From contig NZ_SLUP01000002.1 of the NCBI RefSeq assembly GCF_004341235.1, positions 310,001-374,000 of the forward strand: DNA of 64,000 nt. The letters run 5' to 3'. This document shows, one piece after another, positions 1-64,000 of the stretch (the first letter of the stretch is position 1; each line of letters opens with the position of its first letter). Under the pieces are notes generated by a model, which made no database searches, was not told the origin of the DNA, and worked only from the letters and a program-made list of their open reading frames with translations. A program made the translations under genes and the position numbers. The DNA comes from Mariniflexile fucanivorans (lineage in GTDB: Bacteria > Bacteroidota > Bacteroidia > Flavobacteriales > Flavobacteriaceae).

Positions 1-210
1 ATATCCTCCTTTAAAATAATAGTAAAATGAAATACCAGCTACAAACAAATTGAGTACTAAAGCTGTTGGTTTCATGGTTTCTGGTGCAAATGAAAATAAC
101 GCCATAAGTGCCAAATACCCACTGGCGCCACCATGCCCCACGCTCGCGTATAGAAATGCTACGATGGGCAATAAAACTAAAAAAAGGTATATGTTTTCGG
201 TTTGTAGCAT
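1..210 (-). CDS. TSUP (TauE/SafE) family sulfite/sulfur anion exporter, 3' part cut by window edge
   Basis: The reading frame starts with ATG at 210 and runs off the left edge, giving 70 N-terminal residues. It shows a hydrophobic helix followed by the family hallmark GHGGASGYLA (about residues 25-34) and a second helix with a Pro-Thr-Ala-Leu motif after Met-Lys. TauE/SafE/TSUP proteins are inner-membrane exporters or importers of sulfite, sulfonates or other small sulfur/carboxylate anions. The start lies one base after the stop of the ModE-like gene, so the two are probably co-transcribed with moeA. Given the sulfur-type molybdoenzyme nearby, export of sulfite or thiosulfate is a reasonable inference, not shown by the sequence. 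Confidence 0.85.
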   Translation of the reverse strand, partial: MLQTENIYLFLVLLPIVAFLYASVGHGGASGYLALMALFSFAPETMKPTALVLNLFVAGISFYYYFKGGY

Positions 211-211
211 T

Positions 212-550
212 TTATAAATCTTTGATTTTTTCTAATTGTGCATCCAAAAACCCCCAACAATTTTGATTAATTTCATCAAAGACCCGAATTAACGATTTAC
301 CATAAGCGGTTAAATGAGCACCTCCTCCACCTTTACCTCCAATTGAATTTATAGTGACTGGTTGCTCTGCCGATTTGTTTACAGAATCTATTAAATCCCA
401 AGCTTTTTTATATGAAATATTTAGAGTTTTTGCGGCTTTTGATAAGGATCCTGTTTCTTCAATAGCTTTCAATAACTGCACGCGACCTTCTCCTAATAAT
501 ACATGATCATCATATTCAATCCAAATTCTGCTTTTAATTTTATAACTCAT
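212..550 (-). CDS. ModE-type winged-helix regulator consisting of the DNA-binding domain only
   Basis: 112 aa from the ATG at 550. An in-frame upstream extension to 652 overlaps moeA and looks unrelated to the family, so I chose the MSYK start, which follows moeA by 10 bp. The protein matches the N-terminal LysR-like winged helix of ModE: LLKAIEETGSLSKAAKTLNI (helix-turn-helix), SYKKAWDLID, and the wing GGKGGGGAHLTAYG. The C-terminal molybdate-binding (MOP) domains of full ModE are absent, so direct molybdate sensing is not evident. Position between moeA and the TSUP gene suggests control of molybdenum-cofactor or molybdoenzyme genes. Confidence 0.85.
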   Translation of the reverse strand: MSYKIKSRIWIEYDDHVLLGEGRVQLLKAIEETGSLSKAAKTLNISYKKAWDLIDSVNKSAEQPVTINSIGGKGGGGAHLTAYGKSLIRVFDEINQNCWGFLDAQLEKIKDL

Positions 551-560
551 AAATGATGGT

Positions 561-1739
561 TTATTGCGGTAATAAAATAACATCAACAGTGTCTCCAATT
601 TCAATACTGGAAAGGGATTCATCCATAAAAACCATGGCATTTGAAACGGCAAATGTTTGTAACATGGCAGAACTTTGTCCTTCTAAAATTGAAACTTCAC
701 CAGTATTATAAATAGCTTTTAAAAATTGTGGTCTATCTCCACTTTTAGTGAATTTTGATACTGATTTTGCTTTAATTCGAGGTAATTCAACGTCCGAATT
801 ATCCATAAATTTCTGCAATGCGATATACACATACATATAAAAACAAGTTAAAGCGGCTGCAGGATTTCCAGGTAATGCAAAAATAAGTTTGTCATCTTTT
901 TTTCCGAAGAAAATGGGCTTTCCTGGTTTTTGTTTTACTTTATAAAAAAGGGGTTCTACCTTCAGTTCTTCAAGAGCTTTACCAACAAAATCGTAATCGC
1001 CAACAGAAATGCCTCCAGAAATAATTACTAAATCGTTTGCATTTATAACCTCATTTAATTTTGATACCGTTTTATTATAATCATCTTCGATTTTGTGAAT
1101 TGTAACATCATAATACTTGTGATTGTAAAGTGCATTTTGAAGCATTTTAGAATTGCTTTCGTAAATTTTTCCATACGTTAATGCTTCACCTGCTTCAACC
1201 AATTCATTCCCTGTATTGAGGATCGCAATAGTTGGTTTTTTAAATACAGATACTTTTTGAACACCTAAAGAACTTAAATACCCAATAGCTGCTGGTGTTA
1301 ATTTTGTACCTTTTGGTAAGGCTAAATCTCCGTTTTTTACTTGTTCGCCTACAGGTCGAATGTTTAGATTTATGTTTATTTGAATTTGAAGTGTAATTTT
1401 AGAACCATCAACTAATACCTTTTCCTGCATGATAACTGCATTGGCAGAATCTGGAACGGGTGCACCCGTAAAAATTCTAACGGCTTCTCCTTTTTTTAAT
1501 TTGGGTTGATGCGAATCTCCTGCTTTAACTTCACCTATTAAACTATAGGCTAAATTGTCATGCAAATTTAAAGCATAACCATCCATGGCCGATTGCCTGA
1601 ATGGAGGCATATTTATAGATGAAAAAACATCCTCGTAAAGTTTATAGCCACCTGATTTTTCAATGGGTTTATGTGCCTTTTTTAAAAGCGGAAAACTGTG
1701 GTGTTTAACTAATTGAATGGCTTCTGAAATCGATATCAT
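561..1739 (-). CDS. moeA: Molybdopterin molybdenumtransferase MoeA
   Basis: 392 aa, a normal length for the family. MoeA inserts molybdate into adenylylated molybdopterin in the cytoplasm to give active Mo cofactor. Visible signatures: MPPFRQSAMDGYA (44-56), GEVKAGD (69-75), RIFTGAPVPDSANAVIMQE (88-106), NTGNEL (175-180), SGGISVGDYDFV (241-252), KPGKPIFFGK (271-280) and the active-site ALPGNPAAA (288-296). It heads a tight minus-strand unit moeA / ModE-like / TSUP and lies next to a molybdoenzyme operon that needs the cofactor. An FNR-like palindrome and a TATATTTG element lie just upstream. Confidence 0.97.
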   Translation of the reverse strand: MISISEAIQLVKHHSFPLLKKAHKPIEKSGGYKLYEDVFSSINMPPFRQSAMDGYALNLHDNLAYSLIGEVKAGDSHQPKLKKGEAVRIFTGAPVPDSANAVIMQEKVLVDGSKITLQIQININLNIRPVGEQVKNGDLALPKGTKLTPAAIGYLSSLGVQKVSVFKKPTIAILNTGNELVEAGEALTYGKIYESNSKMLQNALYNHKYYDVTIHKIEDDYNKTVSKLNEVINANDLVIISGGISVGDYDFVGKALEELKVEPLFYKVKQKPGKPIFFGKKDDKLIFALPGNPAAALTCFYMYVYIALQKFMDNSDVELPRIKAKSVSKFTKSGDRPQFLKAIYNTGEVSILEGQSSAMLQTFAVSNAMVFMDESLSSIEIGDTVDVILLPQ

Positions 1740-1760
1740 TTGCTATGCGTTATGTATTTA

Positions 1761-1793
1761 CAAATATAACGTAATTTTTAATGATTTAAATCA
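1761..1793 (-). promoter_or_regulatory. moeA promoter with FNR-like box (1782-1793) and -7 element (1761-1768)
   Basis: TGATTTAAATCA is a perfect palindrome matching the FNR core TGAT-N4-ATCA. On the minus strand TATATTTG (Bacteroidota TAnnTTTG element) follows. The distance from box centre to the final G is 26.5 bp, exactly 10 bp (about one helical turn) shorter than in the six other FNR-like promoters of this window. Confidence 0.55.
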
Positions 1794-1797
1794 ATTT

Positions 1798-2460
1798 CTA
1801 TTTAGTTAATGGAACTAAAACACGTATTTTATTTCGTGCAGAAGAAATTTTATTTTCGTCGTTAAGTTGTTTCATTATTCTAGAAATCACTACTCTTGAA
1901 GTATGTAAATCGTGAGCAATTTCTAGGTGGGTGATTTCAAGTTCGCAATTATTATTAATCTCTGCTTTGTGTGTTAAATATTTTAAAATACGTTCGTTTA
2001 AATTCATAAATGCCAAACTATCAATAGCATCAACCATTTCTAGTAATCGAAAATGATAACTATCAATAATAAAATATCGCCAAGATTTATATGTAACTAT
2101 CCAATCATCAATGTATTCAACAGGTATAAAAATGGCTTCTAGGTCTTTTTCAACAATACCTTTAAAAATACTTCGTTTTTTATTGATACAATTGGCGAAT
2201 GAAATGGCGCAAGTATCACCACTTTCTAAGAAATAAAGAACAATTTCTTCTCCATTTTTCTCTTTCCTTATTATTTTTAAAATACCTTCTAAAATAAGTG
2301 GAATATGAGACATTTTGCCTCCAATATTAATTAAAAGTTCACCACTTTTAATTTTTTTATATTCACCAACTTTAATGATTTCATCAATTAATTCTTTATC
2401 AAATGTTTTTGGATAATATTTTTTGATTTTATTTCTTAAAAAAAGTTCTTGTTTGCTCAC
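1798..2460 (-). CDS. Crp/Fnr family transcriptional regulator
   Basis: 220 aa with a GTG start. An N-terminal cyclic-nucleotide-like beta-roll (about 30-120; GGKMSHIPLILEGILKIIRK, then GEEIVLYFLESGDTCAISF) is followed by a dimer helix and a C-terminal winged helix with ITHLEIAHDLHTSRVVISRI. There is no N-terminal cysteine cluster of the FNR 4Fe-4S type. The only cysteines are about residues 84, 91 and 171. In the recognition helix the usual Glu of SRE-V-SR is Val (SRVVISR), so its DNA site may differ from canonical CRP/FNR boxes. It sits between moeA and the sulfur oxidoreductase operon and probably regulates one of them; the signal is unknown. Confidence 0.9.
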   Translation of the reverse strand: MSKQELFLRNKIKKYYPKTFDKELIDEIIKVGEYKKIKSGELLINIGGKMSHIPLILEGILKIIRKEKNGEEIVLYFLESGDTCAISFANCINKKRSIFKGIVEKDLEAIFIPVEYIDDWIVTYKSWRYFIIDSYHFRLLEMVDAIDSLAFMNLNERILKYLTHKAEINNNCELEITHLEIAHDLHTSRVVISRIMKQLNDENKISSARNKIRVLVPLTK

Positions 2461-2512
2461 TTTGAATATATAATAGAGGTTATAGACATATAGCTCATTC
2501 AGAATAATATAA

Positions 2513-3124
2513 TTAACAGCCGCCTTCTGCCGTTTTTTTCTTTTTTTGTTTTACTGTTATAACTTTTTTAGGAGGCGTCACAATTTGAATTACAGAGCTA
2601 GAATCTGCATTTTTTGTAGATTCTTTAATAAATTCAGCTATATCTTTTTCAGATTTTTCAATATCACTATTCTTTGTTATTAATCTGTTTTGTAAATAAC
2701 TGATTTCAGCTTTTAAAAGCTTAACATTATTGTACCCAAGTTGGTATAAAATTAATAACGTAGTATTAACTTCTTCAGGATTATTTCCGTACAAAACAAC
2801 TGTTTTTCCAGCTTTTTTTAAACTTTTAAAAATTTCCAAATTAGCTTCTTTTAAAATCTCTGGAGTTGAAATATTGATAGCAGTATCCAAATGCCCTTTA
2901 TCAAATTCATAGGAACTTCTAACATCAATTAATTTATAATTTTGGTTATTTACATTTACTAAAGGCACAAAAAAACTATCGCTAGTTATTTTCTCAAGCG
3001 CTGTTTTTGTATTTAAAGCAAACGTATTTTTTGGTCTTTTATAGGTAAGAAGTCCAATAATTACAGCCAATATAAATAAGGTAGAAGCAATAGATATATT
3101 TTTAACTTTTTCTAATTCTTTCAT
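2513..3124 (-). CDS. Membrane-anchored rhodanese-like protein, catalytic Cys absent, C-terminal Gly-Gly-Cys tail
   Basis: 203 aa from the ATG at 3124 (a longer frame to 3154 lacks plausible N-terminal features). An N-terminal helix (ISIASTLFILAVIIGLLTY) anchors a periplasmic rhodanese fold: YKLIDVRSSYEFDKGHLDTA, later LGYNNVKLLKAE. The loop that normally carries CxxGxR reads YGNNPEE, so the catalytic Cys is gone. After a linker comes a Lys-rich tail ending KKKKTAEGGC; this terminal Cys is the only cysteine in the protein. The neighbouring gene has the same tail on another Cys-less rhodanese loop. Last gene of the 8739->2513 operon. Likely handles sulfur, but not as an ordinary sulfurtransferase. 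Confidence 0.85.
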   Translation of the reverse strand: MKELEKVKNISIASTLFILAVIIGLLTYKRPKNTFALNTKTALEKITSDSFFVPLVNVNNQNYKLIDVRSSYEFDKGHLDTAINISTPEILKEANLEIFKSLKKAGKTVVLYGNNPEEVNTTLLILYQLGYNNVKLLKAEISYLQNRLITKNSDIEKSEKDIAEFIKESTKNADSSSVIQIVTPPKKVITVKQKKKKTAEGGC

Positions 3125-3164
3125 GTTATTATTTTTAATTTTTATTGGAAACAATCAATTTAAA

Positions 3165-3824
3165 TTAACAGCCACCTTCTGCTACTTTCTTTTTCTTTTT
3201 AACTGTAATTATTTTTTTAGGTGCTATTTTAGGTGTTTCCACTTCATTAGACTGTACCTGATCTGGATATACAACACCAAAAAACATACTGGCTGCTTTT
3301 CTAGTATCATATAAACTATAGGCTTCTTCGGGCATATCTTCGGTGGGTTTTGGTGGGTTTATTATGGTTTTAAACCAATGGTTAAGCCCTCCTTTTAAAA
3401 CACGTAAATTTTTAAATCCCAATCTGTTGCATAAAATCCACGCTTGGTCTGCATAATAATGATCATTTGAAAAAAAGACGACATCAAATTGATTTTGATT
3501 TAGATATGCCTTCGATTCATCATCTAATAATTTTTTAAGCGGAATATTAATGGCGTTGGGAAGCGTATAGGAATTATAACTATTTTCATCTCTTACGTCC
3601 ACTAATATAAATGAAGGGTCTTGGCTGATTAACTTATGCGCCATTTGATCGGTTGAAATGTAGCGTTCTAAACTAATAGTATTGGCAAGTAATTGCTCTG
3701 GTTTTATACCTTCATTTTTTTGATATTTAGGCAATAACACCAATCCTCCAGCTAAAACCACGAGTATTAATGCGAGAATCTTATATCTGAAGTTAAGAAA
3801 TTTTGCAGTTTGTTTTTTAGTCAT
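3165..3824 (-). CDS. Second membrane-anchored rhodanese-like protein with Gly-Gly-Cys tail
   Basis: 219 aa, ATG at 3824. One N-terminal membrane helix (YKILALILVVLAGGLVLL, about 14-31), then a rhodanese domain: FILVDVRDENSYNSYTLPNA (72-91), VFFSNDHYYADQAW in place of the CxxGxR loop, and LGFKNLRVLKGGLNHWF. The catalytic Cys is missing; remaining cysteines are Cys132 in the helix after the loop and the very last residue in KKKKKVAEGGC. It is a diverged paralogue of the next gene downstream (40 bp away) and follows the YeeE/YedE pair by 17 bp. Inferred role: periplasmic sulfane or thiosulfate handling for the NrfD-linked oxidoreductase. Confidence 0.85.
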   Translation of the reverse strand: MTKKQTAKFLNFRYKILALILVVLAGGLVLLPKYQKNEGIKPEQLLANTISLERYISTDQMAHKLISQDPSFILVDVRDENSYNSYTLPNAINIPLKKLLDDESKAYLNQNQFDVVFFSNDHYYADQAWILCNRLGFKNLRVLKGGLNHWFKTIINPPKPTEDMPEEAYSLYDTRKAASMFFGVVYPDQVQSNEVETPKIAPKKIITVKKKKKVAEGGC

Positions 3825-3841
3825 TTTGTGGCTTTATTTAA

Positions 3842-4432
3842 TTAGTAAAACACTTTTTTTATCTTTTTCTGAACAAAATCAGAAAAGGCAAATGCAACTA
3901 TGGCGATAATTGAAAAAATGAATATAAACCAATATGGGTTCCAGCTAAAGGTGTCCATTAATGTGATATTTCCTAAAAAATAGCCATCGTATATAGGTTC
4001 GATGAAGTTAAATAGTTCAGAGAACATAAAAATACCGAGTAATATACCACCCACATAAACCCAAGCATCTAGTTTACCAATGGCAACAGCGCATAAACTC
4101 GTGCCTGGACAAAAACCACCGGCTACAAAACCTACGCCCATAATAGCACCACCTATAATAGCACCCCATAAATACGTTGGATGTACATACAGTTGCGTGA
4201 TATCTAAATAACCTAAATAATCCATATAATACAGACCAATTACAGAAACTACTGCAGCTGTAAAAAACACTTTCAATACAGCAAAATCGTAGCCATAAAA
4301 TACGCCTGCAAGTTTTCTTGAAGAAGAAAAACCAGAAGCTTCGAGTACAAACCCGAAAACGATTCCAATTAAAATTGCGATGATACTATTCCATTCTAAT
4401 GGAATTAAATTGTTAGGAATTAATGGTCCCAT
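3842..4432 (-). CDS. YeeE/YedE (TsuA-type) thiosulfate transporter half-protein
   Basis: 196 aa, about five membrane helices. Family signatures: GFVLEASGFSSSRKLAGVFYG near residue 27-47 and the conserved GFVAGGFCPGTSLCAVAIGK loop with two cysteines. YeeE/TsuA of E. coli and Spirochaeta takes up thiosulfate through a relay of conserved cysteines and is about twice this length; here the function appears split over this gene and the next upstream one, each carrying one G-C motif. Lies 20 bp downstream of its partner inside the sulfur operon. Uptake or passage of thiosulfate or related sulfur anions is the likely job. Confidence 0.88.
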   Translation of the reverse strand: MGPLIPNNLIPLEWNSIIAILIGIVFGFVLEASGFSSSRKLAGVFYGYDFAVLKVFFTAAVVSVIGLYYMDYLGYLDITQLYVHPTYLWGAIIGGAIMGVGFVAGGFCPGTSLCAVAIGKLDAWVYVGGILLGIFMFSELFNFIEPIYDGYFLGNITLMDTFSWNPYWFIFIFSIIAIVAFAFSDFVQKKIKKVFY

Positions 4433-4452
4433 AGTTTTATTTTTTTAATTAA

Positions 4453-4983
4453 TTAAATCCAGTTTTTTCTAAAAAAGTAAGCCGTGGCGTATGCCGTTCC
4501 AAATATGGCGAGCATCGTAACAAATCCACCAGTAGAGAGTACTGCCATACCGCTTAAAGCAGCACCACTAGTACAACCGCGAGCTATTTGTGCTCCTAAG
4601 CCAAATAGAACACCTCCTAATAAAGCAAATACCAAACGGCGTTTGCTACTAATTTTTGGCGAATGTTGAACTCTCCAACGAATTCTTCCGCTTAATCCTC
4701 CAGAAATAAAGGCTCCAATTAAAACGCCTAAGGCTTCATAAACCAACCAGGTATTCATAGGAGAATCGTCTTCACTAATAAAAGTGCTATAATAAGCATT
4801 ATGTTCTGCATGCGAAGGCGCCACAGTATCTACTAAAGTAACCACGCTACTTTTCATAGCTCCACTAGCTCCTAAACCTCTACCTGTGATGTAAAAAGTA
4901 AAAATGATGATGATACCTAAAATGAATCCTCCGAAATACGGATTCCAATAAGTATGGCTATTTGTTTGTTTATCTATTTTCAT
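4453..4983 (-). CDS. YeeE/YedE family transporter, second half-protein
   Basis: 176 aa. An N-terminal helix, an extracytoplasmic stretch (residues about 45-75) and two or three C-terminal helices containing GGVLFGLGAQIARGCTSGAA with the family Cys. It pairs with the 3842-4432 product; together they equal one full YeeE/YedE. It starts 12 bp after the NrfD subunit gene, so it is translated in the same operon. Function inferred as thiosulfate-type anion transport; the family also includes proteins of unproven substrate. Confidence 0.87.
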   Translation of the reverse strand: MKIDKQTNSHTYWNPYFGGFILGIIIIFTFYITGRGLGASGAMKSSVVTLVDTVAPSHAEHNAYYSTFISEDDSPMNTWLVYEALGVLIGAFISGGLSGRIRWRVQHSPKISSKRRLVFALLGGVLFGLGAQIARGCTSGAALSGMAVLSTGGFVTMLAIFGTAYATAYFFRKNWI

Positions 4984-4995
4984 AATTTAGTGTTT

Positions 4996-5955
4996 TTAAT
5001 AAAGAAAACGTGTTAATTGTCCGGCTTCTACCATAACGAATCTGAAAACGATTCCGCCAATAATTACTAACATTGCAGGAACTATTACCGGTACTTTGTA
5101 ACCAATAAGTTCAATAAGTTCCATAACAGCTGGTACTATCAATCCAAGTATGACTACAAATCCAAAAAACATAACGGTAAAATCGCCACCAACTAATAAT
5201 TGCATAGCCTCTAATTGAACTTGAGAACCTGCGTAATAGCCCATTATCATATGCACAATTAATGCTAATTCAATAATTATTAATGCTAAATCTATTTTAC
5301 CAAATAAGTGTCTTTCTTTTGTGTTTTTGGATAATAAAATAATAGCTGCGGCACCAGTTGAAAGTCCGGAAGTTAAAAATAATGGGCCTAAAATAGCGTT
5401 GTTCCAAAGTGGTCTTGCATTAAATGCCGATAGTAAAATACCCGTATAAACGCCTAGAATTAAAGCTAATGGAACTAGAGCATAGGCAATATAAATTCTA
5501 TTTTTTACAATGAATTGTTCGAATGTATTTAAGAATTTAAGGCGTTGAAATAATTTTAATTTAGCTTCTGTTTTTGGATATACTTCTCTGTAATAGCTGA
5601 ACGTCCAGATAAATGATAAGGGCGTTACAATAAGTAAAACCCAAGCTCCCCAAGACATGGGCGATTCTATTCTGAAGGTTGTATAAAGTTGCCAGGTGTA
5701 TAGTTTGTGGGTTAAGTCGTAAACTAACGCCATTAATCCAAGAGATAATGCTATTGGAGGCACAATGGAAATTACTTTAACGGCTGTTGAGTATTCATTA
5801 TCTTTTTTTAAGATATAAAATAACGCCGCAAAAAATAAAATACCTGCTGCCAATCCACCTAAAAATAAGTACAAGGAAATTGGCCAATGCCAGATTTGTA
5901 ATGAAGGATCTATATTTGGAATATTTCTTCCGCTAGTAAATAATTCTTCTTGCAT
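4996..5955 (-). CDS. NrfD/PsrC family membrane subunit of a molybdoenzyme complex
   Basis: 319 aa with about eight to nine membrane helices, starting near SLYLFLGGLAAGILFFAALF. NrfD/PsrC/SoeC proteins anchor the molybdopterin and Fe-S subunits and exchange electrons with the quinone pool. No haem-binding motif is evident, as expected. Order A-B-C (molybdopterin, ferredoxin, NrfD) with short gaps (10 bp to the ferredoxin gene) is that of polysulfide/thiosulfate/tetrathionate reductases and of sulfite dehydrogenase SoeABC; the sequence does not tell which, or the direction of catalysis. Confidence 0.92.
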   Translation of the reverse strand: MQEELFTSGRNIPNIDPSLQIWHWPISLYLFLGGLAAGILFFAALFYILKKDNEYSTAVKVISIVPPIALSLGLMALVYDLTHKLYTWQLYTTFRIESPMSWGAWVLLIVTPLSFIWTFSYYREVYPKTEAKLKLFQRLKFLNTFEQFIVKNRIYIAYALVPLALILGVYTGILLSAFNARPLWNNAILGPLFLTSGLSTGAAAIILLSKNTKERHLFGKIDLALIIIELALIVHMIMGYYAGSQVQLEAMQLLVGGDFTVMFFGFVVILGLIVPAVMELIELIGYKVPVIVPAMLVIIGGIVFRFVMVEAGQLTRFLY

Positions 5956-5965
5956 AATTGTTATT

Positions 5966-6499
5966 TTAAATTAAGTAAAATACATGTGGATTTGTACCTG
6001 CTTCTGGTGCTAAGGTTTTATATTTTCTGTTTTTCAACAATTGAGAAACTTCACTATTCGGATTATCTAAATCCCCAAAATACATACACTTAGTAGGGCA
6101 AACAGAAACACATGCTGGAAGTTGTCCTTTTTCCAACCGATGATGACAGAATGTACATTTATCTACATAACCATCAGGATGTTGGTAACGCGCATCGTAA
6201 GGACATGACTCTATACAAGCGCCACAACCTATACATTCATCGGCGGTGACTAAAACAATACCTCCATCTACAATATGACTTGCTCCTGTTGGGCAACAGC
6301 GTACACAAGGGGCATTATCACAATGGTTGCAACGTTCAGATTTTAATTCCATTACAATGTTAGGATAGGTTCCATCAACCGTTTCGGTAATCCAATCTCT
6401 GCAATATCCAAGTGGTACATTATTTTCCGTTTGACAAGCAACAACACAATCACTACATCCAACACATTTTAATGTGTCTATAACCATCGCATATCTCAT
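5966..6499 (-). CDS. 4Fe-4S ferredoxin-type electron-transfer subunit
   Basis: 177 aa; ATG at 6499 overlaps the stop of the catalytic subunit by 4 bp. Cysteines fall into the sixteen-Cys, four-cluster pattern of PsrB/PhsB/DmsB proteins: C12-x2-C15-x2-C18-x3-C22, CNHCDNAPCVRCCP, CIGCGACIESCP, and CTFC...CVSVCP. It should relay electrons between the molybdopterin subunit and NrfD. It has no signal peptide of its own and is presumably exported with the Tat-targeted catalytic subunit. Confidence 0.95.
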   Translation of the reverse strand: MRYAMVIDTLKCVGCSDCVVACQTENNVPLGYCRDWITETVDGTYPNIVMELKSERCNHCDNAPCVRCCPTGASHIVDGGIVLVTADECIGCGACIESCPYDARYQHPDGYVDKCTFCHHRLEKGQLPACVSVCPTKCMYFGDLDNPNSEVSQLLKNRKYKTLAPEAGTNPHVFYLI

Positions 6500-8739
6500 A
6501 TCACTTCGTTTTTATGTGGATCTTCAGTAAGTATAGTAACATAATTTCCTCTCATACCAGTTCCTCCCATGATAGGGTCTGTAAATATTCTCGAAATCAT
6601 TTGGGTATCGTCAATGCCTTTACCATACGATCTAGTTAATTTTTTATTATCATTTCCAAAGCCATGAACCATATAAACAGAATCCCAGCGAACACGTTCT
6701 GTAACTCTTACCTTTATTGAAAATGTTGAAATAATGTCATCTTGATTTTTTAACCAAACATATTGCCCCTTTTTCAGTCCAAGAATTCGGGCTACTTTAG
6801 GATTTACCCATAGGTCATTTTCTTTTTTTAGCTCGGTTAAATTTGGGTTGTTAGACGTCCTGCTAAAAGTATGCATAGGCGAACGACCGTAATTTAAACG
6901 GTAGAAACCTTGAGGCGGTTCTGGATGCGGTGTATAAACTGGCAGAGCATCAAAACCTTTTTCAGCTAATTCGTGCGAATAAAATTCAATTTTCCCACTA
7001 GGTGTATGAAATACATGAGTTTCATCTTCATTCAAATACATAGAGCCTGTTGTTCGCGGGTATTTTTTAACGCCAATTTTCTCCATTTCTTCTCTTGAAG
7101 TTCCCATTTCTTTTAATTGCCAATCAACAACTTCATCAAAATCGTTATAATTATAATAGTCTTCCAAGCCTAATCGCATGCCAATTTCTTTAGCTATCCA
7201 CGCACCCGGTTTAGACTCATATTTAGGTGGTACAGCTGCAAATCGTACTGCGATAGAAGGCTCTCTGTTGGTGGCAGACCGCACAATATCAGTACGTTCT
7301 AGATAAGTACATTCTGGAAGAATCACATCGGCATACCCAGTAATATCCATCGGCATGGTGTCTATTACTACTAAAAACTCTAAAGCTTCTAAGGCTTCTT
7401 GTAATTGTTTAGTATCTGGAATAGATTTAATTAGATTTGTTCCTGCAACCATCCACGCTTTAATAGGGTATTTATTATCTTTATTAGGAATTGAACACCT
7501 AATAAGTTCATTGGTAAGCCCCATTTGTGCAAGCGGAAAATTTTCACCTATATCTCGCCAATCCCATTTAGGTTCAGGATATTCTGGATGAGGAAAATTT
7601 GGAACCGAAATACTTTCTTTAAAATAGAACCCTCCACGGCGTCCCCACGATCCTAATAATCCATTTAAAATAGCGATAGCGCGTTCTCTTTGTGTATCAT
7701 CTCCATACCAAACCACATGTCTGCCTGGATGTACAATGACGGCAGGAGCTGCATGCGCCATGGCTCTAGCCGTTTTTCTAATTTCTTCTGGTTTTATGGT
7801 CGTTACACCGTAAGCCCATTCGGGTGTGAATTGTTTAACATGTGCTTTTAATTCATCAAAACCTAAAGCATATTTTTCAACATATTCTTTGTCATATAGA
7901 TTTTCTTCAATTAATACATGCATCCAAGAAAGTAACAATGCAATATCGGTAGCTGGTTTAATGGCTAACCAATGTTGTGATTTACTAGCTGCAGTTGAAA
8001 AACGAGGATCTACAGTTATGATAGTGGCGCCATTATCTATGGCGTCAGACATTTCTTGTACTTGGGAGTTATGCATATTCTCTCCAATATGAGAACCTAT
8101 TAATACCAAGCATTTCGTATTCCGTATATCGGTTGGTTCTGGAGAGCCTACCCAAGAGCCATATGTTAAGGCAAAAGCCGTTTCTCTTGGCCCTCTACAT
8201 TGTGCAAAAGCAGGTTCTGCATTTGTGTCTGATCCATAGGCTCTAAATAAATGTTCGAAATGCCAACCTGGGCAACCATGTTTAAGTAAAGCAAATGCTT
8301 CGGGACCATATTTTTCTTTTATCCCTTTAAATTTTGAAGCAACTAGGTTCAAAGCTTCATCCCAACTAGCTTCTCTAAAGGTTTGTTCTCCATTTATGGT
8401 GGTTCTAATTAAAGGCGTTTTTAATCGGTCTTCATCATTATACATGCCTACACCACCAGTTCCTCTGGGGCAAAGTCTGCCGTTGCAATGTGGATCGTCA
8501 TCATTTCCAATAATTTTTTGTACATTTCCTTTATCGTCTGAATATGCCCAACCTGCACATTTCCAAAAGCATACTTCACAATACGTGGCCGTTCTTTTAA
8601 ATTTGTTAGCAATGTTTTCTTTAATAACCGAATCTATTAAAGAATTACCACCAAACATTTTGTAGGCGGTAGAAACTGTTGCTAAACCTCCTAAACCTAA
8701 GGCAGAAATTTTTATAAATTTTCTTCTCGAAGTAGTCAT
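6496..8739 (-). CDS. Tat-exported molybdopterin oxidoreductase, PsrA/PhsA/SoeA-like catalytic subunit
   Basis: 747 aa from the ATG at 8739, chosen because it opens a Tat signal TTSRRKFIKISALGLGGLAT; the frame extends to 8805 but without coding character. A 4Fe-4S site follows (Cys54, 57, 61, 90; TYCEVCFWKC...LCPRG). Cys180 in AFAQCRGPRETA is the likely Mo ligand. Later blocks (GRHVVWYGDDTQRERAIAIL, ILPECTYLERTD, and a C-terminal MGD-binding domain with YGRSPMHTFSRTSNNP) are typical of the DMSO-reductase superfamily. First gene of the operon 8739->2513. Substrate probably polysulfide, thiosulfate, tetrathionate or sulfite, judged from the YeeE and rhodanese neighbours. Confidence 0.92.
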   Translation of the reverse strand: MTTSRRKFIKISALGLGGLATVSTAYKMFGGNSLIDSVIKENIANKFKRTATYCEVCFWKCAGWAYSDDKGNVQKIIGNDDDPHCNGRLCPRGTGGVGMYNDEDRLKTPLIRTTINGEQTFREASWDEALNLVASKFKGIKEKYGPEAFALLKHGCPGWHFEHLFRAYGSDTNAEPAFAQCRGPRETAFALTYGSWVGSPEPTDIRNTKCLVLIGSHIGENMHNSQVQEMSDAIDNGATIITVDPRFSTAASKSQHWLAIKPATDIALLLSWMHVLIEENLYDKEYVEKYALGFDELKAHVKQFTPEWAYGVTTIKPEEIRKTARAMAHAAPAVIVHPGRHVVWYGDDTQRERAIAILNGLLGSWGRRGGFYFKESISVPNFPHPEYPEPKWDWRDIGENFPLAQMGLTNELIRCSIPNKDNKYPIKAWMVAGTNLIKSIPDTKQLQEALEALEFLVVIDTMPMDITGYADVILPECTYLERTDIVRSATNREPSIAVRFAAVPPKYESKPGAWIAKEIGMRLGLEDYYNYNDFDEVVDWQLKEMGTSREEMEKIGVKKYPRTTGSMYLNEDETHVFHTPSGKIEFYSHELAEKGFDALPVYTPHPEPPQGFYRLNYGRSPMHTFSRTSNNPNLTELKKENDLWVNPKVARILGLKKGQYVWLKNQDDIISTFSIKVRVTERVRWDSVYMVHGFGNDNKKLTRSYGKGIDDTQMISRIFTDPIMGGTGMRGNYVTILTEDPHKNEVI

Positions 8740-8761
8740 AAGTTTAATTGTTTGTCTGTGA

Positions 8762-8804
8762 TAAAAATATTTAAAAAGGGATTGTGATATTATGATAAAT
8801 GTCA
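8762..8804 (-). promoter_or_regulatory. FNR-like promoter of the molybdopterin oxidoreductase operon
   Basis: Box TGATAAATGTCA at 8793-8804 and, on the minus strand, TATTTTTA at 8769-8762 (TAnnTTTR). Centre of box to last base of the element is 36.5 bp, the spacing seen in five other promoters here, and it would place the box near -41.5. Predicted leader is only about 18 nt. Confidence 0.6.
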
Positions 8805-8820
8805 TGTTATCAGTATTTTA

Positions 8821-8840
8821 TATGTAACAAATGTTACATA
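8821..8840. promoter_or_regulatory. Perfect GTAAC-N4-GTTAC palindrome, Crp/Fnr-family-type operator
   Basis: TATGTAACAAATGTTACATA has 8-bp perfect arms and a 4-bp centre, the geometry of a Crp/Fnr-family dimer site but with half-sites unlike the TGAT boxes. It sits in the divergent region, centred 55.5 bp before the end of the TAATTTTG element of the cytochrome gene, a usual upstream activator position. Confidence 0.55.
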
Positions 8841-8869
8841 AGGCCTCCATTTATTATTTAAAATCGGTT

Positions 8870-8900
8870 TAAATATTGTAATTTTGAATTACAATATTTA
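8870..8900. promoter_or_regulatory. 14-bp perfect inverted repeat over the -7 element and start codon of the twelve-haem cytochrome gene
   Basis: TAAATATTGTAATT (8870-8883), TTG spacer, AATTACAATATTTA (8887-8900). It contains the TAATTTTG promoter element at 8879-8886 and ends on the A of the ATG. Reads as an operator or as a hairpin in a very short leader. Confidence 0.6.
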
Positions 8901-10795
8901 TGATGAAAAACAAGAATTATTTAAGAGGATTTTTTACGCTAGTATTTTTGCTTTTTGCCATATTATTTGTTTTTAGAAATAAATATATTTTTGAAAGTGA
9001 TACTAAATATGAAAATGGTATTTCAACCAACCATATTTTAAATTCCGAATCATGTTTTGCTTGTCATACAATGACCAAAGGCTTTTCAAATTATCATAAT
9101 CCTGAACTTATTGGTTGCGCAAGTTGTCATTTAGGAAATACCATTGCATTTACTAAAGAAGAGGCACACAAGGGCATGATTTTAATTCCAGGAAATTTAG
9201 CCGATGCTAAGGAAACCTGCGGAACATGCCATCCCAACGAACTAAATAAAATTAATACGTCGTTAATGACTACCAATTGTGGTTTAGTAGCTGTAGATAA
9301 GTTTATTTTTGGTGAAGCGGATTCCCCAGATTATCATTACCATATTAAGGACATAAAAAATTCGCCTTCAGACAAGCATCTTAGAGATTTATGTGCTAAT
9401 TGCCATTTAGGAGCAGAAAAAACAAGTTATGGTCCCATTACTGAAATAAGCCGTGGTGGTGGTTGTAATGCCTGTCATTTAAATTATTCCAAAGAAGCAA
9501 CAGATGATTTAGATGCCTATTTAGCTTCAAATAAAAAGAAACTTCCATCATTTCACCCTTCAACAAACATTTTTGTAAACGATACCCATTGCTTTGGATG
9601 CCATAGCAGGTCTAGTAGAATTTCAACCAATTATATAGGCTTTCAAGAAACTTTATTGAATAAAGAAGAAGTAAAAAACAAAACGGAATATAAGGTTTTT
9701 GAAGATGAACGCGTTTATAAATTTATAGAAGAAGATGTACATCATACAAAAGGTTTGTTGTGTATAGATTGCCATTCATCTCACGAAGTTATGGGTGATG
9801 GAAACACCTATTCGCATGCTGAACAAGCGGTGAAAGTTCAATGTATTGATTGCCATTTTAAAAATAAAGCTAACACAATTCCTTATGATTCTTTAGATAC
9901 TGAAAGTAGACTGGTGTTTTTGCATCGTGATTATAAACATACTGATAAGCAAATTATTGTTACTAAAAAAGACAAGAACCCTTTAGTTAATACCTTTATA
10001 GATTCAAAAGGAAAAGCATTTTTAATAGGTAAAAAAGATGGCAAACTTCATAATATAAAACAACAATCTTTAGTTTGTTCTGGTGATAATGCGCATGAAA
10101 ATGTGAGTTGTTCCAGTTGTCATTCATCATGGACACCACGTTGTATTGGTTGCCATAATCAATTTGATAAAGATGAAACTAGTGGCTTCGACTTATTAGA
10201 TAAAAAATATGTAAAAGGCCAATGGAAAGAATATGTTGCAGAATTCTCATCTTCCAAACCCGCTTTAGGCATAAGGGAAACTAAAGAAGGTAAAAAAATA
10301 GAGCCAGCTATACCGGGTATGATTTTAACTATTGATAAAGGGAGTTATTCCAATAAAAACATAGGTGAAGATGTATCCTTTCACAGGTTATATGCACCAA
10401 ATTCTCCGCATACCATTACTAAAAATGTTCGCGATTGTAAATCGTGCCATTCCAATGCTGCTACTCTAGGTTATGGAAATGGAACTTTAACTTATGAAAT
10501 TAAAAACAATAATGGCAAGTGGGTTTTTATACCCGAATACGCATTGAACGAAAATGACAATTTACCCGAAGATGCATGGATACCTTTCCTTAAAAAGGAA
10601 GATAAATCAATTATAAAATCCACAAGAACCGATTTCAGACCCTTTAATGTATCTGAACAAAAACGCCTATTATTAGTAGGTGCTTGTTTACAATGCCATA
10701 AAGATGACTCGAAGGTGATGAAACAAACTTTGGAGGTTGGCTTAAATCCTATGATGAAAAAATTAAGCAAAGCATGCCTCCTTCCTAAAAATTAA
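8900..10795 (+). CDS. Membrane-anchored dodecahaem cytochrome c (twelve CxxCH)
   Basis: 631 aa. An N-terminal helix (about 9-25) serves as anchor or signal. Twelve CxxCH haem motifs begin at about residues 52, 73, 107, 165, 189, 231, 288, 315, 404, 415, 513 and 596. Extra unpaired cysteines occur near 127, 393 and 626. The product would be periplasmic. I do not recognise a characterised enzyme family; it is not NrfA (no CxxCK), nor octahaem Otr/HAO by haem count. Divergent from the molybdoenzyme operon and upstream of nrfHA, so it may be an electron conduit or a terminal reductase. A Met-Met start leaves the exact first residue open (8900 or 8903). Confidence 0.88.
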   Translation: MMKNKNYLRGFFTLVFLLFAILFVFRNKYIFESDTKYENGISTNHILNSESCFACHTMTKGFSNYHNPELIGCASCHLGNTIAFTKEEAHKGMILIPGNLADAKETCGTCHPNELNKINTSLMTTNCGLVAVDKFIFGEADSPDYHYHIKDIKNSPSDKHLRDLCANCHLGAEKTSYGPITEISRGGGCNACHLNYSKEATDDLDAYLASNKKKLPSFHPSTNIFVNDTHCFGCHSRSSRISTNYIGFQETLLNKEEVKNKTEYKVFEDERVYKFIEEDVHHTKGLLCIDCHSSHEVMGDGNTYSHAEQAVKVQCIDCHFKNKANTIPYDSLDTESRLVFLHRDYKHTDKQIIVTKKDKNPLVNTFIDSKGKAFLIGKKDGKLHNIKQQSLVCSGDNAHENVSCSSCHSSWTPRCIGCHNQFDKDETSGFDLLDKKYVKGQWKEYVAEFSSSKPALGIRETKEGKKIEPAIPGMILTIDKGSYSNKNIGEDVSFHRLYAPNSPHTITKNVRDCKSCHSNAATLGYGNGTLTYEIKNNNGKWVFIPEYALNENDNLPEDAWIPFLKKEDKSIIKSTRTDFRPFNVSEQKRLLLVGACLQCHKDDSKVMKQTLEVGLNPMMKKLSKACLLPKN

Positions 10796-10813
10796 ACAAA
10801 AACTTTTTTGTTA
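10794..10813 (+). terminator. Weak AT-rich hairpin after the dodecahaem cytochrome gene
   Basis: AACAAAAA and TTTTTGTT (10795-10812) form an 8-bp stem with a two-base centre, directly at the gene end. It has no G/C clamp, so termination here is uncertain. Confidence 0.35.
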
Positions 10814-10851
10814 AATATTCATATACAATTAGTAGAATAATTAAAAAACGA

Positions 10852-10894
10852 TGACAAAAGTCATAGATATGGCAATTTTTACCAAGTAAATTTA
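10852..10894 (+). promoter_or_regulatory. FNR-like promoter of the FadL-type outer-membrane protein gene
   Basis: Box TGACAAAAGTCA (10852-10863, within the palindrome ATGACAAAAGTCAT) and TAAATTTA (10887-10894) at the shared 36.5-bp spacing. Predicted leader about 90 nt. Confidence 0.55.
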
Positions 10895-10988
10895 ACAATT
10901 ATTCAACTAACCTAAATTAACTCTTCATGTTTAATGCATCCATTTTCTTGGTTCATTTTATTTTCACATGTTTAACACACTTTTTATT

Positions 10989-12338
10989 ATGAAAACTAAT
11001 ATTTTAAAATTTTTGTTTTTAATCTTTACTACATCCATTTTTGCACAGGCAGGACACATTATGCAAGGTGTTGGCGCCGTAAACATGTCTATGGGTGGCG
11101 CTGCAACAGCACAACCACTTGATATTTCTGGAGCCATGCAATGGAACCCTGCTACGCTTTCAGTTTTTGACAGTAAAATTTTAAAACTCGATGTAGGGCT
11201 ATTCTTTTCTTCACCAAAACTATCTTCTTCATTACCAGCAGGAATGTTAGGTACTGGAGCTCCTGGAGTAAGTGGTACCACTGAAGATGATAGAGGCATG
11301 TCTCCTATGCCAGCGTTAGCAATGGTTTGGGGTAAAGAAGACAGCAAACACACCTTTGGTGTTTCAGCTTTTGGTATTAGCGGATTTGGTGTTACATTTC
11401 CAGAAGAAGCCAATAACCCATTGAGTGCATCCTTTAATCCTACGGTAAATTCTAATCCTATAAATTATCCTCAAGCCGCTATGGGCTTTGGTCATATAGA
11501 ATCTGATTATATGCTGTTACAAGTTGGTTTATCGTATGCTTATGAGATTTCAGATAAATTTTCTATTGGAATTCAGCCAAACATAAATTATGCGGCTTTA
11601 GAATTAGCTCCTAGTCCGTTGTCCTCACCAAGTATGACCTTAGGATACCCTACTACTGATAAAGCGACAGCTATTGGTTTTGGTGCTCAATTTGGATTAT
11701 TTTACGATTCTGGTTATGGATTAAAACTTGGAGCTTCATATAAAACGGCTCAAAAATTCAGTGATTTTGAATTCAACAACACGTATTTAGATGGTTCTGC
11801 TGCTCCAAATGTTTCATTTCAAATGGATTATCCAGCGATTTTATCACTCGGTTTTGGTTACTCTATAAACAATATAGATTTTGCACTTGACTTTAGAAGA
11901 GTAGATTATGAAAATACCGAAGGTTTCGCAAAAACTGGATGGACTCCAACAGCTTCCGTAGCTGGGTTTGGATGGGAAAACATCTCTATTCTTTCTACTG
12001 GACTTCAATATAAAGGAATCAATAAATTACCATTACGTATTGGCTACACCTATAGTTCAAACCCCATTCCAGAGGAAATAACATTCTTTAATATTCCTGC
12101 CACTGCCGTCATTAAAAACGCATATCAATTTGGGTTTAGTTATATAGTAAATGATAGTTGGAAAATCGATGCTGTATACCATTATGGTGATAGTAATGGA
12201 GCCACTGAAGGACAAATGTTGTCTCCCTTAATGGCTTCACCAAGCAATCCTAACGGAGCAATCCCAGGAACGTCTATTTCTTACGAAATGACAACTTCCA
12301 TGATTCAATTTGGGTTAAGCTATACATTTAACAAATAA
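10989..12338 (+). CDS. OmpP1/FadL/TodX family outer-membrane transport protein
   Basis: 449 aa from the ATG at 10989, which opens a signal peptide (MKTNILKFLFLIFTTSIFAQ); an in-frame ATG 21 bp upstream would spoil it. The mature start AGHIMQGVGAVNMSMGGAAT matches the OmpP1/FadL N-terminal hatch (GxxxxSMGGA), followed by alternating amphipathic strands of a beta-barrel and a C-terminal aromatic-rich strand (MIQFGLSYTFNK). The family carries hydrophobic compounds across the outer membrane. It lies between two respiratory multihaem genes behind an FNR-like promoter, so it may serve anaerobic substrate entry; this is inference. Confidence 0.9.
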   Translation: MKTNILKFLFLIFTTSIFAQAGHIMQGVGAVNMSMGGAATAQPLDISGAMQWNPATLSVFDSKILKLDVGLFFSSPKLSSSLPAGMLGTGAPGVSGTTEDDRGMSPMPALAMVWGKEDSKHTFGVSAFGISGFGVTFPEEANNPLSASFNPTVNSNPINYPQAAMGFGHIESDYMLLQVGLSYAYEISDKFSIGIQPNINYAALELAPSPLSSPSMTLGYPTTDKATAIGFGAQFGLFYDSGYGLKLGASYKTAQKFSDFEFNNTYLDGSAAPNVSFQMDYPAILSLGFGYSINNIDFALDFRRVDYENTEGFAKTGWTPTASVAGFGWENISILSTGLQYKGINKLPLRIGYTYSSNPIPEEITFFNIPATAVIKNAYQFGFSYIVNDSWKIDAVYHYGDSNGATEGQMLSPLMASPSNPNGAIPGTSISYEMTTSMIQFGLSYTFNK

Positions 12339-12352
12339 ATAGAATTTCTTTA

Positions 12353-12403
12353 TTAAGTAAAGTGGCTACATGTTTGATATAAATGTGTAACCACTTTACT
12401 TAA
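12353..12403 (+). terminator. Terminator hairpin after the FadL-type gene
   Basis: TTAAGTAAAGTGG (12353-12365) pairs perfectly with CCACTTTACTTAA (12391-12403), 13 bp, and is followed by AAGTTTTG. The 25-base loop contains a further short ACAT/ATGT pairing. Confidence 0.7.
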
Positions 12404-12533
12404 AGTTTTGTTATTTAGAGCCTTACTCTTTATATATAATTGCTATATATTTTTTTGTTTGAATCATACTATTTTAATCAAACATTTTTTTCATAAAAAG
12501 TAAACATGACGAAAAGCTTTCTTTTAATAGATA

Positions 12534-12576
12534 TGATTTTTATCAGCATTTAATTTAAAATTATATAGGAATTTTG
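12534..12576 (+). promoter_or_regulatory. FNR-like promoter of nrfHA
   Basis: Box TGATTTTTATCA (12534-12545), a perfect TGAT-N4-ATCA, and GAATTTTG (12569-12576, one mismatch to TAnnTTTG) at the shared 36.5-bp spacing. The operon is expected to be induced without oxygen. Confidence 0.6.
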
Positions 12577-12665
12577 TGTACTAATAATTATTTTTATAAA
12601 ATTATATAAATTATCTATCTCTTAGAGTTAGTTAAAAAATATTCAAAAACAGATAAATAACACGT

Positions 12666-13265
12666 GTGAATCTTTATAAAAAAATTTTCCCAGACAAAAA
12701 ATCAAGATGGCGAACCGTTGCCGTTTTTTTAATTGCTGTTATGACGGGTTTAGGTCTATTCATGTCTAAAGAAGCATCACTAGTATCTTACATGTCCGAT
12801 GATCCTTTGGCGTGTGTAAACTGCCATGTTATGACACCCGTTTATAATAGCTGGATGCATAGTTCGCACAGGCAATGGGCTGCCTGCAACGATTGCCACG
12901 TACCCCATAACAATGTTTTTAATAAGTATTATTTTAAAGCAAAAGATGGATTGTTCCACTCTTCAGTGTTTACGTTAAGAGCAGAACCAGAGGTTATGTT
13001 CATGAGGGAAGAATCTCAAGAAGTGGTGCAAAATAATTGTATCCGCTGCCATGTTCAGCAAGTTACTCAAACAAAGTTTGATGGCTGGATTGAAGATCAT
13101 GCTAAAAACAGAACAGAAAGACAATGTTGGAGTTGCCACCAAGAAGTGCCACATGGTACCGTTCATGGTATTTCAACCATAAAAAACAATATTGCACCCA
13201 TTCCAACAGATACGGAAAAAACAGTAATTCCTGGGTGGTTAGAAAAAGAAATGCAAACCAAATAA
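12666..13265 (+). CDS. nrfH: NrfH, tetrahaem cytochrome c quinol dehydrogenase of nitrite reductase
   Basis: 199 aa, read from a GTG start; the next in-frame ATG lies inside the membrane helix, so GTG is preferred. One N-terminal helix (about 18-33) and four CxxCH motifs: CVNCHVM (with the Met used as haem ligand in NrfH), CNDCH, CIRCH and CWSCH. NrfH is a NapC/NirT-type protein that oxidises menaquinol and feeds NrfA at the outer face of the inner membrane. nrfA follows 23 bp later. Confidence 0.95.
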   Translation: MNLYKKIFPDKKSRWRTVAVFLIAVMTGLGLFMSKEASLVSYMSDDPLACVNCHVMTPVYNSWMHSSHRQWAACNDCHVPHNNVFNKYYFKAKDGLFHSSVFTLRAEPEVMFMREESQEVVQNNCIRCHVQQVTQTKFDGWIEDHAKNRTERQCWSCHQEVPHGTVHGISTIKNNIAPIPTDTEKTVIPGWLEKEMQTK

Positions 13266-13288
13266 CCAAAAATTAATATCATTCATTC

Positions 13289-14785
13289 ATGAAAAACAAA
13301 GTTTTATTTATAGTAACTGTAGTAGTTGTATTTCTACTAGGACTATTAGCTTCAAGTATAGTTAATAGAAAAAATGAGGCTAAATATAAATATGTTCCTC
13401 AGGTTGAAATTGGAGAAAATGAACCAAGAAACGCTGAATGGGGTAAGAATTACCCAGCAGAATACCAATCGTTTCTACAAACAGCCGATACTAGTTTTGC
13501 TACTTATCAAGGTGGAAATGCGATGCGCGATATGCTACATGAAGATAGCAGAATGGTAGTGCTATGGGCTGGTTATGGTTTTTCAAAAGATTACAATCAA
13601 GGTCGAGGACACCAATATGCAATTGAAGATATTCGAAATACTTTAAGAACTGGAGCTCCAAAAGGAGAAGGTGACGGCCCTATGCCTGCAACATGCTGGA
13701 CATGTAAAAGTCCAGATGTACCGCGTTTAATGAACGAAAAAGGTATTGCCGAATTTTACTCTGGAAAATGGGCCGATAAAGGCGATGAAGTTGTAAACCC
13801 TATTGGTTGTGCAGATTGTCATGACTCTAAAACCATGAAATTAGCCATTTCAAGACCTGCTTTGGTTGAAGCTTTTCAATCTATGGGCAAAGACATTAAT
13901 AATGCAACACACCAAGAAATGCGCTCTTTAGTTTGTGCGCAATGCCATGTTGAATATTATTTTGATAAAAATATACCAGGAAAAGAAGGTATCCCTTATT
14001 TAAAGCTTCCTTGGGAAAAGGGAATGACTGTGGAAGCTATGGAAGAGTATTATGATGCTATTGAATTTTCAGATTGGACTCACGAATTAAGTCGTGCACC
14101 CATGTTGAAAGCACAACATCCTGGTTATGAAACATATTTAACAGGTGTTCATGCTGATAGAGGTGTTTCGTGTGCAGACTGCCACATGCCATATAAAAGT
14201 GAAGGTGGACAAAAATTTACCGACCACCACATTCAATCGCCTTTAAATAATGTTTCAAATGCATGTCAAGTTTGCCATAGAGAAGAAGCTGAAAAATTAA
14301 AACTAAATGTTTACGATCGTCAACAAAAGGCAGCTGAAAACAGAATTAAACTTGAAGATTTCTTAGTAAAAGCACATATTGAAGCTAAAAAAGCTTGGGA
14401 TTTAGGCGCTACTGAAGAGCAAATGAAAGATATTCTAATGGATATCCGTCATGCACAATGGCGTTGGGATTATGCTGCCGCATCTCACGGTGCTTCCTTT
14501 CATGCTCCCGTTGAAATTGCTAGAGTTTTAGGTGGTGGATTTTCAATTGTTCAAGATGCTCGTGTAAAATTAGCACGTTTATTAGCGGAATTAGGACATA
14601 ACAAACCAGTAGATATGCCAGATATTTCAACTAAAGAAAAAGCTCAAGAGTATATTGGTTTAGATATTGAAAAATTAAAACAAGAGAAAAAAGAATTTAA
14701 GAAAAATTTGGTACCAAAATGGTTAGAGGCTGCAAAAAAACGCGAATCTACCTATGGCAGTAAAAAAATTGCACAAAATAACTAA
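13289..14785 (+). CDS. nrfA: NrfA, ammonia-forming cytochrome c nitrite reductase
   Basis: 498 aa. An N-terminal signal/anchor helix (VLFIVTVVVVFLLGLLASSI), then the diagnostic active-site haem motif CWTCK (Lys ligand) and four CxxCH motifs (CADCH, CAQCH, CADCHMP, CQVCH), five haems in all. AQCHVEYYF carries the conserved Tyr region and TDHHIQSPL a distal His. The enzyme reduces nitrite to ammonium with six electrons in the periplasm. Cotranscribed with nrfH, and upstream of its own haem-attachment gene. Length and motif order are normal. Confidence 0.97.
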   Translation: MKNKVLFIVTVVVVFLLGLLASSIVNRKNEAKYKYVPQVEIGENEPRNAEWGKNYPAEYQSFLQTADTSFATYQGGNAMRDMLHEDSRMVVLWAGYGFSKDYNQGRGHQYAIEDIRNTLRTGAPKGEGDGPMPATCWTCKSPDVPRLMNEKGIAEFYSGKWADKGDEVVNPIGCADCHDSKTMKLAISRPALVEAFQSMGKDINNATHQEMRSLVCAQCHVEYYFDKNIPGKEGIPYLKLPWEKGMTVEAMEEYYDAIEFSDWTHELSRAPMLKAQHPGYETYLTGVHADRGVSCADCHMPYKSEGGQKFTDHHIQSPLNNVSNACQVCHREEAEKLKLNVYDRQQKAAENRIKLEDFLVKAHIEAKKAWDLGATEEQMKDILMDIRHAQWRWDYAAASHGASFHAPVEIARVLGGGFSIVQDARVKLARLLAELGHNKPVDMPDISTKEKAQEYIGLDIEKLKQEKKEFKKNLVPKWLEAAKKRESTYGSKKIAQNN

Positions 14786-14817
14786 CTAAATAATTATTTG
14801 ATTTAATTTGTCACCAA

Positions 14818-14865
14818 GAAAGGTAGCTTTTAAGGTTTTTTAAAAAACCTTAAAAGTTATCTTTC
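14818..14865 (+). terminator. 24-bp loopless hairpin between nrfA and ccsBA
   Basis: 14818-14841 and 14842-14865 form a near-perfect 24-bp stem (core TTTTAAGGTTTTTT / AAAAAACCTTAAAA, two G-U pairs lower down), followed by TTATTTTA. It may terminate or attenuate nrfHA transcripts before the assembly gene, or stabilise the nrfHA mRNA end. Confidence 0.7.
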
Positions 14866-14885
14866 TTATTTTATTTACTATCATC

Positions 14886-17800
14886 ATGCAAAAACTATAT
14901 AAATTCTTCTCCTCGTCAAGTTTAGCTTTACTGTTACTGTTAGTATTTGCAACGGCTATGGCTATTGCTACATTTGTTGAAAACGATTATGGAACAGCAA
15001 CCGCATGGGTAGTTATATACGATTCTTGGTGGTTTGAATTAGTAATGCTAGGTCTGGTTATTTCATTTATAGCCAACATATTTAAATACAAATTGCTTCG
15101 AAAAGAAAAGTGGGCTATCCTTTTATTTCATGTGGCTTTTATCATCATCATTCTAGGTTCGGCAATTACAAGATATACGTCGTACGGAGGTATTATGCGT
15201 ATTAGGGAAGGTGCTTCTTCAAACATTATTATATCTGACACTAATTTTTTGAACGCTACGATTACCGATGGAAAAACGAAAACTATATTAAAAGAAAAAT
15301 TAGCGTTCTCACCTATTCAAAATAATGATTTCTCTTTAGAAACCACTTTTAATAATAAGCCTATTATTATTTCTTACAAAGAATTTATTCCAGATGCCAT
15401 TGCAGAAGTCGTTGATAATGATGAAGATGGAGAACCCTTATTAGAAATGGTTGTTACCGAAGGTGAAGGTAGAAATACCATCTATTTAAAACATGGTGAA
15501 ATTCAAAAATTTGGCGATCACCAACATGAAATTGGTTTTAATTCTGAAAAAGAAAGCATTATAAATATAGTTGAAGAAAATGGCGCATTCAGTATAAAAT
15601 CACCTCATGACTTAGATTTTTTCATGATGGCTTCACAACAAGCAGGCACCTTAGTTAAAGATAGTTTGCACCCTATTAATTTACGAACGTTGTACAGGTC
15701 TGGAGATATTTCATTTGTACCCTTATCCTATCATGAAAAAGGTGCTTTCAAAATTAAAAGCACTTCTGCAAAACCAAAAGATAACGACAAAACAAAAGAC
15801 GATGCATTACTAGTAAATGTATCTGTAAATGGCAAAGAAAAACCTTTAAATTTATTATACAGACAAGGTATGTTGCCAACACATCATGACATAGAAATTG
15901 ATGGTGTTCGCGTTATACTTTCTTACGGTGCCGCTGCTATTCAAACGCCTTTTTCAATAAAGCTAAACGATTTTCAATTAGAACGTTACCCAGGTTCTTC
16001 TAGTCCTTCAGCGTATGCCAGTGAAGTTTTAATACTTGATGGTGAAGACATGATTCCTTATAAAATATTTATGAATAATGTACTGGATTATAAAGGCTAT
16101 CGTTTTTTTCAAGCAAGTTATGATACCGATGAATTGGGAACCGTTTTATCTGTAAATCACGATAGTTTAGGCACCATTGTTACATACATAGGCTATCTTT
16201 TATTGACGTTGGGTATGTTTTTTGCCCTTTTCGGAAAAGCATCTCGCTTTCATTTTATAAACAAAAAACTAAAGCAATTAAAAAAACCCTTGGCAACTCT
16301 AATTTTATTGCTGGGTATTCAATTTGGTTTTTCCCAAAACACAAAAGATTCTACGGCTATTTTTGTTGAAAGATTGGTGGAATCACAAAAAACAGATAAA
16401 GCACATGCCGACTTTTTTGGTAGATTATTGGTTCAAGACTTAGACGGAAGAATTAAACCTATAAATACACTGGCTTCAGAATTTATTAGAAAAATTTCAA
16501 GAAAATCGAACTTTTCATATCCCGTTAAAAACGAAACATTAGTTTTAGATGCCAACCAAGTGTTTTTAGCAATTCATATGGCACCTAATGTTTGGCAAGA
16601 AATACCTATGATAAAGGTAGATTTTGACAAAACTGGAAATGTTCTAAAAGATGTGAAAATTGGGGCGAATACATTGGTGTCTTTCAAAAGTTTAATGGAC
16701 GCAAGCGGCAACTATTTATTATCAAAAGAAGTTGAGGAAGCTAATAAGAAAAAACCTGCCGAACGCAATGAATTTGATAAAGAAGTACTAAAAATTGACG
16801 AACGTTTCAATATTCTATATAACTTATTTATAGGCAATTATCTTAAAATATTCCCTAACAAAAACGATTCCAATAACACGTGGTTTAGTTATATTCACGA
16901 TTTTAACGATTTCCCAGAAGAAGATGCCAAATTTGCACAAAGCATCCTTCCCGCTTATTTTAATGATGTTGCAACCTTTAAATATGATGATGCACATGAA
17001 AAGTTAATGTACATTAAAAAATACCAAGAAGTTTTAGGTGCCGAAGTCATTCCAACCCCAGAAAGAATAGAAGCTGAAATTTGGTACAACAAAACAAATG
17101 TAAACTTTTGGTTGTTTCAAGTATTCTTTACCATTGGGTTTGTATTGTTAGTAATCGCTATTTTAAAGATGTTTTCGCATAAAAAAATTATCGAACTCAT
17201 TAATAACACCTTTATAATTCTAACATTAATTTCATTTTTATGCTTTACAGCTAATATTATTTTGCGTTGGTATGTGGCACAACACGCCCCTTGGAGCAAT
17301 GGTTATGAAATGTTGGTTTTTGTAGCTTGGGTATTATTATTATGTGGCTTATTAACATTTAGAAAATCAGATTTTTCACTACCACTGGCTACCCTATTTT
17401 CTGGCGCCCTATTGTTTGTAAGTTATTTGGATTGGTTGAATCCAGAAATCACCAATTTAATGCCTGTATTAAAATCGTATTGGTTAAAAATTCACGTAGC
17501 AACTATAGTAAGTAGTTATGCACCTTTGGCTTTATCTGCTGTTCTAGGACTCATGGCGTTAATACTTATAATTTTTAAAAACCCAAAAAACAAAGCTATT
17601 ATAGAAACTAAAGTTAAAGAACTTAGCTATATAAATGAAATAGCCATGACCATTGGTTTGTTTGTTTTAGCCATCGGAACATTTTTAGGTGGTGTGTGGG
17701 CTAACGAATCTTGGGGACGTTATTGGGCTTGGGATCCCAAAGAAACTTGGGCCTTAATAAGCATCATCGTTTATGCTATTGTGTTGCATTTAAGATTTAT

Positions 17801-18023
17801 ACCAAAATTAAATAATAATTACGTTTTAAATGTGGCGAGTATGTTTGCGTTTTGGTCTATAATCATGACATCCTTTGGAGTCAATTATTACCTTTCAGGT
17901 TTACATAGTTACGCCGCAGGCGACCCCTTACCTATTCCAAAATTTGTATATGTTGTAGCATTATTAATGGTTGTTGTTGCCATAATAGCCTATTTTAGAA
18001 ATAAGCAGATGAAAACTGAATAA
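14886..18023 (+). CDS. Fused ResB-CcsA (CcsBA) System II cytochrome c synthetase, nrf-linked copy
   Basis: 1045 aa. ResB-like N-terminal half: membrane helices near 12-28, 44-62 and 78-96, FKYKLLRKEKW, and a large periplasmic domain with RYTSYGGIMRIREGAS. C-terminal CcsA half has the WWD haem-handling motif WGRYWAWDPKETWAL and conserved His of HAPWSNGYEM and GLHSY. CcsBA exports haem and attaches it to CxxCH proteins. It lies directly after nrfHA and is paralogous to 41762-44950. By analogy with Wolinella NrfI this copy may be needed for the CxxCK haem of NrfA. It could also serve the twelve-haem cytochrome. Confidence 0.93.
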   Translation: MQKLYKFFSSSSLALLLLLVFATAMAIATFVENDYGTATAWVVIYDSWWFELVMLGLVISFIANIFKYKLLRKEKWAILLFHVAFIIIILGSAITRYTSYGGIMRIREGASSNIIISDTNFLNATITDGKTKTILKEKLAFSPIQNNDFSLETTFNNKPIIISYKEFIPDAIAEVVDNDEDGEPLLEMVVTEGEGRNTIYLKHGEIQKFGDHQHEIGFNSEKESIINIVEENGAFSIKSPHDLDFFMMASQQAGTLVKDSLHPINLRTLYRSGDISFVPLSYHEKGAFKIKSTSAKPKDNDKTKDDALLVNVSVNGKEKPLNLLYRQGMLPTHHDIEIDGVRVILSYGAAAIQTPFSIKLNDFQLERYPGSSSPSAYASEVLILDGEDMIPYKIFMNNVLDYKGYRFFQASYDTDELGTVLSVNHDSLGTIVTYIGYLLLTLGMFFALFGKASRFHFINKKLKQLKKPLATLILLLGIQFGFSQNTKDSTAIFVERLVESQKTDKAHADFFGRLLVQDLDGRIKPINTLASEFIRKISRKSNFSYPVKNETLVLDANQVFLAIHMAPNVWQEIPMIKVDFDKTGNVLKDVKIGANTLVSFKSLMDASGNYLLSKEVEEANKKKPAERNEFDKEVLKIDERFNILYNLFIGNYLKIFPNKNDSNNTWFSYIHDFNDFPEEDAKFAQSILPAYFNDVATFKYDDAHEKLMYIKKYQEVLGAEVIPTPERIEAEIWYNKTNVNFWLFQVFFTIGFVLLVIAILKMFSHKKIIELINNTFIILTLISFLCFTANIILRWYVAQHAPWSNGYEMLVFVAWVLLLCGLLTFRKSDFSLPLATLFSGALLFVSYLDWLNPEITNLMPVLKSYWLKIHVATIVSSYAPLALSAVLGLMALILIIFKNPKNKAIIETKVKELSYINEIAMTIGLFVLAIGTFLGGVWANESWGRYWAWDPKETWALISIIVYAIVLHLRFIPKLNNNYVLNVASMFAFWSIIMTSFGVNYYLSGLHSYAAGDPLPIPKFVYVVALLMVVVAIIAYFRNKQMKTE

Positions 18024-18069
18024 ACTTCAGCTTACTTATTAAAAGTACTTCAAAATTAAAAAAAAACTT

Positions 18070-18113
18070 AGTATTAATACTTAATTAAATTACAATAATT
18101 AAGTATTAATACT
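18070..18113. repeat. 18-bp perfect inverted repeat containing two AGTATTAATACT palindromes
   Basis: AGTATTAATACTTAATTA (18070-18087), 8-bp spacer, and its exact reverse complement (18096-18113). Each arm holds the self-complementary 12-mer AGTATTAATACT, with centres 32 bp apart (about three helical turns). Could be paired operators of a dimeric regulator or an AT-only terminator of ccsBA. Confidence 0.6.
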
Positions 18114-18233
18114 TATATTTGAATTTTTATAAAGCTATTTATAGTTTAATTAGTAAAAAGTTAAAAAGACTATCTACAAAGTGTGATTAGAAAAAACATA
18201 CGTTGAAGAGCTTTTAAGTATACAAAAACAATA

Positions 18234-18276
18234 TGATAATTATCATAAACCGCAAAAATAGCTAACAATATCTTTG
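18234..18276 (+). promoter_or_regulatory. FNR-like promoter of the porin gene
   Basis: Box TGATAATTATCA (18234-18245, inside the 16-bp palindrome TATGATAATTATCATA) and a perfect TATCTTTG (18269-18276) at the shared 36.5-bp spacing. This is the best example of the set. Confidence 0.65.
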
Positions 18277-18332
18277 TTGTTTGAAAGATAAATAGATTAA
18301 ATAAAAAACATCCATAACTTAAAATTAAAAAA

Positions 18333-19640
18333 ATGAAAAAACAATACGTAATATTAGCGCTATTATTAGGATGCATGCAACTTGTACAAGCACAGTTTAC
18401 TCTTGATGGCGAATTTAGACCACGAACTGAATACAGAAATGGATTTGGAAGCATTATTCCAGATGCTGCAGATGCAGGTTTCGGAATTTCAACACGTATT
18501 AGATTGAATGCTGGCTATAACACAGAATCATACAAATTTTATTTAAGCCTTCAAGATGTGATGGTTTGGGGCGAAAACAGACAAATTTTACCTTACGACC
18601 AAAACAACTCGTTTGCTGTTTTTGAAGCTTGGGCTGATATTAATTTAGGTGAAGGATTTTCAACCAAATTAGGTCGTCAAGTTATTTCTTATGATGACCA
18701 ACGCATTTTTGGAGGCTTGGATTGGGCACAACAAGGGCGTAACCATGATGCTGCTTTACTTAAATACAATAAAGGAAAATTTATGGCAGATCTTGGTTTG
18801 GCTTTTAGTCAAGATTATTCAGATCCTACAGGATTTAAATCCACAAGTACAGCTTATAACACTACAGGGTTCTTTACATACAAAACCATGCAATACCTGT
18901 ATTTAAAACAAGCTTGGGAAAATTTTTCTGGAAGTTTAATATTACTTAACAATGGATTCCAAAATTTTGATACCACTGTTGATCCAAGTGTTGTAGATGG
19001 CACAAGTAACCTTCAAACCTTTGGTACACATTTAGATTATAAAAAAGGAAATTTTGGTTTAGCTGCTAATGCTTTTATACAAACAGGTAAAGAGCAATTA
19101 ACAGCTGGTGAAGTAGATGTGAAAGGGGCATATCTTTTAGGTTTGGATTTAACATATAAAGCATCTGCCAAAGTTGGTTTGGGTGCGGGTCTTGAAATTA
19201 TAAGCGGAAATGATAAAGGAGCCGGAGAAACAAGTGCCTTCTTCCCTCTATATGGAACCAATCATAAATTTAATGGGTTTATGGATTATTTCTTCGTAGG
19301 TAATCACGTTAACAGCATTGGTTTATTTGACGTGCATGTAAGTGCTAATTTCACTTTAAATGAAACATCTAGCTTATCGGTTACTGCTTTAAATTTTAGC
19401 GGTGAGCAAGATTTAGCAAGTGGCGAAAAACAGTTAGGTACCGAATTGGATTTAGTATATTCTAAAAAGTTCAAAGGTTACAGCTTGGTTCTTGGTTATT
19501 CGCAAATGTTCGCAGCCGATGGTATGTACGAATTAATGCGAACAAGACCAGAATTAACCACATTGACAAAAGACAATGCTGCCGATATACAAAATTGGGC
19601 TTGGGCTATGTTAGTTATCAAACCTAAGTTTTTAAATTAG
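18333..19640 (+). CDS. Outer-membrane beta-barrel porin, alginate-export/OprP-like
   Basis: 435 aa. Signal peptide MKKQYVILALLLGCMQLVQAQ, then FTLDGEFRPRTEYRNGFG and many amphipathic strands (DVMVWGENRQILPYDQN, KLGRQVISYDDQRIFGGLDW). This pattern resembles alginate-export-type and related phylum-specific porins; the actual solute is unknown and need not be alginate. It stands alone after ccsBA behind the best FNR-like promoter of the window and ends at a strong terminator, so a role in nitrite/nitrate or other anaerobic solute entry is an attractive inference. Confidence 0.8.
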   Translation: MKKQYVILALLLGCMQLVQAQFTLDGEFRPRTEYRNGFGSIIPDAADAGFGISTRIRLNAGYNTESYKFYLSLQDVMVWGENRQILPYDQNNSFAVFEAWADINLGEGFSTKLGRQVISYDDQRIFGGLDWAQQGRNHDAALLKYNKGKFMADLGLAFSQDYSDPTGFKSTSTAYNTTGFFTYKTMQYLYLKQAWENFSGSLILLNNGFQNFDTTVDPSVVDGTSNLQTFGTHLDYKKGNFGLAANAFIQTGKEQLTAGEVDVKGAYLLGLDLTYKASAKVGLGAGLEIISGNDKGAGETSAFFPLYGTNHKFNGFMDYFFVGNHVNSIGLFDVHVSANFTLNETSSLSVTALNFSGEQDLASGEKQLGTELDLVYSKKFKGYSLVLGYSQMFAADGMYELMRTRPELTTLTKDNAADIQNWAWAMLVIKPKFLN

Positions 19641-19698
19641 AATACCATTATGACTGATAATAATTAAATAATTGTATTAGTCAAATGTTTTAATATTG

Positions 19699-19725
19699 AA
19701 AATCCTGCGAAAGCGGGATTTTTTA
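19699..19725 (+). terminator. Rho-independent terminator after the porin gene
   Basis: Stem AAAATCCTGC / GCGGGATTTT (19699-19708, 19713-19722) with a GAAA tetraloop (one T-G pair) and a run of T. A textbook intrinsic terminator. Confidence 0.9.
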
Positions 19726-19827
19726 GTTTATATATATCATATTAAAAAATGAACTAGCTTATTTTAAAATAATTCTGAAACTGTTTTTCCTAAATCTGAA
19801 CTTATTCCAAATTCACAACAACATCTG

Positions 19828-19928
19828 TTTGTTGAAAACTTTTGGTACAAACCTATTATTACACATTGATTTTCGTTTTTTAAAAAACTACTTTCGTCTT
19901 ACTTTAGATATAAAGCATCGATGAAATG
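19828..19928 (+). repeat. Leader copy 1 of a duplicated ~100-bp segment
   Basis: The segment from GTTGAAAACTT through TTACACATTGATTTT, TTTTAAAAAACTA and TTCG to the region just before the hydrolase ATG reappears, with scattered changes, at 20537-20634 in the same orientation. Confidence 0.7.
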
Positions 19929-20486
19929 GAAAATGAGAATATAAAACTAATAATTATCCCTGGACTTGGAGGCTCTGGCGAGCATCATTGGCAATCGCTT
20001 TGGTTAAAAAAGTTTGATAACTCAATACGAGTGATTCAAGACGATTGGGATGCACCAAACCTTAAAAACTGGTTAGATAAGTTAAATGATAGTATTGTAA
20101 AACATAATGCTCCAATAATTTTAGTTGCTCATAGCCTCGCCGTTTCATTAGTGCTTCATTGGACTAATAGGTATAAAAACCCCAATATAAAAGGCGCTTT
20201 GCTAGTAGCTCCTGCCGATGTGGATTCTCCAACGCACACCCCAGACATTCTAAGGGATTTTTCATGGATGCCAACATCAAAACTTACGTTTCCTTCCATA
20301 GTGGTAGCAAGTGAAGACGATGCATTTGTAAGCCTCAATAGAGCTAAATATTTTGCAGAACAATGGGGAAGCGATTTTATAAACATTGGCTTTAAAGGGC
20401 ATATAAATTCAGACTCAAATCTAGAATATTGGGAAGAAGGACAAGTTATTTTAAAGACATTAATGATGAAAACTAATATCCAATAG
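19926..20486 (+). CDS. RBBP9/YdeN family serine hydrolase
   Basis: 186 aa, single alpha/beta-hydrolase domain of the usual small size. Oxyanion/start motif IIPGLGGSGEHHWQSLW (about 9-25), nucleophile Ser in VAHSLAVSLVLHW, acid in VASEDDAFV, and His in FKGHINSDS. The family (Pfam Ser_hydrolase, RBBP9) has known folds but poorly defined substrates. Stands alone behind a leader of which a second copy lies upstream of the toxin-antitoxin pair. Confidence 0.88.
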   Translation: MENENIKLIIIPGLGGSGEHHWQSLWLKKFDNSIRVIQDDWDAPNLKNWLDKLNDSIVKHNAPIILVAHSLAVSLVLHWTNRYKNPNIKGALLVAPADVDSPTHTPDILRDFSWMPTSKLTFPSIVVASEDDAFVSLNRAKYFAEQWGSDFINIGFKGHINSDSNLEYWEEGQVILKTLMMKTNIQ

Positions 20487-20536
20487 AAACTTATTTTTAT
20501 AAGTATTAATCGAAACAAATTTAGAACTCAAACTTT

Positions 20537-20634
20537 TTGTTGAAAACTTTATATGTAGATATTGTATTACATATTGATTTTGTTATTTTAAAAAACTAAA
20601 TTCGCTTATCGGTGAATATAAATCATTGAAACGG
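20537..20634 (+). repeat. Leader copy 2 of the duplicated segment
   Basis: Second copy of 19828-19928: GTTGAAAACTT, TTACATATTGATTTT, TTTTAAAAAACTA, TTCG and a closing ATATAAATCATTGAAACGG align in order. No hydrolase gene follows it; the toxin-antitoxin cassette does. Confidence 0.7.
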
Positions 20635-20680
20635 ATTCATATTCTAATCGTTATGCAACAGTTAAAATCACGTTCAAAAA

Positions 20681-20710
20681 TTGAATGTTTAAATTAAATT
20701 TGTAAATTTG
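20681..20710 (+). promoter_or_regulatory. Promoter of the toxin-antitoxin operon
   Basis: TTG (20681-20683), 19 bp, TAAATTTG (20703-20710): a good Bacteroidota -33/-7 pair. The ATG begins only 6 bp after the -7 element, so the transcript would be leaderless or nearly so. Confidence 0.6.
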
Positions 20711-20715
20711 ATATT

Positions 20716-20949
20716 ATGGATTTAAGTTTAGAAAATAAAAAAATAGAATTAATTCAATGGTTATCAACTTTGAACGATACTTCTCTGATTGATAAACTAA
20801 TGAAATTGAGAGAGAAAGAGAAAAACGATTGGTGGAATGAAATTTCTGCAAGCGAAAAAGAGTCTATTGAAAAAGGAATTCAAGATGCTGATAACGGGAA
20901 ATTGACTTCTCACTCAAACGTGAAAGGGATTTATGAAAAGTGGTTATAA
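20716..20949 (+). CDS. Antitoxin of a ParE/RelE-type module (addiction module component family)
   Basis: 77 aa, acidic and Lys-rich, helical. It resembles the small unstable antitoxins (Unstab_antitox type) paired with RelE/ParE toxins in Bacteroidota: a helical N-terminal segment KKIELIQWLSTLNDTSLIDK, then WWNEISASEKESIEKGIQDA and a C-terminal SNVKGIYEKWL that should wrap the toxin. The downstream gene overlaps by 17 bp, the usual coupling. Upstream is a promoter giving an almost leaderless message. Confidence 0.82.
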   Translation: MDLSLENKKIELIQWLSTLNDTSLIDKLMKLREKEKNDWWNEISASEKESIEKGIQDADNGKLTSHSNVKGIYEKWL

Positions 20950-21235
20950 AATTTTGTGGACTGACCACGCAATATCTGAACTAAAAGAAACTATTGAATA
21001 TCTTGAAAACAAATGGACTGAAAGAGAATTAAGAACATTTTCTGCAAAATTAGATCATACAATAGAACTGATTTCAAAATCACCCGAAATTTTCCCAATA
21101 TCATTCGAGAAAAAAAATATTAGAAAGGCTGTAGTCGAAAAACACAATAATCTTTATTATCGAATTAATAAAAGTTCTATTGAGATTGTTTCTTTGTTTT
21201 CAAACAGTAAGAATCCGAATAAGAAAAACCTATAA
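20933..21235 (+). CDS. ParE/RelE-superfamily toxin
   Basis: 100 aa. KILWTDHAISELKETIEYLENKW is the N-terminal strand-helix of the ParE/RelE fold; later FPISFEKKNIRKAVVEKHNNLYYRI and the strand IEIVSLFSNSKNP match the family C-terminal sheet. ParE members poison gyrase and RelE members cut mRNA on the ribosome; the sequence alone does not decide which. It overlaps the antitoxin gene by 17 bp. Confidence 0.87.
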   Translation: MKSGYKILWTDHAISELKETIEYLENKWTERELRTFSAKLDHTIELISKSPEIFPISFEKKNIRKAVVEKHNNLYYRINKSSIEIVSLFSNSKNPNKKNL

Positions 21236-21253
21236 AAACCGTTGCATAACACC

Positions 21254-21364
21254 GTATATAAAAAATTGCTATTTTGTGCTTAACCAATGTGAGTTGCTTT
21301 GTTTGCTTGCATCTGATTTTCCTTCGGAAAATTGCCGCTTACAAGCACGCAACTTTCCATATAC
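21254..21364. repeat. Nested inverted-repeat (cruciform/attC-like) block
   Basis: Ordered pairs GTATAT/ATATAC, GTTGC/GCAAC (21293, 21349), GCTTG/CAAGC (21305, 21342) and ATTTTCC/GGAAAAT (21316, 21326) around a TTC loop give one long bulged hairpin directly after the toxin gene and the 10-bp terminal repeat. Resembles cassette-recombination sites in shape, but core GTTRRRY motifs are not matched. Confidence 0.5.
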
Positions 21365-21453
21365 ATTACCGATAAGCGCTATCTTAATAAACACCATAAA
21401 AAAGACCTTAATAATTTAAGGCTTTTTTCAATTTTACATAAACGAAATTAATA

Positions 21454-21540
21454 ATTCAAAAAAGCCAAAACATTGGTTTCAATACGTTTTTGTATATCAC
21501 TTACATCACCTTTTACAATAGTTTTGCCTCTAATGTTTTT
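21454..21540 (-). pseudogene. purC 3'-end fragment, copy A
   Basis: About 85 bp that align with the last codons of purC (22270 onward): shared blocks AAGCCAAAACATT, TTCAATACG, TTTTTGTATATC and ACATCACC. It lacks the stop region seen in copy B. Non-coding duplicate in the same orientation as purC. Confidence 0.75.
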
Positions 21541-21543
21541 TAG

Positions 21544-21634
21544 TCATGTCGAAATGAGGCACGATTGAAACATCACATAATGCTTGGCAGTACATAAATT
21601 ATGTGATTTCTCCTAACGTCGAAATGACTGAGAA
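21544..21634. repeat. REP-like palindromic unit A
   Basis: Two GTCGAAATGA motifs bracket a 10-bp stem ATCACATAAT / ATTATGTGAT. Nearly identical to 21743-21834; unit spacing about 199 bp. TCATTTCGAC-type repeats are widespread in flavobacterial genomes. Confidence 0.75.
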
Positions 21635-21646
21635 ATTAAAAAAATT

Positions 21647-21740
21647 CTATTTCTTCAAATAAGCCAAAACATTGGTTTCAATACGTTTTTGTATATCACA
21701 TACATCTCGTTTCACAAAAATTTCGCCTGTAATTTTTTGT
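21647..21740 (-). pseudogene. purC 3'-end fragment, copy B with stop codon
   Basis: Matches the purC terminus including TAG (CTATTTCTTCAAATAAGCC on the plus strand), then the blocks AAAACATT, ATACGTTTTTGTATATC, TTTCACAAAAATTTC and CCTGTAAT. About 93 bp, diverged by a limited number of substitutions. Confidence 0.8.
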
Positions 21741-21742
21741 AA

Positions 21743-21834
21743 TCATGTCGAAATGAGGCACGATTGAGACATCACATAATACTTGGCAGTACATAAATTA
21801 TGCGATTTCTCCTAACGTCGAAATGACCGAGAAA
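21743..21834. repeat. REP-like palindromic unit B
   Basis: Second copy of the TCATGTCGAAATGAGGCACG ... CCTAACGTCGAAATGAC unit, ending at the stop codon of the GIY-YIG gene. Its last half (21797-21841) recurs at 22221-22265, on the other side of that gene. Confidence 0.75.
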
Positions 21835-22134
21835 TTAAAAAATCTGCATATTCAAGTCTTCCCACTTAGGATTAAAATCTGAAATCAACTTGTTTTTCTT
21901 CTCTCGTCTCCATCCTTTTAACTCTTTTTCTCTAGCAATACCTTGCTTTGGGAATTCAAAAGTTTCATAATAAACCAAATAAATGCACGCATATTTACCT
22001 GCAAATGATTTTTTAGCATTCTGACTATCAAAATAATGTTGAGATAATCTATTCTGAATATTATTGGTAAAACCAATATATAATGTCGTCCTGTATTTAT
22101 TGGCTGTTATATAAACAAAGTAATTATGCTGCAT
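21835..22134 (-). CDS. GIY-YIG nuclease-domain protein (UPF0213/YhbQ-like)
   Basis: 99 aa. YFVYITANKYRTTLYIGFTNNIQNRLSQH carries the GIY-YIG catalytic elements (Tyr of the first strand and YIG at about 17-19, Arg of NRL), then EKELKGWRREKKNKLI, the usual C-terminal helix of this small class. GIY-YIG domains cut DNA with one metal ion; this stand-alone form is common next to REP-like repeats in Bacteroidota and its biological role is not settled. Its stop codon lies in the edge of REP unit B, and direct repeats flank the gene. Confidence 0.85.
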   Translation of the reverse strand: MQHNYFVYITANKYRTTLYIGFTNNIQNRLSQHYFDSQNAKKSFAGKYACIYLVYYETFEFPKQGIAREKELKGWRREKKNKLISDFNPKWEDLNMQIF

Positions 22135-22220
22135 ATGGTGAATATATTAAAAAATCATAGACACACTTATGTAAAAATTGGATGCTATTGAAGCATTGCA
22201 TATAATTATTAAAACCAAAT

Positions 22221-22265
22221 ATTATGTGATTTCTCCTAACGTCGAAATGACTAAGAAGTTGAAAA
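22221..22265. repeat. Upstream direct repeat matching the end of REP unit B
   Basis: ATTATGTGATTTCTCCTAAC, GTCGAAATGACTAAGAA and following bases match 21797-21841 with about five differences, same orientation. Together they bracket the GIY-YIG gene. Confidence 0.75.
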
Positions 22266-22269
22266 AGTG

Positions 22270-23217
22270 CTATTTCTTCAAATAAGCCAAAACATTCGCT
22301 TCAATACGTTTTTGTATATCGCTTACATCACCTTTCACAAAAATTTCTCCTGTAATATTTTCATAAAGTTCTATGTAACGCTCGCTAACGGTTTCAATGT
22401 ATTCGTCGCTCATAACTGGTACCGTTTGCCCTTTTAAGCCTTGAAAATTATTGGCAATTAACCATTGGCGTACAAACTCTTTACTTAGTTGTTTTTGGGC
22501 TTCGTTGTTGGCTTGTCTTTCTTCATAGCCTTCAGCATAAAAATAACGTGAGGAATCTGGTGTGTGTATTTCGTCAATCAATACTATTTGTCCGTCTTTG
22601 GTTTTTCCAAATTCGTATTTGGTATCAACTAAAATCAAACCACGGCTTGCTGCTATTTCTGTGCCTCTATTGAATAATTTACGGGTATAATCTTCCAACA
22701 CTAAATAATCGGCTTCACTTACAATACCTCGTTTTAAAATGTCTTCACGAGAAATATCCTCATCATGGTCACCCATTTCTGCTTTGGTTGCAGGCGTAAT
22801 AATAGGTTCTGGAAACTTATCGTTTTCTTTCATCCCCTCAGGCATCACCACACCACAAAGCATGCGTTTTCCTGCTTTATATTCGCGTGCTGCATGCCCA
22901 CTCATATACCCACGTATTACCATTTCTACTTTAAAAGGTTCGCACAAATGCCCCACAGCTACGTTTGGGTCGGGCGTTGCTGTTAACCAATTTGGTACTA
23001 AATCTTCGGTAGCGGCCATCATTTTAGTCGCTATTTGATTTAGTATTTGCCCTTTATACGGAATTCCTTTTGGCATCACCACATCGAACGCCGACAAGCG
23101 GTCGGTTGCAATCATAACTAATTGCTCGTTGTTGATATTATAAACTTCTCTAACTTTTCCATGGTAAACAGATTTTTGATTTGGAAAATTGAAATTGGTA
23201 GTGGTGATTGTGTTCAT
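22270..23217 (-). CDS. purC: Phosphoribosylaminoimidazole-succinocarboxamide synthase
   Basis: 315 aa, the long form common in this phylum. PurC joins aspartate to CAIR with ATP in purine synthesis. Motifs: [11 protein letters not shown] (ATP-grasp-like start), [63 protein letters not shown] split over residues about 195-226. The reading frame is intact; its last ~30 codons have been copied twice downstream (21454-21540 and 21647-21740). Confidence 0.97.
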
Positions 23218-23283
23218 GAAAAGTAGTGTGTTGATTGTTTTGCAAATGTAATTTGTTTAGGCTTGCCAAACAATAGCAAATAA

Positions 23284-23312
23284 AAAAAGGAGAAATAAAC
23301 CTTCTCCTTTTT
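23284..23312 (-). terminator. Terminator downstream of the outer-membrane protein gene
   Basis: AAAAAGGAGAA / TTCTCCTTTTT, an 11-bp stem (23284-23294, 23302-23312) with T runs on both strands, between the 23336-23854 gene and purC. Confidence 0.8.
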
Positions 23313-23335
23313 AACCCTTATAAATTTTATGCTAA

Positions 23336-23854
23336 TTATTTAAAACGAATATTATAGGTAACGCCTACCCCAACATTTTGTAAATCCAGATCGTTTTCTG
23401 CAAATGTATTTTGGTAAAAAGCGTAAATGTTCCAGTCTCTATTATGATAACCTACTTGTGGATTTACATATAAACCACCATCGTTATTATCAATATTTGT
23501 TAATAAACCATACCCCACATCTGTACCCACAAAAAGCCCATTAGGTGTAAAATAATAACGTGCGAAGCCAGCAATTGGAACCATTCCAAAATCTTCAAAA
23601 CCATCTTTACCAAAATAGTGGCTATAACCAGAAGCAACACCAATAGCAAAATTTGGGTTGAACAAATACTGACCTCTTAAATCTACACCTAAATTGAATG
23701 ATGAGGCATCGTTGGCATCACCTACTGGAATTCCAGCTGTTAAACCTGCTTTTAGCCAAGAATTGTCTGGTGTAATGTCTATATCTGTTTGTTGGGCAAA
23801 AATTGAAGTTGATCCTATTAAACTGATTGCGATAATTAAAAATAATTTTTTCAT
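23336..23854 (-). CDS. Outer-membrane beta-barrel protein (OmpW/OMP_b-brl type)
   Basis: 172 aa from the ATG at 23854, which starts a signal peptide MKKLFLIIAISLIGSTSIFAQ; a longer frame to 23896 is unlikely. The mature part has amphipathic strands with GLTAGIPVGDANDASSFNLG, GVASGYSHYFGKDGF and the final strand VGVGVTYNIRF, the pattern of small eight-stranded barrels of this phylum. No specific function can be assigned. Its own terminator follows. Confidence 0.85.
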   Translation of the reverse strand: MKKLFLIIAISLIGSTSIFAQQTDIDITPDNSWLKAGLTAGIPVGDANDASSFNLGVDLRGQYLFNPNFAIGVASGYSHYFGKDGFEDFGMVPIAGFARYYFTPNGLFVGTDVGYGLLTNIDNNDGGLYVNPQVGYHNRDWNIYAFYQNTFAENDLDLQNVGVGVTYNIRFK

Positions 23855-23999
23855 AATGTTCTTTTTTATTGTTTGTATTGCAAATCTCGCCAACAAAACC
23901 TTTAAACTATTTACATGATTTTTATAGAATTTTATAGAATTAAAAGGCTGTTTTATATACTCAACAGAAAATCAATTGTTTATAAAAAAGAGGATATAA

Positions 24000-24031
24000 A
24001 AAAAGCCAATTAAATTTATAATTGGCTTTTT
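24000..24031 (-). terminator. Terminator downstream of phoH
   Basis: AAAAAGCCAAT (24000-24010) and ATTGGCTTTTT (24021-24031) pair over 11 bp, 25 bp beyond the phoH stop, with T runs on both sides. Confidence 0.85.
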
Positions 24032-24055
24032 TAAATAACATTGTATGTTTTTTAT

Positions 24056-25009
24056 TTAATCGACGTGCTCAATGCTTTTATAAGCTTCAATCACTTTCTT
24101 AACCAAACGGTGACGAATGACGTCTTTATCGTCTAAAAATATCATGCCCACACCTTCAACATCTCTTAATATTAACAAAGCCTCTTTAAGACCAGAAATA
24201 GTACGACGTGGTAAATCTATTTGCCCAGGATCACCTGTTAATAAAAATTTAGCATTTTTCCCCATACGGGTTAAAAACATCTTCATTTGGTTGTGCGTAG
24301 TATTCTGACCTTCATCTAAAATCACAAAAGCATTATCCAAGGTACGCCCACGCATAAATGCTAATGGAGCTATTTGAATGGTACCGTTTTCTATGTACAT
24401 AGCCAGTTTTTCGGCAGGTATCATATCACGCAACGCATCATACAGAGGTTGCATATATGGGTCTAGTTTTTCTTTTAAATCGCCCGGTAAAAAGCCTAGG
24501 TTCTCCCCTGCTTCAACTGCTGGACGGGTTAAAATAATACGTTTTACCTCTTTATTTTTAAGCGCTCGAACCGCCAAAGCAACACCTGTATAGGTTTTAC
24601 CTGTTCCTGCTGGCCCGATGGCAAATACCATATCGTTTTCTCGCATACTTTCAACCAATTTACGTTGGTTTGCGGTTTGCGCTTTTATAAGTTTACCACC
24701 AACACCATGCACTAAAACTTCACCACTAGATGCAGATGTTGAATAATCGTCACTGCTTTGGCTGGTTAGCACACGTTCAATAACGTTCTCGTCTAGCTTA
24801 TTGTATTTGGTAAAATGAGTTAAAAGCATTTTCATGCGGCGGTCGAATTCTTCCAACAATTCGTCGTCGCCAAAGGCTTTAATTTTATTGCCTCTTGCTA
24901 CAATTTTGAGTTTAGGGAAATACTTTTTTAATAATTCAATATTGGCATTATGGGCTCCAAAAAATTCTTTTGGGGTAATTTCTTCAAGTTCGATTATTAT
25001 TTCGTTCAA
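24056..25009 (-). CDS. phoH: PhoH-like ATPase
   Basis: 317 aa read from a TTG start (MNEIIIELEE), which fits the family N-terminus; no ATG is near. Walker A GPAGTGKT at 132-139, Walker B ILDEGQNTT near 230, and LTGDPGQIDLP. An N-terminal KH-like segment precedes the ATPase core. PhoH/YbeZ-type proteins are cytoplasmic and linked to RNA metabolism with YbeY. Divergent from the SAM hydrolase gene. Confidence 0.93.
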   Translation of the reverse strand: MNEIIIELEEITPKEFFGAHNANIELLKKYFPKLKIVARGNKIKAFGDDELLEEFDRRMKMLLTHFTKYNKLDENVIERVLTSQSSDDYSTSASSGEVLVHGVGGKLIKAQTANQRKLVESMRENDMVFAIGPAGTGKTYTGVALAVRALKNKEVKRIILTRPAVEAGENLGFLPGDLKEKLDPYMQPLYDALRDMIPAEKLAMYIENGTIQIAPLAFMRGRTLDNAFVILDEGQNTTHNQMKMFLTRMGKNAKFLLTGDPGQIDLPRRTISGLKEALLILRDVEGVGMIFLDDKDVIRHRLVKKVIEAYKSIEHVD

Positions 25010-25122
25010 AGGCGTAGATTTTGTTTATAATTTCATCTCAGATTCATACTATAAATACCTAGTATTCTGAAATGGTTTATTAGTTTTATTCAATTATTTA
25101 AATTTGATAAATTTATCTTCAT

Positions 25123-25179
25123 AAACCTACATTTTTCATGTTAAACATAAAAATGAAAACAAAAAATTTATGTAGGTTT
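25123..25179. repeat. Nested inverted repeat in the phoH / DUF62 divergent region
   Basis: AAACCTACAT (25123-25132) pairs with ATGTAGGTTT (25170-25179), and inside it TTTTCAT (25134-25140) with ATGAAAA (25153-25159). May be an operator or structured leader for either gene. Confidence 0.5.
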
Positions 25180-25254
25180 GTTTTATCTTAGTTAAAACTC
25201 AAATGTAAACAAATTTGTGTGTACTAACAGTAAAAACATATCAACAATTTACCA

Positions 25255-26115
25255 ATGGCCATCATAACATTAACTACCGATTTTGGGGAAAAAGACCACT
25301 TTGCTGGTGCTACAAAAGGTGCCATTTACAGTGAATTGCCCGATGTTAAAATTGTTGATATCTCACATTCTGTTTCGCCTTTTAATATTTTAGAGGCTGG
25401 ATATATTATTCAAAATGCATACAACAGTTTCCCGAAAGGGACGATACATATTATAGGTATAGATTCTGAAATTAACGAAGAAAACAAACACATTGCCATA
25501 AAACTAGACGACCATTTTTTTATTTGTGCCAATAATGGGATTATGAGCATGATTTGTTCTGAAATTGCACCAGAAAAAATTGTAGAAATCAATATCCATG
25601 ATAGAATACAAAGTAGTTTTCCTGTTTTAGATGTTTTTGTAAAAGTGGCTTGCCATATTGCGCGTGGTGGTACTTTAGAAGTTATTGGAAAAACCATTAC
25701 CGAAATTAAGCCTACAAAATACATTACCCCTTTTGTGAACGACGATAAAACCCAAATAATTGGCAGCGTTATTTATGTTGATAATTATGGAAACGTGGTT
25801 ACAAATATTACACGTTCCTTTTTTGAAACCATACAAAAGGGCAGAACGTTTGAAGTTTCGGCAAGAAACAATAAGTTTAAAAAAATACATAAACGATATA
25901 GCGATATTGTAAATTTTGAAATTCCTGAAGAAAAACGACACGATGAAGGCAGAGGCTTAGTGGTTTTTAATTCGGGTGGTTTTTTGGAGATAGCCGTTTA
26001 CAAAAGCAATAGTGCCACCGTTGGCAGTGCCTCTACACTCATGGGGCTTTATTTAATGGATACGGTGAGCGTTAATTTTAGCACAGAATCTATGCTTCCA
26101 AAGAGCTTAGAGTAA
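25255..26115 (+). CDS. S-adenosyl-L-methionine hydrolase (adenosine-forming), DUF62 / SAM hydroxide adenosyltransferase
   Basis: 286 aa. N-terminal ITLTTDFGEKDHFAGATKGA and IVDISHSVSPFNILEAGYII match the SAM-dependent halogenase/hydrolase superfamily; FFICANNGIMSMI and the C-terminal barrel with DNYGNVVTNI follow. Family members without the fluorinase loop split SAM to adenosine and methionine using water. Cytoplasmic. Divergent from phoH and upstream of the gliding genes. Confidence 0.92.
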   Translation: MAIITLTTDFGEKDHFAGATKGAIYSELPDVKIVDISHSVSPFNILEAGYIIQNAYNSFPKGTIHIIGIDSEINEENKHIAIKLDDHFFICANNGIMSMICSEIAPEKIVEINIHDRIQSSFPVLDVFVKVACHIARGGTLEVIGKTITEIKPTKYITPFVNDDKTQIIGSVIYVDNYGNVVTNITRSFFETIQKGRTFEVSARNNKFKKIHKRYSDIVNFEIPEEKRHDEGRGLVVFNSGGFLEIAVYKSNSATVGSASTLMGLYLMDTVSVNFSTESMLPKSLE

Positions 26116-26243
26116 TTAAAAGAGAATCAAATCAATAATAAATGTTGATAAGAATTGTTAAAACAGGATTTCTTAGTAATTTTGAGCAATCAACTGGCAA
26201 TTGACAATTAATAATGAAAAATTAATAAATATAATACCAGAGA

Positions 26244-26285
26244 AACACTTTAAACTTTTAAACTATAAACTCTTAAACTTTTAAC
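26244..26285 (+). repeat. AAACTT micro-repeat array in the gldF leader
   Basis: CTTTAAACTTTTAAACTATA followed by AACTCTTAAACTTTTAACC: four to five copies of a degenerate TTTAAACT unit of about 8-9 bp, ending a few bases before the gldF ATG. Similar arrays occur before the second ccsBA and the UbiA gene. Confidence 0.6.
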
Positions 26286-26291
26286 CAATTA

Positions 26292-27011
26292 ATGCTCGCC
26301 ATACTTAAAAAAGAAATAAATACATTTTTCGCATCGCCTATTGGCTACTTGGTTATTGGCATATTCTTAGTACTTAACGGCTTGTTCTTATGGCTTTTTA
26401 AAGGTGAAAACAACATACTCGATTATGGGTTTGCCGATTTATCATCCTTCTTCCAATTAGCGCCTTGGATTTTAATTTTTCTAATTCCTGCGGTTACTAT
26501 GCGTAGTTTTTCAGATGAAAAAAAACAAGGTACCTTAGAGTTACTACTTACAAAACCCATCACCCATTTAAACATTGTTTTAGGCAAATATTTGGGGGCT
26601 TTTGTTTTAATTTTAATCGCCTTATTACCAACTTTATTGTATGTATATACGGTTTATCAATTAGGAAATCCTGTTGGTAATTTAGATTTTGGTAGTACAA
26701 TGGGCTCTTATTTCGGACTTTTATTTTTAATTGCTGCTTATACGGCTATTGGCATATTTACTTCTACTTTATCAGACAACCAAATTGTGGCGTTTATAGC
26801 ATCGGTCGCTATTTGTTTTATGTTTTACATTGGTTTTGATAGTGTTGCAGACTTCACCTCAAGCAATTTTATAGAACAATTAGGTATGAACGTTCACTAC
26901 AAAAGCATCAGTCGTGGGGTTATTGACACGCGAGATATTATCTATTTTTTAAGCATTACCGCATTTTTTATCATACTAACAAATCTTAATATCAACAAAG
27001 AAGAAAAATGA
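26292..27011 (+). CDS. gldF: Gliding-motility ABC transporter permease GldF
   Basis: 239 aa with six membrane helices. Starts MLAILKKEINTFFASPIGYL and continues MRSFSDEKKQGTLELLLTKP, the hallmark of ABC-2-type permeases such as GldF. In Flavobacterium johnsoniae GldA, GldF and GldG form an ABC transporter needed for gliding. The next gene overlaps by 4 bp (ATGA), and gldG comes after that. Presence here does not by itself prove gliding. Confidence 0.95.
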   Translation: MLAILKKEINTFFASPIGYLVIGIFLVLNGLFLWLFKGENNILDYGFADLSSFFQLAPWILIFLIPAVTMRSFSDEKKQGTLELLLTKPITHLNIVLGKYLGAFVLILIALLPTLLYVYTVYQLGNPVGNLDFGSTMGSYFGLLFLIAAYTAIGIFTSTLSDNQIVAFIASVAICFMFYIGFDSVADFTSSNFIEQLGMNVHYKSISRGVIDTRDIIYFLSITAFFIILTNLNINKEEK

Positions 27012-27502
27012 TTTTAACACCGCTGTTCGTTATTTTTTTAATAGTCGTTTTTTTACTGGTTTGGGCTTTTACCAACACCATAGATAAACGCAAATGGCTC
27101 AGTTTTTTAATAAGCATCGTATTAACGCCTATTGTATATTTTTATGTTTTTTATCCGCTTATAAACATTTTTAGTAGTTACCATCACGAAAAGCATTTTG
27201 ATGTGGAGGCTTGGGAAACAAAACCGTCATTACGCTACGAAATGAGTAATGAAATAACGCAAGAACAAATGTTTAAAGGCAAAACCAAAAGTGAAGTAAA
27301 AGCAGTTTTGGGTAAAAGTGAATGGTATGGATGGGATGATAGTATTAAAGCCAACTCGCCCAATAAATGGAACTACAATTTAGGATACAAACCAGGAGCT
27401 TTTAACCTAACCCAAGAATGTTTGGAATTGGAATTTAAAAACGACAAAGTTGTAAGTGTTAAACAATATCAATTAGAAACTAAGTTTGAAGAAGCACCTT
27501 AA
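27008..27502 (+). CDS. Two-helix membrane protein with BamE/SmpA-like C-terminal domain, inserted between gldF and gldG
   Basis: 164 aa. Two N-terminal membrane helices (about 4-22 and 32-55) then a soluble domain: MFKGKTKSEVKAVLGKSEW, WNYNLGYKPG, LELEFKNDKVVSVKQYQLE. The order Gly-Lys-(T/S)-x2-E-V-x3-L-G and a late Leu-x-Phe-x-Asp-x-Lys-Val strand looks like the BamE/SmpA fold. It overlaps gldF by 4 bp and gldG by 17 bp, so it is translationally coupled to both and may work with the transporter. Function unknown. Confidence 0.8.
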   Translation: MILTPLFVIFLIVVFLLVWAFTNTIDKRKWLSFLISIVLTPIVYFYVFYPLINIFSSYHHEKHFDVEAWETKPSLRYEMSNEITQEQMFKGKTKSEVKAVLGKSEWYGWDDSIKANSPNKWNYNLGYKPGAFNLTQECLELEFKNDKVVSVKQYQLETKFEEAP

Positions 27503-29153
27503 ATACATAGCAATATTATTAATTGTATTAATAGCCATTAACTATATAAGTAGTTTTGCTTTTAAACGTTTCGATTTAACTGAAGACAAACGCTACACCT
27601 TAAGCGATGCTACCCTCAATATTATTAAAAAAGTTGATTCGCCCATTGAAATCGATGTGTTTTTAATTGGTGAAGATTTTCCTTCGGAATTTCGACGGCT
27701 TCAAAATGAAACCAAACAATTACTTGAAGAGTTTTCATCAGAAAATAAAAATATCATTTTCAATTTCATCAATCCGTTACAAGATGATGCGACTCGCGAA
27801 CGTAACATTCAGCAATTAACAGAAAGAGGTTTAACGCCTATGCAGTTAAGTGTTCAAGAAAATGGTAAAGCATCCCAAGCTATTATTTTTCCTTGGGCAT
27901 TGGCGAGTTATAATGGAGAAACCGTTATTATTTCATTAGTGAAAAATAAAATTGGCGCTTCGCAACAAGATTTAGTTACCAACTCGGTACAGCATTTAGA
28001 ATATGCTTTTGCTGATGGATTTAACAAATTAACAAACCCAAAACATCGCAAAATTGCTGTTTTGCGAGGTAATAAACAGCTAGCAGATAAATACGTTGCC
28101 AATTTTATTAAAAAACTTAGCGACTATTATTTTATCGCACCTTTTACTTTAGATAGTGTTGCGAGCAATCCTCAAAAAACTCTTAAAGATTTAGAAAATT
28201 TCGATTTAATAATTTCAGCAAAACCTACCGAAGCCTTTACAGAAGAAGAAAAATTGGTATTGGATCAATATACCATGAATGGTGGAAAAAGCTTGTGGCT
28301 TATTGATGCCGTGGCCATGGAAAAGGATAGTTTATACAACGATTCTGGTAAAAACTTTGCAACCGCTAGGGACTTAAATTTAACCGATTTCTTTTTTAAA
28401 TACGGTGTTCGAATTAATCCCGTAATTGTAAGTACGCTTTACTCCGCTCCTATTACTTTGGCTATGGGTGAAGGAAGTGATTCGCAATTTCAACACTTAC
28501 GCTGGCTGTATTCTCCTTTAGCTTCAACTAACGATACACACCCTATAGTTAATAATTTGAATTTGGTGAAGTTTGATTTTGCCAACCAAATAGATACTTT
28601 AAAAAACAACATCAAGAAAACTATTCTACTTGAAAGTGCGCCCATGACCAAATTGGAAGGTACACCCAGAGAAATTAGTTTGGATGTGGTTACACAAGAA
28701 CAAGATCCTTCAACATTTAACAAAGGAAATCAAACCTTGGCCGTTTTATTAGAAGGTAAATTTAGTTCGGTTTATGAAAATAGAATAAAACCTTTCAAAC
28801 TTCAAAAAGAGTTAAACAAAAGTGTACCCACAAAAATGGTTGTTATTGCCGATGGCGATGTTATAAAAAACGATGTTTTTAGAAACGCACCACAAGAATT
28901 AGGATTTGATAGATGGACAGGACAAACCTTTGGCAATAAAGAATTTTTGCTGAATGCGGTTAATTACTTATTGGACGATAACGGACTTATAAACATTCGT
29001 TCGAAAGAAATAACCGTTGAATTTTTAAATCAGGATAAAATTGCTGACGAAAAAACCAAATGGCAACTTATAAATATTTTGCTTCCGCTCTTATTATTAG
29101 GGGCTTTCGGGGTGGTTTTTAATTATTTCAGACGAAAAAAATATGCACAATAG
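27486..29153 (+). CDS. gldG: Gliding-motility ABC transporter substrate-binding protein GldG
   Basis: 555 aa read from a TTG start inside the preceding gene (MKKHLKYIAILLIVLIAINY), which gives the expected N-terminal helix; no ATG is available. FDLTEDKRYTLSDATLNIIK and the following IFT52/ABC-type-uncharacterised domain (IEIDVFLIGEDFPSEFRRL, later LWLIDAVAMEKDS) identify GldG. A C-terminal helix (about 527-548) completes it. Works with GldF and GldA at the inner membrane. Confidence 0.94.
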   Translation: MKKHLKYIAILLIVLIAINYISSFAFKRFDLTEDKRYTLSDATLNIIKKVDSPIEIDVFLIGEDFPSEFRRLQNETKQLLEEFSSENKNIIFNFINPLQDDATRERNIQQLTERGLTPMQLSVQENGKASQAIIFPWALASYNGETVIISLVKNKIGASQQDLVTNSVQHLEYAFADGFNKLTNPKHRKIAVLRGNKQLADKYVANFIKKLSDYYFIAPFTLDSVASNPQKTLKDLENFDLIISAKPTEAFTEEEKLVLDQYTMNGGKSLWLIDAVAMEKDSLYNDSGKNFATARDLNLTDFFFKYGVRINPVIVSTLYSAPITLAMGEGSDSQFQHLRWLYSPLASTNDTHPIVNNLNLVKFDFANQIDTLKNNIKKTILLESAPMTKLEGTPREISLDVVTQEQDPSTFNKGNQTLAVLLEGKFSSVYENRIKPFKLQKELNKSVPTKMVVIADGDVIKNDVFRNAPQELGFDRWTGQTFGNKEFLLNAVNYLLDDNGLINIRSKEITVEFLNQDKIADEKTKWQLINILLPLLLLGAFGVVFNYFRRKKYAQ

Positions 29154-29319
29154 TATATTAATTCTGGTATAAACAACTTCATTTAGGTAGTTTTAAATGT
29201 TAATAAGTTTGTTTCCAATATTAATAGGTATGGAATATATTTGTAAGTAGTATAATTAAAACTTAAACTAAGTTCTTTTTAGATGAAATATCTAAACTTA
29301 AAACAATAAGTATTAACAC

Positions 29320-29337
29320 ATGAAACGAGCATGTTGA
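29320..29337 (+). promoter_or_regulatory. Five-codon leader ORF (MKRAC) in the dnaN leader
   Basis: ATGAAACGAGCATGTTGA encodes Met-Lys-Arg-Ala-Cys-stop. Its start context TATTAACACATGAAA is the same as that of dnaN at 29450. It begins a structured stretch in which CATGTTG pairs with CAACATG (29373-29379 region) around a TCATT/AATGA stem. The same ORF recurs at 32602-32619. Confidence 0.5.
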
Positions 29338-29406
29338 AAATTTCATTATCCACGGAAATGATTAATAGCTAACAACATGTTTTAATTAAATGAAAACTCA
29401 AACAAG

Positions 29407-29428
29407 TCCCCTTTGGGGATTTAGGGGA
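29407..29428 (+). promoter_or_regulatory. Mutually exclusive hairpins in the dnaN leader
   Basis: TCCCC (29407-29411) can pair with GGGGA at 29415-29419 or with GGGGA at 29424-29428, so two alternative stems compete 22-40 nt before the dnaN ATG. Confidence 0.4.
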
Positions 29429-29449
29429 TAAAAAAATAAATATTAACAC

Positions 29450-30568
29450 ATGAAATTTATAGTATCAAGTACCTATTTATTAAAACAATTGCAGGTTTTA
29501 GGTGGTGTTATTAATAGTTCAAACACCTTACCTATTTTAGATAATTTCTTATTTGAATTAGATAATTCAAAATTAACAGTTTCAGCAAGTGATTTAGAAA
29601 CCACTATGGCTTCTTCTTTGGAAGTAGAAAGCGATAGTACAGGTAGTGTAGCAATTCCTGCTCGACTATTATTAGATACTTTAAAAACATTTCCTGAGCA
29701 ACCTTTAACTTTTGTTGTTGAAGATAACAATACCGTTGAAATTAGCTCAAACCATGGTAAATATGCTTTAGCATATGCTGATGGAAAGGAATTTCCAAAA
29801 GCAGTTTCGCTTGAAGACCCAAGTAAAACCGTAGTTCTTGGTGATGTATTGGCAACTGCAATAAGCAAAACTATTTTTGCGGCTGGAAACGACGATTTAC
29901 GCCCGGTAATGAGCGGTGTGTTTTTTCAGTTTTCAACTCAAGGTTTAACATTTGTTGCTACAGATGCTCACAAATTAGTGAAATATACCCGTGAAGATGT
30001 GAAAGCAAACCAAGTAGCAGAATTCATCATGCCTAAAAAACCTTTAAATTTATTAAAAGGGATTTTAGCAGGAAGTGAAAATGATGTTACTATAGAATAT
30101 AACGATTCTAACGCTAAATTTACTTTTGAAAATTCAGAATTAATCTGTCGTTTAATTGATGGAAAATATCCTAATTATGAAGCGGTTATCCCTAAAGAAA
30201 ACCCGAACAAATTAGTAATTGATAGAACACAGTTTTTAAATTCTGTACGTCGTGTTAGTATTTTCTCAAATAAAACAACACACCAAATACGTTTAAAAAT
30301 TGCTGGTGCAGAACTTAATATTTCTGCTGAGGATATTGATTACAGCAATAAAGCTGAAGAGCGTTTAACTTGTGATTACCAAGGTGATGATATGCAAATT
30401 GGTTTTAACTCACGCTTTTTAACAGAAATGTTAAATAACCTAAGTTCTACCGATGTGCAATTAGAAATGAGTATGCCAAATAGAGCTGGTATTTTAACCC
30501 CTATTGATGGTTTAGATGATGGCGAGCAAGTAACTATGCTTGTGATGCCCGTAATGCTAAATAGCTAA
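29450..30568 (+). CDS. dnaN: DNA polymerase III beta sliding clamp
   Basis: 372 aa, three clamp domains of about 120 residues. MKFIVSSTYLLKQLQVLGGVI, LPILDNFLFELDNSKLTVSA, then LRPVMSGVFFQFS and FVATDAHKLVKY, IDGKYPNYEAVIP, and the C-terminal VMPVMLNS. The clamp rings DNA and holds polymerases on it. It is preceded by a leader of about 200 nt with a TATATTTG element at 29236-29243, a five-codon ORF and competing hairpins, and is followed by a strong terminator. Confidence 0.98.
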   Translation: MKFIVSSTYLLKQLQVLGGVINSSNTLPILDNFLFELDNSKLTVSASDLETTMASSLEVESDSTGSVAIPARLLLDTLKTFPEQPLTFVVEDNNTVEISSNHGKYALAYADGKEFPKAVSLEDPSKTVVLGDVLATAISKTIFAAGNDDLRPVMSGVFFQFSTQGLTFVATDAHKLVKYTREDVKANQVAEFIMPKKPLNLLKGILAGSENDVTIEYNDSNAKFTFENSELICRLIDGKYPNYEAVIPKENPNKLVIDRTQFLNSVRRVSIFSNKTTHQIRLKIAGAELNISAEDIDYSNKAEERLTCDYQGDDMQIGFNSRFLTEMLNNLSSTDVQLEMSMPNRAGILTPIDGLDDGEQVTMLVMPVMLNS

Positions 30569-30601
30569 TAAAATCTACACAAGTAGAAATCTCATAAATA
30601 T

Positions 30602-30640
30602 AAAAGCGACTATTTTGATTTATTCAGAATAGTCGCTTTT
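30602..30640 (+). terminator. Terminator after dnaN (probably bidirectional)
   Basis: AAAAGCGACTATT (30602-30614) pairs with AATAGTCGCTTTT (30628-30640), a 13-bp stem with A/T runs on both sides, between the converging dnaN and universal stress protein genes. Confidence 0.9.
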
Positions 30641-30690
30641 CCTTTAAATAAACCACCGCTACACGGTATGATGGCTGTTTATTTATAAAA

Positions 30691-31536
30691 TCAATCTTGA
30701 TGTTTTTTCATCACCAAAAATGGAATATCTATTTTAAGTGCCATATTTTCGAAAGTATTCTTATTAAATAAACGTTCTAAAAATGAATGTTTACTCATGT
30801 GCATCGAAATCATTTTAATATTATTTGCAATTATATAGTCGTGTATTGCTTTATAAACATCGTTGTCTTCTACATGCATATTTTCAAAAATAGGATTTGA
30901 AAAATTCGAGTTGAAGAAATCTATACCACTGTTCAATTCCTCAGATAAATCGTTGTCACAAAACACGTGTAGTACACATAATTGACTGTTCTCTAAAGAT
31001 AGGATATTCGCTAATGGTTTCAATTCAAGCTTCTTATAAACTCGTTCATAACTTGTTGTGAATACTACTTTCTCTAAATTAGAATATTTACAATGATCTG
31101 GTATTGCCAAAACAGGTACCTTACTGCCTTTTATTACGTGAACAGCATTGCTTCCAAAAAGTACTTTACTTATTCCAGATGCACCTTTGGTTCCCATAAC
31201 TATTAAATCTATTTTATATTTTTCTGAAACCTGATTAATGGAATCTATAATATTATCATAGTCTACAATAGTTTTAAATTGATGTTTGTTATTCTTATAC
31301 TTTACTTTTATTCTTTCTATAATATTATGAATGGATTTTTTTGAGGCATCAACAATAGTATCATAAATAGTAGTGGATGCATTCACTACCATAAAATCAT
31401 CTGAAATAAATGATGATGTTTTTTGTACATTCAGAATATAAAAAATACATGGAGTATTTTTATAAAGTTCCATCGCATAATTTATAGCGTTTATTGAGTT
31501 TTTTGAAAAATCTGTTGGCAATAATATAGCTTTCAT
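30691..31536 (-). CDS. Tandem-domain universal stress protein
   Basis: 281 aa from the ATG at 31536 (MKAILLPTDFSKNSINAINYA). Two UspA-like domains: the first has the full nucleotide site IDLIVMGTKGASGISKVLFGSN; the second (from about 150) is shorter of motif. Usp proteins of this type are induced under oxygen limitation and other stresses in several bacteria. Here an FNR-like box with TATTTTTA at the shared spacing lies 133-175 bp upstream, which supports anaerobic induction by sequence alone. Confidence 0.9.
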   Translation of the reverse strand: MKAILLPTDFSKNSINAINYAMELYKNTPCIFYILNVQKTSSFISDDFMVVNASTTIYDTIVDASKKSIHNIIERIKVKYKNNKHQFKTIVDYDNIIDSINQVSEKYKIDLIVMGTKGASGISKVLFGSNAVHVIKGSKVPVLAIPDHCKYSNLEKVVFTTSYERVYKKLELKPLANILSLENSQLCVLHVFCDNDLSEELNSGIDFFNSNFSNPIFENMHVEDNDVYKAIHDYIIANNIKMISMHMSKHSFLERLFNKNTFENMALKIDIPFLVMKKHQD

Positions 31537-31668
31537 GTGTACGTTTTTAATGTTGTTTAACATTATATTTTCACAATAATTTTCATTATTAGCTAAAAGT
31601 GCTTATTTAGAATATACTTTTAAAAAGTTAACACCAAGCAATGCTGTAACAATAAAATTGATTTATAG

Positions 31669-31711
31669 TAAAAATAAAGGGAGTTCAACTAGAAAACTAT
31701 GATAAATATCA
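31669..31711 (-). promoter_or_regulatory. FNR-like promoter of the universal stress protein gene
   Basis: Box TGATAAATATCA (31700-31711, perfect TGAT-N4-ATCA) and, on the minus strand, TATTTTTA (31676-31669) at the shared 36.5-bp spacing, the same element as before the molybdoenzyme operon. Predicted leader about 128 nt. Confidence 0.6.
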
Positions 31712-31820
31712 GCCATACCTGTTAATATTTTATACAAATAAAAATTAGTTTTATTTCTGAAAGCATTGTATTTTCGGCACAATAAATGCTGAATATTACG
31801 TTATCAATTCATTTAATTAT

Positions 31821-32594
31821 ATGACTCGAATCTCCATTGTTTTTTTATTATTCGTAGCTTTAACAGTTACTGTTTCTGCTCAAAATAAAGCCATAGCTTC
31901 AGGCGAAAAACTAACCTATACAGCTTCCTACAATATGTCTGGTGTTTTAACCGATATTGCTCAAGTAACCATGGAAGCGAGTGAAGTAAAAACCTCAAAA
32001 GCGACGCTTTTAAAACTAAAATGCACAGCCGCAACTTATAGTAAATGGGATAATTTTTTTAAAATTAGAGATTTATATGAAAGTTATGTAAACCCAACCA
32101 ACTTAACGCCCTATTTATACAATAGAGACGTGAATGAAGGAAACTATTTTAAAAACATGAAATACACCTTTAGCCATGGTACCAATACAGTGAAATCTGT
32201 AATGAAAAGAAAAAATAATTTTGTTGAAAATAAAAACTTAAAAATTAATTCTGGAACAAAAGATATTGTATCTACTTTATACTACATGCGAATTTTAGAC
32301 TACAAAAACATGTCGGTTGGCACAAAAAAAACCTTCACAATTCTATTTGACAAAGAAGAAATAAAAGGTATGATAACCTATTTGGGAAAAGAGACCATTT
32401 CTACAGCTATTGGTAAAAAAGAATGTTACAAACTGGCTGTTGGCTCTAGCGAGACCAATGTTTTACAAGGAAAAAATAATAATTTTTTATGGTTAACTGC
32501 CGATGAGAATAAGGTAATTGTTTACGGCAAATTTAAAATACCTGTGGGTAATGGTGAATTAAAAATTAAATCGGCTTCAGGTTTAAAAAACTAA
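31821..32594 (+). CDS. DUF3108 domain-containing exported protein
   Basis: 257 aa. Signal peptide MTRISIVFLLFVALTVTVSAQ, then SGEKLTYTASYNMSGVLTDIAQVTM and long beta-strands with YLYNRDVNEGNYFKNMKYTF and DIVSTLYYMRILDYKNMSVG, the DUF3108 pattern. The family is periplasmic or envelope-associated and without a defined function. The five-codon leader element begins 8 bp after its stop. Confidence 0.85.
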   Translation: MTRISIVFLLFVALTVTVSAQNKAIASGEKLTYTASYNMSGVLTDIAQVTMEASEVKTSKATLLKLKCTAATYSKWDNFFKIRDLYESYVNPTNLTPYLYNRDVNEGNYFKNMKYTFSHGTNTVKSVMKRKNNFVENKNLKINSGTKDIVSTLYYMRILDYKNMSVGTKKTFTILFDKEEIKGMITYLGKETISTAIGKKECYKLAVGSSETNVLQGKNNNFLWLTADENKVIVYGKFKIPVGNGELKIKSASGLKN

Positions 32595-32601
32595 ATTTAA
32601 A

Positions 32602-32619
32602 ATGAAACGAGCATGCTAA
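32602..32619 (+). promoter_or_regulatory. Five-codon leader ORF (MKRAC), second copy
   Basis: ATGAAACGAGCATGCTAA again encodes Met-Lys-Arg-Ala-Cys-stop. Next comes a 7-bp stem TTTGCTA / TAGCAAA (32626-32632, 32646-32652) and a shared tail CATTAAAAAACAATAAATAT before the ATG at 32689. Confidence 0.5.
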
Positions 32620-32688
32620 AAACACTTTGCTAAATAAATGCCTCATAGCAAATTACATGTTTCCATTAAAAAACAATAAATATCACAC

Positions 32689-33063
32689 ATGAAAAAAACA
32701 GTTACAATTCTAGCCATCATAACCAGTTCTATAGCTATTATTTTTTCAGTATTACCAATTTCAAATTTATCTATTTTTCCTGCTGCATTTGCTTTAATTT
32801 TTTGTGGTATTGCTTATTTTCTATCGAAGAAAGCTGGCAAATTAAAAAAAATTATTCCATTTACTTTTTTACTAACTATATGTGCTTTATCAATAACAAC
32901 TTACAAAGCTTTTTTTGTTAAAAACGAAGTGGTAAATACCCCGGTTTTAGATGAAAAAGAAGCTCAATTTGAAGAAGAAGCTATTGAAGAATTAGAAAAT
33001 TTAGATCTAGAAAGCATTGAAATTGAAGATGTTGAGCTTGAAAGTTTAAATTTAGAGAATTAA
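32689..33063 (+). CDS. Small membrane protein with acidic tail, function unknown
   Basis: 124 aa. Three hydrophobic helices (about 4-22, 25-45, 58-76) then a strongly acidic tail (EKEAQFEEEAIEELENLDLE and repeats of the type (D/E)-x-E-S-(I/L)). The tail has an internal near-repeat of five to seven residues ending at the C-terminus. I do not recognise a family. It follows a structured leader with the MKRAC mini-ORF, related to the leader of the second M28 peptidase. Confidence 0.75.
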   Translation: MKKTVTILAIITSSIAIIFSVLPISNLSIFPAAFALIFCGIAYFLSKKAGKLKKIIPFTFLLTICALSITTYKAFFVKNEVVNTPVLDEKEAQFEEEAIEELENLDLESIEIEDVELESLNLEN

Positions 33064-33091
33064 CAGTAAGTAATTTCTTAAATTAATTTAT

Positions 33092-33099
33092 TATATTTG
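33092..33099 (+). promoter_or_regulatory. -7 element (TATATTTG) before the first M28 peptidase gene
   Basis: A perfect TAnnTTTG, giving a leader of about 100 nt with a CATTCT/AGAATG stem. No clear -33 element. Confidence 0.45.
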
Positions 33100-33201
33100 C
33101 CACACACATAATAAAAAAAACGGACATTCTAAACATTTTCCTGCCCTAGAGAATGGTTTTACCGTAAGTTACTAGATAAATAACATCTTTTAAATTTATA
33201 C

Positions 33202-34254
33202 ATGAAAACCTTTTGCATACTCTCAGCATTTGCGTTACTTGGTACTTGTGCCAAACCAAAATATACTGCAAGAATACAAACCCTTAAGGACAATATTAAG
33301 CTAGAAGATAGCACTTTTGTTATTAGTTATGCCAATACCATAACTTCTGATGAATTAAGCACTCATTTATACACCTTTTCTTCAAAAGATTTTGAAGGCA
33401 GACGTGTAGGTGAACCAGGGCAAAAAAAAGCGGCACAGTTTCTTAAAAACTACTACGAAAGTGAAAAAATTAATTCGCCGTACGGTGCTAATAATTATTT
33501 TCAAAATATACCAGCAGACTTTTTTTCAGATGGCTTTAAAGCCTCAGAAAATGTATTAGCATACATTAAAGGTTCTGAAAAACCAGAAGAATTAATTATA
33601 ATTTCCGCACATTTAGATCATCTTGGGATTAACGAAGAAGGAAAAATAAACTATGGTGCAGATGATGACGGCTCTGGCACCGTAGCTATTATGGAAATTG
33701 CACAAGCTTTTAACATGGCAAAAAAAGAAGGACATGGCCCCAAAAGAAGCATACTCTTTCTGCATTTAACTGCTGAAGAAATAGGTAAAAGAGGTTCTGA
33801 ATATTATGTACTTCATCCAGCATTTCCTTTAGAAAATATCATTACCAACCTTAATATTGATATGATTGGTAGAGTTGATGATATCCACAAAAACAATAAA
33901 AACTACATTTACCTTATAGGAACAGACAGGTTAAGCAAAGAACTTCATTACATTTCTGAAAAAGTCAACAATACTTTTTTCAACATAGATTTAGATTATA
34001 GGTACAATGACGAAAGAGATAAAAATCAATATTACACCAGATCGGACCATTACAATTTTGCTTTAAAAAACATCCCTGTTATTTTCTATTTTAACGGTGA
34101 ACATACCGATTACCACCAACCAACCGATACGCCAGACAAAATAGATTATAAGTTATTAGAAAAACGTACAAAACTCGTGTTTGCTACCGCATGGCAAATT
34201 GCAAATCAGGCAAAAAGACTAGAAATAGATGCTAATAACAAATATCTTAATTAG
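33202..34254 (+). CDS. M28 family zinc metallopeptidase lipoprotein, copy 1
   Basis: 350 aa. A lipoprotein signal with lipobox LLGTC (Cys16). PA-less M28 core: ISAHLDHLGI (first zinc His/Asp), GADDDGSGTVAIME (bridging Asp), LTAEEIGKRGSEYY (catalytic Glu-Glu), NLNIDMIGRVD, and YTRSDHYNFA (last zinc His). M28 enzymes are aminopeptidases or carboxypeptidases at the cell envelope. It is closely similar along its length to the next gene, so they form a tandem duplication. Confidence 0.92.
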   Translation: MKTFCILSAFALLGTCAKPKYTARIQTLKDNIKLEDSTFVISYANTITSDELSTHLYTFSSKDFEGRRVGEPGQKKAAQFLKNYYESEKINSPYGANNYFQNIPADFFSDGFKASENVLAYIKGSEKPEELIIISAHLDHLGINEEGKINYGADDDGSGTVAIMEIAQAFNMAKKEGHGPKRSILFLHLTAEEIGKRGSEYYVLHPAFPLENIITNLNIDMIGRVDDIHKNNKNYIYLIGTDRLSKELHYISEKVNNTFFNIDLDYRYNDERDKNQYYTRSDHYNFALKNIPVIFYFNGEHTDYHQPTDTPDKIDYKLLEKRTKLVFATAWQIANQAKRLEIDANNKYLN

Positions 34255-34316
34255 CTCAAAAATTGGTTCCTTTAATTGATTTTTGTATTATAATAGCATA
34301 TTTTAGCTTCAAAAAA

Positions 34317-34334
34317 TTGAAATAAGCATGTTAG
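34317..34334 (+). promoter_or_regulatory. Decayed third copy of the MKRAC leader element
   Basis: TTGAAATAAGCATGTTAG aligns with the two MKRAC mini-ORFs, but ATG is TTG and CGA is TAA, so it is no longer an ORF. A TCATT/AATGA stem (34339, 34354) follows, then the shared tail CATTAAAAGACAATAAATA before the ATG at 34403. Confidence 0.4.
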
Positions 34335-34402
34335 AAATCATTCCTTAAAAAGAAATGAACTATGAGAAACAGCAGGCTACCATTAAAAGACAATAAATAC
34401 AC

Positions 34403-35416
34403 ATGAAAATAAGCACTTTACTTTCCTGCATCACCTTATTAATAGTTAGTTGCAGTACTTGTCAAAACCAAAGCACATCAAAAAATGCTGCAAAAGCTAT
34501 CGATTATGCAAAAACAATTTCTTCAAATAATTTAAAAGAGAACCTTTACACTTTTTCGTCTGATGATTTTGAAGGCAGAAAAACAGGAGAACCTGGTCAA
34601 AAAAAAGCCAGTGAATTTATTAAAAACCATTATATAGCCTTAGGAATACCTTCACCTATTGCAGAAGGTGATTATTTTCAAGAAATTCCAGCTTCTTTTT
34701 TTAATGGTGAAGCAACAAATGGATCTGAAAATGTATTAGCTTATATAAAAGGTTCTGAAAAACCAGATGAAGTTGTTATAATTTCTGCCCATTTAGACCA
34801 TATTGGAATTTCTAAAGATGGAGACGTTAATAATGGTGCAGATGATGATGGTTCTGGTACGGTTGCCATTATTGAAATTGCCAAAGCTTTTAAAACCGCT
34901 TTAGACAAAGGCGACGGACCAAAACGAAGCGTCCTGTTTTTGCACGTTACAGGCGAAGAAATAGGACTTTATGGTTCGCGCTACTATGCCGATGTAGATC
35001 CTGTTTTTCCTTTAGAAAATACCGTAGCAAACTTAAACATAGATATGATTGGACGTGTAGACTCTAAACATGAAAACCAACGCAACTATTTATACCTAAT
35101 TGGCTCTGACAAATTAAGCAAGGAGTTACACAATATTTCTGAAAATGTAAATAAGAAATATTTTAATATGAAATTTGACTATACATATAATGAGGATAAC
35201 GACCCTAACCGCTTTTATTACCGCTCAGACCATTACAACTTTGCTAAAAACAACATTCCGGTTATCTTTTATTTTAATGGTACACACGCCGATTACCATA
35301 AACCAACAGATACACCCGATAAAATAGAATACGACGTTCTAGAAACCCGTACCCGTTTAATCTTTCATACAGCTTGGGAATTAGCCAATAGAGATGAACG
35401 GATTAAATTGGATTAG
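34403..35416 (+). CDS. M28 family zinc metallopeptidase lipoprotein, copy 2
   Basis: 337 aa. Lipobox LIVSC (Cys17). All zinc and catalytic motifs are kept: ISAHLDHIGI, GADDDGSGTVAIIE, VTGEEIGLYGSRYY, NLNIDMIGRVD, YRSDHYNFAK. Differences from copy 1 lie mostly in surface loops and the N-terminus. Its leader is related to that of the gene at 32689, not to that of copy 1, so the duplicates are probably expressed differently. Confidence 0.92.
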   Translation: MKISTLLSCITLLIVSCSTCQNQSTSKNAAKAIDYAKTISSNNLKENLYTFSSDDFEGRKTGEPGQKKASEFIKNHYIALGIPSPIAEGDYFQEIPASFFNGEATNGSENVLAYIKGSEKPDEVVIISAHLDHIGISKDGDVNNGADDDGSGTVAIIEIAKAFKTALDKGDGPKRSVLFLHVTGEEIGLYGSRYYADVDPVFPLENTVANLNIDMIGRVDSKHENQRNYLYLIGSDKLSKELHNISENVNKKYFNMKFDYTYNEDNDPNRFYYRSDHYNFAKNNIPVIFYFNGTHADYHKPTDTPDKIEYDVLETRTRLIFHTAWELANRDERIKLD

Positions 35417-35426
35417 TTTGGGATGT

Positions 35427-35819
35427 TTATTCTTCAGCTAAAACGTAATCTGCTTTAACAAACTCAATAGGTGCTATAGGAAACAATTCAGGGCTATCGT
35501 CCACAGCATAATATGATAAAATACAGGAACTATTAGCTGATATAACTCGACATTGGCTATTAGGAGCACCTGTAACTGTGCTACCATCTCCAACTGTTAG
35601 TGTTATTTGTGGAATCCCTTTTACTTCAAAATTATTTGAATTAAAAAATTCAATTTCATAGGATAAAGAGTCTTCTTGAAGATCCGTTTGAGGTGTAAAT
35701 GTAAAACTTAAAAGTTTATAGGTAACTGGTTGAGTGGTTATATCATCTTCTAAATCATCACTTGGACAACTAAAAAACAATAAGGTTGCAATAACAAATA
35801 ATACTTTTAATGATTTCAT
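35427..35819 (-). CDS. Small putative lipoprotein, function unknown
   Basis: 130 aa from the ATG at 35819. Signal peptide MKSLKVLFVIATLLFFSC with lipobox FFSC, then an acidic linker (PSDDLEDD) and a beta-rich domain with two cysteines (NSQCRVISANSSCILSYYA). It converges on the second M28 gene with only 10 bp between stops. I do not recognise a family. Confidence 0.7.
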   Translation of the reverse strand: MKSLKVLFVIATLLFFSCPSDDLEDDITTQPVTYKLLSFTFTPQTDLQEDSLSYEIEFFNSNNFEVKGIPQITLTVGDGSTVTGAPNSQCRVISANSSCILSYYAVDDSPELFPIAPIEFVKADYVLAEE

Positions 35820-35850
35820 AAGCAATTATATTTTAACTTCATCTTACAAA

Positions 35851-35880
35851 AAAAGCCTTCCAATTTCTTGAAAGGCTTTT
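35851..35880 (-). terminator. Terminator of the tRNA-His transcript
   Basis: AAAAGCCTT (35851-35859) pairs with AAGGCTTTT (35872-35880); on the minus strand it follows the tRNA by 6 bp and ends in a run of T. Confidence 0.85.
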
Positions 35881-35886
35881 GTTTTG

Positions 35887-35961
35887 GGTGGAAGACCGGG
35901 CTCGAACCGGCGACCCTTGGTACCACAAACCAATGCTCTAACCAACTGAGCTACAACCACC
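35887..35961 (-). tRNA. tRNA-His (anticodon GTG)
   Basis: On the minus strand a cloverleaf can be drawn: extra 5' G and GTGGTTG acceptor, D arm GCTC..GAGC, anticodon arm TTGGT-TTGTGGT-ACCAA with GTG, T arm GCCGG-TTCGAGC-CCGGT, acceptor 3' strand CTTCCAC and discriminator C; CCA is not encoded. The G-1/C73 pair is the histidine identity mark. Odd: acceptor positions 5-68 and 6-67 read T opposite T. Confidence 0.9.
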
Positions 35962-36075
35962 ATGTAGCACGCATTATTAATGCGAGTGCAAATGTAATTG
36001 ATTTCAACCTTTTCTACAAAGACTTTTTTGAAAATTTTTTAAGTATTTTATAAATAAAATATTGTTTGCTTATAA

Positions 36076-36795
36076 CTATTTCAAATTGAACAAACTATCA
36101 ACGGCAACAAAACGTTCTACATTAAAACCTTCAGCATACTCTACTCCTACTAAACGTCCTAAATCTCTCGCCCTATACTCTATACTATCTGTAAAGTTTC
36201 TACTTGAAATAGGCGTTTCAGGTTCTTTACTGCTGGCATCATAAAATTGTGTTTTATAAGCTAAAACAGATCTCATCTTAACTTCCATAAAATCAGAAAC
36301 ATCGACTACAAAATCGGGTTCTAAACTTTTCCATTGTATATAATGATAAACCTGCTTAGGTCTCCAAGCATTTTGTAATTCGCCTGTTTTGGTTTTAGTT
36401 TCAATTTTAACTAATCCGCTTAAAAAACAAGCATCACTTACTAATTTACTACCTTTTCCGTGGTCTATATGCCTATCATCAAACGCATTGCATATAATAA
36501 TTTCAGGTTGGTACTCCCGTATTTTATTAATAATTGCTAATTGATGCACCTTATCATTTATAAAAAAACCATCAGCAAATGCTAAATTCTCCCTTATAGA
36601 AACTCCCAATATGTTTGCAGCATCCTGGGCTTCTCGAGCTCTTGTTTCAGCAGTACCGCGTGTACCTAATTCTCCTTTAGTTAAATCTAAAATCCCTACT
36701 TTTTTACCGTTGGCAATTTCTTTAGCTAGCGTAGCTCCGCATCCTAATTCCACATCGTCTGGATGTGCTCCAATTGCTAAAATATCTAATTTCAT
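36076..36795 (-). CDS. bshB1: Bacillithiol biosynthesis deacetylase BshB1
   Basis: 239 aa. LmbE/PIG-L zinc deacetylase: zinc motif GAHPDDVELGCG (8-19), LTKGELGTRGTAETRAREAQ (BshB1 signature), FDDRHIDHGKGS with the third zinc His, and a C-terminal PETPISSRNFTDSIEYRARD. It removes acetyl from GlcNAc-malate to give GlcN-malate in bacillithiol synthesis. Transcribed alone. Confidence 0.94.
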   Translation of the reverse strand: MKLDILAIGAHPDDVELGCGATLAKEIANGKKVGILDLTKGELGTRGTAETRAREAQDAANILGVSIRENLAFADGFFINDKVHQLAIINKIREYQPEIIICNAFDDRHIDHGKGSKLVSDACFLSGLVKIETKTKTGELQNAWRPKQVYHYIQWKSLEPDFVVDVSDFMEVKMRSVLAYKTQFYDASSKEPETPISSRNFTDSIEYRARDLGRLVGVEYAEGFNVERFVAVDSLFNLK

Positions 36796-37129
36796 CTTTT
36801 AATTAAATTATGTAATAATTCGTTTTTCAATAGAAATTATTTCATTTTCTTAAAAAAACAACATTACTCTTACGATTTCGTAAATTTTTTATGCAATAAA
36901 AAACATAAAAAGTTCAAATATCATCAAAAACACAAACCTCATTTAATTCATGACATTAATCATAATAAAATGAAATATTCTAATGTAAATTTATGGTATT
37001 ATAAATACATAACATACATCTTATTAATATGTTCTATGATATGTAAAAGTAAAATAATATATAAAATCTAAGGTCTTTTTAAATGACCTTTTTGAATAAA
37101 TATTTATAGGAATCTTAAAATTGAATAAA
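36796..37129. other. Divergent intergenic region of bshB1 and pckA
   Basis: 334 bp, very AT-rich, no coding sequence. It holds the FNR-like promoter of pckA (36951-36993) and a predicted leader of about 130 nt with an AAGGTCTTTTTAAATGACCTT hairpin-like stretch split at 37071-37090 (AAGGTC / GACCTT). Confidence 0.7.
36951..36993 (+). promoter_or_regulatory. FNR-like promoter of pckA
   Basis: Box TGACATTAATCA (36951-36962) and TAAATTTA (36986-36993) at the shared 36.5-bp spacing; the same -7 octamer occurs in the FadL-type promoter. Confidence 0.5.
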
Positions 37130-38761
37130 ATGGAAGAATCAGCAACTATTTCTAAAAACCATAGCTTAGAAAAATACGGGCTTACAAATGTTACCGCACA
37201 TTGGAATTTATCTCCTAAAGTTCTTCAACAAATTACAGTTGAAAAAAACATGGGTAAAGAAACAATAAATGGAACATTAGCCGTAAATACTGGAAAATTC
37301 ACAGGACGTTCACCACAAGACCGTTTTATTGTGAAGGACGATTATACCAAAGATAAAGTTTGGTGGGGAAAAGTTAACAAACCTGTTTCTTCTGAAAATT
37401 TTGACAAACTTGAAATTGAAGTAAAAAAATATCTTTCTGGAAAAGATATTTATGCAAGTGATGGCTATGTATGTGCTGAACCAGAATACAGAACCAATAT
37501 TAGAACGATTGCAGAACTACCTTGGTCTAGCCTTTTTGTTTACAATATGTTTTTAAGACCAAGCGAAAAAGAATTAGAAAACTTTAATGAAGAGTGGTTA
37601 GTACTTTGCGCACCTGGTTATCTCTGCCCAGATCCAGCTGCATATGGCATACGCCAAGGAAATTTCTCAATCATTAATTTCACTAAAAAAATAGCCTTAG
37701 TTGGTGGTTCTGCTTATACAGGAGAAATTAAAAAAGGTATTTTTTCTGCATTAAACTTAATTTTACCAGTTGAAAAAAATGTGCTCCCCATGCACTGCTC
37801 CGCAAATGTTGGAAAAGATGGAGACACGGCCATTTTCTTTGGATTATCTGGAACTGGAAAAACAACCCTATCTGCCGACCCAAATAGAAAATTAATAGGC
37901 GATGACGAACATGGTTGGGCTGCAGATAACACAATTTTTAACTTTGAAGGTGGTTGCTACGCCAAAGTAATTGATTTGAGCGAAGAAAAAGAACCAGATA
38001 TTTTTAGAGCGGTTAGACCCGGTGCTTTATTAGAAAATGTAGTAATTAAAGCGGATGGCAAAGTAGATTATTTAGATAGTAGTATTACACAAAACACACG
38101 CGTTAGCTATCCTATTAACCATATTGATAACGTTCAAGAAACACTTTATGCCAAAAACCCAAAAAACATATTTTTCTTAACATGTGATGCTTTTGGTGTA
38201 TTGCCTCCAGTATCGAAATTAACACCCGGACAAGCTGCATACCATTTTATCTCTGGTTATACTGCTAAAGTTGCAGGAACTGAAGCGGGCATTACAGAAC
38301 CCGTACCATCATTCTCTGCCTGTTTTGGTGAACCTTTTATGCCTCTACACCCTACTGTTTATGGAGAAATGTTAAGCAAAAAAATGACAGAAGCTGGTGT
38401 GAATGTATGGTTAATTAACACAGGTTGGAGTGCAGGACCTTACGGCGTTGGTAATAGAATAAAACTAAAATATACACGTACCATGATTACCGCCATATTA
38501 AATGGAGATTTGGATAATGTAGATTTTGAACAAAACTTTATTTTTGGATTATTCATGCCGAAATACTGCCCTGGTGTACCAACAGAAATGCTGGATCCTA
38601 TGAATACTTGGTTACAAAAAGGAGCCTATATAGGTAAAGCTATTCAATTGGCGCATTCATTCCATTTAAATTTTGAAAAATTCGCAAATGAAGCTTCACA
38701 ACAAATTATTGAAGGTGGTCCACTAATTGATGAACACCATCATTTAGAAGAACACTTTTAA
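37130..38761 (+). CDS. pckA: Phosphoenolpyruvate carboxykinase (ATP)
   Basis: 543 aa from the ATG at 37130 (a TTG at 37121 is also in frame). Signatures: NTGKFTGRSPQDRFIVKD, YAGEIKKGIF-type KKGIF at SAYTGEIKKGIFSALN, P-loop GLSGTGKTTLS, kinase-2 GDDEHGW, and FEGGCYAKVIDLS. The enzyme interconverts oxaloacetate and PEP with ATP; under anaerobic conditions it can run towards oxaloacetate for succinate production in some Bacteroidota. The upstream FNR-like box fits such a role (inference). Confidence 0.97.
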   Translation: MEESATISKNHSLEKYGLTNVTAHWNLSPKVLQQITVEKNMGKETINGTLAVNTGKFTGRSPQDRFIVKDDYTKDKVWWGKVNKPVSSENFDKLEIEVKKYLSGKDIYASDGYVCAEPEYRTNIRTIAELPWSSLFVYNMFLRPSEKELENFNEEWLVLCAPGYLCPDPAAYGIRQGNFSIINFTKKIALVGGSAYTGEIKKGIFSALNLILPVEKNVLPMHCSANVGKDGDTAIFFGLSGTGKTTLSADPNRKLIGDDEHGWAADNTIFNFEGGCYAKVIDLSEEKEPDIFRAVRPGALLENVVIKADGKVDYLDSSITQNTRVSYPINHIDNVQETLYAKNPKNIFFLTCDAFGVLPPVSKLTPGQAAYHFISGYTAKVAGTEAGITEPVPSFSACFGEPFMPLHPTVYGEMLSKKMTEAGVNVWLINTGWSAGPYGVGNRIKLKYTRTMITAILNGDLDNVDFEQNFIFGLFMPKYCPGVPTEMLDPMNTWLQKGAYIGKAIQLAHSFHLNFEKFANEASQQIIEGGPLIDEHHHLEEHF

Positions 38762-38780
38762 AAGATTCTTATTATAGTTA

Positions 38781-38916
38781 AGTGACTGTCTGAAAATTGT
38801 AGTTGTATGTCTTATTGAGCATGTAATAATATTTTAACAAACCGATTTAATAAATATCGGTTTTAATCAAGCTCAAACTGACAACTCATACAAAATACTT
38901 TTTTTAGACAGTCTCT
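38781..38916. mobile_element. 136-bp MITE-like palindromic element
   Basis: Ends AGTGACTGTCTGAAAA and (reverse complement of the right end) AGAGACTGTCTAAAAA form about 16-bp terminal repeats. Further nested pairs: GTTGT/ACAAC, TTGAGC/GCTCAA and AAACCGAT/ATCGGTTT (38839-38846, 38856-38863). A TTA triplet flanks both sides as a possible 3-bp target duplication. No coding capacity. The central hairpin may also terminate pckA transcripts. Confidence 0.6.
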
Positions 38917-38954
38917 TTATTTTTATTCACTCAATTATTATTCTTTACTTTTTA

Positions 38955-39638
38955 ATGAAAACAATTTTTACTCTTTTATTTATCACTATTTCAATACAAT
39001 TATTAAACGCACAAACACCTGTAGAAAAGAAATTAGGCGCTTGGTACACTGTAGATGGCACCCATACGTTATCAGACAAAATAAGTCTTACAACCGGTGT
39101 GCAATTACGTGATTATGAGGTTTTTGATGATATAAATCTCATTTTTTTCTATGCAGGCATCAATTATAAACTAACCCCAAAAACAACACTTTCAGCTGGA
39201 TATTATTACATAGATGTAGATAAGACTTTTGTAATTCATAATACACCACATTTATACGAGAATACCATTTTTGAGCAAATTGCCTATAACCATAATTTAG
39301 GAAAATTACCTGTTTACCACAAATTACGTTTAGAGAATAGATTTTTTAGCTATTTAAGCAAAACCTTTACAGAGCATAGGTTTCGTTATTGCCTCGGGTC
39401 AAAAATTAAAATAAACGATCTTTTATTTATAAATGCTAACAATGAGTTTTTTGCAAATTTACAAGGCGATGTTTTTGATGAAAATAGGCTATATGGCGCT
39501 TTGGGCTTCAATTTATCTAAATCCAATAACATACAATTTGGGTATATGAACCAAAAGATTAAAGGATTAAATTTACACAGGCTACAAATTATGCTTTTAA
39601 TAAAAACAGATTTAAGAAAAAAACAGAAAACTATTTAA
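38955..39638 (+). CDS. DUF2490 domain-containing outer-membrane protein
   Basis: 227 aa. Signal peptide MKTIFTLLFITISIQLLNAQ, then a barrel-type protein: LGAWYTVDGTHTLSDKISLT, FFYAGINYKLTPKTTLSAGY, LRLENRFFS and FRYCLGSKIKINDLLFINANN. This is the pattern of DUF2490 proteins, short beta-barrels of unknown role common in this phylum. It starts 38 bp after the MITE-like element. Confidence 0.85.
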   Translation: MKTIFTLLFITISIQLLNAQTPVEKKLGAWYTVDGTHTLSDKISLTTGVQLRDYEVFDDINLIFFYAGINYKLTPKTTLSAGYYYIDVDKTFVIHNTPHLYENTIFEQIAYNHNLGKLPVYHKLRLENRFFSYLSKTFTEHRFRYCLGSKIKINDLLFINANNEFFANLQGDVFDENRLYGALGFNLSKSNNIQFGYMNQKIKGLNLHRLQIMLLIKTDLRKKQKTI

Positions 39639-39667
39639 AGTTTACAAGTTTTTGGGTGCTATCTTGA

Positions 39668-40579
39668 TTAATTTTGATTCCATTTTTTCTGCTCATCAAG
39701 ATTTAAAAAAGTCCAAGCCACTATTCGAGACAGTTTATTTCCCTGTCCCATATTAATGGTTTTTATATCTTTTGCACCCAGTTTTTTTAATGATGCATAC
39801 ATACCTTTTACTAATTCCTTTTTAGAAACTAATGTTGAAAACCAAAAACATTGTGCTTTAAACAGAGAGCTCTCATATAAATAATTATGGAGAAAAGCCT
39901 TTTCACCTCCTTTATAACACAATTCATTATAGGTGCCGGAAAAATTTCTAACTACCTTATTTTCTCTAATATTCAATCCCTGTAGTTTTTTAGTTGTAGC
40001 ATTTAAAGCCTCTTCTTCCGATTTATAAAACGGTGGGTTACACATAATAGCAGTAAACCTATCTGAAGTATTTATAACACCTTTAAAAATAAGTGTTTTA
40101 TCTTTTTGATGGATTAACGAAATGGCATCAGCTAATTCATTTCGGTTTAAAATTTGTTTTGCATGTTTTAATGAAGTTTCATCAATATCTACACCTGTAA
40201 ATTTCCAGTTATATTCTGCGTTTCCTAAAATGGGATAAATACAGCTTGCCCCGGTACCAATATCTAAAACAGTTACGTTATCATTTATTTTAGAAGCCTG
40301 TAGCAAACTTGAAAGATGATGTAAATAATCGACTCGTCCTGGAATTGGTGGACATAAATTTGTGTCTGGAAATTCCCAAAAGGTAATACCATAATATTTA
40401 ACTAACAAAGACGTATTAAGTGCTTTAACCGCTTTAGGATTAGCAAAATCTATGGTTTTAGTTTGAAAAGAATTTTCAAATATAAATGGAATTAAATCAG
40501 GGTATACTTCGCATAAAGCATCTATATCATAGCCTGATTTATGTTTGTTTTTAGGATGAAAATTGTGATTGTTTTTGAT
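39668..40579 (-). CDS. rlmF: 23S rRNA (adenine1618-N6)-methyltransferase, no canonical start codon
   Basis: The conserved protein begins upstream of any ATG/GTG: residues HPKNKHKSGYDIDALCEVYP, then FANPKAVKALNTSLL, LCPPIPGRVDYLHHL and the catalytic NPPFY match RlmF throughout. The frame is open only from 40588 (TAA before it). In that stretch the first plausible initiator is ATC at 40579 (ATC AAA AAC AAT); the first usual start is TTG at 40408, which would delete 57 conserved residues. RlmF methylates A1618 of 23S rRNA. Either AUC initiation, a mutated start or a sequence error explains this. Confidence 0.85.
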   Translation of the reverse strand: MKNNHNFHPKNKHKSGYDIDALCEVYPDLIPFIFENSFQTKTIDFANPKAVKALNTSLLVKYYGITFWEFPDTNLCPPIPGRVDYLHHLSSLLQASKINDNVTVLDIGTGASCIYPILGNAEYNWKFTGVDIDETSLKHAKQILNRNELADAISLIHQKDKTLIFKGVINTSDRFTAIMCNPPFYKSEEEALNATTKKLQGLNIRENKVVRNFSGTYNELCYKGGEKAFLHNYLYESSLFKAQCFWFSTLVSKKELVKGMYASLKKLGAKDIKTINMGQGNKLSRIVAWTFLNLDEQKKWNQN

Positions 40580-40935
40580 GGTTTGTGTTTATTAATTAGA
40601 TTTTTTTTGAAGTGTATTTTAAACCTTTACCTGGAATTAGTCGAATTATAGCTGCAAAAATAAGCATAAAACCACTTATCCAAACATTTATAAATGCCGA
40701 ATAATACCAATTATATAAAATGTTACAGATACTCTGCCTTTTAAATCGTTTCCTAAACCTTTTGATAATACAAAATTTCACCATGACGCACTTTTAATTC
40801 CAATAGTATAATGGCAATAATGATAGCGAAACACCCTCTATAACCACATTTAGTGTACCTTTTTGTCATGATATTAAAAAAGATTCTTAGGGGTTTTATA
40901 ATGATTCTTATATCTTAGCAAAAAAAAATAAAAAA
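40580..40935. other. Region without a supported gene between rlmF and the HAD gene
   Basis: 356 bp. A 62-codon minus-strand frame (40596-40784) has one hydrophobic helix (FINVWISGFMLIFAAIIRLI) and a basic end, but no recognisable family; it may be a small membrane protein or a remnant. A TATATCTTAG sequence at about 40910 could be the HAD promoter. Confidence 0.5.
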
Positions 40936-41592
40936 ATGCTTAAAGCTGTTATTTTTGATATGGACGGGGTGATAATTGATAGTGAACCCATGCACCACAA
41001 AGCATATCATGATATGTTTAATGAAGTTAACATTTCTGTTTCAAATGAACTTTACGAATCGTTTACAGGGCAATCTACCCTTAATATTTGTAAACGTTTA
41101 TGTGATGCTTTTGATCTTTCTGAATCTCCAGAACACCTGGTCTCTTTAAAACGAAAACATTACAAACGGTTTTTTGAAACTAATTCAGATTTATCACTAA
41201 TTGATGGTGTTGAAGATTTAATAAAAGAGTACCACAGTAATGGCTTAAAGTTGGTTTTGGGCTCATCGGCAGCTATGACGAGTATAGAACAAATATTTGA
41301 TAGATTTGATTTAAACCCATACTTTGTTGCAAAATTAAGTGGCGCCGATTTAAAACAATCGAAACCACATCCAGAAATTTTTATCAATGCTGTAAAAGCA
41401 TCAGGCTTTAACAGCAATGAATGTATGGTTATTGAAGACTCTACCAACGGTATTGAAGCCGCAAAAGGCGCAGGTGTTTTTTGTGTTGGTTTTGATAGTT
41501 TCCATTCTAAAAACCAAGATTACACAAAAGCAGATTTAGTTATAAAAGACTTTAACGAAATTAATTTTCACAAAGTAAAAGACTTACTATAA
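40936..41592 (+). CDS. HAD-superfamily hydrolase, beta-phosphoglucomutase/phosphatase-like
   Basis: 218 aa. HAD motif I FDMDGVIIDSEP (7-18), cap helices, motif II LGSSAAM, motif III SKPHPEIFINA and motif IV VIEDSTNGIEAAKGAG. Subfamily IA with a C1 helical cap, as in PgmB and related sugar phosphatases. Substrate cannot be told from the sequence. Convergent with the 52-aa gene, with two bases between the stops. Confidence 0.9.
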   Translation: MLKAVIFDMDGVIIDSEPMHHKAYHDMFNEVNISVSNELYESFTGQSTLNICKRLCDAFDLSESPEHLVSLKRKHYKRFFETNSDLSLIDGVEDLIKEYHSNGLKLVLGSSAAMTSIEQIFDRFDLNPYFVAKLSGADLKQSKPHPEIFINAVKASGFNSNECMVIEDSTNGIEAAKGAGVFCVGFDSFHSKNQDYTKADLVIKDFNEINFHKVKDLL

Positions 41593-41594
41593 AA

Positions 41595-41753
41595 TCATTT
41601 TTCATCTTTTGCTTGATTCGCTTTATTAATAATAGCCTTTAAGCGTTCTTTTCTAAGTTTAGCCTCTTCCTTTTTCTTATTAATTTTTTGATCCATTAAT
41701 TTGGAATGCTTCGCTTTGTTTTTAGTGTTTTTATCCCGACCTGTTTTTGCCAT
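41595..41753 (-). CDS. 52-aa lysine-rich small protein downstream of ccsBA
   Basis: ATG at 41753, TGA at 41595. The product begins MAKTGRDKNTKNKAKHSKLM and continues as one charged helix rich in Lys, Glu and Arg (KKKEEAKLRKERLKAI), predicted coiled coil and nucleic-acid-compatible. It follows ccsBA by 8 bp on the same strand, so it is the last gene of that unit. No family recognised; the codon use and clean stop support a real gene. Confidence 0.65.
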   Translation of the reverse strand: MAKTGRDKNTKNKAKHSKLMDQKINKKKEEAKLRKERLKAIINKANQAKDEK

Positions 41754-41761
41754 TACAACAC

Positions 41762-44700
41762 CTACTTTTTATAATGTTTTTTATAACCCAAATAGGCGAA
41801 AATCCCTAACAAAACAATGATGCCAATCGCAATCAATATAATATTCAAGCTTGCAATTTGTTGTCCAGATTGATAAGAATGCAAACCAGACAAGTAAAAG
41901 TTAACTCCAAAATAAGTAAAAATAATACTTGAAAACGCTACAATAGACATGAGGTTAAAAAACCAACGTCCACGAAGCCCAGGAATTAATCGCATGTGTA
42001 TTACAAAAGCATAAACCATAATACTGATAAGCGCCCAAGTTTCCTTTGGGTCCCAACCCCAATAGCGTCCCCAACTTTCATTAGCCCACATACCACCTAA
42101 AAAGTTTCCTATGGTAAGCATTACTAAACCAACTGTTAACGACATTTCGTTAATTATGGTAAGTTCTTTAATGTTTAAATCCATTTTCACCTTATTCTTT
42201 TCAGTAGTAAAAATCATTAATAATAATGAAACCACACCTAAAATCATCCCTAAAGTAAATGGTCCATAACTTGCCACAATAACCGCTACATGTATCATTA
42301 ACCAATAACTGTTTAAAACGGGTTGTAAATTGGCAATAGCAGGATCCATCCAGTTCCAATGTGCAATCATTAATAACATAGCCGTTACAAATGCGGTAGA
42401 TGCGAAGGTTAAATCGCTTTTTCTTCCAAAGGCTAAACCAAAAAACATGGTTGCCCACGCAACGTATATCATAGATTCATAAGCATCACTCCAAGGTGCA
42501 TGACCCGAAATGTACCAACGCATTATCAATCCTAAAGTATGTAAAACAAATAATCCTAAAATAATGACTTTGAAAACGGTTACAGAAATATCAAGAGCTT
42601 TACTTTTCTCTTTAAAAATTTGTACAATTAGCAGCACAAACATTAAACTACCTGCATACAAATACCAGCTAAATAATTTTTTGAAAATATCGTACTTATT
42701 GTATAGAATTTCGGCGTTTATTTTTTTATCAGTCAACATAACATCACCACCATATTGATGCTGCGTTTTTTTGAAGGCATCCAATAATTTTGTGGCTTCG
42801 GAAAAATCACCCGATTGTTTGGCTCTATTTAATGTAATTAAATACATTTTGAAACCATTTTTTATGAAATTTCCGTAAAGGGAATCTTGAACTTTATACT
42901 CACCATATTGATATTCATTAGCTGAAATCCATTTATTATTTTCATCGTTTGGAATTGGGAAAATTTTTAATGAAGCACCTTCAATAGTGTTGTACAATAA
43001 GTTAACACGCTGGTCGGCTTCTTTAATTTCCTTTTGATACCCATTGGGAGCCAAAGCTTTATAGGCTTCATCTAAAAAAGGAGTTAATTTGTACTCACCT
43101 CGTTCAGTAAAAAAATCGGCAAGCGTTACATATTCTTCTTTCGCATCGACTTGGATAAGATGTCTTATAGTATCTGCTTTTTTAGTTGCCAAATAAATAA
43201 TTGGAACATTATACCAAAGCATCGGGCTTTCTTGCATCGATAAAAATACTTGGTTGGCATCAAAATCTTCATAATCATCATGTTTACTCAACTTACGAAG
43301 CATTTCAGATGCATAGGTATTAACGGGCATCATGCGTCCGCTTAAATCCTGAATTACCAAATGACCAAAGGCATCGGCATGCGCTTTAGGCGTAATATTT
43401 GCAGCTAAAACAGAATCTATTTGAGCTTTTGTTGGTTTAGTATTATGGTTATGCCCATCATCATCTGTATGAGTTTGAGCAAATGTATTTAAACCAAAAA
43501 GCAATAATACAATACCTAATAATTTCGCTTTTTTTGCTTTTACTTTTTCTAACATTACTTTTAATTCACCAAAACGGGAACCTTTAACAAAAAGAATCGC
43601 CATTAAACCAAAATACAGTAAAAAATACCCAATATAAGTGATTAACGACCCCCAATAATCATGGTTTACAGATAGGATTGTACCTTTTTCATCAGGATCA
43701 AAACTCGATTGAAAAAAACGATAGCCACCATGATCTAAAATATTATTCATGAAAATTTTATAGTCGTAGCTACTTTCTTTATCATCAATTACGGTCACTT
43801 GACTTGAATATGATGAATATCCTTTTTCAGTACCCGGATAACGTTCTGCTTCAAAATCGTTTAATTTTATTGAAAATGGTAATTCCAATACTTTTGAACC
43901 GTATTTGAAAGCAAAATCCAATCCGCCAACTTTCACTTGTTTAAAAGCATTATTCATACCTTTACCTCCTAATAAACCTACCCGCTGGGTTTCACCATTA
44001 GCGGTAACTTTAAGTACCACACCATCATCATCATTCCTTAAAATTTGCGATTTTTGAACAATATCAAACACCCCTTTAACCACGGGCTTTGGAAATACCA
44101 TTTGCATATCGCCAATTACATAGCGCGAACGCAATATTAAAGGCTGTAAACTGTCTTTTACTAACTTGCCCTGTGCCATAGTAGCCATAACCATATACTC
44201 TCCTTCAAACGGTGATTGAATAGTTAAGGCATTATTTTCGTATGTAATATTTACAGCACCATTGGTTGGATTATTAAGGGCAAATAAAATGTTGTGTATG
44301 CTTTGTACTTCACCAACTTTTAAAAAATGGTTATGGGCGCCACCGCCACCAGCTTCAACCATTTTTAAATATTCGGCACCATTTTCGTCTGGAACAATAT
44401 CTTCTTCAGCACCTTTTATAAATTTCTCCAACTCAATTGTGACAAGTTGTTTATTATAATTGGTTTGAATTTTAAAATCGTTTTCTAAACGTGCTGAAAA
44501 ATCGACTTCACGTTCAATAGGCAAACGCTGAGTTACACCATCAATTTTATAATCACCATCTATATAGGAAGTTATATATGTTTTTTGAGATAGGAAAGTA
44601 TTTTCGGTAGCTCCTTCTCTAATGGCCATCATCCCTTCAAAACTAATGTATCGGGTAATAAAAGCACCTAAAAGAATAAAAATAAAAGATAGATGTAAAA

Positions 44701-44950
44701 TTAATGTAGCCCATTTTTCTTTTCTAAGTAATTTATATCTAAAAATATTACCTATAAAATTGATAATAAAAAACACCATGATTGCCTCAAACCACCAAGC
44801 ATTATAAATTAAATTTCTTGTGTATGGAGTTGGGGATGTGCTTTGTCCGGCATCCAAAAAAGTACCCGTAGCCATTGCTGCTGCAAATACTATAAATAAA
44901 ATACCGGTAAGTCGTGTTGAGAAAAGAATTTTCGCGAGTTTATTTTGCAT
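41762..44950 (-). CDS. Fused ResB-CcsA (CcsBA) System II cytochrome c synthetase, second copy
   Basis: 1062 aa, same architecture as 14886-18023: ResB-type helices at the N-terminus (LTGILFIVFAAAMATGTFLD; FRYKLLRKEKW), RYISFEGMMAIREGATEN, a His/Asp-rich insert (THTDDDGHNHN) in the middle, and the CcsA WWD motif WGRYWGWDPKETWAL with SGHAPWSDAYESM. Not linked to cytochrome genes, so it is probably the general haem-attachment enzyme for CxxCH cytochromes. An AAACTT-type array lies in its leader. Confidence 0.93.
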   Translation of the reverse strand: MQNKLAKILFSTRLTGILFIVFAAAMATGTFLDAGQSTSPTPYTRNLIYNAWWFEAIMVFFIINFIGNIFRYKLLRKEKWATLILHLSFIFILLGAFITRYISFEGMMAIREGATENTFLSQKTYITSYIDGDYKIDGVTQRLPIEREVDFSARLENDFKIQTNYNKQLVTIELEKFIKGAEEDIVPDENGAEYLKMVEAGGGGAHNHFLKVGEVQSIHNILFALNNPTNGAVNITYENNALTIQSPFEGEYMVMATMAQGKLVKDSLQPLILRSRYVIGDMQMVFPKPVVKGVFDIVQKSQILRNDDDGVVLKVTANGETQRVGLLGGKGMNNAFKQVKVGGLDFAFKYGSKVLELPFSIKLNDFEAERYPGTEKGYSSYSSQVTVIDDKESSYDYKIFMNNILDHGGYRFFQSSFDPDEKGTILSVNHDYWGSLITYIGYFLLYFGLMAILFVKGSRFGELKVMLEKVKAKKAKLLGIVLLLFGLNTFAQTHTDDDGHNHNTKPTKAQIDSVLAANITPKAHADAFGHLVIQDLSGRMMPVNTYASEMLRKLSKHDDYEDFDANQVFLSMQESPMLWYNVPIIYLATKKADTIRHLIQVDAKEEYVTLADFFTERGEYKLTPFLDEAYKALAPNGYQKEIKEADQRVNLLYNTIEGASLKIFPIPNDENNKWISANEYQYGEYKVQDSLYGNFIKNGFKMYLITLNRAKQSGDFSEATKLLDAFKKTQHQYGGDVMLTDKKINAEILYNKYDIFKKLFSWYLYAGSLMFVLLIVQIFKEKSKALDISVTVFKVIILGLFVLHTLGLIMRWYISGHAPWSDAYESMIYVAWATMFFGLAFGRKSDLTFASTAFVTAMLLMIAHWNWMDPAIANLQPVLNSYWLMIHVAVIVASYGPFTLGMILGVVSLLLMIFTTEKNKVKMDLNIKELTIINEMSLTVGLVMLTIGNFLGGMWANESWGRYWGWDPKETWALISIMVYAFVIHMRLIPGLRGRWFFNLMSIVAFSSIIFTYFGVNFYLSGLHSYQSGQQIASLNIILIAIGIIVLLGIFAYLGYKKHYKK

Positions 44951-45007
44951 AATAAATACCCATTTTTAGGTCGGGCAAATTTAAGTATTTAAGTTTGTTT
45001 TGAAATG

Positions 45008-45090
45008 TTAAAGTTTGTGAAAAAGCTTCAAAGTTTCAAGGTTTTAAAGTTTATAAGTTTCAAAGTTTCACAGCTACGGAGTTTCAAAGT
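45008..45090 (-). repeat. AAACTT micro-repeat array in the second ccsBA leader
   Basis: On the minus strand repeated AAACTTTGAAACTT, AAACTTTAAAACC and AAACTTTGAAGC units with a spacing of about 10-12 bp, directly between the haemoglobin gene and ccsBA. Confidence 0.6.
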
Positions 45091-45117
45091 GATTGAAAAT
45101 TGAGGCAACGACTAAAA

Positions 45118-45504
45118 CTACTTACCCCGAGCTTCAAAAATTTTCAAATACAGAAAAGTGCCCATTTTACGGGCACGCTGTTTGGCATTTTGGGCGTAAT
45201 CACCTTCAAAAAGTTCATCAATAGTTTCAAACCAAAGGTTGAGCCACAAACCAAAATGCATTTCGGTAATGCTATTGTTTCTTTCTTTATCTACCCTCGC
45301 ATGTGCCTCCAATGGGTTACCTAAATATTTGGTTTTTAAGAACAAATTAGCCTCCCAAAACGTGGTTAAATTTTCTAGATGGGCATCCCAATCTTTTATA
45401 GTATCATTAAAAAACGGACCTAAAACGTTGTCCTTTCTAACCTTCTTATAAAATGAAGACACTAATAGAAAGACGTCTTCTCTTGTTTTTATATCCTTTT
45501 TCAT
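45118..45504 (-). CDS. Group III truncated haemoglobin
   Basis: 128 aa. FYKKVRKDNVLGPFFNDTIKDW (helix B region), HLENLTTFWEANLF, and the proximal-haem segment ITEMHFGLWLNLWFETIDEL with the F8 His and the conserved Trp after it; YLKIFEARGK ends helix H. Group III truncated haemoglobins bind O2/NO and may aid NO or peroxide chemistry. It lies upstream of the second CcsBA on the same strand. Confidence 0.92.
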   Translation of the reverse strand: MKKDIKTREDVFLLVSSFYKKVRKDNVLGPFFNDTIKDWDAHLENLTTFWEANLFLKTKYLGNPLEAHARVDKERNNSITEMHFGLWLNLWFETIDELFEGDYAQNAKQRARKMGTFLYLKIFEARGK

Positions 45505-45646
45505 AATAGCAAAATTACAACTTTTTTTTCCGTAAAATAACTAACACGCAAAGCATCAAAATTGCTAAATCCTAAAAACCGTGGCTGAGACTAAAAACTA
45601 TTTTTAATTTTTAAGTTTATGATTTCAACTTTCAACTTAACTTGTG

Positions 45647-45654
45647 TATTTTTG
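45647..45654 (+). promoter_or_regulatory. -7 element (TATTTTTG) before the DUF2520 gene
   Basis: A good TAnnTTTG only 4 bp before the ATG at 45659, so the transcript may be leaderless. No clear -33 element. Confidence 0.4.
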
Positions 45655-45658
45655 CTGA

Positions 45659-46426
45659 ATGATTTCAGTAGTAATTCTCGGTGCTGGCAATGTCGCTACA
45701 CATTTATTTAAAGCCTTTAGTAAAACAGGTCAAGTTTCTGTTATTCAATGGTATAATAGAAGTATTGATGCTATTAAACCCTATAAAAATGAAGTAGAAA
45801 TTATTGATAATTTATCACAACTAATAGAAGCCGATTTATACATTTTAGCTGTGAGTGATGATACCATTAAATCGCTTTCATCTCAACTTCCTTTTGAAAA
45901 TAGGTTGGTTGTACACACATCGGGAGCAGCTGGCGTTTATGATATTGATAAAAAACACAAACGTGGTGTGTTCTATCCGCTTCAAACCTTTAGCAAAACT
46001 GCATCAATTAATTTTGCTGATGTTCCCATTTGTATTGAAGCTTTAGAAAGTACCGATTATCAATTATTAAAAAAAATAGCTAAACTCATTGGTAGCCCTA
46101 CCAAAAAAGTAAATACAGATCAACGCAAAGTATTGCATTTAGCAGCCGTTTTTGTAAATAATTTTACCAATCAACTTTACAGAGTCGCGCATGAAATAAC
46201 TGAAAGTGAAGGAGCGGAATTTGATCTTTTAAAACCACTCATTTTAGAAACCGCCAAAAAAGTTCAAGACCATTCACCATATATGGCGCAAACTGGTCCT
46301 GCAAAACGTAACGATAAAAAAACCTTAAAAAAGCATTTAAAGCTTTTGAAAGACCAACATCACACAGATATTTATAACCTCTTAACTAGTTCTATACAGC
46401 GCACACATGGAAGAAAAAAACTATAA
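45659..46426 (+). CDS. Rossmann-fold and DUF2520 domain protein
   Basis: 255 aa. N-terminal dinucleotide-binding start VVILGAGNVATHLFKAFSKT, LYILAVSDDTIKSLSSQL, VVHTSGAAGVYDID, YPLQTFSK (ProC-like), then the helical DUF2520 part with VFVNNFTNQLYRVAHEI. Similar to NAD(P)-binding oxidoreductases near pyrroline-5-carboxylate reductase; no substrate known. The KdsC-like gene overlaps by 20 bp. Confidence 0.9.
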   Translation: MISVVILGAGNVATHLFKAFSKTGQVSVIQWYNRSIDAIKPYKNEVEIIDNLSQLIEADLYILAVSDDTIKSLSSQLPFENRLVVHTSGAAGVYDIDKKHKRGVFYPLQTFSKTASINFADVPICIEALESTDYQLLKKIAKLIGSPTKKVNTDQRKVLHLAAVFVNNFTNQLYRVAHEITESEGAEFDLLKPLILETAKKVQDHSPYMAQTGPAKRNDKKTLKKHLKLLKDQHHTDIYNLLTSSIQRTHGRKKL

Positions 46427-46916
46427 AGAATACCTAAACCACATTACCACATTTATTTTTGATGTAGATGGTGTTTTAACAGATTGTAATGTATTGGTAA
46501 CAACAACTGGCGAGTTACTTAGAAATATGAACGTTAAAGATGGGTTTGCCTTAAAATTTGCTGTAAATGCAGGATATAATGTGGCTATTATTTCGGCAGG
46601 AACTAATGAAGGCGTAAAATTACGCTTAGAAAGTTTAGGTATTAAAGATGTATATCTGGGTGCCTATGATAAAATAAAACAATTTGAAACTTACATAATA
46701 AACAACAACATAAACCCTGAAAACATACTTTATATGGGTGATGATGTTCCCGATTATCCAGTTATGAAAGTAGTAGGTTTACCAACTTGTCCACAAGATG
46801 CCATACCCGAAATTAAAGGCATTTCTAAATACATATCACATAAAAAAGGTGGTGAAGGTGCTGCCAGAGATGTTATTGAACAAGTACTAAAAGTACAAGG
46901 TAAATGGGCGCTTTAA
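46407..46916 (+). CDS. KdsC-like HAD phosphatase (3-deoxy-D-manno-octulosonate 8-phosphate phosphatase family)
   Basis: 169 aa, cap-less HAD typical of KdsC. FIFDVDGVLTDCNV (motif I), RNMNVKDGFALKFAVNAGYN, ISAGTNEGVKLRLESLGI, YMGDDVPDYPVMKVVGLPTCPQDA (motif IV). KdsC removes phosphate from KDO-8-P in lipid A core synthesis; related YrbI enzymes act on other nonulosonates. Coupled to the DUF2520 gene by overlap. Confidence 0.9.
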   Translation: MEEKNYKEYLNHITTFIFDVDGVLTDCNVLVTTTGELLRNMNVKDGFALKFAVNAGYNVAIISAGTNEGVKLRLESLGIKDVYLGAYDKIKQFETYIINNNINPENILYMGDDVPDYPVMKVVGLPTCPQDAIPEIKGISKYISHKKGGEGAARDVIEQVLKVQGKWAL

Positions 46917-46973
46917 TTTAGTCATAGTATGCAGTGACAGTTTTCAGTTAACTACCAATCAACTTTAAAGGTG

Positions 46974-47013
46974 TTAATCTAAACTCCCTAACCTTCTAAA
47001 CCTCTAACTTTTT
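46974..47013 (+). repeat. Degenerate CTAAAC/CTAAC micro-repeat before the UbiA gene
   Basis: CTAAACTCCCTAACCTTC followed by TAAACCTCTAACTTTTTAC, a pyrimidine-rich relative of the AAACTT arrays seen before gldF and the second ccsBA. Confidence 0.45.
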
Positions 47014-47017
47014 ACTT

Positions 47018-47929
47018 TTGAACTTATTAAACCTTATTCGCTGGAAAAATTTAGTAATGATTGCTATCGTGCAATTACTTATTAAATATGCCCTTTTAGA
47101 ACCTTTTGGCGTTCAAACCAGTTTAAATATTTTGGGTATTTCCCTGTTAATTTTTGCAAGCATTTGTATTGCAGCGGCAGGTAACATTATTAATGATATT
47201 TATGATATTGAAACCGATTTTATAAACAAACCAGATAAACTTATTGTTGGAAAATCCATTTCGGAAAAAACAGCTTACAACTTGTTTATCCTTTTTAACG
47301 TAGTTGGTGTTGGCATTGGGTTTTATTTATCGCATTTGGTTGGCAGGAGTGCCTTTTTTTCATTGTTTGTTATCATCTCTGTTTTACTCTATGTGTATGC
47401 AACCTATTTAAAACAAACGCTTTTAATTGGGAACATTGTAATTTCGGTTTTAGTAGCATTATCATTAATTATTGTGGGGATTTTCGATTTATTGCCAGCT
47501 ACTACCAGCCTTAACCAACAAATGCAATTAACCTTTTTTAAAATTATTTTCGATTATGCTGTGCTTGCATTCATCATTAATTTACTTCGTGAAATAACCA
47601 AAGATTTAGAAGATATAAATGGTGACTACAAAGCAGGCATGAACACCTTACCTATTGCGATTGGTACCGAACGTGCCACTAAAGTTTTGTTTGTTTTATC
47701 TTTCATTCCTCTATTCCTTGTTGGTTCATACATTATAAACTCACTTTATAAAAACTACATAGCTGTTATATACTTTTTAATTTTTATAATAGCACCCCTA
47801 CTTTATATTACCATTAAATTTTTTAGTGCTTCAACAAAAAAAGACTTTCACCATATAAGCAATCTACTTAAATTAGTGATGTTTTTTGGAATGCTTTCTT
47901 TACTTTTATATAAGTATATTTTATTCTGA
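47018..47929 (+). CDS. UbiA-family prenyltransferase, geranylgeranylglycerol-phosphate transferase-like
   Basis: 303 aa with eight to nine membrane helices, read from TTG (MNLLNLIRWKN); the next ATG is inside helix 1. First Asp-rich motif NIINDIYDIETDFINKPDK and second motif REITKDLEDINGDYKAG are the UbiA Mg-diphosphate sites. In this phylum such proteins next to Maf are usually named geranylgeranylglycerol-phosphate geranylgeranyltransferase, though the lipid made is uncertain. Overlaps maf by 1 bp (TGATG). Confidence 0.88.
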   Translation: MNLLNLIRWKNLVMIAIVQLLIKYALLEPFGVQTSLNILGISLLIFASICIAAAGNIINDIYDIETDFINKPDKLIVGKSISEKTAYNLFILFNVVGVGIGFYLSHLVGRSAFFSLFVIISVLLYVYATYLKQTLLIGNIVISVLVALSLIIVGIFDLLPATTSLNQQMQLTFFKIIFDYAVLAFIINLLREITKDLEDINGDYKAGMNTLPIAIGTERATKVLFVLSFIPLFLVGSYIINSLYKNYIAVIYFLIFIIAPLLYITIKFFSASTKKDFHHISNLLKLVMFFGMLSLLLYKYILF

Positions 47930-48522
47930 TGTTAAACGAAAAACTAAAAGATTACAACATTATTTTAGCTTCTGGTTCACCTAGAAGGCAGGAATTTTTT
48001 AAAACTTTAGGGTTAGATTTTGAAATTCGATTAAAACCAATAGCTGAAGAATATCCACCACGCTTAACACATTTTGAAATAAGTGATTATTTGGCGCAGT
48101 TAAAAGCTTTGCCTTTTAAAAACGAATTGAAAGAAAACGATATTCTTATTACAAGCGACACTATTGTTTGGCATAATAAACAAGCTTTGGGAAAGCCTAG
48201 AAATGAAACGGAGGCTTTTCAAATGATAAAATCTTTAAGCAATACAACACACGAGGTAATAACATCTATTTGCTTCACCACAAAAACGTTCGAAAAAACA
48301 TTGAATGCCGTTACTAAAGTTACTTTCAAAAACCTAAATGATGATGAAATTCTTTACTACATAAACACCTTCAAACCTTTTGATAAAGCGGGTGCTTATG
48401 GTATTCAAGAATGGATTGGGCTTATTGGCGTTACCAAAATTGAAGGTTCCTATTTCAACGTTATGGGGTTGCCTACACATATCGTTTACAAAACGTTGAA
48501 TGATATCGTTAATCATTTGTGA
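47929..48522 (+). CDS. maf: Maf/HAM1-superfamily nucleotide pyrophosphatase
   Basis: 197 aa. ILASGSPRRQEFFKTLGLDFEI is the Maf N-terminal signature, then LITSDTIVWHNKQALGKPRN, SNTTHEVITSICF, DKAGAYGIQEWIGL and IEGSYFNVMGLPTHIVY. Maf enzymes hydrolyse dTTP/UTP or modified NTPs to monophosphates. Translationally coupled to the UbiA gene. Confidence 0.94.
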   Translation: MLNEKLKDYNIILASGSPRRQEFFKTLGLDFEIRLKPIAEEYPPRLTHFEISDYLAQLKALPFKNELKENDILITSDTIVWHNKQALGKPRNETEAFQMIKSLSNTTHEVITSICFTTKTFEKTLNAVTKVTFKNLNDDEILYYINTFKPFDKAGAYGIQEWIGLIGVTKIEGSYFNVMGLPTHIVYKTLNDIVNHL

Positions 48523-48598
48523 AAATCAAATTACAGTAATGCTTTTTTAGGTTACTAATGTATCTTTGCTAATTAGTCGAATTAAATCAAATTAAAAA

Positions 48599-49132
48599 AT
48601 GTTTTTTGAAACCTACAAAATCGAATTAATAAAAACTGGTTTTTTACTTCTTACTTTACTTATCGTTCGATTTGTTTTAACAACACTCATCACAAAAATA
48701 TCACGTAAAAAAGGCATTAACTTAGCACGTATTCATTTAATAAACAGATATGTATCGGTTACATTATTTTTAATTGCTCTTATTATTATTCCTTTTATTT
48801 TTGGAACAGAAGCACACGATTTAGTAGTTATATTTTCATCTGTTTTTGCCGTAATTGGTATTGGTTTATTTGCTATTTGGTCTATTTTAAGCAACATTAC
48901 TTCTGGCATTATTATGTTCTTTTCATTTCCTTATAAGGTAGGAGACAAAATTCAAATACACGATAAGGATTTTCCGCTTGAAGGCATTATTGAAGATATT
49001 AGAGCATTCCAACTGCATTTACGCTTAGAGAATGGCGACTTAGTAACCTATCCCAATAATTTAATGCTACAAAGAGCGGTAACACTTATTCAAAAAGATG
49101 CCATAGACGATGATAGTATAGCAGATATTTAA
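48599..49132 (+). CDS. Small MscS-family mechanosensitive channel
   Basis: 177 aa, shorter than E. coli MscS (286). Three hydrophobic helices, the pore-lining third one AIWSILSNITSGIIMFFSFPYKVGDKIQI, then a short beta domain with IIEDIRAFQLHLRLENGDLVTYPNN. The C-terminal alpha/beta cage domain is missing, which is known for short family members. Likely a tension-gated channel. Confidence 0.88.
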   Translation: MFFETYKIELIKTGFLLLTLLIVRFVLTTLITKISRKKGINLARIHLINRYVSVTLFLIALIIIPFIFGTEAHDLVVIFSSVFAVIGIGLFAIWSILSNITSGIIMFFSFPYKVGDKIQIHDKDFPLEGIIEDIRAFQLHLRLENGDLVTYPNNLMLQRAVTLIQKDAIDDDSIADI

Positions 49133-49152
49133 ATATTTCATATATTTATTAA

Positions 49153-50220
49153 ATGGCTAAAAACAGAATAAAAAAGCAGCATAAAAAAATAGGGAAAGCA
49201 CCCGGTAGCATGATTTATACCGGAGAAAAATCTACTAAAAAACTATTCATTGAAGTTTTCGATTATAACGTTGAAAAATGTACCGAAGAAGAACTTCCAA
49301 CTATTGAACATGCTTTCGATTTTAAAGGTTCCGATTCCGTAACATGGATAAACATTAACGGTTTAAACCATGTTGATGCCATTGAAAAATTAGGTAATCA
49401 CTATAACTTGCACCCCCTTGTTTTAGAGGATATTGTAAGTATTTCACAACGTCCGAAAATAGATGAATATGAAGATTATCTGTTTGTCGTTCTTAAAATG
49501 CTTTATCATGATAAAGATGATAATGTTCTATATGAACAGGTTAGCTTTATTTTAGGTAAAAATTATGTTTTGTCTTTTCAAGAATCGGAAGGTGATGTTT
49601 TTGATACTGTAAGAGAACGCATTAGGCATGGAAAAGGTCGGGTTCGCACGATGCAGTCGGATTATTTACTATACATTTTAATGGATGCTATTGTTGATAA
49701 TTACTTCACTATTATTGAAACATTGGGTGATAAAATTGAAGATTTTGAAACCGATATTTTTAACGGCAACGTAAATAATTCAATTAACAAAGAGATTCAA
49801 GATTTAAAGAGGGAAATTCTAAAAATTCGTCGTTCAATTTATCCGCTTCGCGAAGTAATTAGCAGAATTGATAAACACGAAAGTTCGCTTATTCAAAAAA
49901 GAACAAAAACATTTTACCGCGATATTTACGACCATTTAATACAAGTTACCGAAAACATTGATATTTATCGTGAAATGATTTGGAGTTTAATGGATATGTA
50001 CATGACCACCATTAGCAACAAAATGAATGAAGTTATGAAAGTACTAACCATAATGGCATCCATTTTTATTCCATTAACATTTATTGCTGGGGTTTATGGT
50101 ATGAACTTCGACCATATCCCAGAATTACATTATGAATATGCCTACCCTGTTTTTTGGGGCGTTATGATTATTATATTTTTAGGGATGCTTTATTATTTTA
50201 AACGGAAGAAATGGCTTTAA
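49153..50220 (+). CDS. corA: CorA family magnesium/cobalt transporter
   Basis: 355 aa. A large N-terminal cytoplasmic funnel (WININGLNHVDAIEKLGNHY, LHPLVLEDI), a long helix (IQDLKREILKIRRSIYPLRE), then two C-terminal membrane helices with the YGMN selectivity motif and FDHIPEL loop. CorA forms a pentameric Mg2+ channel in the inner membrane. Starts 20 bp after the MscS-like gene. Confidence 0.95.
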   Translation: MAKNRIKKQHKKIGKAPGSMIYTGEKSTKKLFIEVFDYNVEKCTEEELPTIEHAFDFKGSDSVTWININGLNHVDAIEKLGNHYNLHPLVLEDIVSISQRPKIDEYEDYLFVVLKMLYHDKDDNVLYEQVSFILGKNYVLSFQESEGDVFDTVRERIRHGKGRVRTMQSDYLLYILMDAIVDNYFTIIETLGDKIEDFETDIFNGNVNNSINKEIQDLKREILKIRRSIYPLREVISRIDKHESSLIQKRTKTFYRDIYDHLIQVTENIDIYREMIWSLMDMYMTTISNKMNEVMKVLTIMASIFIPLTFIAGVYGMNFDHIPELHYEYAYPVFWGVMIIIFLGMLYYFKRKKWL

Positions 50221-50371
50221 TACTAGTTGCTTAATGCATGCCAATTAATACTTTTTTTTATAAAATCCTGAACCGTAAATTATAAATTTATTGAACGTTA
50301 AATAAACATTAAAACCACCAAGTAGCCCCTATTACTTTGTTATATTTGATTTTTTAGCTAAAAAATCAAAC

Positions 50372-52894
50372 ATGCAAAGAGTTTTACTTTCTTTTATATT
50401 CCTATTTTATTTTTCGTTTTCCCACGCACAAAAACCTATAACACATTCATCTTCAAGTATTTTTGAATCCATTCAAAAACTTAATTTTTTAGGGTCGGTT
50501 TTATATATTGCAGCACATCCAGACGATGAAAACACCCGTTTAATTTCATACCTATCGAACCAAGTAAAAGCAAAAACAACGTATTTATCTTTAACACGAG
50601 GTGATGGCGGGCAAAACTTAATTGGTCCAGAAATAAGAGAACTGTTAGGCGTTATCCGTACCCAAGAACTCTTAGCCGCTAGAGGTGTTGATGGGGGTGA
50701 TCAATTATTTACCCGAGCCAACGATTTTGGTTTTTCAAAAGACCCTGATGAAACGTTAGCCATTTGGAACAAAGAAGCTGTTTTAAGCGATGTGGTTTTA
50801 GCTATAAGAAAGCTTAAACCAGACATTATAATTAACCGTTTTGACCATAGAACACCAGGAACTACTCATGGTCATCACACCGCTTCTGCCCTATTAAGTT
50901 ATGAAGCGTTCGATTTAGCTAATAATGCTTCTGCCTTTCCAGAATTGCAAAAACAAGCTAGCCCTTGGCAACCAAAACGTTTGTTTTTTAATACCAATTC
51001 TTGGTTTTATCGCTCGCAAAAGGAATTTGATGAAGCCAATAAAGATAACAGACTTAGTTTTGATATTGGAATCTTTTATCCTTTAAAAGGACAATCAAAT
51101 AACGAAATGGCTTCCATAGCAAGTAGCCAACATTTAAGCCAAGGTTTTGGAAGAGTATCGCAACGCGGTACTCAAAATGAATATTTAGAATTTTTAAAAG
51201 GTGATGCGTTAACAGATAACCAAAATTTATTCGAGGGTATAGACACCTCATGGAATCGGATAAAAGGCGGAAAAGCTATAGGCAACATATTAAATTCTAT
51301 TGAAGCTAATTTCAATTTCAAAAATCCATCAGAACACTTATCACAATTAGTAGAAGCTTATAAATTGCTCCAAAACATTGAAGACACACATTGGAAAACC
51401 CAAAAAACAAATGAGCTAAAATCGATTATAGAAATGTGTACGGGTTTATTTTTAGAAGCATCGGCAGAAACACCATCCTCAACTTTAAACCAAACAATTA
51501 AAATCAATATTGAGGCTCTAAACAGAAGCAATCAAAACATTGTTTTAGAAAGTGTGACGCAAGGAGATGGAAAAACCATTTCAAAAAATATAGCATTAAA
51601 AAATAATGATTCTGAAAAGTTCGATACTGATTATTATATTTCTACGGAAGAAAAAAATACGTCACCATACTGGTTAAACACAAAAGGAACATTAGGCATG
51701 TATACTGTTGAAAACAAATTATTTATAGGTTTACCAGAAACACCTAGAAGTATTATTGTTAACTTCAATTTAAAAATAAATAATACCAAAATCACTTTCA
51801 GTAAACCTGTTGTATATCGGTATGCAAAACCAGATAAAGGTGAATTGTACAGACCGTTTGAAATCATTCCTGAAGCTTCGGCTAAAATTTCAGAAAAAGT
51901 CATCATTTTTGAAAATGACAAACAACGTGATATCAATATAATTGTAAAAGCAGGTCGTGATAATTTAGAAGGATATGTTGAAGTTTGCCACCCTAAAGAC
52001 TGGAACGTGTTTCCTGAAAAACAAAAAGTAAATATTGTTCATAAAGGTGAAGAGCAAATACTTACGTTTACGATTGTTCCTCCAAAAAATCAAAGCGAAG
52101 GTTACGTAAGTCCTGTGGTGCATATAAATGATGCCGACTATAACAAAGAACTTATAGAAATCAATTACGAGCATATTCCATTTCAAACTGTTTTATTGCC
52201 AAGTGAAAGCAAAATTGTGAGATTGAATATTAAAAAGAAAGGTGAAAATATCGCCTATATTGCGGGTGCTGGCGATGTGGTTCCTGAAAGTTTACAACAA
52301 ATAGGTTACAACGTTTTAACCATAGAGCCTGAGGCTATAAACGCCGAAACTTTAAGTAAATTTGATGCCGTAGTAATTGGCATTAGAGCTTATAACACCG
52401 TAGAAAACCTTAAATTTAAACAGCAATTGTTATTCGATTTTGTTGCCAATGGAGGTAATATGATTGTACAATACAATACCAGCCGTGGTTTAATCACAGA
52501 TAATTTTTCGCCTTATATGCTAAAATTATCGAATGATAGAGTGACCGATGAAAATGCAGAAGTTCGTTTCCTTACCCCCAATCATCCTATTTTAAACTAT
52601 CCAAACAAAATAACTCAAAAAGATTTTGAAGGCTGGACACAAGAGCGCGGTTTATATTTCCCAAATTCATGGGCTGCAGACTTCACTCCTATCTTATCAA
52701 TGAGCGATAAAAATGAATCCCCAAAAGAGGGTAGTTTATTAGTCGCAAAATACGGAAAAGGCTACTACATATACACAGGTTTGAGCTTTTTTAGGGAATT
52801 TCCAGAAGGCGTTTCTGGTGCTTATAGATTATTCGCCAACATGCTTTCCATAGGAAAAGAAGATTTAAAATTTGAAGCTAAATTAAACGATTAA
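50372..52894 (+). CDS. Large exported PIG-L (LmbE) family deacetylase
   Basis: 840 aa. Signal peptide MQRVLLSFIFLFYFSFSHAQ, PIG-L zinc domain: YIAAHPDDENTRLISYLSNQ (zinc Asp/His), LTRGDGGQN, RFDHRTPGTTHGHHTASALL (zinc His pair). A long C-terminal part contains Ig-like strands and a ThuA-like/GATase-type fold (AVVIGIRAYNTVENL, GGNMIVQYNT). The family removes N-acetyl from sugars. First gene of an operon with the 36-aa peptide and sodium symporter, suggesting salvage of an amino sugar or glycoconjugate (inference). Confidence 0.88.
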   Translation: MQRVLLSFIFLFYFSFSHAQKPITHSSSSIFESIQKLNFLGSVLYIAAHPDDENTRLISYLSNQVKAKTTYLSLTRGDGGQNLIGPEIRELLGVIRTQELLAARGVDGGDQLFTRANDFGFSKDPDETLAIWNKEAVLSDVVLAIRKLKPDIIINRFDHRTPGTTHGHHTASALLSYEAFDLANNASAFPELQKQASPWQPKRLFFNTNSWFYRSQKEFDEANKDNRLSFDIGIFYPLKGQSNNEMASIASSQHLSQGFGRVSQRGTQNEYLEFLKGDALTDNQNLFEGIDTSWNRIKGGKAIGNILNSIEANFNFKNPSEHLSQLVEAYKLLQNIEDTHWKTQKTNELKSIIEMCTGLFLEASAETPSSTLNQTIKINIEALNRSNQNIVLESVTQGDGKTISKNIALKNNDSEKFDTDYYISTEEKNTSPYWLNTKGTLGMYTVENKLFIGLPETPRSIIVNFNLKINNTKITFSKPVVYRYAKPDKGELYRPFEIIPEASAKISEKVIIFENDKQRDINIIVKAGRDNLEGYVEVCHPKDWNVFPEKQKVNIVHKGEEQILTFTIVPPKNQSEGYVSPVVHINDADYNKELIEINYEHIPFQTVLLPSESKIVRLNIKKKGENIAYIAGAGDVVPESLQQIGYNVLTIEPEAINAETLSKFDAVVIGIRAYNTVENLKFKQQLLFDFVANGGNMIVQYNTSRGLITDNFSPYMLKLSNDRVTDENAEVRFLTPNHPILNYPNKITQKDFEGWTQERGLYFPNSWAADFTPILSMSDKNESPKEGSLLVAKYGKGYYIYTGLSFFREFPEGVSGAYRLFANMLSIGKEDLKFEAKLND

Positions 52895-52895
52895 T

Positions 52896-53006
52896 ATGAA
52901 CAAAAACCAACCAACAAAACAGCCTTGGTTAAAATTATATTCTTTAGTTTTAATTGCCAATGCTATTTATTTTATTCTGTTTTACTTAATCATGCAAGCC
53001 TTTTAA
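52896..53006 (+). CDS. 36-aa single-helix membrane peptide upstream of the sodium symporter
   Basis: ATG at 52896, 1 bp after the deacetylase stop; TAA at 53004-53006, 1 bp before the symporter ATG. The product starts MNKNQPTKQPWLKLYSLVL and ends with a hydrophobic helix (IANAIYFILFYLIMQAF). Perfect packing between two genes and the single transmembrane helix make it a credible small symporter partner, like other small auxiliary subunits of SSS transporters. Confidence 0.7.
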   Translation: MNKNQPTKQPWLKLYSLVLIANAIYFILFYLIMQAF

Positions 53007-53007
53007 T

Positions 53008-54717
53008 ATGCAAACATTAAGTCTATTAGATTGGATTGTATTAAGCGCAACTTTACTTGCTATTGTTGGGTATGGCACCTGGCAAACCAAAGGAAGCAAA
53101 AATGTTCAAGATTATTTAAAAGGCGGAAACACCTCAAAATGGTGGACTATTGGCCTATCGGTTATGGCAACCCAAGCAAGTGCCATCACCTTTCTTTCAA
53201 CCCCTGGGCAAGCTTATAACGACGGTATGGGCTTTGTTCAATTTTATTTTGGATTGCCTATTGCCATGGTGGTTATTTGCATGGTATTTATTCCGTTGTA
53301 TCACCGTTTAAATGTATATACAGCTTACGAATTTTTAGAAAATCGTTTCGATTTAAAAACCAGAACTTTAACAGCTATTTTATTCTTGATTCAGCGTGGT
53401 TTAGCGGCTGGTATTACCATTTTTGCACCTGCCATTATTTTATCGGTAGTTTTGGGTTGGGATCTTTTAACCCTGAACATCATTATTGGGTTTCTTGTTA
53501 TTATTTACACCGTTTCTGGTGGAACACGTGCCGTAAACGTGACACAAAAACACCAAATGGTGGTTATTTTTATTGGTATGTTTATCGCCTTTTTCTTAAT
53601 TGTTGATAAGCTTCCGCAAGATATTACATTTACAAAAGCATTGAACATTGCTAGTGCTAATGGAAAAATGGAAATTTTAGATTTTTCATTCGATTTGAAT
53701 AACCGCTACACCTTTTGGAGTGGTATTATTGGTGGTACGTTTTTAATGCTGTCTTATTTTGGAACCGACCAAAGCCAAGTACAGCGCTATTTATCTGGAA
53801 AATCGGTTAAGGAAATGCAATTGGGATTGATTTTTAACGGACTTTTAAAAGTACCCATGCAATTTTTTATTCTGTTAGTTGGTGTTATGGTTTTTGTATT
53901 TTATCAGTTTAATGAAGCGCCTATAAACTTCAACCCAACAGCAACAGAAGTCGTTTTAAATTCGGAATATGCTGAGGAATACATAAACCTTCAAAAAGAA
54001 CAACAAATCCTTTTTAACAATAAACAAGACTACATAAAATCGTTTGTTAATTCTGATAACCCTGAAGCTACAAGTTATATTTCAGCAGCAAACAAACACA
54101 ATGATTCCCTTAGAAATCGAGCCAGAATTTTAATTGAAAAAGCAGGGAAAAATCAAAATATAAAAGTTGAAAGCAACGATAAAGATTATGTGTTTATTCA
54201 TTTTATTTTGAACAATTTACCACGGGGTTTAATAGGCTTATTATTGGCCGTTATTTTAAGTGCTGCCATGTCCAGTACCGCAAGTGAATTGAACGCATTG
54301 GGCTCTACCACTACCATCGATTTATACAAACGAAACACGGGTGAAAAAACCGAAGAACACATGGTAAAAGCCTCCAAATGGTTTACCTTTGCGTGGGGCA
54401 TTATGGCTATTGGTGTTGCCTGTGTTGCTAATCTTGCAGAAAATTTAATTCAACTTGTTAACATTATTGGGTCTATTTTCTATGGCAATGTGTTGGGCAT
54501 CTTTTTATTGGCTTTTTTCTTCAAGTTTGTAAAAGGACAGGCTGTTTTTATAGCTGCTATTGTAACACAATTAGTTGTAATTGCATTGTTTTTCCTTAAT
54601 GAATACCACATAATAAATCTGCCATTTTTATGGCTAAACTTTGTAGGCTGTGCTATTGTAATAGTTATTGCATGCTTACTTCAATTAAATAATAAAAATG
54701 ACAGAATTACCGCTTAA
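53008..54717 (+). CDS. Sodium:solute symporter (SSS/SGLT family)
   Basis: 569 aa, about 13-14 membrane helices. Family landmarks: DWIVLSATLLAIVGYGTWQT, KGGNTSKWWTIGLSVMATQA, the sodium-site region SGGTRAVNVTQKHQ, FGTDQSQVQRYLSG and AVILSAAMSSTASELNALGS. An extra soluble segment of about 90 residues (about 315-395) interrupts the core before helix 10. Sugar, sialate or other solute is likely; the neighbouring deacetylase and dehydrogenase suggest a sugar. Overlaps the next gene by 20 bp. Confidence 0.93.
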   Translation: MQTLSLLDWIVLSATLLAIVGYGTWQTKGSKNVQDYLKGGNTSKWWTIGLSVMATQASAITFLSTPGQAYNDGMGFVQFYFGLPIAMVVICMVFIPLYHRLNVYTAYEFLENRFDLKTRTLTAILFLIQRGLAAGITIFAPAIILSVVLGWDLLTLNIIIGFLVIIYTVSGGTRAVNVTQKHQMVVIFIGMFIAFFLIVDKLPQDITFTKALNIASANGKMEILDFSFDLNNRYTFWSGIIGGTFLMLSYFGTDQSQVQRYLSGKSVKEMQLGLIFNGLLKVPMQFFILLVGVMVFVFYQFNEAPINFNPTATEVVLNSEYAEEYINLQKEQQILFNNKQDYIKSFVNSDNPEATSYISAANKHNDSLRNRARILIEKAGKNQNIKVESNDKDYVFIHFILNNLPRGLIGLLLAVILSAAMSSTASELNALGSTTTIDLYKRNTGEKTEEHMVKASKWFTFAWGIMAIGVACVANLAENLIQLVNIIGSIFYGNVLGIFLLAFFFKFVKGQAVFIAAIVTQLVVIALFFLNEYHIINLPFLWLNFVGCAIVIVIACLLQLNNKNDRITA

Positions 54718-55681
54718 AAGAATAAAATGGGGCATTATTGGTTTAGGCTCTATAGCAAATAAATTTGCAACCGATTTAGCAACTATTGATGATGCCGAAT
54801 TATACGCGGTTGCCTCCAGAGATCAAGAAAAAGCAGATTATTTTGCTGATAAACACAATGCCCGAAAAGCATACAACAGCTACGAAGCATTAGCAAACGA
54901 TCCAGAAATTGATGCTGTGTATATTGCCACACCGCATGCTTTACACAAAGAAAATGCACTTATGTGTTTAGAAAAAGGTATTGCTGTTTTAGGTGAAAAG
55001 CCTTTTGCAATGAATGCCCAAGAAGTGGAAGAAATGATAGCAAAAGCCAAAGAAAAAAAGGTTCTTTTAATGGAAGCACTTTGGACCTATTTTTTACCGC
55101 ACTACCAATTTGTTATAAAAGAATTGAAGAATAAAACCTATGGTAACATCTTGAAAATTGAAAGTGATTTCGGATTTCAACGGCCATACAATACCAAAGC
55201 CAGATTGTTTAATAAAGCCATGGGCGGTGGTAGTTTATTAGATATTGGCATCTACCCTATTTTTGCGACGCTTTCAACTTTAGGCACTCCTAAAAACATG
55301 GAAGCTTCTGCTACCTTTTTTGAAAATGGCACTGATTCTACATGTAATATGGTTTTAAGTTATGAAAACGATGTGAAAGCATATTTAAAAAGCTCGCTTG
55401 TAGATGTTTTGCCTACGCAAGCCATTTTCTATTGTGAAAAAGGAACACTGAAAATTGATACGCAATTCCATGCGCCAACAACAGTTACCATTATTGCTCA
55501 TGGAAAGGAAGAAACCAAAGATTTTGGATACAATACCATTGGGTATAACTATGAAGCTATTCATTTTAACCAATTAATTCGTGAAGGGAAAACCGAAAGC
55601 GATATTATGACTTTTGATTTTAGCCGAAAATTGATAAAAACACTTGATGATATTCGTGAAATTATTGGATTAGAATATTAA
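54698..55681 (+). CDS. Gfo/Idh/MocA family oxidoreductase
   Basis: 327 aa. N-terminal Rossmann IKWGIIGLGSIANKFATDLA, then AVASRDQEKADYFADKH, DAVYIATPHALHKENALMCL, GEKPFAMNAQEVEEMI, the catalytic-type GGGSLLDIGIYPI. Resembles trans-1,2-dihydrobenzene-1,2-diol / xylose-type NADP dehydrogenases. Its ATG lies inside the symporter gene, so it is coupled with transport. Confidence 0.92.
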   Translation: MTELPLKRIKWGIIGLGSIANKFATDLATIDDAELYAVASRDQEKADYFADKHNARKAYNSYEALANDPEIDAVYIATPHALHKENALMCLEKGIAVLGEKPFAMNAQEVEEMIAKAKEKKVLLMEALWTYFLPHYQFVIKELKNKTYGNILKIESDFGFQRPYNTKARLFNKAMGGGSLLDIGIYPIFATLSTLGTPKNMEASATFFENGTDSTCNMVLSYENDVKAYLKSSLVDVLPTQAIFYCEKGTLKIDTQFHAPTTVTIIAHGKEETKDFGYNTIGYNYEAIHFNQLIREGKTESDIMTFDFSRKLIKTLDDIREIIGLEY

Positions 55682-55766
55682 ATACCGTTCAACCGCATTA
55701 TTTTACTAATATTTTGTGTTTAATCTAAGTAAGTTTTACTTGCTCTTATTTTGTTGAAAAATAGAT

Positions 55767-55774
55767 TATATTTG
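55767..55774 (+). promoter_or_regulatory. -7 element (TATATTTG) of the DUF2339-DUF3999 operon
   Basis: Perfect TAnnTTTG, 20 bp before the ATG. A TTTG at 55750-55753 is closer than the usual spacing, so the -33 element is unclear. Confidence 0.45.
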
Positions 55775-55794
55775 ACCTTCACAAATTAAATATT

Positions 55795-58293
55795 ATGGAG
55801 GGTTTTCTACTTATAATTATTCTAATATTACTCGTTATTATTCTTTCTAAAAACGGTTCACATTATAAAGAAATTAATAATTCCATAGATGGCCTCCATC
55901 AAAAACTAAATCAACTTAGAAAAGACTTATCTTCTTTAGAAAATTCAAGCGTTAAGGCTAAAGAAGATGTAAAACCAGCTACAAAAGCTGAACCAATAAT
56001 AATAATAAAACCGGTTGAAGAAAAACCAATTATTATACCTCCAAAACCTATTATTGCAGATGCTATTTCTAAACCTATTCCTGTTCCTAAACCAGCTCCT
56101 GCTCCTGAGCCTGTTAAATCTAAAGAACCTGTAATTCCTAAAAAATCTTGGTATGAAACATTTAAGGAAAACAACCCAGATTTAGAAAAGTTTATTGGTG
56201 AAAATCTTATTAATAAAATCGGGATTCTGATTTTAGTTTTAGGCATCAGCTTTTTTGTAAAATATGCTATTGACAAAAACTGGATTAATGAATATGCCCG
56301 TGTGGGAATTGGTATTTTATGCGGTTCGTTGGTTATGGGAATTGCCCATAAACTCAAAAAAAACTATGCAGCGTTTAGCTCGGTTATGGTTGCTGGTGCC
56401 ATCAGTATCTTTTATTTTACCATTGCTATTGCGTTTCATGAATACCAGTTGTTTAACCAAACCGTGGCGTTTGTTATCATGGTTGTTATTACTGCGTTTA
56501 GTGTGTTAATTTCAGTCGCTTATAACCGGCAAGAATTGGCGGTTCTATCGTTAATTGGTGGTTTTGCAGTACCTTTTATGGTAAGTACGGGTAGTGGCAA
56601 TTACATGGTATTGTTCACATACATTGCCATTTTAAACATTGGGATTTTAGCCATTTCGTATTTTAAAAAATGGAAAGTTGTTACCATATTATCATTCATC
56701 TTTACCACACTACTTTTCTTTTCGTGGGTTGTAAAAGAATTAATGAACGACACTTTACCGCATGCTGGAGCACTTACCTTCGCAACACTTTTCTATTTTA
56801 TATTTAGCATCATTATTGTGTTAAATAACCTGAGAAACAAAGGTACTTTCTCAATAATTGAATATGGAATTCTTATTGCAAATACTTTCTTTTTCTTCGG
56901 AATTGGATTAACCATTATCCACGATTGGGAACTTCAAATAAAAGGTGTTTTCACATTGTCGTTGGCCGTTTATAATTTAGTATATGCCATCATTCTTTAT
57001 AAAAAATTCGGGTTAGACAAAAATGCCATTTATCTATTAATTGGTTTAACGTTAACTTTTGTAACCTTAACTATTCCAATTCAATTTAAAGGAAATTACA
57101 TCACGCTATTTTGGGCAGCCGAAGCTGTTTTGTTATTTTGGTTATCTCAAAAATCGAAAATCAATGGCTTTAAATATGGGGCTATTATTGTACAAGGATT
57201 AAGTATTATAAGTTTGATGATAGATTGGGTACAGAAATACGATATGTACAATGAAACCACATTGCAAATTATTTTAAACCCCATATTTATTACAGGTATT
57301 GTTGTGGTGGCTGCATTAATAGCTACCTATTTTATTATTAAAAAAGAAACCGTTAATTTTAAAGTTTTAGGTTTCGAATTAAACCTTTCACTTTATAAAA
57401 ACCTGCTTTTAGTGGCGGCAATTGGTATTGGTTATTTAGTTGGTATTCTTGAAATTATTTACCAATCCAATCAATATATTGCCAACCAAGCTTCGGCACT
57501 TTCGTTTGCAGTTGCCTATCATTTTGTATTTAGCAGCATATTATTATTTTTTGGGTTAAGAAGTAAAAATATACAATTTACTAAAGTAACCCTACTACTT
57601 GCCATGGTTAATATCGTGTTTTACATATTGTTTTTTTATAAGCTCTCTTCCAATGAAATGGCTTCAAATTATAATTTAGAAACCAATTATAACTATGCAT
57701 TTTTGTTTCATTATGTTATTCTTGCTTGCTTAATTTACTTCGGCATTTCTCTACTAAATCATGCAAAAGAAAAACCTGTTTTTAGCTTTTTACAATCTAA
57801 AATCGCCCTTTGGATTTTTGCTTTTGCCATGGTATATGTTTTTAGTAATGAAATTATTGTTCATAGTATAAAATTAACGCCGCAATTAGTTGATGTCACC
57901 GAATTGAACACAAATTATCCAACTCAAACTACCAACGATACGTATTACGACGACTACGGCAGAACGAGTTTTATTAATAGCGAATTTAATGATGTAAAAC
58001 GTCAAATTATTAAAATTGGGTATCCCATTTTGTGGGGTTTTTTATCGTTTGTGTTTTTAATTATAGGTATAAAAAGACAATGGAAACAATTACGAATTAT
58101 AGCGCTTTCACTTTTAGGAATAACCATTATAAAACTATTTGTTTATGATATTAATAATGTATCAGAAACTGGGAAAATTATAGCATTCATCCTTTTAGGC
58201 GTACTTGTTTTAGTGATTTCATTCGTATATCAAAAAATTAAAAAACTAGTAGTAGATACTGATGCTTCTAAAAACCCAGACACCAATGTATAA
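55795..58293 (+). CDS. DUF2339 polytopic membrane protein
   Basis: 832 aa. An N-terminal helix, a coiled coil (NNSIDGLHQKLNQLRKDLSS), a Pro-rich linker (about 63-115, with Lys-Pro and Ala-Pro repeats), then roughly twenty membrane helices opening with WYETFKENNPDLEKFIGENL and INKIGILILVLGISFFVKYA, the DUF2339 signature. The family is found beside DUF3999 proteins, as here. Function unknown; an envelope or surface-glycan role has been suggested only by context. Confidence 0.9.
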   Translation: MEGFLLIIILILLVIILSKNGSHYKEINNSIDGLHQKLNQLRKDLSSLENSSVKAKEDVKPATKAEPIIIIKPVEEKPIIIPPKPIIADAISKPIPVPKPAPAPEPVKSKEPVIPKKSWYETFKENNPDLEKFIGENLINKIGILILVLGISFFVKYAIDKNWINEYARVGIGILCGSLVMGIAHKLKKNYAAFSSVMVAGAISIFYFTIAIAFHEYQLFNQTVAFVIMVVITAFSVLISVAYNRQELAVLSLIGGFAVPFMVSTGSGNYMVLFTYIAILNIGILAISYFKKWKVVTILSFIFTTLLFFSWVVKELMNDTLPHAGALTFATLFYFIFSIIIVLNNLRNKGTFSIIEYGILIANTFFFFGIGLTIIHDWELQIKGVFTLSLAVYNLVYAIILYKKFGLDKNAIYLLIGLTLTFVTLTIPIQFKGNYITLFWAAEAVLLFWLSQKSKINGFKYGAIIVQGLSIISLMIDWVQKYDMYNETTLQIILNPIFITGIVVVAALIATYFIIKKETVNFKVLGFELNLSLYKNLLLVAAIGIGYLVGILEIIYQSNQYIANQASALSFAVAYHFVFSSILLFFGLRSKNIQFTKVTLLLAMVNIVFYILFFYKLSSNEMASNYNLETNYNYAFLFHYVILACLIYFGISLLNHAKEKPVFSFLQSKIALWIFAFAMVYVFSNEIIVHSIKLTPQLVDVTELNTNYPTQTTNDTYYDDYGRTSFINSEFNDVKRQIIKIGYPILWGFLSFVFLIIGIKRQWKQLRIIALSLLGITIIKLFVYDINNVSETGKIIAFILLGVLVLVISFVYQKIKKLVVDTDASKNPDTNV

Positions 58294-59506
58294 ACATTTT
58301 CTTAATATATTTTTATTACTTTCAACAGTAACTTTAGTTTCTCAAAACTTTAAAGGAGCTATTTCTGAAGTAAACCAAGATGGATTTCATAAAATATTGC
58401 TTTCGCCAGAAGTTCGTTCAGCTAGCGCATCAAACACCAATTATTTTCGAATTTTAGATGCTAAAGAAAATGAAGTCCCCTATGTATTGTTAAATGATGA
58501 AAGTAGCATGCAATCTTCCTATTCGGAATTTAATTTTGAAAATGTTAACAACACAAAAGACTCTGTTACTTCCATTGTTATTGAAAATAAAAACAAACAA
58601 AAACTAGACCACTTCACGTTGAAAATCGCCAATACAAAAGTTAAAAAAACATATACGATTAGCGGTAGTAATGATAAAAAAGAATGGTATGGATTGGCTA
58701 CAAATCAGGTTTTTTATGGGTTGAATGAAGCTGAGAAAACAACTGTTGAACAAACCTTTTCATTTCCTTTAACCGATTATGCTTTTATAAAATTCGATTT
58801 CAATAACAAAGAATCGCTACCACTTCAAATTTTAAATGTTGGTGTATATAAAAATCAGTTTTCAACGGTTTCTCAAGTAGAAATAACCGATTTCAAAATA
58901 AAGAACACAAACAATAAAAAAAATAAAACAACCCAATTATCCGTCACTTTCGCTATGCCCCAACACATTGAAAGTATGGTTTTCGATATTGAAAATGAAG
59001 TTTTTCTGCGTGAAGCAAAAATTTTGGTAAATAAAAACAGAACCATCAAAAAAAGAATAGAAACCTACCAAGAAAACGTTTTTAATTTCGAGTTACATTC
59101 TGGTACACATAACACGTTTGAATTACCTTATATTTTTGAAAAAGAAATCGTTATTGAAATTGAAAATAATGATAATCCACCATTAAACATCAAACACTTA
59201 AAGTTCTTTCAAAAACCACTTTATGTGATTTGCAATTTGAAAAAGAATGAAGCCTATGAAGCTATTATTGACACCACATTACAAAAACCAATATATGATT
59301 TAGTTAATTTTAAAGCCTCGTTTAACACCGATCTACCCGAAGCAGTCATTACTAATTTTAACAAAATAGATACTCAAAATAAAGTTTCGGAAACTAAATC
59401 GTTTTGGCAAACAAACGCTTTTATGTGGCTTTGCATTATATTGGCCATTCTAGTTATTAGCTATTTTGCTTTTGGCTTGCTAAAGGATTTAAAGAAACAA
59501 AATTAA
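58286..59506 (+). CDS. DUF3999 family protein
   Basis: 406 aa from the ATG at 58286, which overlaps DUF2339 by 8 bp and starts a signal peptide (MYKHFLNIFLLLSTVTLVSQ). The exported part is beta-rich with discoidin-like spacing (FTLKIANTKVKKTYTISGSN, then WYGLATNQVFYGL) and ends in one membrane helix (AFMWLCIILAILVISYFAF) and a short basic tail. DUF3999 regularly pairs with DUF2339. Role unknown. Confidence 0.87.
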   Translation: MYKHFLNIFLLLSTVTLVSQNFKGAISEVNQDGFHKILLSPEVRSASASNTNYFRILDAKENEVPYVLLNDESSMQSSYSEFNFENVNNTKDSVTSIVIENKNKQKLDHFTLKIANTKVKKTYTISGSNDKKEWYGLATNQVFYGLNEAEKTTVEQTFSFPLTDYAFIKFDFNNKESLPLQILNVGVYKNQFSTVSQVEITDFKIKNTNNKKNKTTQLSVTFAMPQHIESMVFDIENEVFLREAKILVNKNRTIKKRIETYQENVFNFELHSGTHNTFELPYIFEKEIVIEIENNDNPPLNIKHLKFFQKPLYVICNLKKNEAYEAIIDTTLQKPIYDLVNFKASFNTDLPEAVITNFNKIDTQNKVSETKSFWQTNAFMWLCIILAILVISYFAFGLLKDLKKQN

Positions 59507-59562
59507 TTTCATCGATCAAACACATGTAAAAGACTGAATAATTTTACTTTAAGTTAATTTTA

Positions 59563-59594
59563 TTTGTCTATATGTAAAGTTTGTTTTACTTTTG
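59563..59594 (+). promoter_or_regulatory. Promoter of the small membrane protein / XRE pair
   Basis: TTTG (59563-59566), 20 bp, TACTTTTG (59587-59594): a clean Bacteroidota -33/-7 pair, followed by a leader of about 34 nt. Confidence 0.65.
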
Positions 59595-59632
59595 ATTTAT
59601 CAATCATTTAAATCAATTTAAAACGAACGGTT

Positions 59633-60058
59633 ATGAAAACAAATTATTTATTACCAAACAAATACAAAGCTTTTGGTTGGTTATTATTTTTGTCAGGAAT
59701 TATTTTAGGCATATTTCTTCAAGTTTTCGATTCAACAGATGATTTGTTCAATATCGACATTATAAATAATTTTGGATATGAATTTTTGGATGAAATTATT
59801 TCAGTCTTAATAGTTATTGGTGGTTTATTAGTAGGTTTTTCAAAGGAAAAAACTGAAGATGAATTTATTCATAAGTTAAGACACGAGTCTTTAGTTTGGG
59901 CGATAATTCTAAATTATATAATCCTTCTGTTTACAATAATATTTATTTATGAAGCCAATTTTTTTACCGTTTTAGTTTACAATATGTTTACACCATTAAT
60001 ATTCTTTATTGTGCGCTTTAATTTCTTAAAACTAAAATTGAATAGCGATGAAGAATAA
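59633..60058 (+). CDS. Four-helix membrane protein partner of the XRE regulator
   Basis: 141 aa: helices at about 14-32, 55-70, 88-106 and 112-130, with a short charged loop KEKTEDEFIHKLRHESL between the second and third. The overlap of 11 bp with a minimal XRE regulator and the helix pattern match the membrane partners often encoded beside such 66-70 aa regulators (DUF2178-like class). No specific function assigned. Confidence 0.75.
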   Translation: MKTNYLLPNKYKAFGWLLFLSGIILGIFLQVFDSTDDLFNIDIINNFGYEFLDEIISVLIVIGGLLVGFSKEKTEDEFIHKLRHESLVWAIILNYIILLFTIIFIYEANFFTVLVYNMFTPLIFFIVRFNFLKLKLNSDEE

Positions 60059-60248
60059 TATAAAGGTACAACGCGCTATTTATAATATGACACAAGCAGA
60101 TTTAGCCGATAAAATTGGTGTAAGTAGGCAAACTATAAATGCTATGGAAAAAAATAAATATGTACCTTCAACCGTACTTTCATTAAAAATAGCACGCCTA
60201 TTTAAAATTTCAGTAGAAGAAATATTCTTCTTAGAAGATGAAGATTAA
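60048..60248 (+). CDS. Minimal XRE-family (Cro/CI-type) transcriptional regulator
   Basis: 66 aa, essentially just the helix-turn-helix: IKVQRAIYNMTQADLADKIG, VSRQTINAMEKNKYVPSTVL, LKIARLFKISVEEIFFLED. This compact class usually represses its own operon with the membrane partner. Strong terminator 6 bp downstream. Confidence 0.92.
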   Translation: MKNNIKVQRAIYNMTQADLADKIGVSRQTINAMEKNKYVPSTVLSLKIARLFKISVEEIFFLEDED

Positions 60249-60254
60249 AAACGA

Positions 60255-60286
60255 AAAAGCGCAACCTTAATCTGTTGCGCTTTTTA
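60255..60286 (+). terminator. Terminator after the XRE gene (bidirectional)
   Basis: AAAAAGCGCAAC (60255-60266) pairs with GTTGCGCTTTTT (60275-60286), 12 bp, with a T run; also serves the converging DUF2911 gene. Confidence 0.92.
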
Positions 60287-60339
60287 TATATAGTATTATC
60301 TAAATTTCTAACAATCTAGAAATCTAATATATGTATAGA

Positions 60340-61191
60340 TTACATACCTCCCCACTCTTTAAGCGAATCGTTATTCATTTTCACATAATCTGCATTTCCA
60401 GCTTTTTCAGCAGCTGCCAACGATTTTTTTGCCGCCGCAATAGCACCACTTTTATCGCCCGCTTTAGCATAAATTAAAGACTGCTGTCTTAGTTGCCAGA
60501 AAGCCACTTTATCACCAGCGATTGTAATGGCTTTATCAATCCACGTTTTTGCTTGTTTAATATCTTTTCCTTCTTGTAAGTAATAAACAGCAGCAGCGTA
60601 ATAATCGTTACCTGTTGGTGTTCCATTCATCACATCGTTAATACTGGTAAGCACCATATCATCTGTTGGAACTTCAATTTTTACACCTACATAAACACTT
60701 TCCCAAAGCATTCCCAAAACAGCAGAACTACTGGTTAAATCATCAAAAAGCATGGTAAATGTTTCCATTTTTACGGGCATTGGATACACTTCAGCAGTTA
60801 CCATAGCAACTACTTTAGAGTCATCCCACTCCTTAGGAAGCCCACCATTTGTTGCATCGCTATAAAACACAACGTTCCAGGACGTTTCGTTAGGCGTTGC
60901 AAAAATAGCATAAGTACCTGCTTTCACCTCATTATCTCCAATGGTTACATCTGTACTAAACGTGATTTTAGTGTTAGCATTAGCCCCTAAACGCCAAAGT
61001 TTCCCGTAAGGCACTAAATTGCCAAAAATAACACGATCTCTCATAGATGGTCTAGAATACTCCAGAGTAATATCGGTTAAACCTACTTTCTGTTCCAATT
61101 TACTAAAAGGACTTGGTTGAGGCGTTTTAATTTGTGCATTAACAGACAACGTTGCTGTTATGGTTAATAAAAATAATAGTAGTTTTTTCAT
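60340..61191 (-). CDS. DUF2911 domain-containing exported protein
   Basis: 283 aa from the ATG at 61191. Signal peptide MKKLLLFLLTITATLSVNAQ, then SPFSKLEQKVGLTDITLEYS, RPSMRDRVIFGNLVPYGKLW and the DUF2911 core (IFATPNETSWNVVFYSDATN). The C-terminal third has helical repeats of TPR type (YYAAAVYYLQEGKDIKQAKT, later AGDKSGAIAAAKKSLAAAEK). Widespread in this phylum, function unknown. Confidence 0.9.
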   Translation of the reverse strand: MKKLLLFLLTITATLSVNAQIKTPQPSPFSKLEQKVGLTDITLEYSRPSMRDRVIFGNLVPYGKLWRLGANANTKITFSTDVTIGDNEVKAGTYAIFATPNETSWNVVFYSDATNGGLPKEWDDSKVVAMVTAEVYPMPVKMETFTMLFDDLTSSSAVLGMLWESVYVGVKIEVPTDDMVLTSINDVMNGTPTGNDYYAAAVYYLQEGKDIKQAKTWIDKAITIAGDKVAFWQLRQQSLIYAKAGDKSGAIAAAKKSLAAAEKAGNADYVKMNNDSLKEWGGM

Positions 61192-61264
61192 TTTCAATAG
61201 TTTTAAGTTTTTATAAAATTAATCAATACGGACTTCTAAAATGTTAACAAAAGCTTAAATTAGG

Positions 61265-61978
61265 CTATTTCTGGTTTTTATTTTCTTTAAGTTGTTTCAT
61301 AATATCTTCCATCATTTCAACTTGTACTTGCTGAATAGTTAACAATTCTTGCTGTTGGTGAACAATTAAATGGTCTATTTTTTCGTGTAACATTCTAATT
61401 TCCAATTCCGATTTTAAATTCACCATGTAATCTTGTTTAGAACGTTCTCTGTCTTTTTCTTCTTGCCTGTTCTGACTCATCATTATCACAGGCGCTTGTA
61501 AAGCTGCTAAACATGACAGAATAAGATTCAAAAGGATAAATGGGTACGGATCAAACCCTTTATTCAATAAAAAAATAATATTAGAACCAATCCAAACAAA
61601 AATAAAGAGTCCAAACATTATTATAAATTTCCAGCTCCCGCCAAACGACGCAATTTTGTCTGCCAATCGTTGTCCAAAAGTAAAATTTGAAGTGTCATTT
61701 TCAATATCAATTTTACTCGAAATAATTTCATGGTTTTGCAAGGTTTTCAAAACATCTGCTTCCAAATCATTTAATTCCCCTACTTCTTGCATTAAATATT
61801 CTGCAATATATTTTTGCCGGTATTGGTTTAACTCTACTACAGCAATTAAACTTTTGGAGTTAAAATCGGGGTGTTCTTTCTTTATTAATTCAAAAATGGA
61901 TTTTCTTATTGTTTTAGCATGTACTTTTTCACTCTCTGTAAATTCTGTTTTAGAAATACTACTTACAAATGTTTTCAT
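61265..61978 (-). CDS. DUF1003 domain-containing membrane protein
   Basis: 237 aa. A cytoplasmic N-terminal part (about 1-95), two membrane helices in the DUF1003 core (LADKIASFGGSWKFIIMFGL, then FDPYPFILLNLILSCLAALQ) followed by APVIMMSQNRQEEKDRERSK and a C-terminal coiled coil (IRMLHEKIDHLIVHQQQELL). DUF1003 proteins are common but uncharacterised. Transcribed alone. Confidence 0.92.
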   Translation of the reverse strand: MKTFVSSISKTEFTESEKVHAKTIRKSIFELIKKEHPDFNSKSLIAVVELNQYRQKYIAEYLMQEVGELNDLEADVLKTLQNHEIISSKIDIENDTSNFTFGQRLADKIASFGGSWKFIIMFGLFIFVWIGSNIIFLLNKGFDPYPFILLNLILSCLAALQAPVIMMSQNRQEEKDRERSKQDYMVNLKSELEIRMLHEKIDHLIVHQQQELLTIQQVQVEMMEDIMKQLKENKNQK

Positions 61979-62080
61979 AAACTTAAATTAATTGGTTATT
62001 AGTGTTTCGTAGATGTTAATTTAACACTTACATTTGCCAAAATTTTAGGCTCCAAATATTATTTATTTTTTTAAGACTAT

Positions 62081-62980
62081 ATGATTCAAAAGGTAATAAC
62101 AATTTTTATATTATTTTATTCTTTTAATGCAATTTCTCAAACAAGATATCTTGATAGGGTTTTTGATAGCATTTCTTCTAAAACATACACGTATTCCATA
62201 AGAGATAAAGACACCTTAAAATTGGACCTTTACCAACCTGTAAATGATTCGATACTTGACAGACCGCTTTTTGTAATAATACATGGTGGTGGTTTTATGA
62301 ACGGTGAAAGAAATGATGGTTCTACAATTTATTTAGCTGAAAATGTAGCAAAAAAAGGGTTTGTTGTAGCTTCCGTTGATTATAGATTAGTAAAGAAAAA
62401 ACTTATTAATTGTAGTTATCCAGCAAAAGATAAACTAAAAGCATTTTCTAATGGTGCTGAAGATTTACTAAATGCTATACAATATCTAGTTAAATATAAA
62501 AACGCTTTTTTAATAGATGGAAGCAAAATAGTGCTATTTGGTGTTAGCGCAGGTGGTGAAACAGCATTAAATATTGTTTACAACAGGGAATTACTAATAA
62601 AAAACAAAGAACTCTATAAAAATATTAAGCCAGCAGCAGTCATTTCACTTTCTGGTGCCGTAATTAAACCAGAATTAATAATCAAAGAAAATGCGATACC
62701 TACCGTCATGTATCATGGGGTTAACGATAAGGTAGTGCCTTACGACACCAGTGCGCATCAATCGTGTTTGCCTACGGCTCCTGGTTTTTTGTTGCTAAGC
62801 GGTTCTAAAATTATTTCTGAAAAATTAGAAACTTTCAACACCAGTTTTTTACTATATAGCTACCTGAATAAAGGTCACGACATTTTTAACTTACCTATGG
62901 ACGATTTCTATCAAGCTTTTGTTTTCTTAAACAAAACGGTTTTTAACAATAAATTTTACCAAGCAAAAATTACTCAATAA
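62081..62980 (+). CDS. Alpha/beta-hydrolase, carboxylesterase/BD-FAE type
   Basis: 299 aa. Signal peptide MIQKVITIFILFYSFNAISQ. Oxyanion motif VIIHGGGFMNGERNDGST (about 67-84), nucleophile GVSAGGETAL, acid region VNDKVVPYD with Asp, and His in NKGHDIFNLP. Related to secreted feruloyl/acetyl-xylan-type esterases; actual substrate unknown. Confidence 0.88.
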   Translation: MIQKVITIFILFYSFNAISQTRYLDRVFDSISSKTYTYSIRDKDTLKLDLYQPVNDSILDRPLFVIIHGGGFMNGERNDGSTIYLAENVAKKGFVVASVDYRLVKKKLINCSYPAKDKLKAFSNGAEDLLNAIQYLVKYKNAFLIDGSKIVLFGVSAGGETALNIVYNRELLIKNKELYKNIKPAAVISLSGAVIKPELIIKENAIPTVMYHGVNDKVVPYDTSAHQSCLPTAPGFLLLSGSKIISEKLETFNTSFLLYSYLNKGHDIFNLPMDDFYQAFVFLNKTVFNNKFYQAKITQ

Positions 62981-63086
62981 CACTAAATAACACAAGTAAA
63001 CCTATTTTCTCTGTTGTTATCTATCTGAAATTCTTGTAATAAGTTAAATTTTGTTTAATCTTTACAAAATAAGGTTAAACATTTTG

Positions 63087-63094
63087 TATATTTG
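63087..63094 (+). promoter_or_regulatory. -7 element (TATATTTG) of the TetR-like / AarF operon
   Basis: Perfect TAnnTTTG 17 bp before the ATG at 63112; no clear -33 element. Confidence 0.45.
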
Positions 63095-63111
63095 CTATAT
63101 AATTCAATATC

Positions 63112-63768
63112 ATGGCAAAAAAGAAGACTATTACAAGCAACGACATAATTTCATTTTACATGGATTATGTCTTAGAACATAATGAAAATCCGAAATCGGT
63201 TTATGCTTTTGCTAAAGCAAACAATTTCGAAGAAGCTAAATTTTACGAACATTTCGGTTCTTTTGAAGCTGTAGAGAAATTCATTTTTAAAGCATTTTTT
63301 GATAATACTCTTTCTGCATTAATCAACAATGAAGAATATCAATCATTTGATGCTAGAAACAAGCTATTAAGTTTCTACTTTACATTCTTTGAAAATTTAA
63401 CAGCCAACAGAAGTTATGTTGTTTACGCTTTACATAAGCATAAAAACAGCATGAAAGGGTTATCGCTACTCTCTGAACTTAAAAAAAGTTTCACAAATTA
63501 CATTCAAAATTTAGGTATTGAAACCATCGATTTAAAACAAGAACAGCTAGAAAAAATTCAAAATAAAGCCATTCAAGAATCTGGATGGGTACAATTACTT
63601 TTAACCCTAAAGTTTTGGTTGGACGACACCTCTGCTTCTTTTGAAAAAACTGATATTTTTATTGAAAAATCGGTAAATACCTGTTTTGATGTATTAAATA
63701 TTGCACCACTAAAAAGTGTAATTGACTTTGGAAAATTCATTTTCAAAGAAAAAATGCACATGAAATAA
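63112..63768 (+). CDS. TetR-like regulator
   Basis: 218 aa. N-terminal helical DNA-binding domain: TSNDIISFYMDYVLEHNENP, KSVYAFAKANNFEEAKFYEH with FGSFEAVEKFIF after the HTH, then a ligand-type helical bundle. The HTH is less regular than in classical TetR. It heads an operon with the AarF/UbiB gene, which starts 7 bp after its stop. Confidence 0.85.
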   Translation: MAKKKTITSNDIISFYMDYVLEHNENPKSVYAFAKANNFEEAKFYEHFGSFEAVEKFIFKAFFDNTLSALINNEEYQSFDARNKLLSFYFTFFENLTANRSYVVYALHKHKNSMKGLSLLSELKKSFTNYIQNLGIETIDLKQEQLEKIQNKAIQESGWVQLLLTLKFWLDDTSASFEKTDIFIEKSVNTCFDVLNIAPLKSVIDFGKFIFKEKMHMK

Positions 63769-63775
63769 TATATAT

Positions 63776-64000
63776 ATGAAAACAATCGATTCTATTCCTG
63801 TTTCAAAAATACATCGTGCCTCAAAGTTAGTTTCTACGGGTGCTAAAGTTGGCGTCAATTATTTAAAATATTATGGTGATAAATTAACCAAAACAGAAAC
63901 CGAAGCCAGAGCTACTTTAAACGAAAGCAATGCTGAAGACATTTATGATGGCCTAAAGCAACTTAAAGGAAGTGCTTTAAAAGTAGCACAAATGCTAAGC
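63776..64000 (+). CDS. AarF/UbiB (ABC1) family kinase-like protein, 3' part cut by window edge
   Basis: 75 N-terminal residues only. SKIHRASKLVSTGAKVGVNY (N-terminal ABC1 region), a charged helix, and DGLKQLKGSALKVAQMLS, the KxGQ-type segment characteristic of ABC1/UbiB kinases (here K-V-A-Q in place of K-x-G-Q). Family members support quinone synthesis. Seven base pairs after the TetR-like gene. Confidence 0.85.
   Translation, partial: MKTIDSIPVSKIHRASKLVSTGAKVGVNYLKYYGDKLTKTETEARATLNESNAEDIYDGLKQLKGSALKVAQMLS

Follow-up and report, generated by a model that had tools for sequence, protein, structure and literature searches.

In SoxY a flexible C-terminal arm rich in Gly (GGCGG) bears the Cys. 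The cytoplasmic DsrC/TusE proteins also have a flexible arm, with a functional Cys that is its C-terminal residue or adjoins it, and Sud uses a single functional loop Cys. We take structure 1qxn to be Sud, the polysulfide-sulfur transferase of Wolinella, 2vpw to be the PSR of Thermus, and 1sp3 to be the OTR of Shewanella. YeeD contributes a Cys, named the 'fourth cysteine' in the accessible part of PMC11073785, to the sulfur relay of YeeE, and PmpAB and YedE1E2 are each split into two halves, each half having one conserved Cys (excerpts of PMC10812762 and PMC11582611). Excerpts of the latter paper also place a periplasmic DsbA-like thioredoxin, one that ends in a Cys motif, next to soxT1A, and propose that it aids sulfur release to the transporter. 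In the Geobacter ext clusters, as described in portions of PMC5877670 and PMC6148476, the 49 kDa lipoprotein rhodanese ExtH adjoins an ExtM-type cytochrome. How sulfur is presented to YeeE-type transporters in the periplasm is an open question, discussed for SoxYZ and SoxT in the available text of PMC11582611, and a second open question is how insoluble or unstable sulfur substrates are supplied to periplasmic sulfur reductases.

The window analysed here is a stretch of 64,000 nucleotides from Mariniflexile fucanivorans, in which two adjacent membrane-anchored, rhodanese-like proteins, RhdA and RhdB, lack the loop Cys and share a C-terminus of the form KKKK-x-AEGGC. This arrangement had been predicted from the letters alone and is borne out, on the minus strand. 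Our literature search on rhodanese sulfur carriers with a C-terminal Cys found no description of such a system.

Two tailed rhodaneses and their gene neighbourhood

Both proteins match the Pfam Rhodanese family PF00581 (RhdA, E 4.6e-14; RhdB, E 2.2e-13) and so belong to the rhodanese superfamily; at E <=0.001 the scan returned nothing else, neither a SoxY domain (PF13501) nor TusA (PF01206). Neither has the catalytic loop Cys of an active sulfurtransferase (Table 1). RhdA has Cys at residues 132 and 219 and its degenerate loop starts at residue 118; in RhdB, as anticipated for one of the pair, the final residue is the only Cys. The tails read ITVKKKKKVAEGGC in RhdA and TVKQKKKKTAEGGC in RhdB. 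The predicted location of the RhdB ORF stands, but the protein likely starts later than the TTG of the ORF, at ATG 3124, giving 203 aa, because relatives begin MKELEK. In the RhdA model the domain blocks have pLDDT 76-89 and residues 190-219 fall below 50. Against rhodanese chains, the ten best rows of a structural search with this model have Z 12.8-13.9 and rmsd 1.7-5.0 over 96-120 aligned residues; the RhdB model is weaker than that of RhdA (mean pLDDT 63.5), and the RhdA model was the one used for the search.

Table 1. Features of the RhdA/RhdB locus, in window coordinates
Feature	Coordinates	Strand	Description
MoeA	561-1739		in the window
Crp/Fnr-family regulator	1798..2460	-	downstream of RhdB; profile scan
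RhdB	2513..3154	-	213 aa ORF from TTG 3154; second tailed rhodanese
RhdB final 16 codons	2516..2563	-	VITVKQKKKKTAEGGC
RhdB degenerate catalytic loop	2771..2791	-	YGNNPEE; Gly at Cys position
RhdA	3165..3824	-	219 aa; N-terminal transmembrane helix, rhodanese domain, predicted disordered basic tail ending KKKKKVAEGGC
RhdA final 16 codons	3168..3215	-	KIITVKKKKKVAEGGC
RhdA degenerate catalytic loop	3453..3473	-	FSNDHYY; Ser at Cys position
YeeE_N	3842..4432	-	N-terminal half of YeeE/YedE sulfur transporter, PmpB-like; PF04143 1.4e-15; Cys108 in GGFCPG
YeeE_C	4453..4983	-	C-terminal half of YeeE/YedE sulfur transporter, PmpA-like; PF04143 4e-25; Cys137 in RGCTSG
NrfD/PsrC-type membrane subunit	4996..5955	-	PF03916 2.3e-47; 2vpw chain C 1.5e-4
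PsrB-type multi-cluster Fe-S subunit	5966..6499	-	profile scans
PsrA/PhsA-type molybdoenzyme	6496..8805	-	Tat-like signal; 2vpw_A 4.4e-187
ExtM-like multihaem cytochrome	8900..10795	+	divergent, possible accessory; NF040943 235 bits

Judged from sequence, RhdA and RhdB are probably periplasmic. The K/R count is higher before than after the transmembrane helix in 17 of 32 proteins, equal in eight and lower in seven (higher in 15/30 when two ordinary rhodaneses are left out), which amounts to a modest positive-inside signal. A periplasmic location is supported by the lipoprotein-like starts of the paralogues in genomes G025 and G041 and by the Tat-like signal of PsrA.

The two halves of a split YeeE/PmpAB transporter lie beside RhdA, each with a Sulf_transp domain and one invariant Cys (59/59); YeeE_C also matches TsuA (6leo, E 5.6e-5). 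The same genome holds two other pairs of YeeE halves, with no rhodanese nearby. Next to the transporter stands a set of the PsrABC/PhsABC kind, with a Tat-type molybdoenzyme, an Fe-S subunit and an NrfD-type subunit. The putative Mo-ligand Cys of the molybdoenzyme, in AQCRGPRE, is conserved in 26/26 relatives, and 22 of the 26 have a Tat-like motif. Its NCBIfam PhsA score of 461.8 is below the cut-off of 694, so the substrate of the enzyme is not fixed. No Sox family was found among ten operon-region proteins scanned, and a search of the genome gave no TusA match (control positive in 11/14).

Conservation of the terminal cysteine and its genomic contexts

We searched a phylum sample of 395 genomes with a YeeE_N query that contained no rhodanese. 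It gave strong matches at 67 loci in 64 genomes, and at each of the 67 there is a rhodanese whose last or last-but-one residue is Cys (in an intact ORF at 66, in a split ORF at one), as the original prediction required of homologues; weak YeeE matches in the same sample had a tailed rhodanese at 0/5. A set of 85 tailed proteins was compared, 18 of them added as known paralogues or relatives, so that the 67 YeeE_N loci remain the unbiased figure. This set leaves out two ordinary rhodaneses with neither tail nor context (G520, G574) and a split ORF (G626). The suspected loss of the loop Cys proved general: 81 of the 85 have Ser, Gly, Ala or Asp in place of the catalytic Cys, the loop Cys is retained in four, and two further proteins (G579, L022A) have a Cys next to the catalytic position. 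Within the last 200 residues, the terminal Cys is the sole Cys in 60/85.

Cys occupies the last or penultimate position in 85/85, and the basic part varies (K-run, KRVxGG, RMGC). Only part of the proposed GGC end is constant: the terminal Cys is kept, but GG is dispensable, since ends such as EGC, MGC, DGC, FQC and RGC occur. GG precedes the Cys in 57 proteins, EG in 19, MG in four and GL in two, with DG, FQ and RG also seen; two genomes, G025 and G041, have SGGCG ends. By comparison, none of 252 neighbouring genes, taken outside rhodanese-profile matches, encodes a Cys in the last two residues; the M. fucanivorans genome has 11 further distinct rhodanese ORFs, and none of these has a Cys in the last four. 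These own-genome rhodaneses and neighbours, with the 67 YeeE_N loci, reject a chance origin, and the terminal-Cys tail of RhdA and RhdB is no lineage accident. Nearly all data on tailed rhodaneses come from one phylum. Plasmid searches gave three rhodanese matches, in Gemmatirosa, Methylomonas (gene table viewed) and Sulfuricella; the tail was read in Gemmatirosa, the only case of a tailed rhodanese outside the phylum.

The contexts of 62 rhodanese matches comprise 26 with a PSR molybdo-complex, 28 with an OTR cytochrome and a cytochrome b, five with a tandem rhodanese, one with YeeE at a contig end, and two ordinary rhodaneses without context or tail. An OTR context also occurs at seven of eight further tailed loci. 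The OTR-context cytochrome matches structure 1sp3; two proteins scanned with TIGR04315 scored 567.6 and 579.6 bits against a cut-off of 375, and the other OTR loci were assigned via similarity to one of these two. The expected link of the tail to sulfur oxidoreductase or sulfur-transport genes is thus found in PSR, OTR and YeeE contexts. As for the partners proposed for the carrier, the split YeeE is near-constant, and natural fusions of the form YeeE_N-rhodanese-GGC were seen, but the molybdoenzyme is one of several partners; the commoner context in this sample is the octaheme tetrathionate-reductase family. In genome G219 a PSR accompanies two tailed rhodaneses, and the YeeE_N search found no match in the whole genome; at five loci that combine YeeE with the tail, the stretch read contains no reductase. 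Neither YeeE nor a reductase is thus obligatory. Strict dependence on the molybdoenzyme is rejected by the OTR and tandem-rhodanese contexts, and strict dependence on YeeE is contradicted by G219.

Tails resemble each other within operons. RhdA and RhdB are identical at 10/16 tail residues, four of those ten with different codons. Paralogue tails in one operon are identical at 14.0/16 residues versus 8.0-8.2 between orthologues (permutation p 5e-5), and the bodies of same-operon tailed paralogues are ~26% identical. Across 11 pairs there are 4 to 7 synonymous codon differences per tail pair, which makes it less likely that recent gene conversion is the only cause of the matching tails; older gene conversion could explain them. 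In G025 and G041 the same tail also ends a third rhodanese that has the loop Cys. In a tree of 114 columns with many weak forks, these third rhodaneses (G025C, G041C) group with ordinary rhodaneses on a long branch, and Gemmatirosa is provisionally assigned to the tandem-rhodanese group.

A candidate sulfur-carrier arm and its alternatives

The pattern of cysteines suggests that the reactive Cys has left the rhodanese loop and now sits at the end of a long arm that is flexible and basic. We consider it reasonably probable that RhdA and RhdB form a periplasmic, membrane-tethered sulfur-carrier arm that serves the split YeeE and a respiratory sulfur reductase. The tail Cys would be the sulfur carrier and the rhodanese domain a docking module; the sulfur chemistry at this Cys is inferred, and sulfur might flow in either direction. 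The Cys would take up a sulfane group as a persulfide, polysulfide or S-thiosulfonate, and the basic residues may steer anionic sulfur species or docking. The arm could then swing between the YeeE channel, at whose periplasmic mouth its Cys would act as an extra relay cysteine, and the active site or the sulfur source of the reductase, with the rhodanese domain and membrane anchor keeping it within the complex. Most likely it would serve the respiration of sulfur, polysulfide or thiosulfate, with sulfur passed across the inner membrane in a controlled way. More tentatively, and at rather less than even chances, the relocated Cys made the rhodanese a swinging-arm carrier that provides an extra periplasmic Cys of the split YeeE channel and couples the sulfur relay to two unrelated reductases, the arm being a portable, operon-specific tag also found on a loop-Cys rhodanese.

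Several other roles can be imagined for the tail. The terminal Cys might form a permanent disulfide, between paralogues or to YeeE or the reductase, and be a structural tether that carries no sulfur. Operons with two or three paralogues with matching tails would fit such a tether, as would the invariant Cys of YeeE and the second Cys in 29/59 YeeE_N proteins. Both invariant YeeE Cys, however, match residues that relatives need for transport, being essential in YedE1E2 and SoxT (excerpts of PMC10812762 and PMC11582611). Most loci read for their tails, moreover, have a single tailed rhodanese in the stretch read, and we find a tether unlikely. It is quite unlikely that the arm scavenges chalcogens or metals by binding soft metals, surplus polysulfide or the products of selenite or tellurite. 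One lone Cys on a flexible tail makes a poor site for a metal. The ExtM-like cytochrome next to the operon invites the idea, as do the rhodanese ExtH of the Geobacter ext clusters and the effect of ExtI loss on selenite and tellurite reduction (portions of PMC5877670), but the score of this cytochrome lies far under the NF040943 cut-off of 800, outside ExtM membership, and ExtM-like genes occur at 10/26 PSR and 1/28 OTR loci in the stretches read. A role in sensing, in which sulfur that the arm hands to YeeE would let a regulator in the cytoplasm, here Crp/Fnr, respond to external sulfur, seems very unlikely. The Crp/Fnr gene, presumably an operon member or the regulator of the operon, adjoins it both here and in several of the close relatives, and the signalling proposed for SoxT1B in excerpts of PMC11582611 is a precedent, but a relative of this protein appears in 2/62 contexts (limited stretches), where reductases are frequent. 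Sensing and respiration are compatible, not exclusive.

Two readings concern the tail ends themselves. Operon-specific tails that are common to paralogues, and occur even on a seemingly unrelated rhodanese, might be mere address or assembly tags in which Cys has no redox role; with a varying basic part and Cys as the one constant residue, we regard this as highly improbable. ThiS/MoaD-like processing, with removal of the Cys and activation of the GG end as a thiocarboxylate, is scarcely credible. GG does precede the Cys in 57/85, and an ORF a few kb beyond RhdB, outside the window (L090), resembles a MoeB-type E1 enzyme that carries a rhodanese domain. Near MoeA, however, an ORF of this kind is expected for making the molybdenum cofactor, and a thiocarboxylate carrier is disfavoured because GG is not conserved and gives way to EG, MG, GL, DG, FQ or RG, while Cys is present in 85/85.

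If the carrier-arm reading is right, this would be a clear case of the catalytic Cys of an enzyme relocated to a mobile arm. In many genomes the carrier is fused to a transporter half, usually with one thiol, which would make both open questions testable by single-residue mutation. With strong YeeE_N matches in 64/395 genomes, many Bacteroidota may hold an unrecognised sulfur-respiration or sulfur-relay module.

Comparison with known systems

The two reductase partners have PSR (2vpw) and OTR (1sp3) as their closest solved relatives; the reductases here adjoin a tailed rhodanese and YeeE halves. At 176 and 196 aa, the YeeE halves are longer than those of PmpAB and YedE1E2, from which they also differ in their linkage or fusion to a tailed rhodanese. 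Like ExtH beside its ExtM-type cytochrome, RhdA and RhdB are rhodaneses near an ExtM-like one, but ExtH is a 49 kDa lipoprotein of another cluster, and the similarity to the ExtH/ExtM selenite system is partial only. YeeD/TsuB supplies the relay of YeeE/TsuA with a further Cys, as the tails may do here, but it lies on the cytoplasmic side and belongs to the TusA family, which has no match in the M. fucanivorans genome. The DsbA-like thioredoxin has a thioredoxin fold with CxxC motifs, whereas here a rhodanese has a single terminal Cys.

Sud is a rhodanese-fold carrier linked to polysulfide reductase, as RhdA and RhdB may be, and a sequence search with RhdA brings up 1qxn (E 0.0081). Sud is not among the 50 rows of the structural search with the RhdA model, an absence that carries no weight either way. 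RhdA and RhdB differ from it in lacking the loop Cys and in having Cys on a C-terminal arm and a transmembrane anchor. With SoxY the tailed rhodaneses share a Cys on a Gly-rich C-terminal arm (GG in 57/85), but RhdA and RhdB use a rhodanese scaffold with no SoxY domain, and no Sox family lies among the ten neighbours scanned. DsrC/TusE differ in fold and family. By sequence, the tailed rhodaneses belong to none of these families; by analogy, they may function like SoxY, DsrC or Sud.

A rhodanese pair with relocated cysteines

The tailed rhodanese-like proteins RhdA and RhdB lie on the minus strand where the original prediction had placed them, as re-reading of the sequence showed, and its claim that one of the two has a single cysteine holds for RhdB. 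RhdB probably starts at an ATG at 3124, since its relatives start MKELEK. Both proteins match Pfam Rhodanese in a profile scan, and both have lost the loop Cys as predicted, with Ser in RhdA (FSNDHYY) and Gly in RhdB (YGNNPEE) at the position where active rhodaneses hold their catalytic Cys. In a structural model of RhdA, predicted with six sequences, residues 3-37 form a helix with a transmembrane (TM) stretch inside it, the rhodanese domain has pLDDT of 76-89 (in blocks of ten) and the tail, residues 190-219, lies below 50. Its top structural matches are rhodanese domains (Z ~13); the RhdB model is weaker.

Coordinates of the tailed rhodanese operon (window positions)
Feature	Position	Strand	Remarks
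RhdA	3165-3824	minus	219 residues; Cys at 132 and 219
RhdB ORF	2513-3154	minus	sole Cys is the final residue
YeeE_N	3842-4432		N-terminal half of split YeeE/YedE transporter, PmpB-like
YeeE_C	4453-4983		C-terminal half, PmpA-like
Molybdoenzyme	6496-8805	minus	Tat signal; first gene of operon
Fe-S subunit			multi-cluster; second gene of operon

The same exchange of cysteines recurs in relatives. Among 85 tailed proteins, the catalytic position holds Ser in 33, Gly in 24, Ala in 23, Asp in 1 and Cys in 4, and two others (G579 and L022A) have a Cys adjacent to that position. The chain ends on its last Cys in 70/85 and one residue beyond it in 15/85, and in 60/85 this Cys is the sole one of the final 200 residues. 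The four that retain the loop Cys are G478, G394 and the third paralogues of G025 and G041, which branch with ordinary rhodaneses (support 95/92, in a tree with a long branch and few columns). These third rhodaneses, at L015:299-1429 and at L056:12024-13145, begin like lipoproteins and keep a loop Cys, yet each shares its SGGCG tail with two neighbours that lack that Cys. Because the residues preceding the terminal Cys vary (GG, EG, MG, GL, DG, FQ, RG), the constant element is the Cys rather than a diglycine.

Conservation of the tail in Bacteroidota

RhdA matches (E of 1e-8 or better) occur at 62 places in 59 of 395 genomes of one phylum, taken to be Bacteroidota on the strength of the named relatives L021 and L022. 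All 62 places were read, as stretches of the window or of fetched loci. A molybdo-complex accompanies 26, with Cys within the last two residues in 25; in the 26th, G626, the ORF is split and KKKKREGC closes its downstream part. Another 28 lie with a cytochrome b and a tetrathionate-reductase-family (OTR) octaheme cytochrome, identified through their resemblance to proteins encoded at locus L070, and every one of the 28 is tailed. TIGR04315 has a cut-off of 375 bits, which both octaheme proteins scanned exceed, at 567.6 and 579.6. Tandem rhodaneses form the context of five more, all tailed; the one read, at L119, has Cys in its second loop. The remaining places are a contig end with YeeE and two ordinary rhodaneses with neither tail nor either context. 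The commoner OTR operon (L070:10408-14407, L101:3766-7752 and similar) contains the octaheme cytochrome, a PhsC-like cytochrome b, a YeeE C-half and a fusion of the YeeE N-half with a tailed rhodanese. A plasmid of Gemmatirosa, from another phylum, encodes YeeE halves and a loop-Cys-free rhodanese ending RLRRRGC (L091:5819-8432).

Since the RhdA query itself carries the tail, the search of the 395 genomes was redone with YeeE_N, which is free of rhodanese sequence. It matched 72 places in 66 genomes, 59 already among the RhdA loci and 13 new. Eight of the new places have a tailed rhodanese, seven with an OTR-type gene (no cytochrome b was seen at two, G607 and G636) and one with a molybdo-complex. 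The five without are the weakest matches (E 1e-11 to 1e-17), and two of them adjoin an untailed rhodanese-domain protein; the other 67, in 64 genomes, are all better than 1e-30. The terminal Cys is thus conserved, as predicted, at 67/67 strong loci (one a split ORF) and 0/5 weak ones. No Cys occurs in the last two residues of 252 neighbouring genes at the same loci, nor a terminal Cys in 11 other distinct rhodanese ORFs of M. fucanivorans, and no rhodanese was found near two further YeeE half pairs of this genome. The constant feature across the loci is a sulfur-metabolism context, which agrees with the predicted link of the tail to sulfur genes.

Nine operons of close relatives each contain two tailed paralogues, whose final 16 residues agree at a mean of 14.0/16 positions (p 5e-5 by partner shuffling), with bodies 24 to 29% identical. 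Orthologous tails compared across the same genomes agree at only 8.0 to 8.2/16, with bodies more alike (means of 50% and 39%). Because paralogue tails evolve together, their sequences suggest that both arms fit a single operon-specific partner site. Older gene conversion is a possible source of the matching tails; 4 to 7 identical tail residues per paralogue pair are encoded by differing codons, and the likeness therefore does not stem from very recent copying.

Reductase, transporter and proposed role

Transcription runs from the molybdoenzyme through the Fe-S subunit, NrfD-type subunit, YeeE C-half, YeeE N-half, RhdA and RhdB to a Crp/Fnr regulator. The nearest solved relative of the molybdoenzyme is 2vpw (4.4e-187), deposited as a thiosulfate reductase, which we take to be the Thermus polysulfide reductase. 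A putative Mo-ligand Cys is kept in 26/26 operon relatives; the score does not fix the substrate, because the PhsA equivalog cut-off is missed (461.8 vs 694). Divergent from the operon is an ExtM-like multihaem cytochrome (8900-10795, plus), scoring well under the ExtM cut-off, and in G434 a single ORF (L064:1312-4122) joins an ExtP/ExtQ-like cytochrome b to an ExtM-like part. Two long window proteins (14886-18023, plus, preceded by NrfH-like and NrfA-like genes, and 41762-44950, minus; 1045 and 1062 aa) presumably resemble fused cytochrome c biogenesis proteins. Ahead of the window at L090 (C2:307609-307842), a 381-aa ORF a few kb from RhdB and near MoeA (561-1739) presumably resembles an E1 enzyme of MoeB type that also has a rhodanese domain, and probably serves molybdenum-cofactor synthesis. 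Its presence very slightly raises the odds of a rival reading in which the tail is a thiocarboxylate carrier.

Each YeeE half has one invariant Cys (59/59 each), with a second YeeE_N Cys in 29/59, and in many relatives YeeE_N is fused directly to a tailed rhodanese. In published work, the Cys of PmpB and PmpA correspond to TsuA Cys91 and Cys293 and all three Cys of SoxT1B are essential (PMC11582611), the YedE1E2 halves import zero-valent sulfur with both Cys essential (PMC10812762), and YeeD adds a fourth Cys to the relay at its cytoplasmic end (PMC11073785). The TusA family has no match in the M. fucanivorans genome (controls positive 11/14). We read the tail Cys as an additional relay Cys, which would act at the channel face opposite YeeD.

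Lipoprotein-like starts in the G025 and G041 proteins and a Tat-type signal on PsrA, the molybdoenzyme, point to a periplasmic location for RhdA and RhdB; the charge bias around the TM stretch is modest (K/R count before the helix, relative to that after it, 17 higher, 8 equal and 7 lower of 32; leaving out the two ordinary rhodaneses, 15, 8 and 7 of 30). There the tail Cys would be loaded with sulfane sulfur and pass it between YeeE and the reductase. Both predicted partners do occur with tailed rhodaneses, but neither is strictly required: G219 has a polysulfide-reductase-type complex and two tailed rhodaneses with no YeeE_N match at E 0.001, and at five loci YeeE is present with no reductase seen in the stretch read. 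The G219 tail (L059:10-1374) alternates K and E, KKVKVEVEEGGC, in place of a K-run.

Comparison with known sulfur carriers

RhdA and RhdB are not SoxY, whose domain is absent, as are Sox families among the neighbours scanned; nor are they TusA/YeeD proteins or, judged by the loop, active rhodaneses. In mode of working, they may be like SoxY, DsrC and Sud. Sud supplies polysulfide reductase through its loop Cys. RhdA matches its sequence weakly (1qxn, 0.0081). The broad concept has already been published: PMC12142623 describes a Psr operon containing a rhodanese and proposes that YeeE/YedE accepts sulfur from periplasmic sulfurtransferases; PMC11582611 considers transfer from the SoxY Cys to SoxT and reports, adjoining soxT1A, a DsbA-like protein of the periplasm that bears a Cys motif at its C-terminus; and PMC10376724 has Dethiobacter rhodaneses clustering with SirA/MccA-like cytochromes. 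The accessible full-text literature, which covers few subscription journals, yielded no account of a rhodanese bearing a terminal-Cys tail. Arm-borne sulfur carriers as a kind are already known; the rhodanese scaffold, the relocation of the Cys and the fusion to YeeE appear to be new.
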